Assembly: GCA_001804025.1 (NCBI GenBank) | Contig: MHFC01000120.1 | Coordinates: 1 to 14,698, forward strand | DNA length: 14,698 nt | Source: Omnitrophica bacterium GWA2_52_8 | Lineage (GTDB): Bacteria > Omnitrophota > Omnitrophia > Omnitrophales > Aquincolibacteriaceae | Direction: 5' to 3' | Shown here: in pieces, positions 1 to 14,698 of the stretch | How the letters are laid out: the number at the start of each line of letters is the position of its first letter | Numbering within the stretch: position 1 is the stretch's first letter | The notes under the pieces: model-generated | The model's input: the letters and a program-made list of their open reading frames with translations, nothing else | What the model was told of the DNA's origin: nothing | The model's database searches: none | Made by a program: the position numbers and the translations under genes

Positions 1-53
1 AAGTAACCTTCTTAAATTACCGCTGAATGAAGTATATCACACTTGGACATTTT

Positions 54-542
54 TCATGCTTTTGATTTTACGGTATCGTTGACCGAAACAATATAACGGC
101 AATAGTCGCAATTTGGATCTGCCGCAGGAATAGCCTCGCCGCTTAAACATTGGTGCGCCTTAAATATAACCGGCTCAACCCAATCATCGTTTCCCTCATA
201 AGGGATGACTGTTACATCAAACTCCCACTTTCCATCAAAGGCCTTCCGGTCCGCTTTACCATTGCCATAGACAAAATAAGTGGTCTTTGCGACTTTAAAA
301 TCATTGCGGCGAAACAACCATTGATAGATTTCCACTTGCCGCTTGTAGCCGTCCTGCCACTGGGCATCAAGCGTTACCTCGGCATCCTTGGCCGTCGCTT
401 TATAATCGACAATCAAAAGCTCACCTGCCGGATTCATCCAAAGATCATCAATGCCGCCTGAGACTCTATCAGAGGCGTTTCTGCGGGGCCGGGCTGAATG
501 ATTGCAGCCTGTCACTATCAGGAACGCTTCCCTAATCTTCAT
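54..542 (-). pseudogene. 5'-truncated PD-(D/E)XK nuclease-like protein (RecB/Cas4 type)
   Basis: The 162-residue frame carries the core of a RecB/Cas4-like PD-(D/E)XK nuclease: a D32 in GGIDDLW, the VDYK motif (D46, K48) after a short turn, a QVEIYQW helix (about 70-76) matching the Q-x3-Y motif that follows the active site, and a C-terminal CDYC pair (C145, C148). From memory, full-length relatives have roughly 100 more N-terminal residues, including a 'CPRCFW'-type cysteine segment, before the first catalytic Asp; here they are missing. The first ~20 residues are instead encoded by a 38-bp direct repeat (485-522) that also occurs at 1891-1928, so they are probably not native sequence. No ribosome-binding site precedes the ATG, which lies 6 bases after the Fic stop. 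I infer a remnant truncated by recombination. A shortened but expressed protein cannot be excluded. Confidence 0.65.
485..522. repeat. 38-bp direct repeat, copy A
   Basis: This copy is identical over 38 bases to 1891-1928 and in the same orientation. Similarity continues with a few differences for about 11 more bases on the Fic side. It lies inside the 5' end of the truncated nuclease frame. The two copies bracket the Fic gene with a period of 1406 bases, as expected of attachment sites or of a duplication made during insertion. Confidence 0.9.
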
Positions 543-548
543 ATAAAA

Positions 549-1736
549 TCAGGAAAGGAATGGATGTGTCTTGGCTTTTGGAAATTTCTTAACTTGCTCA
601 AAAAATTCTGTTTCTGTAATTTCAGCTGGCCAATTCAGATTAAGCCATAAATCATAGCCGCCCTTATCCAGTTTCTCAAATCGTACCGCATGTAAACCAA
701 TCAAGTTGTTCAGATCTCTGATAAAAGCTTTCTGCGGGCTTTTCAAAGACTGATAAGTGTTTTCTGTTTTTTTTCGAACCTCTGTTAATTCCAACCGGTC
801 GGCATCCAATAGACACTTTAAGATTTCCAATTGGCGGTCAGTAAGCGCCCGGGTGCGCGGCGACTTGAGACGATTAAATAAATCGTACATAAGATTTCGA
901 AATAGTGCTTTTGCAACCTGCCGTTTGATTTCTTGCAGTAACCGGTTGCTCTGGCTGGCAATCCCCCGTAATCCAAAAAGAAGAAATTCTGTAAGGTCGT
1001 GGTTGGCCGCTCTAACTTGAGCAAGAGTTTCAAGATATTTGATTTTTTCATCATAATAATAATTCGACATCGCAATAAAGCATGTGTCCCGTAAACCCGC
1101 CCGCTGCAGCAATAGTGCCTCCAAAGCCCTCGCTGTGCGCCCATTACCGTCAAGAAAAGGGTGCATCGCTGCCAAGTGATAGTGCGCTGCTAACGCTTGT
1201 ATCAACCTATCATGTTTAAAATATTCCGATTTAAGTCCCATAGTAAATTGTTCGAAAGCCTCTTTACATTCTTCTCCGCCTTCCGCGCCTCGGTGGCGGG
1301 GTTGGCCAAAAAGAACATTCTGGCCAATTTCTCGGATCTTTCCTGGGACACAATGATCTTCATCGCAATCTTTTACAATTCTCGCATGAATTTCACATAC
1401 CAATTTTTGATCGGCAGGACAATCATCAGGAATTTTAGTAATCCAGCGGTAAGTTTGAGTCGCGCCGTAAGCCTGTTTCTGAGACCGCGTTAAAAGCTGA
1501 TCGGGCGTCTCTTTCATCGCCGCATCAAGTTCCCGATCGGTAAAATCAGCGCCCTCAATGCGAGAAGTCCCAGCCACTTCTCTTTTCAGCTCCATGCGCT
1601 GTAAAGATTCGACCCAAGATTTTTGATAGGGAATTGTTTGAAGGGATAAAACAGCCGCTTTTGCTTCGGCAAGAGCGCTTGTTACAACTGTAAGATTGTA
1701 AATAATCCAATTTTTAGGAAGGATATATTTAATCAC
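549..1736 (-). CDS. Fic/DOC family protein, probable AMP-transferase (class II, self-inhibited)
   Basis: Fic enzymes transfer a nucleotide moiety, usually AMP from ATP, to a hydroxyl side chain of a target protein. This 395-residue protein has the canonical active-site loop HPFLDGNGRTAR at 192-203, with catalytic H192 and all phosphate-binding residues intact. An N-terminal inhibitory helix motif of the (S/T)xxxE(G/N) form, TSRIEG, is at 57-62; its position before the Fic core makes this a class II, intramolecularly inhibited Fic, so no separate antitoxin is needed and none is seen. The C-terminal part (about 297-368) looks like a winged-helix domain, common in this architecture. There is no signal peptide. 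The gene is AT-richer than the operons to the right, is flanked by 38-bp direct repeats and lies beside a broken tRNA, which suggests acquisition. The target is unknown. The family assignment is firm. Confidence 0.93.
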   Translation of the reverse strand: MIKYILPKNWIIYNLTVVTSALAEAKAAVLSLQTIPYQKSWVESLQRMELKREVAGTSRIEGADFTDRELDAAMKETPDQLLTRSQKQAYGATQTYRWITKIPDDCPADQKLVCEIHARIVKDCDEDHCVPGKIREIGQNVLFGQPRHRGAEGGEECKEAFEQFTMGLKSEYFKHDRLIQALAAHYHLAAMHPFLDGNGRTARALEALLLQRAGLRDTCFIAMSNYYYDEKIKYLETLAQVRAANHDLTEFLLFGLRGIASQSNRLLQEIKRQVAKALFRNLMYDLFNRLKSPRTRALTDRQLEILKCLLDADRLELTEVRKKTENTYQSLKSPQKAFIRDLNNLIGLHAVRFEKLDKGGYDLWLNLNWPAEITETEFFEQVKKFPKAKTHPFLS

Positions 1737-1862
1737 GAAGTGAATTATACAGCTTATTCATTTCCCATTCAAGTCTTTGAGTTGATTCATATCTTATTTA
1801 TTTATATGTGGTTATGAATTTTAAATAATTCTATATCCAAATTCATTTCCTTTTCATTTCCC

Positions 1863-1895
1863 GTTTGTTGCTCTATCCAATTGGGCTATGGGGGC
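1863..1895 (-). pseudogene. 5' half of a tRNA (Arg-like), broken at the anticodon loop
   Basis: On the minus strand this reads as a tRNA 5' half: a seven-base acceptor strand (GCCCCCA), TA, a D-arm with the typical AATTGGATA loop and GAGC, and then ACAAAC as the 5' side of an anticodon stem. Similarity stops there: no anticodon-stem partner, T-arm (GGTTCGA type) or 3' acceptor follows. The D-stem has GCCC where GCTC is expected, giving a C-A mismatch with GAGC and suggesting decay. The resemblance to tRNA-Arg is from memory. The break at the anticodon loop is where many integrases cut tRNA genes. The surrounding gene-free stretch 1737-1949 is otherwise AT-rich with no other feature I can support. 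Confidence 0.5.
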
Positions 1896-1928
1896 CGGGC
1901 TGAATGATTGCAGCCTGTCACTATCAGG
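1891..1928. repeat. 38-bp direct repeat, copy B
   Basis: Perfect copy of 485-522 in the same orientation. It overlaps the first five bases of the tRNA remnant and lies just downstream of the lipoprotein gene that ends at 1950. On the minus strand it contains two short potential stems (CCTG/CAGG and GGCTG/CAGCC). It could be an attachment-site half or the scar of a duplication. Confidence 0.9.
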
Positions 1929-1949
1929 CACGCCTCCCCTTTATTCCCT

Positions 1950-2234
1950 CTAGAAAAGACTTCCGATGACTTTGAACGGCCACATCAGGACCTGGCCGAT
2001 CGTATAAAAAACGCCCCCGATGACGCCACGAGGGTGCGCACTGGTCGTCACCTCTTTTTGAGTCGTCACGGAACTTGTATGGCTATCGCCTGTTCCGCCG
2101 GTAGTCTGCGTCGTCACGGTTGAAGTCTTGGTTCTTCCCGCACAACCCGCTGCCGATAACGCGCTCAAACTCATGAGGCATACCAGGACTATCAAAAACC
2201 GCCTGTTTTTGAATGCTTCCATTATTTTTTTCAT
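1950..2234 (-). CDS. Small Ser/Thr-rich lipoprotein
   Basis: The 94-residue product has a charged N-terminus, a hydrophobic segment (about 12-29) and a lipobox ending SAAGC with the lipidated Cys at 31, so it should be exported and acylated. Residues 36-66 are Ser/Thr-rich, probably a flexible linker. The C-terminal 25 residues (GVIGGVFYTIG onward) form a hydrophobic or amphipathic stretch that could associate with membrane. The chosen ATG overlaps the stop of the upstream HPr-like gene as ATGA (2231-2234), and an AAGGA ribosome-binding site lies 8 bases before it; an ATG three codons earlier would have no room for a binding site. Translational coupling is likely. I do not recognise a named family. 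Confidence 0.8.
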   Translation of the reverse strand: MKKIMEAFKNRRFLIVLVCLMSLSALSAAGCAGRTKTSTVTTQTTGGTGDSHTSSVTTQKEVTTSAHPRGVIGGVFYTIGQVLMWPFKVIGSLF

Positions 2235-2578
2235 AGCCCACATCCTTCTTCGAATTCATCGTTAAAATAAGTTTTCTTTTTAAGATCGCCCGCCCATCGT
2301 TTCCGGGTCCGAAAAAAATCTTCGGCCCCTTCTATCGCCTGGATGGCATCGTCCCCCACCGCCTCGATTTCGAGTTTCGATTTCCAGCCGGCCCCAAGGG
2401 CGAGAAGCCCCAGGATACTTTTTCCATCGGCGACGACTTCCCCTCTCCGGATGCGGATGCTGGAACGAAATTCCTGCATACACGCTACAAACCGCGCCGC
2501 GGCCCGGAGATGAAAGCCCGCCTTGCCGGGCATGGTGACCCTGATGGTTTGGGTTAATGGCTCCCCGGAAGTTCCCAT
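2231..2578 (-). CDS. HPr-like phosphocarrier protein
   Basis: HPr proteins carry phosphate on a histidine between Enzyme I and sugar-specific PTS enzymes, or in regulatory branches (NPr type). This 115-residue protein has the active-site region KAGFHLRAAARF with H23 and the conserved Arg two residues later (usual form HARPAA), and the regulatory-Ser region GKSILGLLAL with S54, the residue phosphorylated by HPr kinase in many lineages. It is longer than the usual 85-90 residues because of an N-terminal extension and a charged C-terminal tail after about residue 95. I chose ATG 2578, preceded by GGAGAG at 13 bases; a TTG at 2608 is possible but lies only 3 bases from its GAGGA. No Enzyme I, kinase or PTS permease is nearby, so a regulatory role is plausible but inferred. 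Confidence 0.85.
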   Translation of the reverse strand: MGTSGEPLTQTIRVTMPGKAGFHLRAAARFVACMQEFRSSIRIRRGEVVADGKSILGLLALGAGWKSKLEIEAVGDDAIQAIEGAEDFFRTRKRWAGDLKKKTYFNDEFEEGCGL

Positions 2579-2602
2579 TTTCAGTTCTTTTCTCTCCGCA
2601 AA

Positions 2603-2630
2603 TCGCAAAAATCCTCACGGATTTTTGCGA
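2603..2630. promoter_or_regulatory. Perfect 12-bp inverted repeat upstream of the HPr-like gene
   Basis: The arms TCGCAAAAATCC and GGATTTTTGCGA are perfectly complementary around a 4-base loop. The element lies 24 bases upstream of the HPr-like ATG and 86 bases after the preceding gene. No T-run follows on the minus strand, so a standard Rho-independent terminator is unlikely. It may be an operator, a leader hairpin that modulates HPr translation, or a transcript-stabilising stem. Confidence 0.6.
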
Positions 2631-2716
2631 TATCTTTTCTGATTTCAAGGGTTCCTTGACAATGACTTTGACGCCTGCGCTGGTTCCAGCCGCTGCCGTT
2701 TTCAAAATGAGTTGAT

Positions 2717-3007
2717 TTAGATCTTGCCGTCCCAGCGTCCGCCCTGGCGATCAATCAAACCGTCCCAACCTGACCAAAAACGGAAAGGCGGAAAAAGGCC
2801 GATGATGGCGTGCGTCCAATTCTTTTTGGTTTCATTGTCATTGATATATTGTCCGATCCCCGGCCAAATAAGGAGCGACACAAGGCCGCTGACGACTGTT
2901 TTACCCGTTATTTTTCCATGGGTTGCCGTATTCACCGCAAAAGCCTGAGACGGCACAGCCGTAAAAATCAAAGCGGCCATTGCCAGCACTGCCATTATTT
3001 TTTTCAT
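2717..3007 (-). CDS. Small exported protein with a TM2-like hydrophobic motif
   Basis: The 96-residue product starts with a signal peptide (MKKIMAVLAMAALIF, likely cleaved after SQAFA at residue 24). The mature part has a hydrophobic run VVSGLVSLLIWPGIGQYIND (38-57) whose PGxGQ turn resembles TM2-type membrane proteins, a second hydrophobic stretch AIIGLFPPFRFWSGW (67-81), and a basic glycine-rich tail. The start at 3007 is supported by AGGAGC 9-10 bases upstream and by the signal peptide beginning there; the 55 codons in frame ahead of it look like untranslated leader. A palindromic promoter at 3132-3176 implies a leader of about 118 bases. It is probably the first gene of a unit with the HPr-like protein and the lipoprotein. 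Function unknown. Confidence 0.75.
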   Translation of the reverse strand: MKKIMAVLAMAALIFTAVPSQAFAVNTATHGKITGKTVVSGLVSLLIWPGIGQYINDNETKKNWTHAIIGLFPPFRFWSGWDGLIDRQGGRWDGKI

Positions 3008-3131
3008 TTTAAATAGCTCCTGTTTTGTTGGTTTAATCCCTCTTAGGTTCCGGTGTTCTTTCATTACGCCCTTGCCTGAAGGACCTCTCAAACTCCTGAA
3101 CCCGTAATCCATCTGCTTTCCTGCCGCATTG

Positions 3132-3176
3132 ATCCTAGACGGAAACCCCGGAGCCTTCCATGGGGTGTTCACCCCA
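3132..3176 (-). promoter_or_regulatory. Palindromic-box promoter Pa (exported protein/HPr/lipoprotein unit)
   Basis: A perfect 16-bp palindrome with a 4-base centre, TGGGGTGTTCACCCCA (3161-3176), is followed on the minus strand by CCCCAT, 22 bases, then the -10-like hexamer TAGGAT (3137-3132). Inferred start is near 3125, placing the palindrome centre at about -43.5. There is no good -35. The 22-base spacer contains GGTTTCC, as in Pb; Pd has GGTTTTC. Confidence 0.65.
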
Positions 3177-3190
3177 AGCGCAAGGAGGGG

Positions 3191-3835
3191 TTATTTATCC
3201 TTTGCCGGCGCATATTGCCTTCCGCCGAAATTCTCGGCAGCAAAATTCCAATTGATTAGTTTATCCAACATCGTGGTCAGATAATCGTTTCTCCGGTTCT
3301 CATAATCCAGGTAATAGGCGTGTTCCCATACATCAAGGGTTAAAAGCGGCGTCCCCAGACCTTGCGAAACGGGGTTCCCGGCATTTGATGTTTTGGCGAT
3401 TCTAAGGATGCCGCCATCTTTAACGAGCCACACCCAGCCGCTTCCGAATTGATCCATGCCGGCCTGTGCGAATTCCCGGATTAAATTTTCATAACTCCCG
3501 AAACCCGATTCAATCTTTTCCGCCAGCTCGCCCGATGGTTTTCCTCCGCCTTTAGGCGACAAACTGCGCCAATAAAAATTATGGTTCCAGACTTGCGCGG
3601 CATTATTAAAAATGGCGGTTTTACCGGCTTGGCCGGCAGCCGCGGAAACAATGTCTTCAAGTTTCAGATCCGCGAACTCCGTTTCAGAAACAAGCGCATT
3701 GAGTCGGTCCACATAACCCTGATGGTGTTTGCCATAATGAAAGTTAAGGGTCTTGGCGGAAAGATACGGTTCTAAAGCGTTCTGTGGGTAGGGAAGTGCG
3801 GCTAAGGTAACCGGCTTGGATTGGGGCTGAATCAT
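3191..3835 (-). CDS. sodB: Superoxide dismutase, iron type
   Basis: It converts superoxide to oxygen and hydrogen peroxide. The 214-residue sequence contains the four metal ligands of the Fe/Mn family: H33 (NFHYGKHHQ), H85 (VWNHNFYW), D168 and H172 (LDVWEHAYY). Gln in AAQVWNH and Ala-Gly in TSNAGNP match iron-type enzymes rather than the Gly and Gln-Asp at these sites in manganese enzymes, but metal use cannot be proven from sequence, so the symbol is tentative. There is no signal peptide, so it should be cytoplasmic. The ATG at 3835 follows AAGGTG by 6 bases. It lies 106 bases downstream of the collagen-like lipoprotein gene with no convincing terminator between, so it may share promoter Pb. 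It is slightly longer than typical (about 190-200) at the N-terminus. Confidence 0.93.
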   Translation of the reverse strand: MIQPQSKPVTLAALPYPQNALEPYLSAKTLNFHYGKHHQGYVDRLNALVSETEFADLKLEDIVSAAAGQAGKTAIFNNAAQVWNHNFYWRSLSPKGGGKPSGELAEKIESGFGSYENLIREFAQAGMDQFGSGWVWLVKDGGILRIAKTSNAGNPVSQGLGTPLLTLDVWEHAYYLDYENRRNDYLTTMLDKLINWNFAAENFGGRQYAPAKDK

Positions 3836-3941
3836 GGAAACACCTTTTGTTTTTTTCCTTCAAGGGAGACTGCGGCGGCCGGCTTCGCGCCCCCCAAGAC
3901 GCTGCGCCGACACGCCGCTTATCTTCCTATTACGTTCCTAA

Positions 3942-4874
3942 TTACGCCGTGGTAAAAAGCACCGCGACGCGTCCTTCACGTCTCGAGTCCTTCTGATCCA
4001 TCGCCCCCGTCATAATTTTTTCAGGCGACACCCCTTTGCGGATCAAAGCGGCCCGTATTTCATTAACACGCTGATCATTAAGATTTTGATCATGTGCCTG
4101 CATCGCGGTACCATCAATACCAAGCTTCAACGATGGATTTGCTCTCATATAATCCGCGATTTCGTTTACTTTACTTAAACCCCCGGCATTAAGTCCGGTT
4201 TCCTGAGAATTGAACTGGAATTCCTTGTAAGGATTCCAATAACCCACCCTGCCGATCGCGCCTTGATACCCCGTTGCTCCCTGCTCTCCTCTAATCCCGG
4301 AAGCTCCGGAAGCACCTTCTGAACCCGCGCGACCATCCGTGGTGGTTCCTTTATAACCTGATTCTCCTTCAATTCCCTGTTGCCCTGCAGAACCGGCAAA
4401 ACCCGCAGGACCTGTAGGCCCATACAAAGTGGCCCCTTTAGCGCCCGCTTCTCCGACAGGACCGCGTTCACCCCTCGGACCTACAGCGCCTCTAGGACCT
4501 TCATACCCGAGCAAACTGTCACCTTGCTCGCCTTGATTCCCTATTTCGCCTTGAGGACCACGCGCACCGGCGGGCCCCATTGCGCCTACGGCACCACGCG
4601 CCACATCACCCTCAGCTCCCCTTGGGCCCGTAAAACCTTGCGCTCCTGCAGGCCCCGCCGGACCTGTTTCGCCGCGTCCGCCGCTTAACGAAAACCCAGC
4701 GACGCCTTGGGGGCCCACGGAACCTTGTTCCCCTGTAGCACCGACAGGCCCCTGAGGACCGCGCGGGCCGACAAGGCTTGCAGATTTGGGAGTGCTGCTA
4801 CAACCGGCCATGAGAGACAAACTGCTCATGCCCAATAAAACCATTACCCATTTAAACATATGTTGTAATTTCAT
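3942..4874 (-). CDS. Collagen-like repeat lipoprotein with C-terminal OmpA-like domain
   Basis: The 310-residue protein has a signal sequence with lipobox LMAGC (lipidated Cys25), about 175 residues of Gly-X-Y triplets (36-210, with several interruptions such as FSLSGGRG and TTTDG), then an OmpA-like domain (about 215-310). In the latter, NLNDQRVNEIRAALIRKGVS and the closing RREGRVAVLF correspond to the peptidoglycan-binding N-x2-L-x2-R-A-x2-V and R-x2-N-R-R-V regions, with some key positions changed. The predicted molecule is anchored by lipid at one end and perhaps bound to peptidoglycan at the other, with a rod-like, possibly trimeric, stalk between. The start at 4874 has GAGGA 5 bases upstream and begins the signal peptide; the in-frame extension upstream contains promoter Pb and is not coding. 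Confidence 0.88.
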   Translation of the reverse strand: MKLQHMFKWVMVLLGMSSLSLMAGCSSTPKSASLVGPRGPQGPVGATGEQGSVGPQGVAGFSLSGGRGETGPAGPAGAQGFTGPRGAEGDVARGAVGAMGPAGARGPQGEIGNQGEQGDSLLGYEGPRGAVGPRGERGPVGEAGAKGATLYGPTGPAGFAGSAGQQGIEGESGYKGTTTDGRAGSEGASGASGIRGEQGATGYQGAIGRVGYWNPYKEFQFNSQETGLNAGGLSKVNEIADYMRANPSLKLGIDGTAMQAHDQNLNDQRVNEIRAALIRKGVSPEKIMTGAMDQKDSRREGRVAVLFTTA

Positions 4875-4925
4875 AATCGTCCTCTTCCTTTTCCTTGAAG
4901 TTAAATTCTTTGTTCTTAACTCATG

Positions 4926-4970
4926 ATCATAGGCGGGAAACCGCGCGGAAGATATGGGGTGCATACCCCA
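4926..4970 (-). promoter_or_regulatory. Palindromic-box promoter Pb (collagen-like lipoprotein)
   Basis: The palindrome TGGGGTGCATACCCCA (4955-4970) is followed on the minus strand by CCCCAT, 22 bases and the -10-like hexamer TATGAT (4931-4926). Inferred start is near 4919, so the palindrome centre is at about -43.5 and the leader is about 45 bases. The -35 region is poor. The arms and spacing match Pa exactly. Confidence 0.68.
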
Positions 4971-4995
4971 CGCTCAGAGGCCTGAGAAGGTTTGT

Positions 4996-5112
4996 TTAAA
5001 CGGCAATTCGCTCGGCCATATCCTGGCACCGGCCGGAACAAAAATTCCCTTCCACCATAACCGACTGCTTGGGGTTATCCGTTATCGGGTTGTCGCACAC
5101 GTCGCACTGCAT
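4996..5112 (-). CDS. Tiny zinc-finger protein (38 residues)
   Basis: The product has two cysteine pairs, CDVC (residues 3-6) and CSGRC (25-29), separated by 18 residues. This spacing can bind a single zinc ion in a treble-clef or FCS-like finger; the Phe before the second pair (NFCSGRC) is typical of such fingers. The gene is short but has a good ribosome-binding site (GGAG, 5 bases before the ATG), follows the DUF3309 gene by 19 bases on the same strand, and has no long competing frame, so I believe it is real. Function is unknown; RNA, protein or metal binding are all possible. Confidence 0.68.
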   Translation of the reverse strand: MQCDVCDNPITDNPKQSVMVEGNFCSGRCQDMAERIAV

Positions 5113-5131
5113 TGCCTCTCCGTTCGAATGA

Positions 5132-5290
5132 TTAAAGCCGCCCGGTTAGCAAAAGAATAACTAAAACAAGCACAAGCGCCCCGGAAATACCGCTGGGGGC
5201 GTATCCCCAAGACCTGCTGTGAGGCCAAGCGGGCAGTGCGCCCACAAGAAACAAAACGAAGACAATGAGTAATACGGTTGAAAGTGTCAT
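5132..5290 (-). CDS. DUF3309 family small membrane protein (52 residues)
   Basis: The sequence has the DUF3309 layout: an N-terminal transmembrane helix (about 4-19), the signature ALPAWPHSRSWGYAPSG (18-34) and a second hydrophobic helix (about 35-49). The family is widespread in Proteobacteria and environmental lineages; members are often seen beside stress-related small genes, and their function is unknown. The start is well supported: AAGGAGA lies about 6 bases before the ATG. It is followed 19 bases later by the zinc-finger gene. A probable promoter of the palindromic type (5337-5381) lies in the 3' end of the phosphatase fusion gene upstream. Confidence 0.88.
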   Translation of the reverse strand: MTLSTVLLIVFVLFLVGALPAWPHSRSWGYAPSGISGALVLVLVILLLTGRL

Positions 5291-5336
5291 CGGAATTCTC
5301 CTTTTAGTTGAAGCTGAACAGCTTTTTTTCAGATCC

Positions 5337-5381
5337 AGTCTAACGCCGCCCGGCCGGCGGTTCTATGGGGTTAACACCTGA
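5337..5381 (-). promoter_or_regulatory. Candidate palindromic-box promoter Ph inside the 3' end of the phosphatase fusion gene
   Basis: The minus strand reads an imperfect box, TCAGGTGTTAACCCCA (5366-5381; left arm differs from TGGGGT at two bases), then CCCCAT, 22 bases and TAGACT (5342-5337), which overlaps the TAG stop codon of the phosphatase gene. Inferred start near 5330 puts the box centre at about -43.5 and gives the DUF3309 gene a 40-base leader. Weaker than Pa, Pb and Pd because of the arm mismatches and coding overlap. Confidence 0.45.
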
Positions 5382-7706
5382 TGCCGCGGACTGCACTTTC
5401 AGATCGACAATAAGCGGAAGATGGTCTGAGGCAATGCGGTCCAATTCCGTGGAGGGAACTGCGATGTTCATAACTTCAATGTCCGGGCTGACAAAAAAAT
5501 GATCGATCCTGCTAAAAGGATAGCCGGCGAACCACGTGCTTTTCGGTTTATGAGACTCAACGAGCATCTGCGCGTCTCGAAGCGTACAGCCAATCCGCTT
5601 ACACACCGTGGACCGCGGGTCGGCGTTAAAATCCCCGCACAAAACAACCGCCCCCTGGCAGGCTGCATTGCCGGTCCAATCGGGACCAAGCAAGGCTTCG
5701 GCTTGAAGCAAGCGTTCGGCGGGCCATAAACTTAAATGACTTGTGATCAAATTAACCTTGATACCGTTCACGTCAATTTCCACCCACAGCGCGCCGCGGG
5801 GTTCGAAAAACCTGTGGCCTTTGAGGCGGGGAAGCGCATCCACTCGAATCATCTTTAGCGGGTAGCGGCTGAGAATCGCATTTCCGTATTTACCGTCTTC
5901 GAAAGAAAGAGACGACTGGAAATGAAAGGTCATTCCTAATTTACGCGCGATGGTTTCCGCCTGATCAATATTCCCGGAACGGTCTCTTCCCACATCAATT
6001 TCCTGCAGCGCCACAACGTCCGCGTTCTGGCGCGCGATCACCCGCGCGATCCGGTCCGGCGAAGTTTTTCCGTCCAGGCCCTCACAACTATGAACGTTAT
6101 AAGTCATCATCCGCAATGTCTTGGCTAACGGCACCGCCGGCTCCGATCCGGTTCCGGAAGCCCGTCCCAAATGCCGGAGCGCCGCCGCACGGATATCAAG
6201 CGGCCGCAAATAGGCCCGCCCGTTTAAAATTAAAGGCGCGTCCGGAGGAAGAAGCGCGAAGCCCCTTGTTTCTTCCGGCCCATAGCCCGCGTGACAGCCG
6301 CTTTCCGCGGCAAAGGTGATAAGTTTTTTCCCCTGGCACCATCCCGAAATGATTATTTTTCCGGCGTTCGGATGGTGGCATAAAGCCGTCAGATCCGCCG
6401 CAGCCTCTTCCAGAAAAGGATGGTCTTTCCCTAATATTTCGCGCGCGTCCCCGGGCAGCATAAATTTACCGTCCGGCGTCCGCGCCTCTACCTGCCTCAT
6501 TTCCCTGGGAATCAAAACCACAGGTATTTTTGCCGTATGCAGCAGTTCGGAAATCACGCGTTCTTTTTCTTCAGCGCTCAATTCCGCGGAAGGATAAACG
6601 TGAACAAGGGGGCCCATTCCAACCGCAATCACTTTTGAACCCGCGGTTTCCACCCGCTGGGCATGAGAAAAACAGTCCTTGTTTTTCAAACATTTAGCGA
6701 TTGAAAGTTCCCCGAAAATCGACGCAATCGCTTCTTCAACCGTCCGGCCGTTCTGCGCGGCATAAGGAACCGCGTCCTCCTGCCCGTGGTCCGAATAAAT
6801 CCAGATATCATAATCCCGCCGCTCAGCAAGCCTTGCTTCTTTCCAAACGCGTTTCGCGGCATCGTCAATCCCGCGCAGCGACCAATGCGCGAATTTCGAA
6901 GAAGGGCCCCGCCAATGGGCTTGCTCGTCGTATCCCATAAAATTCAAATGAATGACGGGTAATCCGCGGGCGATATCAATTTTCCCTCCCAGAACCACAA
7001 GCTCCCTCAGCAATACGCAGAGCGCCGCCCTCGTGGGGATGTATTTAAACTCCATGACCACCTTTTTACCGGCGATAACGCCTTGCATAAAATCATAAAT
7101 CCCGATGAGGGTTTCAAGGAAAAGCAGAATCACGGTGCGGAAAAAGATATTCAGATGAAAAACAAAAATGAGAACCCATGTAAACGGATTAAAAACCTTA
7201 AAAAGCCTGCTATAGCCGCCGCCCGCCGCACAATAATGAGACTCTTCGGCTCCGCCCGTAAAAATATTGGCGTATGAACTCCCGCCTTTAAGAAGCGGGT
7301 CGGCATCCTTGCTGATGCGCGCTTCTATTTCCTGAGCGTATTTCGGATTAAACATCACAAACGTTTCACCGCTCTGCCGGTCCAAAAAATTAAAGGCGGG
7401 AACGCATCCTTTTACCCCATAAAAAAGTTCGCCTTGCACCGCAGGCGTATTAGACGGCATGCCGGAATAATGTTCATAATCTCTATATTTTTGCTTCTCA
7501 AGAACAGACCGGAGAAACGGAAGATTTCCTTCGCGAAGTCCCCGCTGATATTGTTTATAGGAGAGCCCGTCAATTTGAATCAAGACCAGCCCCGGGGCCG
7601 TTGGCGTCCCCTCGGATTTGGAGAGGCGCAGTAAACGGACCGCCCAATAAGAGCGGTTGAACCCATTCCTTAACCTCCTGAGACTGAATCCTATTTTACC
7701 GATCAT
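5340..7706 (-). CDS. Alkaline-phosphatase-superfamily domain fused to an EEP phosphatase/nuclease domain
   Basis: The 788-residue protein joins two hydrolase folds. Residues about 38-510 form an alkaline phosphatase/phosphodiesterase-type domain: D46 in IQIDG, a nucleophile region PSNTPA (85-90, probably T87), D260 and H264 in GYDEQAHW, D306-H307 in SDHGQ and H472 in GCHAGYG, so the metal sites appear intact. A hydrophobic stretch (about 173-207) inside this domain could be membrane-inserted. Residues about 530-771 form an endonuclease/exonuclease/phosphatase domain with N537 (TYNVH), E569 (LQEID), H657 (TSHLS), D692 and N694 (GDFN), D735-H736 and the D761-H762 pair (SDHLP), all catalytic. 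Its ATG overlaps the glycosyltransferase stop (ATGA, 7703-7706). A phosphodiester or phospholipid-related substrate is plausible but inferred. No signal peptide is evident. Confidence 0.88.
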   Translation of the reverse strand: MIGKIGFSLRRLRNGFNRSYWAVRLLRLSKSEGTPTAPGLVLIQIDGLSYKQYQRGLREGNLPFLRSVLEKQKYRDYEHYSGMPSNTPAVQGELFYGVKGCVPAFNFLDRQSGETFVMFNPKYAQEIEARISKDADPLLKGGSSYANIFTGGAEESHYCAAGGGYSRLFKVFNPFTWVLIFVFHLNIFFRTVILLFLETLIGIYDFMQGVIAGKKVVMEFKYIPTRAALCVLLRELVVLGGKIDIARGLPVIHLNFMGYDEQAHWRGPSSKFAHWSLRGIDDAAKRVWKEARLAERRDYDIWIYSDHGQEDAVPYAAQNGRTVEEAIASIFGELSIAKCLKNKDCFSHAQRVETAGSKVIAVGMGPLVHVYPSAELSAEEKERVISELLHTAKIPVVLIPREMRQVEARTPDGKFMLPGDAREILGKDHPFLEEAAADLTALCHHPNAGKIIISGWCQGKKLITFAAESGCHAGYGPEETRGFALLPPDAPLILNGRAYLRPLDIRAAALRHLGRASGTGSEPAVPLAKTLRMMTYNVHSCEGLDGKTSPDRIARVIARQNADVVALQEIDVGRDRSGNIDQAETIARKLGMTFHFQSSLSFEDGKYGNAILSRYPLKMIRVDALPRLKGHRFFEPRGALWVEIDVNGIKVNLITSHLSLWPAERLLQAEALLGPDWTGNAACQGAVVLCGDFNADPRSTVCKRIGCTLRDAQMLVESHKPKSTWFAGYPFSRIDHFFVSPDIEVMNIAVPSTELDRIASDHLPLIVDLKVQSAASGVNPIEPPAGRR

Positions 7707-9001
7707 GGGCGTTTTTCCGGAACCGCAGAAGCCGGCATTGGCGTGTCTTCGTTGGAACCAAAAGCTGCATCCATTGCCGCTTTAGTAAAATTGCAGAGAA
7801 GATCCCATTCCGCTTCGGCGCGCTGCATGAAAGGAAACCAGTCTTTCTCTTCTGCTTTTCCCTGAAAGCCTTTTGCTGTCTGCAGGCTCTCGTAAAGAGA
7901 AAGCGCTTTCCCGGCGCATCTTTGCATGGAAAACTGCATCGCGGTTTTTTTTGCCTCAGCGCTCAATTTTCTTCTTTCGGCAGGCGTATGCTGAAGCACC
8001 CAGTTTAGGGCTTTTATGAATTCTTCTTCGCTTTCATGGGCGACGAGCCGGCCGTTCACTTTGTCTCTCACAATATCCCGGACCCCCGGCGCGTCAAGGC
8101 CCACCACCGGAGTTCCGGCCGCCATGGCTTCATTCAATACCATCCCCTGAGTTTCGCTGCGGGAAGAAAATGCAAAAACATCAATCGCCTGAAAGGCCTC
8201 GATCAATTTTTCCCCCGTCAGTTCCCCCGCGAGAAACATCTGCCCCTCCAGTTTCTGCTTTTTAAAATATTTCAGGAGCTCCGCTTCCGACGGCCCGCTT
8301 CCGACGGCTAAAAAAACCGCACGGCTTTCTCTTTTTAAAAACGAAGCGGCCGCCCGGGTGAGAAAAGGCATGTTTTTTTCCGGCGAAAATCTGCCCACAT
8401 AGCCGACCACAAAAGCGTCTTTCGGGATTTTTGCCCGCTCTCTGAATTTCCCGGCGCCGCCTTTATATTGATTTAACTGCAGTCCGGTCGGGATAACCGT
8501 GATTTGCGTTTCCACTCCGCGCGCTTTTAACATTTCGGCGACGCTTTCGCTGGGTGCAATGACATGATCGCAGTGATTGGCATACCCCGTAGCAAGTTCA
8601 AGCACAAACCTTTTTACAGTCTCCGAATTGCCTACGTTTTCCTCATAAAGCGAGTGGTGGGTAAAAATCAGCGGCACCTTGTGGTCGTAAGCGAGCCGAA
8701 GCGCCGTGTCCCCCATAAGGAAAGGATGATGGGCATGAATAATGTCGGGGTTAAAGTCCCCCAGGGCTTCCATAAAAAATCCGGCGATAGGAAATTTTAC
8801 CGAAAATTTGGACCCGTAAAAATTTTGAAGCGCGGGGACTCGAATCACATCCAGTTCATGCTTGGGGCTGTTGTCATATTCGGGTGCAACAATGACAACC
8901 CGATGGCCCCGTTTACGGTATTCTTTTGTAAATGATTCGATCGAGCGTTCCAGGCCTCCTACCAGAGGCAAATAAGTATTGGTCATCATCAAAATATTCA
9001 T
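7703..9001 (-). CDS. GT4-type glycosyltransferase (GT-B fold)
   Basis: The 432-residue enzyme should transfer a sugar from an activated nucleotide donor to an acceptor, retaining anomeric configuration. Visible features are the N-terminal GGLERSIESF loop (15-24), HAHHPF (90-95), the start of the donor domain at VGYVGRFSPEKN (198-209, with R204 and K209), and SETQGMVLNEAMAAGTPVVG (282-301), with the E-x7-E pair at 283 and 291. The overall look resembles glucosyltransferases acting on diacylglycerol, but the acceptor cannot be decided. The C-terminal tail beyond about 375 is an extension. The start at 9001 gives an ATGA overlap with the preceding glycosidase-like gene (8998-9001), while 45 in-frame codons upstream are inside that gene. 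It overlaps the next gene in the same way, so all three should be co-translated. Confidence 0.9.
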   Translation of the reverse strand: MNILMMTNTYLPLVGGLERSIESFTKEYRKRGHRVVIVAPEYDNSPKHELDVIRVPALQNFYGSKFSVKFPIAGFFMEALGDFNPDIIHAHHPFLMGDTALRLAYDHKVPLIFTHHSLYEENVGNSETVKRFVLELATGYANHCDHVIAPSESVAEMLKARGVETQITVIPTGLQLNQYKGGAGKFRERAKIPKDAFVVGYVGRFSPEKNMPFLTRAAASFLKRESRAVFLAVGSGPSEAELLKYFKKQKLEGQMFLAGELTGEKLIEAFQAIDVFAFSSRSETQGMVLNEAMAAGTPVVGLDAPGVRDIVRDKVNGRLVAHESEEEFIKALNWVLQHTPAERRKLSAEAKKTAMQFSMQRCAGKALSLYESLQTAKGFQGKAEEKDWFPFMQRAEAEWDLLCNFTKAAMDAAFGSNEDTPMPASAVPEKRP

Positions 9002-11310
9002 CGCGCGCTCCGGGAACCGCGGGTCTCTGCTGATATTTCTAAGGAACTCTCCCCGGGTTTTACCTGTATGGGGACGCGGCCGGACAGACGAATTTCCATT
9101 GCCGGTTCTTTTCCCTGATGCCAATGGCCGGACCATCGGACCGTAATTTTTCCGTCTTCTGTCTTGATGCCCACTTGAACCGATCCGAACCTTGTAAGCG
9201 TGGGGCCCAAAGCGGCCTCTTTACCCTCCGCCATCCAGGAAACCGGAATGCCGGAGCATAAAATAAGTTTTTCCTCTTCTTCGCGCACAAAACAATTCCG
9301 GACCATCAGCACCCATTCCGCGGCCGCCCAAACGTGCTGGCCGTCCCCCATGCACCCGCCCTTGGTCCTGGGATGGACCGCTTCCGGCCATTGCCCTGTG
9401 GGTGTCGCCAACAAAGCAATCGAACCCATCAAATCAAAAAAACGGGGGTCTCCGGCACGCAAAAAAATCTGGGCGATATGCAGCGTTAAATAGACATTGA
9501 TTCCGGAATGACTGATCTCTTGATAAAACCCTCCGTGAACAAAGCATTCCCGGAACAGAAACTCGGCGGTATCAAAAACCCGGGGATCTCGCTCGGGAAA
9601 AAGTTGAAGCGGATAACCTGCCGCGATCGAGCCGATGGCGCCTGCATCCATTCTCCGGTGAGGAGAAGCGGGCATGAGGTTTCCTTTTGTTTGTTCAAAG
9701 GCGGTTTTCAAGCTCGCTTCTATGCACCGCAAAAAATCGTCGGCTTGGTCCAACAATTGCGCGGCAAATTCCTGATCCCCTAATTGACCGGCAAGATAGG
9801 CCCCCGCCCGAAGACCCGAGACGCCCCAAAAATCATCCCAGTAATAATAGTCATTGGGGCCGAGATGTTCGGCGCTGAATCCCACCGGAAGCAAACCAAA
9901 GGCCCTGCTCCCTTTCCCGAATTCTCTTTTGTTTTGAATCCATTTTGCGCCCCGGTAAACGGCCCTCTTCCATTTGGGGTCCGGTTTCTGACCCGTCAAT
10001 TCACAAAACCGGCGTATCGCCCATAACGCTTCTCCGTTAGAATCCCATTCCCCGTCTTGCGATAAAAAATAGCCGGCGGCGGTTTGGCGCATCGGGAACC
10101 GGTCGATAATTTTTTTTGCCCGTTTATCCAGCCCCACACAAAGCATGGCCTCCAGAATGAAGGCTGCGTCGCGAAACCAAAACCGTTTATATGTGTACGG
10201 GCCCGGGAAAATGTCCTGCTGCGGAGAATGTAAAATGAGAGACCGGATGGCAGCATCATAAAGAAACTGAAAATGTTGGTCCGGCAGACCGGCCCGGCAT
10301 AACCCGTCTAAGTTCTCATCCCATTTTGAAAGGGCAGACTTCAATTGCCCCGCCGGCTTCATCGGCGAATTTTTTATTATCGGGACAGAAATCGTGACCC
10401 TGCGTTTTACATTCGGCTCAAGTTCAAAAAGAGCTGCGGCTGTGGCCATCCCCACGGGGCACTCCACTTTATCCGCTTCTGACGGCAAGGGCAGCTGCCC
10501 GAAGACATCCCCTTTCCAATAATGAGAAAAACAAGTCCTCTCGGGTTCCGAATCAAAATGGACAAAGAATTGCCCGTTCACTTTCCACCCAAGCCGCTCG
10601 TCCAACAAAGAGATCTTGTTCAAAAAACTAATCCCTTCCGGGTTGCAGGGGCGGAGCGAGACCGCCAGCCAGCCGCCCGACGTTGACAGGGCCGTCAATT
10701 TGATTTGGCATATCACAATCCCGGATTGCTCATAAGCTTCCGCGCAGGAGCGGAGATTCATATCCTGATACTCAGAGGTTGTGATGACTTGGGGATTTCC
10801 CCGCAGATTCCACTCTTGCTGTGCCGAACCCAGTTTTGACGGGATTAACTGAAGTCCCTTTTTGTTCATCATCCACGCGTCAATCGACCATCCGTCAAAA
10901 AAGGGCGTGACCAATCCCCGGGGGTCGACAATGGACAAGTCGGTAAAGTCAGGAACTCCTACGGCCGTCCAGTTTCTGTGAGTCAGATTCAGGTGGGTGA
11001 GATTAAATGCCCGCGGAATAAACGATTCGTCATCCGGATCAAACTGGCGTTCGACCCAGTAAGGCCAAATCCAGTCCATATTGTGCTGAATCGCCTGGCT
11101 GTTGACTAACCCGCGGGCCTGCATAATCGCGCCCGCTCGAAGAAGTTCCTTGGGGGCCATGAGTTCGGAGGGTTGGGCGAAACGCCTGAGACTGGCTAAA
11201 ACCAAAATCGGGTCGAGAAAACCTTCAACGCGCGCGATATGCCGGACAAAAAAATCTCTGAACTTTGTTGACAGATATCTTGATATCCTGCCGAAAAATA
11301 TTTTTCGCAT
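8998..11310 (-). CDS. Six-hairpin glycosidase-like protein (GH15/GH63-like, putative)
   Basis: The 770-residue protein has a beta-rich N-terminal half (about 100-320) and an (alpha/alpha)6-type C-terminal half (about 340-680), as in glucoamylase, glycogen-debranching and related glycosidases. Supporting segments are YTYKRFWFRDAAFILEAML (372-390), GYFLSQDGEWDSNGEALW (413-430), YYYWDDFWGVSGL (488-500) and GDGQHVWAAAEW (655-666). Candidate catalytic acids are D381, E421, D423 or E427; I cannot assign them reliably. There is no signal peptide, so cytoplasmic action is likely. An AGGGA site precedes the ATG by about 7 bases. It heads a three-gene coupled operon with a glycosyltransferase and a phosphatase fusion, suggesting synthesis or turnover of a sugar polymer or glycolipid. 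Family-level call only; the substrate is unknown. Confidence 0.75.
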   Translation of the reverse strand: MRKIFFGRISRYLSTKFRDFFVRHIARVEGFLDPILVLASLRRFAQPSELMAPKELLRAGAIMQARGLVNSQAIQHNMDWIWPYWVERQFDPDDESFIPRAFNLTHLNLTHRNWTAVGVPDFTDLSIVDPRGLVTPFFDGWSIDAWMMNKKGLQLIPSKLGSAQQEWNLRGNPQVITTSEYQDMNLRSCAEAYEQSGIVICQIKLTALSTSGGWLAVSLRPCNPEGISFLNKISLLDERLGWKVNGQFFVHFDSEPERTCFSHYWKGDVFGQLPLPSEADKVECPVGMATAAALFELEPNVKRRVTISVPIIKNSPMKPAGQLKSALSKWDENLDGLCRAGLPDQHFQFLYDAAIRSLILHSPQQDIFPGPYTYKRFWFRDAAFILEAMLCVGLDKRAKKIIDRFPMRQTAAGYFLSQDGEWDSNGEALWAIRRFCELTGQKPDPKWKRAVYRGAKWIQNKREFGKGSRAFGLLPVGFSAEHLGPNDYYYWDDFWGVSGLRAGAYLAGQLGDQEFAAQLLDQADDFLRCIEASLKTAFEQTKGNLMPASPHRRMDAGAIGSIAAGYPLQLFPERDPRVFDTAEFLFRECFVHGGFYQEISHSGINVYLTLHIAQIFLRAGDPRFFDLMGSIALLATPTGQWPEAVHPRTKGGCMGDGQHVWAAAEWVLMVRNCFVREEEEKLILCSGIPVSWMAEGKEAALGPTLTRFGSVQVGIKTEDGKITVRWSGHWHQGKEPAMEIRLSGRVPIQVKPGESSLEISAETRGSRSAR

Positions 11311-11339
11311 AGAGCTTCCCTAGTACATTGTTTCATTAA

Positions 11340-11369
11340 AAATTAGGAGTGTTTTTTATAAGGAGACAA
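11340..11369 (-). promoter_or_regulatory. Weak candidate promoter for the glycosidase operon
   Basis: On the minus strand TTGTCT (11369-11364) and TAATTT (11345-11340) are 18 bases apart and upstream of the ATG at 11310. The match to the sigma-70 consensus is modest in this AT-rich stretch. Notably no palindromic GGGGT/ACCCC box is present here. Confidence 0.25.
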
Positions 11370-11373
11370 GTAC

Positions 11374-11416
11374 AGTACTGTGTTCCGATTCATAAAAATT
11401 AATGTTACACAGTACT
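11374..11416. repeat. 10-bp inverted repeat directly after the membrane-protein gene
   Basis: The arms AGTACTGTGT (11374-11383) and ACACAGTACT (11407-11416) are perfectly complementary across 23 bases. On the minus strand the stem begins at the stop codon of the membrane protein and has no T-run after it. It may act as a transcript-end stem between two operons, or be a remnant of an IS200/REP-like mobile element, whose ends often carry sequences of this type; the latter is from memory and unproven. Confidence 0.6.
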
Positions 11417-11852
11417 AGTTGAGCCGAACTCTAGCATAATTGAAAAGTTGAATGCCATAAACCCCGAGAAAGCTAAAATAGAGAACGGCCAGCGCAGGAA
11501 TCACAACGGACCATGCGATTTTGGCTCGCCTGGAAAATACGGAACTCTGCCATAAAAGCGGGAGCGCTAAAAAACCTCCTGCGAGCAGCATCGCCACGAT
11601 ATAAGCTTTTGAATCGTTAAACGAGCTTGCTCTCCCCTGCGAAAGCATGTAAGTCTCGATGACCGCGGGAACCATGACCATCAAGTAAGCAAAACACGTC
11701 AGCAACTGACCGACGGCCGACCGTAAAAGAATAATTGAGCAAACAATTCCAATATCAACGACAAAAAGCGCCGCCGCCTTCCCTCTCTTGCCGACCGCCA
11801 GATGCCCCATCCCGGGCAACAGAGAAAGGCTTGCGGCAAGAAGGGGCTGCAT
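11415..11852 (-). CDS. Small polytopic membrane protein (145 residues)
   Basis: About four to five hydrophobic segments are visible: 3-18 with a PGMGH turn, 27-44, 46-70, 83-101 and 111-133. The N-terminal LSLLPGMGHLAVGKRGKAAALF resembles the opening of TM2-type or 'PGxGq' membrane proteins and echoes the PGIGQ segment of the exported protein at 2717-3007, though the two are not otherwise alike. The ATG follows the upstream stop codon (TAA) without a gap, so translation is probably coupled; there is only a weak binding site of its own. It is the last gene of a five-gene run that starts at 12726. Function unknown. Confidence 0.72.
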   Translation of the reverse strand: MQPLLAASLSLLPGMGHLAVGKRGKAAALFVVDIGIVCSIILLRSAVGQLLTCFAYLMVMVPAVIETYMLSQGRASSFNDSKAYIVAMLLAGGFLALPLLWQSSVFSRRAKIAWSVVIPALAVLYFSFLGVYGIQLFNYARVRLN

Positions 11853-12080
11853 TTAGGCCGCTTCTACAGTACCGCGATTTTCCTCTTCCCGGTACAAATC
11901 TTCCATTTCATCTTCCTTCTCTTTTTCATTCAGGCCGGCGGCATGCTGTCCCGGCAGACGGCTTTTGAGCCCCGCACCTTTTTCCCGCACTTTCTGATTT
12001 CGTCTTAATTTTTCACTTTCGCTTGCGGTGCGTTCGCGGGCGGCGTCTGTCTCAACAGCATTCTGCTTTGGATTTTTCAT
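11853..12080 (-). CDS. Small highly charged hydrophilic protein (75 residues)
   Basis: The product is rich in Glu, Lys, Arg and Ala with no hydrophobic core or Cys and no signal peptide, so it should be cytoplasmic and perhaps disordered or helical. The composition resembles that of small stress or desiccation-associated proteins, but no family can be named. The gene has a good binding site (AGGGGA about 6 bases before the ATG) and abuts the downstream membrane-protein gene. It lies within the small-gene operon led by promoter Pd. Confidence 0.65.
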   Translation of the reverse strand: MKNPKQNAVETDAARERTASESEKLRRNQKVREKGAGLKSRLPGQHAAGLNEKEKEDEMEDLYREEENRGTVEAA

Positions 12081-12114
12081 GACACTTCCCCTTTTGAAAA
12101 TATTTTCGGATTTT

Positions 12115-12131
12115 CGCCGCTATCTGCGGCG
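12115..12131. other. Intercistronic GC hairpin
   Basis: CGCCGC and GCGGCG pair perfectly around a 5-base loop between the entericidin-like gene and the next gene of the operon. No T-run follows on the minus strand, so it more likely protects or attenuates the transcript than fully terminates it. Confidence 0.4.
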
Positions 12132-12139
12132 CGCCCCTT

Positions 12140-12265
12140 TTACTTCTGCATATGGCTTCCGAGCTCCGAGATATCGGAACCGATTCCGCGCGTCGTTCCG
12201 CTATGACAACCGGCGGACAAAACCGATAAGCAAAGCAGAATAACTATCACCGTAATGTTTTTCAT
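12140..12265 (-). CDS. Entericidin-like small lipoprotein (41 residues)
   Basis: The peptide has a hydrophobic signal segment (5-18) and a lipobox ending SAGC with Cys20; the 21-residue mature part contains TTRGIGSDISELG, matching the T-V/x-R-G-x-G-x-D-I pattern typical of entericidins. Entericidins are tiny outer-membrane or periplasmic lipoproteins linked in Enterobacteria to stationary-phase bacteriolysis and elsewhere to stress. A GGGGAAGAGG purine-rich binding site directly precedes the ATG. The gene lies 14 bases after the SHOCT-like lipoprotein gene and belongs to the same run. The assignment rests on a short match, but length, lipobox and motif agree. Confidence 0.72.
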   Translation of the reverse strand: MKNITVIVILLCLSVLSAGCHSGTTRGIGSDISELGSHMQK

Positions 12266-12279
12266 CCTCTTCCCCTTCC

Positions 12280-12516
12280 TTACGACGTAAGGGACATCTG
12301 TTTAATTTGATCGACACGGATGTCATACTCGCTTTGGTTGATTTTCCCTGAATCAAGATCCTTCTTAAGTTGATTCAACTTCACCTGAGCATTGGCTTCA
12401 TACCCGGCCCCCGTCGCAAGCGTTCCGCCCCCGGCGCCCGTCCAAAATGCACCGCTGCATGCCGACAACCCAAGCATCATCGATAAAAGCAATGTCACTA
12501 ATAATATGTTTTTCAT
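12280..12516 (-). CDS. Small lipoprotein with a SHOCT-like C-terminal domain
   Basis: The 78-residue product has a signal sequence and a lipobox ending LSAC with Cys20, a glycine-rich segment (22-38) that could cross or insert into membrane, and a C-terminal helical hairpin, LNQLKKDLDSGKINQSEYD (47-65) plus its continuation to about 74, with the pattern of SHOCT (short C-terminal) domains, which often aid oligomerisation. The start has GAGGGGG 4-5 bases upstream. It lies 24 bases after the first gene of the operon and 14 bases before the entericidin-like gene. Role unknown; an envelope stress protein is a reasonable guess. Confidence 0.78.
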   Translation of the reverse strand: MKNILLVTLLLSMMLGLSACSGAFWTGAGGGTLATGAGYEANAQVKLNQLKKDLDSGKINQSEYDIRVDQIKQMSLTS

Positions 12517-12540
12517 TTTTTCCCCCTCGCCCGCAAAAAT

Positions 12541-12726
12541 TCAGGCTTTGTTTTCAGTTGTCATCGGGACGCTCGTACGGCTTTTCCGGACCGCGCCGCT
12601 TCCGTAAAGCAAACTTAACGGCGGAGAGTCCAAAAAGGAGGTCTCCTTTTCAAGCGTCATCATTAGCTCATCGAAGTCATCGTTATTTCTTTTAAAATAC
12701 CGTTTGAACGGTTCTGGAATATTCAT
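12541..12726 (-). CDS. Small hypothetical protein, first gene of the five-gene operon (61 residues)
   Basis: I do not recognise a family. The N-terminal half is charged (FKRYFKRNNDDFDELMMTLE), the centre has a short hydrophobic stretch (SPPLSLLYGSG) and the C-terminus is basic then polar. There is no signal peptide. I chose ATG 12726 because GGAGG lies 7 bases upstream; an ATG six codons earlier at 12744 would start inside or before that site and lies almost at the inferred transcription start (about 12748). It is the first gene after promoter Pd, with a leader of about 22 bases. Confidence 0.65.
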   Translation of the reverse strand: MNIPEPFKRYFKRNNDDFDELMMTLEKETSFLDSPPLSLLYGSGAVRKSRTSVPMTTENKA

Positions 12727-12754
12727 GTCATTACCTCCTTCCATCTCTGGCTTG

Positions 12755-12800
12755 ATCTTAAGAGAAAACCTGTCGGAGGTTCTATGGGGTATTCACCCCA
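12755..12800 (-). promoter_or_regulatory. Palindromic-box promoter Pd (small-gene operon)
   Basis: The palindrome TGGGGTATTCACCCCA (12785-12800) is followed on the minus strand by CCCCAT, 23 bases and TAAGAT (12760-12755). Inferred start near 12748; palindrome centre about -44.5. The spacer carries GGTTTTC, close to GGTTTCC in Pa and Pb, and the bases just after the -10 (TAAGATCAA) match those of Pa (TAGGATCAA). Confidence 0.68.
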
Positions 12801-12846
12801 CGCGGGGCTTTTTTAAATGAAATAGCGCCGGCCGGGGGCCAATGCC

Positions 12847-13527
12847 CTAGCGGATGGTGATCTGAACACTGCTTTCGATGATTCCTGCGGAAATGGCGTA
12901 GCGGGTAAGCCCTGCGGTGTCGTGAATATTAAGCTTCTCCATAAGATGCTGGCGGTGTTTTTCAACCGTTTTAATGCTGATCCCAAGTTCTGCGGCGATT
13001 TCCTTGTTCGCTTTTCCTTCGGCAATCAGTTGAAGAGCCTCGGCCTCGCGCGAACTCAAACGGACGTTTTTCTTTTTGAAGATCCCGTTTCGCCCGAGCG
13101 ATTGTTTGTTTTTCTTTTCGAGGCGCTTTGTAATGTCTGCGCTGAAAAAGGTGTTTCCGTTTTTAACTTCTTGTATCGCTTTGGACAAAACTTCTGCGGA
13201 ACTTTGTTTGATTAAAAAACCCGAGGCGCCAATCGCGATCATTCTATCAATGTATTCATCATCGCTATGGGCCGAAAGCACTAAAATTTTCGTGGCGGTA
13301 ACGGCCTTCATGATTTGCACGGCGGCTTCAAATCCGTTCAGAAGCGGCATGGCAATATCCATCACGACCACGTCGGGACGGAGTTTCTTGGCAAGTTCTA
13401 CGGCCTCGCGGCCGTTGCGGGCCTCGGCGATCACCCGGATGTCCTTTTTAGTTTCCAGCACCATCCGCAGCCCCTCGCGAACCACCGTATGATCATCCGC
13501 TAACATAACTGTGATGGGCTTTTTCAT
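12847..13527 (-). CDS. NarL/FixJ-family response regulator (LuxR-type DNA-binding domain)
   Basis: The 226-residue protein has a receiver domain (about 5-122) with the acidic pair D11-D12, phosphoacceptor D57 (VVVMDIAMP), S85 and K107, and a LuxR/NarL-type helix-turn-helix domain (about 155-215) containing LSSREAEALQLIAEGKANKE and the recognition region ISIKTVEKH. All receiver residues needed for phosphorylation are present, so it should be a DNA-binding transcription factor switched by its partner kinase. It starts 3 bases after the kinase stop with an AGGAAAG site inside the kinase 3' end. Regulators of this family bind short inverted repeats, often at about -42 for activation, which fits the palindromes at six nearby promoters; that binding is inferred. 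Confidence 0.95.
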   Translation of the reverse strand: MKKPITVMLADDHTVVREGLRMVLETKKDIRVIAEARNGREAVELAKKLRPDVVVMDIAMPLLNGFEAAVQIMKAVTATKILVLSAHSDDEYIDRMIAIGASGFLIKQSSAEVLSKAIQEVKNGNTFFSADITKRLEKKNKQSLGRNGIFKKKNVRLSSREAEALQLIAEGKANKEIAAELGISIKTVEKHRQHLMEKLNIHDTAGLTRYAISAGIIESSVQITIR

Positions 13528-13530
13528 GAT

Positions 13531-14340
13531 TTAAAAGCTTTCCTGTGTTCCATTGAAAGGAATCTGGGCTCCGATCGTGGTGCCTATTTCCTTTACGGAT
13601 TTTACCTCAAATCTACCGCCCACCATCTCCACGCGTTCACGCATGCCAAGCAAACCCAATCGTTTGTTTTTCTTAGCGTACAGAACGCGTTCGACATCAA
13701 AAGACTTTCCGTTGTCTTGAATCGCCATATAAACAGAGCGGTGCTTCTTTTGAATTTCCACTTTCACAAGGCTTGCTTGCGCGTGCTGCGCGACATTCGT
13801 AAGGGCGGCCTGCGCGACGCGGTAGAGCACGGTCCGCTTGGCGTTGTTTAATCGCTCCACGCCGGAAAAGACCTTAAATCGGATCGGAATTCTGGTGTGT
13901 TTCGTAAAACCCTTCATGTACGCATGAAGTGCCGGTATCAGCCCCAGGTCATCTAAAAGCGTCGGCCTAAGATCGCGGGCAAACCGGTGCACGATGTTCA
14001 CCGATTTTTCCACAAGCCGCTGAGTGCGGGTAATTTTTTTCTTGAGGCCCTTGGTATTGACTGCGGCCTCAACTTTTAACGTCGCCAGATGGGCATTAAT
14101 TCCCGACAGCGTTTGGGCAATTTCATCGTGGAGCTCACGGCTGATTTCTTTCCGTTCTTCTTCCTGCGCCTGGATAATTTGACGGGACAAATGCCTCAAA
14201 TGCTCCTGCATATTACGTGACTGTTCCAATAAGCAGTTGTAGTGTTGTCCGCTTTTTATGAGTTTTTTTTCCACACCTTTGCGAACCGCGATTTCCTGCT
14301 TCAGCTTCCGCCGCAACAGATCCTTTGATTTATCTGTCAT
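13531..14340 (-). CDS. Soluble histidine kinase, HisKA_3/NarX-type
   Basis: The 269-residue kinase begins with a coiled-coil-like region (about 1-60) and has the HisKA_3 phosphoacceptor segment ERKEISRELHDEIAQTLSG with H71 (62-80), then a HATPase_c domain (about 165-262) with N182 in ALTNVAQHA, DNGKSFD (209-215) and the glycine loop GLLGMRERV (230-238). There is no transmembrane segment and no PAS, GAF or other sensor domain, so it probably senses a cytoplasmic signal through the coiled coil or a partner protein. The N-box reads QAALTN where most relatives have QEALTN, so a usually conserved Glu is Ala178. I chose ATG 14340, with GAGAGG just upstream, over ATG 14358, which lacks a well-spaced site. 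It is followed after 3 bases by its response regulator. Confidence 0.93.
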   Translation of the reverse strand: MTDKSKDLLRRKLKQEIAVRKGVEKKLIKSGQHYNCLLEQSRNMQEHLRHLSRQIIQAQEEERKEISRELHDEIAQTLSGINAHLATLKVEAAVNTKGLKKKITRTQRLVEKSVNIVHRFARDLRPTLLDDLGLIPALHAYMKGFTKHTRIPIRFKVFSGVERLNNAKRTVLYRVAQAALTNVAQHAQASLVKVEIQKKHRSVYMAIQDNGKSFDVERVLYAKKNKRLGLLGMRERVEMVGGRFEVKSVKEIGTTIGAQIPFNGTQESF

Positions 14341-14390
14341 AGAGCCCTCTCGAATCATCGCTGTCAGATGATCCCTTTATTCGTACCAAT

Positions 14391-14432
14391 ATCGTATGAT
14401 CGCGCTTTTCCTTACTATGGGGTAATACCCTA
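14391..14432 (-). promoter_or_regulatory. Palindromic-box promoter Pe (kinase/regulator operon)
   Basis: On the minus strand TAGGGTATTACCCCA (14418-14432) precedes CCCCAT, 20 bases and TACGAT (14396-14391). Inferred start near 14384; palindrome centre about -41. The box has a 3-base centre and one arm mismatch. Autoregulation by the encoded regulator is the obvious inference. Confidence 0.55.
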
Positions 14433-14455
14433 CCCTCCTCAAATGCCCCGCTGAA

Positions 14456-14499
14456 TAGGGTTTCACCCCATATAAGAAAGATCCGTACGCCCGTAGTAT
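14456..14499 (+). promoter_or_regulatory. Palindromic-box promoter Pf (divergent small basic protein)
   Basis: On the plus strand TAGGGTTTCACCCCA (14456-14470) precedes CCCCAT, 22 bases and TAGTAT (14494-14499). Inferred start near 14506; palindrome centre about -43; the ATG is 25 bases further. It mirrors the Pe box, from which it is separated by 23 bases, so the two divergent promoters share one regulatory region. Confidence 0.6.
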
Positions 14500-14530
14500 A
14501 GCTCCAAACAGATGAAGGGGGTGATTTCAA

Positions 14531-14638
14531 ATGGCTAAGAAAAGCAGAGGCGGTCGAATGACTGCCGCAAAAAAACGCGCAGCCAAGTCAGCGGGCGGCC
14601 GCGATCCCGTTAGTCCGGTTTTCTCATCGATTAGGTGA
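14531..14638 (+). CDS. Small basic protein (35 residues)
   Basis: This is the only plus-strand gene I support. The N-terminal 24 residues (MAKKSRGGRMTAAKKRAAKS and so on) are strongly basic and Gly/Ala-rich, like nucleic-acid-binding tails; the rest is short and neutral. A GGGGGTGA binding site lies about 6 bases before the ATG, and promoter Pf lies just upstream, both favouring a real gene. It has no recognisable family. The 3' end, including the stop codon, lies within a strong inverted repeat (14616-14654). Confidence 0.6.
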   Translation: MAKKSRGGRMTAAKKRAAKSAGGRDPVSPVFSSIR

Positions 14639-14654
14639 ATCGATAAGAAAACCG
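14616..14654. other. 17-bp inverted repeat overlapping the 3' end of the small basic gene
   Basis: The arms of 17 bases pair with one mismatch around a 5-base loop. On plus-strand RNA the mismatch is C-A; on minus-strand RNA it becomes a G-U wobble. No T-run follows on either side, so its role is uncertain; a second hairpin starts immediately after it. Confidence 0.6.
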
Positions 14655-14686
14655 CTTTGGACGCATGGGGTTGCATCCAAAGTTTT
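14655..14686 (+). terminator. Probable Rho-independent terminator of the small basic gene
   Basis: CTTTGGACGC and GCATCCAAAG form a 10-bp stem with one C-A mismatch around an 8-base loop, followed on the plus strand by TTTT. It lies 17 bases after the stop codon. The T-run is short, so efficiency may be moderate. Confidence 0.45.
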
Positions 14687-14698
14687 GCGCCCGCGTTT

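Follow-up and report, generated by a model that had tools for sequence, protein, structure and literature searches.

A palindromic promoter box and its candidate NarL/FixJ-type regulator recur in Verrucomicrobiota and Omnitrophota

Several genes in a 14,698-nt stretch of the Omnitrophica bacterium GWA2_52_8 genome (contig MHFC01000120.1; hereafter, the window) are preceded by similar palindromes, raising the question of whether they form a regulon and which protein reads the shared sequence. The first-pass annotation listed six such boxes, and all six are in place. On the minus strand, TGGGGTGAACACCCCA (3161..3176), TGGGGTATGCACCCCA (4955..4970) and TGGGGTGAATACCCCA (12785..12800) have a 4-base spacer, TAGGGTATTACCCCA (14418..14432) has a 3-base spacer and TCAGGTGTTAACCCCA (5366..5381) has a degenerate distal half. 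The sixth, TAGGGTTTCACCCCA (14456..14470), also with a 3-base spacer, lies divergently on the plus strand. Each is followed on its own strand by a −10-like TANNNT hexamer. Measured from the final A of each box, the distance to this hexamer is 23 bases at 3161 (TAGGAT, 3132..3137), 4955 (TATGAT, 4926..4931), 5366 (TAGACT, 5337..5342) and 14456 (TAGTAT, 14494..14499), 24 at 12785 (TAAGAT, 12755..12760) and 21, the six-box minimum, at 14418 (TACGAT, 14391..14396). The box at 5366 is not intergenic; its coordinates put it within the final codons at the 3' end of the gene at 5340-7706. In two relatives (G052 and G066), the degenerate left half is itself conserved.

The genes behind these boxes are on the minus strand unless noted. 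Box 3161 precedes a unit consisting of a predicted exported protein (2717..3112, start uncertain), an HPr-family protein (2231..2608) and, downstream of HPr, a small lipoprotein-like gene (1950..2243). Box 4955 precedes the gene for a collagen-like lipoprotein (3942..4874) with an OmpA-like end, for which the OmpA match falls just below the Pfam cut-off. The Fe/Mn superoxide dismutase (SOD) gene (3191..3835) has no box of its own and could possibly be reached by read-through from the promoter at box 4955. A DUF3309 membrane protein (5132..5290) lies past box 5366. Box 12785, directly 3' of the regulator gene discussed below, precedes a small-gene operon encoding a 67-residue protein with no family match (12541..12744), a small lipoprotein-like protein (12280..12516) and a 41-residue lipoprotein with no Pfam match that we take to be entericidin-like (12143..12265). 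A small protein resembling this last product also follows a box at another locus, L019. Box 14456 is followed by the gene for a basic 35-residue protein with no family match (14531..14638, plus strand), and box 14418 precedes the kinase-regulator operon, making autoregulation possible.

We compared the boxes with shuffled and reversed sequence. Within the window, TRGGGTN4ACCCCAT occurs three times without mismatch and never in 200 dinucleotide shuffles, while GGGTN3-4ACCCCAT occurs five times against a shuffle mean of 0.03. Tolerating three mismatches yields a weak result (10 occurrences against a mean of 5.1, a count reached in 10 of 200 shuffles). With one mismatch allowed, TRGGGTN4ACCCCA has 11 strand-hits across the whole genome, and its reversed form has 5. 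Because these mismatch-tolerant counts are close to their controls, significance is carried by the near-perfect sites. In the host genome, searched as a 2.2-Mb draft that is 82% complete, perfect TRGGGTN4ACCCCA is found in three places, all inside the window, and GGGTN3-4ACCCCAT in six, five of them inside it; the reversed form of the latter is absent. The motif is strongly clustered in this genome, in favor of the proposed regulon. Open frames around the boxes are also shorter than those at randomly chosen sites, in keeping with mostly intergenic DNA. The compact regulon envisaged for this locus holds for the host genome, but some relatives have larger box sets (61 strand-hits in G196).

The candidate box binder is encoded at 12847..13527 (minus strand) and combines a receiver with a GerE helix-turn-helix (HTH) domain (Response_reg, 93.3 bits; GerE, 68.7 bits; both above the Pfam cut-off). 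A Sigma70_r4_2 match (29.7 bits) overlaps the HTH, and the best NCBIfam matches are among the MctR and NarL/UhpA families. D56 and K106 (alignment numbering) are invariant across ten aligned regulator sequences. Judged by sequence, the protein is a member of the NarL/FixJ family, with D56 as the predicted phosphorylatable aspartate and K106 as the conserved lysine. Its neighbor (13531..14358, minus strand) is a 275-residue histidine kinase containing HisKA_3 and HATPase_c, in which a Pfam search found no sensor domain, PAS or other. Regulators of the NarL/FixJ type bind an inverted repeat near −42 and activate transcription. The geometry of the boxes fits activation of this kind, and we predict that the regulator binds them.

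To see whether this arrangement extends beyond the window, we examined 1.16 Mb of DNA surrounding 80 regulator orthologs, mostly from Verrucomicrobiota-type records. The box occurs there without mismatch in 198 strand-hits, compared to 0 in reversed sequence; allowing at most one mismatch and adding a TANNNT 22-25 bases downstream gives 131 and 0, respectively. With such controls near zero, we rejected a chance origin of the boxes. A promoter-like or perfect site lies within 2.5 kb of the regulator in 53 of the 80 loci; the other 27, some on short contigs, have no box within that distance. The fixed box-to-hexamer distance proposed for the window is upheld: the TANNNT offset peaks at 23±1 for N3 and N4 boxes alike, which places the box center near −43. 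The reported lack of a good −35 needs refinement, since relatives have a conserved TNG abutting the box, 17 bases before the −10, although this −35 remains weak. The T of the TNG may be part of the palindrome itself. Among the orthologs, the recognition helix KTVEKHR is nearly invariant, and, grouped post hoc, 52 of 70 loci with the common helix have a nearby box compared to 1 of 10 with a variant helix.

Across genomes, the expectation that box and regulator travel together was borne out in that box number rises with the regulator in two phyla, but there are exceptions in both directions. The regulator is present in 6 of 193 genomes of the window's Omnitrophota-type phylum (E < 1e-85), and at least five boxes are found in five of these six compared to 3 of the 187 others, with genomes treated as independent. 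Similarly, 31 of 194 genomes in the phylum of G200 (Verrucomicrobium) carry the regulator; at least three boxes are found in 25 of these 31 and in 30 of the 163 without it (Fisher 4e-11, genomes again treated as independent), and the reversed-pattern controls do not differ between the groups (p 0.2). Regulator, box and promoter geometry recur in Verrucomicrobiota, Omnitrophota and some other phyla, as the records label them. Isolates carrying both regulator and box include Verrucomicrobium sp. BvORR106 and Geminisphaera colitermitum.

Among the exceptions, some genomes have the regulator and few boxes (one in G030, none in G260 and G400). Others are box-rich with no detected regulator: G017, G183 and G053 in the window's phylum and G265 (14 boxes), G356, G366, G381 and others in that of G200. 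Probing 18 such genomes with the regulator's receiver half gave matches in 8, all at no more than 53% identity among the candidates scored; this half is the non-DNA-binding part and thus a weak query for ortholog absence. A GGGTCTGACCCCAT-type palindrome accounts for 9 of 9 boxes in G183 and 4 of 6 in G053, with G017 mixed, among the matches listed. Among those matches, the GGGTCTGACCCCAT-type repeats look like a different element; they inflate the counts in G183, G053, G413 and G035 and were retained in all counts. G035 carries the regulator and these repeats together. Box spacers in G366 partly resemble those of the regulon, among the matches listed.

The proposal that boxes would also precede orthologs of the window genes stood for three of them. 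The collagen-like lipoprotein gene is preceded by a box in 3 of 3 genomes, including orthologs in G052 and G035, the small lipoprotein gene (12280..12516) in 2 of 2, with a box of the same sequence before the G052 ortholog, and DUF3309 by the degenerate box in 3 of 3. It failed for the orthologs found of HPr (one), the exported protein (one) and SOD (three matches), which have no box directly upstream.

Counting both orientations of the palindrome and dropping repeats of the same downstream DNA, we obtained 300 oriented sites. A spaced hexamer is present at 129 and a candidate gene at 126, of which 122 were aligned and scanned (L025:12049-12963, L031:5957-12001, L069:10929-14486 and L089:5660-8806 were left out). 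Among the 25 of 68 families listed for these 122 first genes, BON occurs three times and CsbD, DUF1328, DUF5670, PRC and ferritin twice each; such tallies are descriptive because gene choice by a simple score surely includes wrong frames. Sensor kinases and receivers are also among the first genes. Upstream regions of two families, CsbD and DUF3309, were set against a background. For CsbD (52 matches, reduced to 30 loci), a box lies upstream at 9 of 30 loci in regulator-bearing genomes, one of them weak, compared to 0 of 15 in others; a spaced hexamer accompanies 7 of these 9. For DUF3309 (42 matches, reduced to 30 loci, among them L160, which lacks upstream sequence), the figures are 15 of 30 in regulator-bearing and 0 of 10 in regulator-less genomes, the latter loci all being Omnitrophota-type and the former mostly Verrucomicrobiota-type; 8 of the 15 boxes have the hexamer. 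This gene set resembles those of general stress responses, and a similar role is possible.

On these sequence-based grounds, we consider it very probable that a phosphorylated regulator dimer binds the box beside a weak −35, activating a regulon of stress and envelope genes that includes its own operon. The adjacent sensor-less kinase, perhaps with others, would phosphorylate the regulator (12847-13527), presumably upon some signal, and the dimer would occupy TRGGGT-N3/4-ACCCCAT. The proximal half, ACCCCAT, would abut the weak TNG −35, 17 bases before the TANNNT −10, so that the dimer would be centered near −43 and could, in the manner of a class II-type activator, bring in RNA polymerase. Its targets would be small lipoproteins and membrane proteins, the collagen-like lipoprotein, DUF3309, the exported protein/HPr unit and possibly SOD, and it would also drive its own operon.

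Another factor encoded in or near the cluster, such as a paralogous response regulator, might instead bind the boxes, with the regulator as a linked target. Kinases and receivers follow boxes elsewhere, G343 carries five regulator homologs and some box-rich genomes have no detected ortholog, which speaks for this reading. However, only one homolog passes 1e-50 in the host genome, box number tracks orthologs of this very regulator in two phyla and nearby boxes track its recognition helix. Additionally, a box-less homolog locus (L091) and a box-rich one (L025) share one organism's assembly (PLAY01). We therefore regard a different binder as unlikely.

Repression by the regulator, perhaps unphosphorylated, seems equally improbable. 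A box abutting the −35 position could conceivably block polymerase there, but a weak −35 is typical of activator-dependent promoters, and an offset of 23±1 anchored on the proximal half is what an activator needs; we read both as signs of activation from what is generally known of NarL/FixJ proteins. Finally, the boxes are inverted repeats and some form divergent pairs (14418/14456), as mobile repeats, RNA hairpins or terminators might. Their flanks vary from copy to copy, no T-run follows any of the six window boxes and their preferred spacing to the hexamer sets them ahead of the predicted transcription starts, so that we give an origin without protein binding hardly any weight.

Returning to the activator model, we tentatively extend it: the regulator and its 15/16-bp, two-spacing box, an operator anchored on its promoter-proximal half, might constitute a general stress response across Verrucomicrobiota, Omnitrophota and Planctomycetes in which a response regulator replaces an alternative sigma factor, although we hold this somewhat less likely than its opposite. 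A literature search of titles and abstract openings found no description of the regulator-box regulon among the records listed, and searches with box motif strings (in full text) and with NreC box strings found no paper. The circuit, shared by several little-studied phyla, is thus apparently undescribed. For these groups, most of which are uncultured, publications on how transcription is controlled seem to be few. A genome-readable box with a probable regulator and targets would make stress-type regulons predictable in many species, could be tested in Verrucomicrobiota isolates bearing both and gives a probable context to the small unknown families DUF3309, DUF1328, DUF5670 and DUF3300.

Among known systems, VraR is the closest solved structure to the regulator by sequence, with DesR also high. 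VraR, DesR and LiaR are envelope-stress regulators, a theme in common with the window regulon, but their boxes and target genes presumably differ. NreBC shares with the window a HisKA_3-type kinase, a NarL-type regulator and a GC-rich palindrome. However, NreB has a PAS/iron-sulfur sensor domain, whereas the window kinase has HisKA_3 and HATPase_c only, without an NreB-like sensor domain in Pfam. From GGG to CCC, the window boxes have 5 or 6 bases, compared to 4 in the NreC box, which we take to be GTAGGG-N4-CCCTAC, and the genes behind them are not nitrate genes. Phosphorylated NreC of Staphylococcus binds a GC-rich palindromic region, according to an excerpt of PMC8139620. The best family matches to MctR and MctS (NCBIfam) reach 203 of 300 and 164 of 700 bits, respectively, and because these scores are well below the curated cut-offs, the window pair falls outside both equivalogs. 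With EcfG/PhyR and RpoS, the likeness presumably lies in overlapping target families: CsbD appears in an excerpt of an EcfG paper (PMC7083833), and CsbD and DUF1328 in one of an RpoS paper (PMC5437024). The window regulator consists of receiver and HTH only, without the sigma-like domain of PhyR. EcfG/PhyR and RpoS act via alternative sigma factors, whereas the circuit proposed for the window uses a response regulator that would bind DNA at a box beside a sigma-70-like −10.

All six palindromic boxes (TRGGGT-N3/4-ACCCCAT) reported by the first-pass annotation, and the -10-like TANNNT hexamers behind them, were confirmed in the sequence: 3161-3176, 4955-4970, 12785-12800, 14418-14432, 14456-14470 and a degenerate copy at 5366-5381. 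The proposed enrichment over shuffled sequence holds for near-perfect sites, with three copies of TRGGGTN4ACCCCAT in the window against none in 200 shuffles and five of GGGTN3-4ACCCCAT against a shuffle mean of 0.03; with up to three mismatches the count (10) is weakly above the shuffle mean of 5.1. In the draft genome (2.196 Mb, 82% complete), TRGGGTN4ACCCCA occurs without mismatch in three places, all inside the window, which also holds five of the six places with GGGTN3-4ACCCCAT. When one mismatch is allowed, 11 strand-hits are counted and the reversed pattern gives 5; each strand of a palindromic site is scored in such tallies. Two other repeats were observed. An imperfect inverted repeat at 14616-14654 (CGGTTTTCTCATCGATT / AATCGATAAGAAAACCG) covers the end of a gene for a 35-aa basic protein, with the stop codon in the loop region and no T run after it. 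A 48-nt direct repeat (485-532 and 1891-1938, 96% identical) flanks a Fic-domain gene (549-1736); its copy at 485-532 lies within the 54-542 ORF and, judged from translation, the contig appears to carry a similar stretch further along (locus L133, near 2860).

The boxes were predicted to co-occur with the local NarL/FixJ-type response regulator (12847-13527, minus strand), and they do so in two phyla. In the window's phylum, the regulator is found in 6 of 193 genomes (E below 1e-85), with 6 boxes in the window's own genome, 1 in G030, 13 in G052, 12 in G066, 14 in G035 and 7 in G125. At least five boxes occur in five of these six, compared to 3 of the 187 others (Fisher 1.6e-7). The regulator gene is followed by a box, after 20-230 bases in the own genome, G035, G125 and G066 and after about 370 bases in G052 (locus L016). 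Four of these genomes (own, G035, G125 and G052) also have a divergent pair upstream of the adjacent histidine kinase gene (13531-14358, minus strand); G066 has one strict site there, and its regulator contig holds 10 of its 12 box strand-hits. The single box of G030 is 2.1 kb away. In the phylum of G200 (Verrucomicrobium), 31 of 194 genomes carry a homolog (E at most 1e-60). Boxes occur at 1.89 per Mb with it versus 0.45 without (reversed control 0.23 in each), and at least three boxes occur in 25/31 versus 30/163 genomes. Some box-rich genomes there have no detected regulator (e.g. G265, G356, G366 and G381), and two with a homolog, G260 and G400, have no boxes. G343, with five homologs (C24, C29, C62, C66) and 30 box strand-hits, may represent an expansion of the circuit. 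A different palindrome, GGGTCTGACCCCAT / GGGTCAGACCCCAT, appears among the matches listed at several places in G183, G053, G413 and G035, in genomes both with and without the regulator.

Scanning public genomes with the regulator as query yielded 80 loci (59-71% identity, 1.16 Mb in all), by title predominantly Verrucomicrobiota-type; the remainder are Omnitrophota, Planctomycetes-type and a few others. GGGTN3-4ACCCCA is present in 58 of the 80 loci, with 241 strand-hits in total and 5 in reversed sequence. For TRGGGTN3-4ACCCYAT free of mismatches the numbers are 198 and 0. Allowing at most one mismatch but requiring TANNNT 22-25 bases downstream gives 131 against 0; sites with exactly two mismatches number 157 against 82. 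A perfect or promoter-like site lies within 2.5 kb of the regulator at 53 loci. Open frames containing sites are shorter than those at random positions (median 402 versus 1149 nt; 147 sites, 735 positions), and frames of at least 900 nt nonetheless hold 16% of sites.

The TANNNT offset after CCCCA peaks at 23 for N3 boxes and 23-24 for N4 boxes. In both box types the proximal half is fixed relative to the -10 and the distal half moves. N3 boxes read GTA-GGGT in 56 of 87 cases, with spacer TTC or TAC, and N4 boxes, tallied in either orientation, ATG-GGGT in 115 of 153 (spacers GAAC, AAAC and others). A weak TNG immediately follows the box, at the -35 position, 17 bases ahead of the hexamer. If the hexamer spans -12 to -7, the box centre would sit at -43.5 (N4) or -43 (N3).

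The recognition helix is almost invariant in the 80 orthologs (K186, T187, H191 and R192 each 80/80; E189 73, K190 77). Ten loci have D189 or R190 instead, and a box lies within 2.5 kb in one of them versus 52 of the 70 with the common helix (Fisher 1.6e-4, for a grouping chosen post hoc on data already seen). A regulator only 44% identical (L099) has a different helix. The G052/JAFGHI ortholog (L016:3646-4323, 71% identical) carries an in-frame TAG about 12 codons from its end, either an assembly error or a shortened tail.

The proposed gene set was borne out in part: across genomes a box stands ahead of the collagen-like lipoprotein (3942-4874; 3/3 genomes), the 78-aa small lipoprotein (12280-12516; 2/2) and DUF3309 (5132-5290), and none lies directly upstream of the orthologs found for HPr (2231-2608), the exported protein (2717-3112) and SOD (3191-3835). 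In G035 the exported protein is encoded after the collagen-like one, so the two may share a transcript. The degenerate box before DUF3309, AGGTGTTNACCCCATAGAAC, is identical in the own genome, G066 and G052 and is therefore under constraint. With a slightly loose pattern, a box lies within 320 bases of DUF3309 at 15/30 loci of regulator-bearing genomes versus 0/10 loci of regulator-less genomes from the window's phylum; three further regulator-bearing loci (own, G052, G066) have only the degenerate box. CsbD has a box at 9/30 loci (one weak) of regulator-bearing genomes versus 0/15 in others (reversed control 0; Fisher 0.016), and is itself present in 32/54 regulator-bearing genomes versus 11/80 others. 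Among the relatives of the 11415-11852 gene, two have a box 250-270 bases upstream.

Among 122 first genes behind boxes, the 25 of 68 Pfam families listed include those of two-component proteins (HATPase_c 10, HisKA_3 7, Response_reg 6), BON and DUF3300 (3 each) and ferritin, Ysc84, CsbD, DUF5670, DUF1328, PRC, collagen and OmpA (2 each). We take families such as CsbD, BON, DUF1328, DUF5670, PRC and ferritin to be typical of general stress. No sensor domain was found in Pfam for the window's kinase. Separately, 5340-7706 encodes a single 788-aa protein fusing a type I phosphodiesterase domain to an endonuclease/exonuclease/phosphatase domain; its neighbours are a glycosyltransferase and a 770-aa protein that matches no Pfam family.

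Taken together, the operator-promoter design is real and conserved, and the local regulator is most likely the protein that binds the boxes. In the literature searched we found no description of this box, its pair of spacings, this gene set or such a design in these phyla; the general kind, a palindrome near -43 paired with a NarL/FixJ regulator, is already known.
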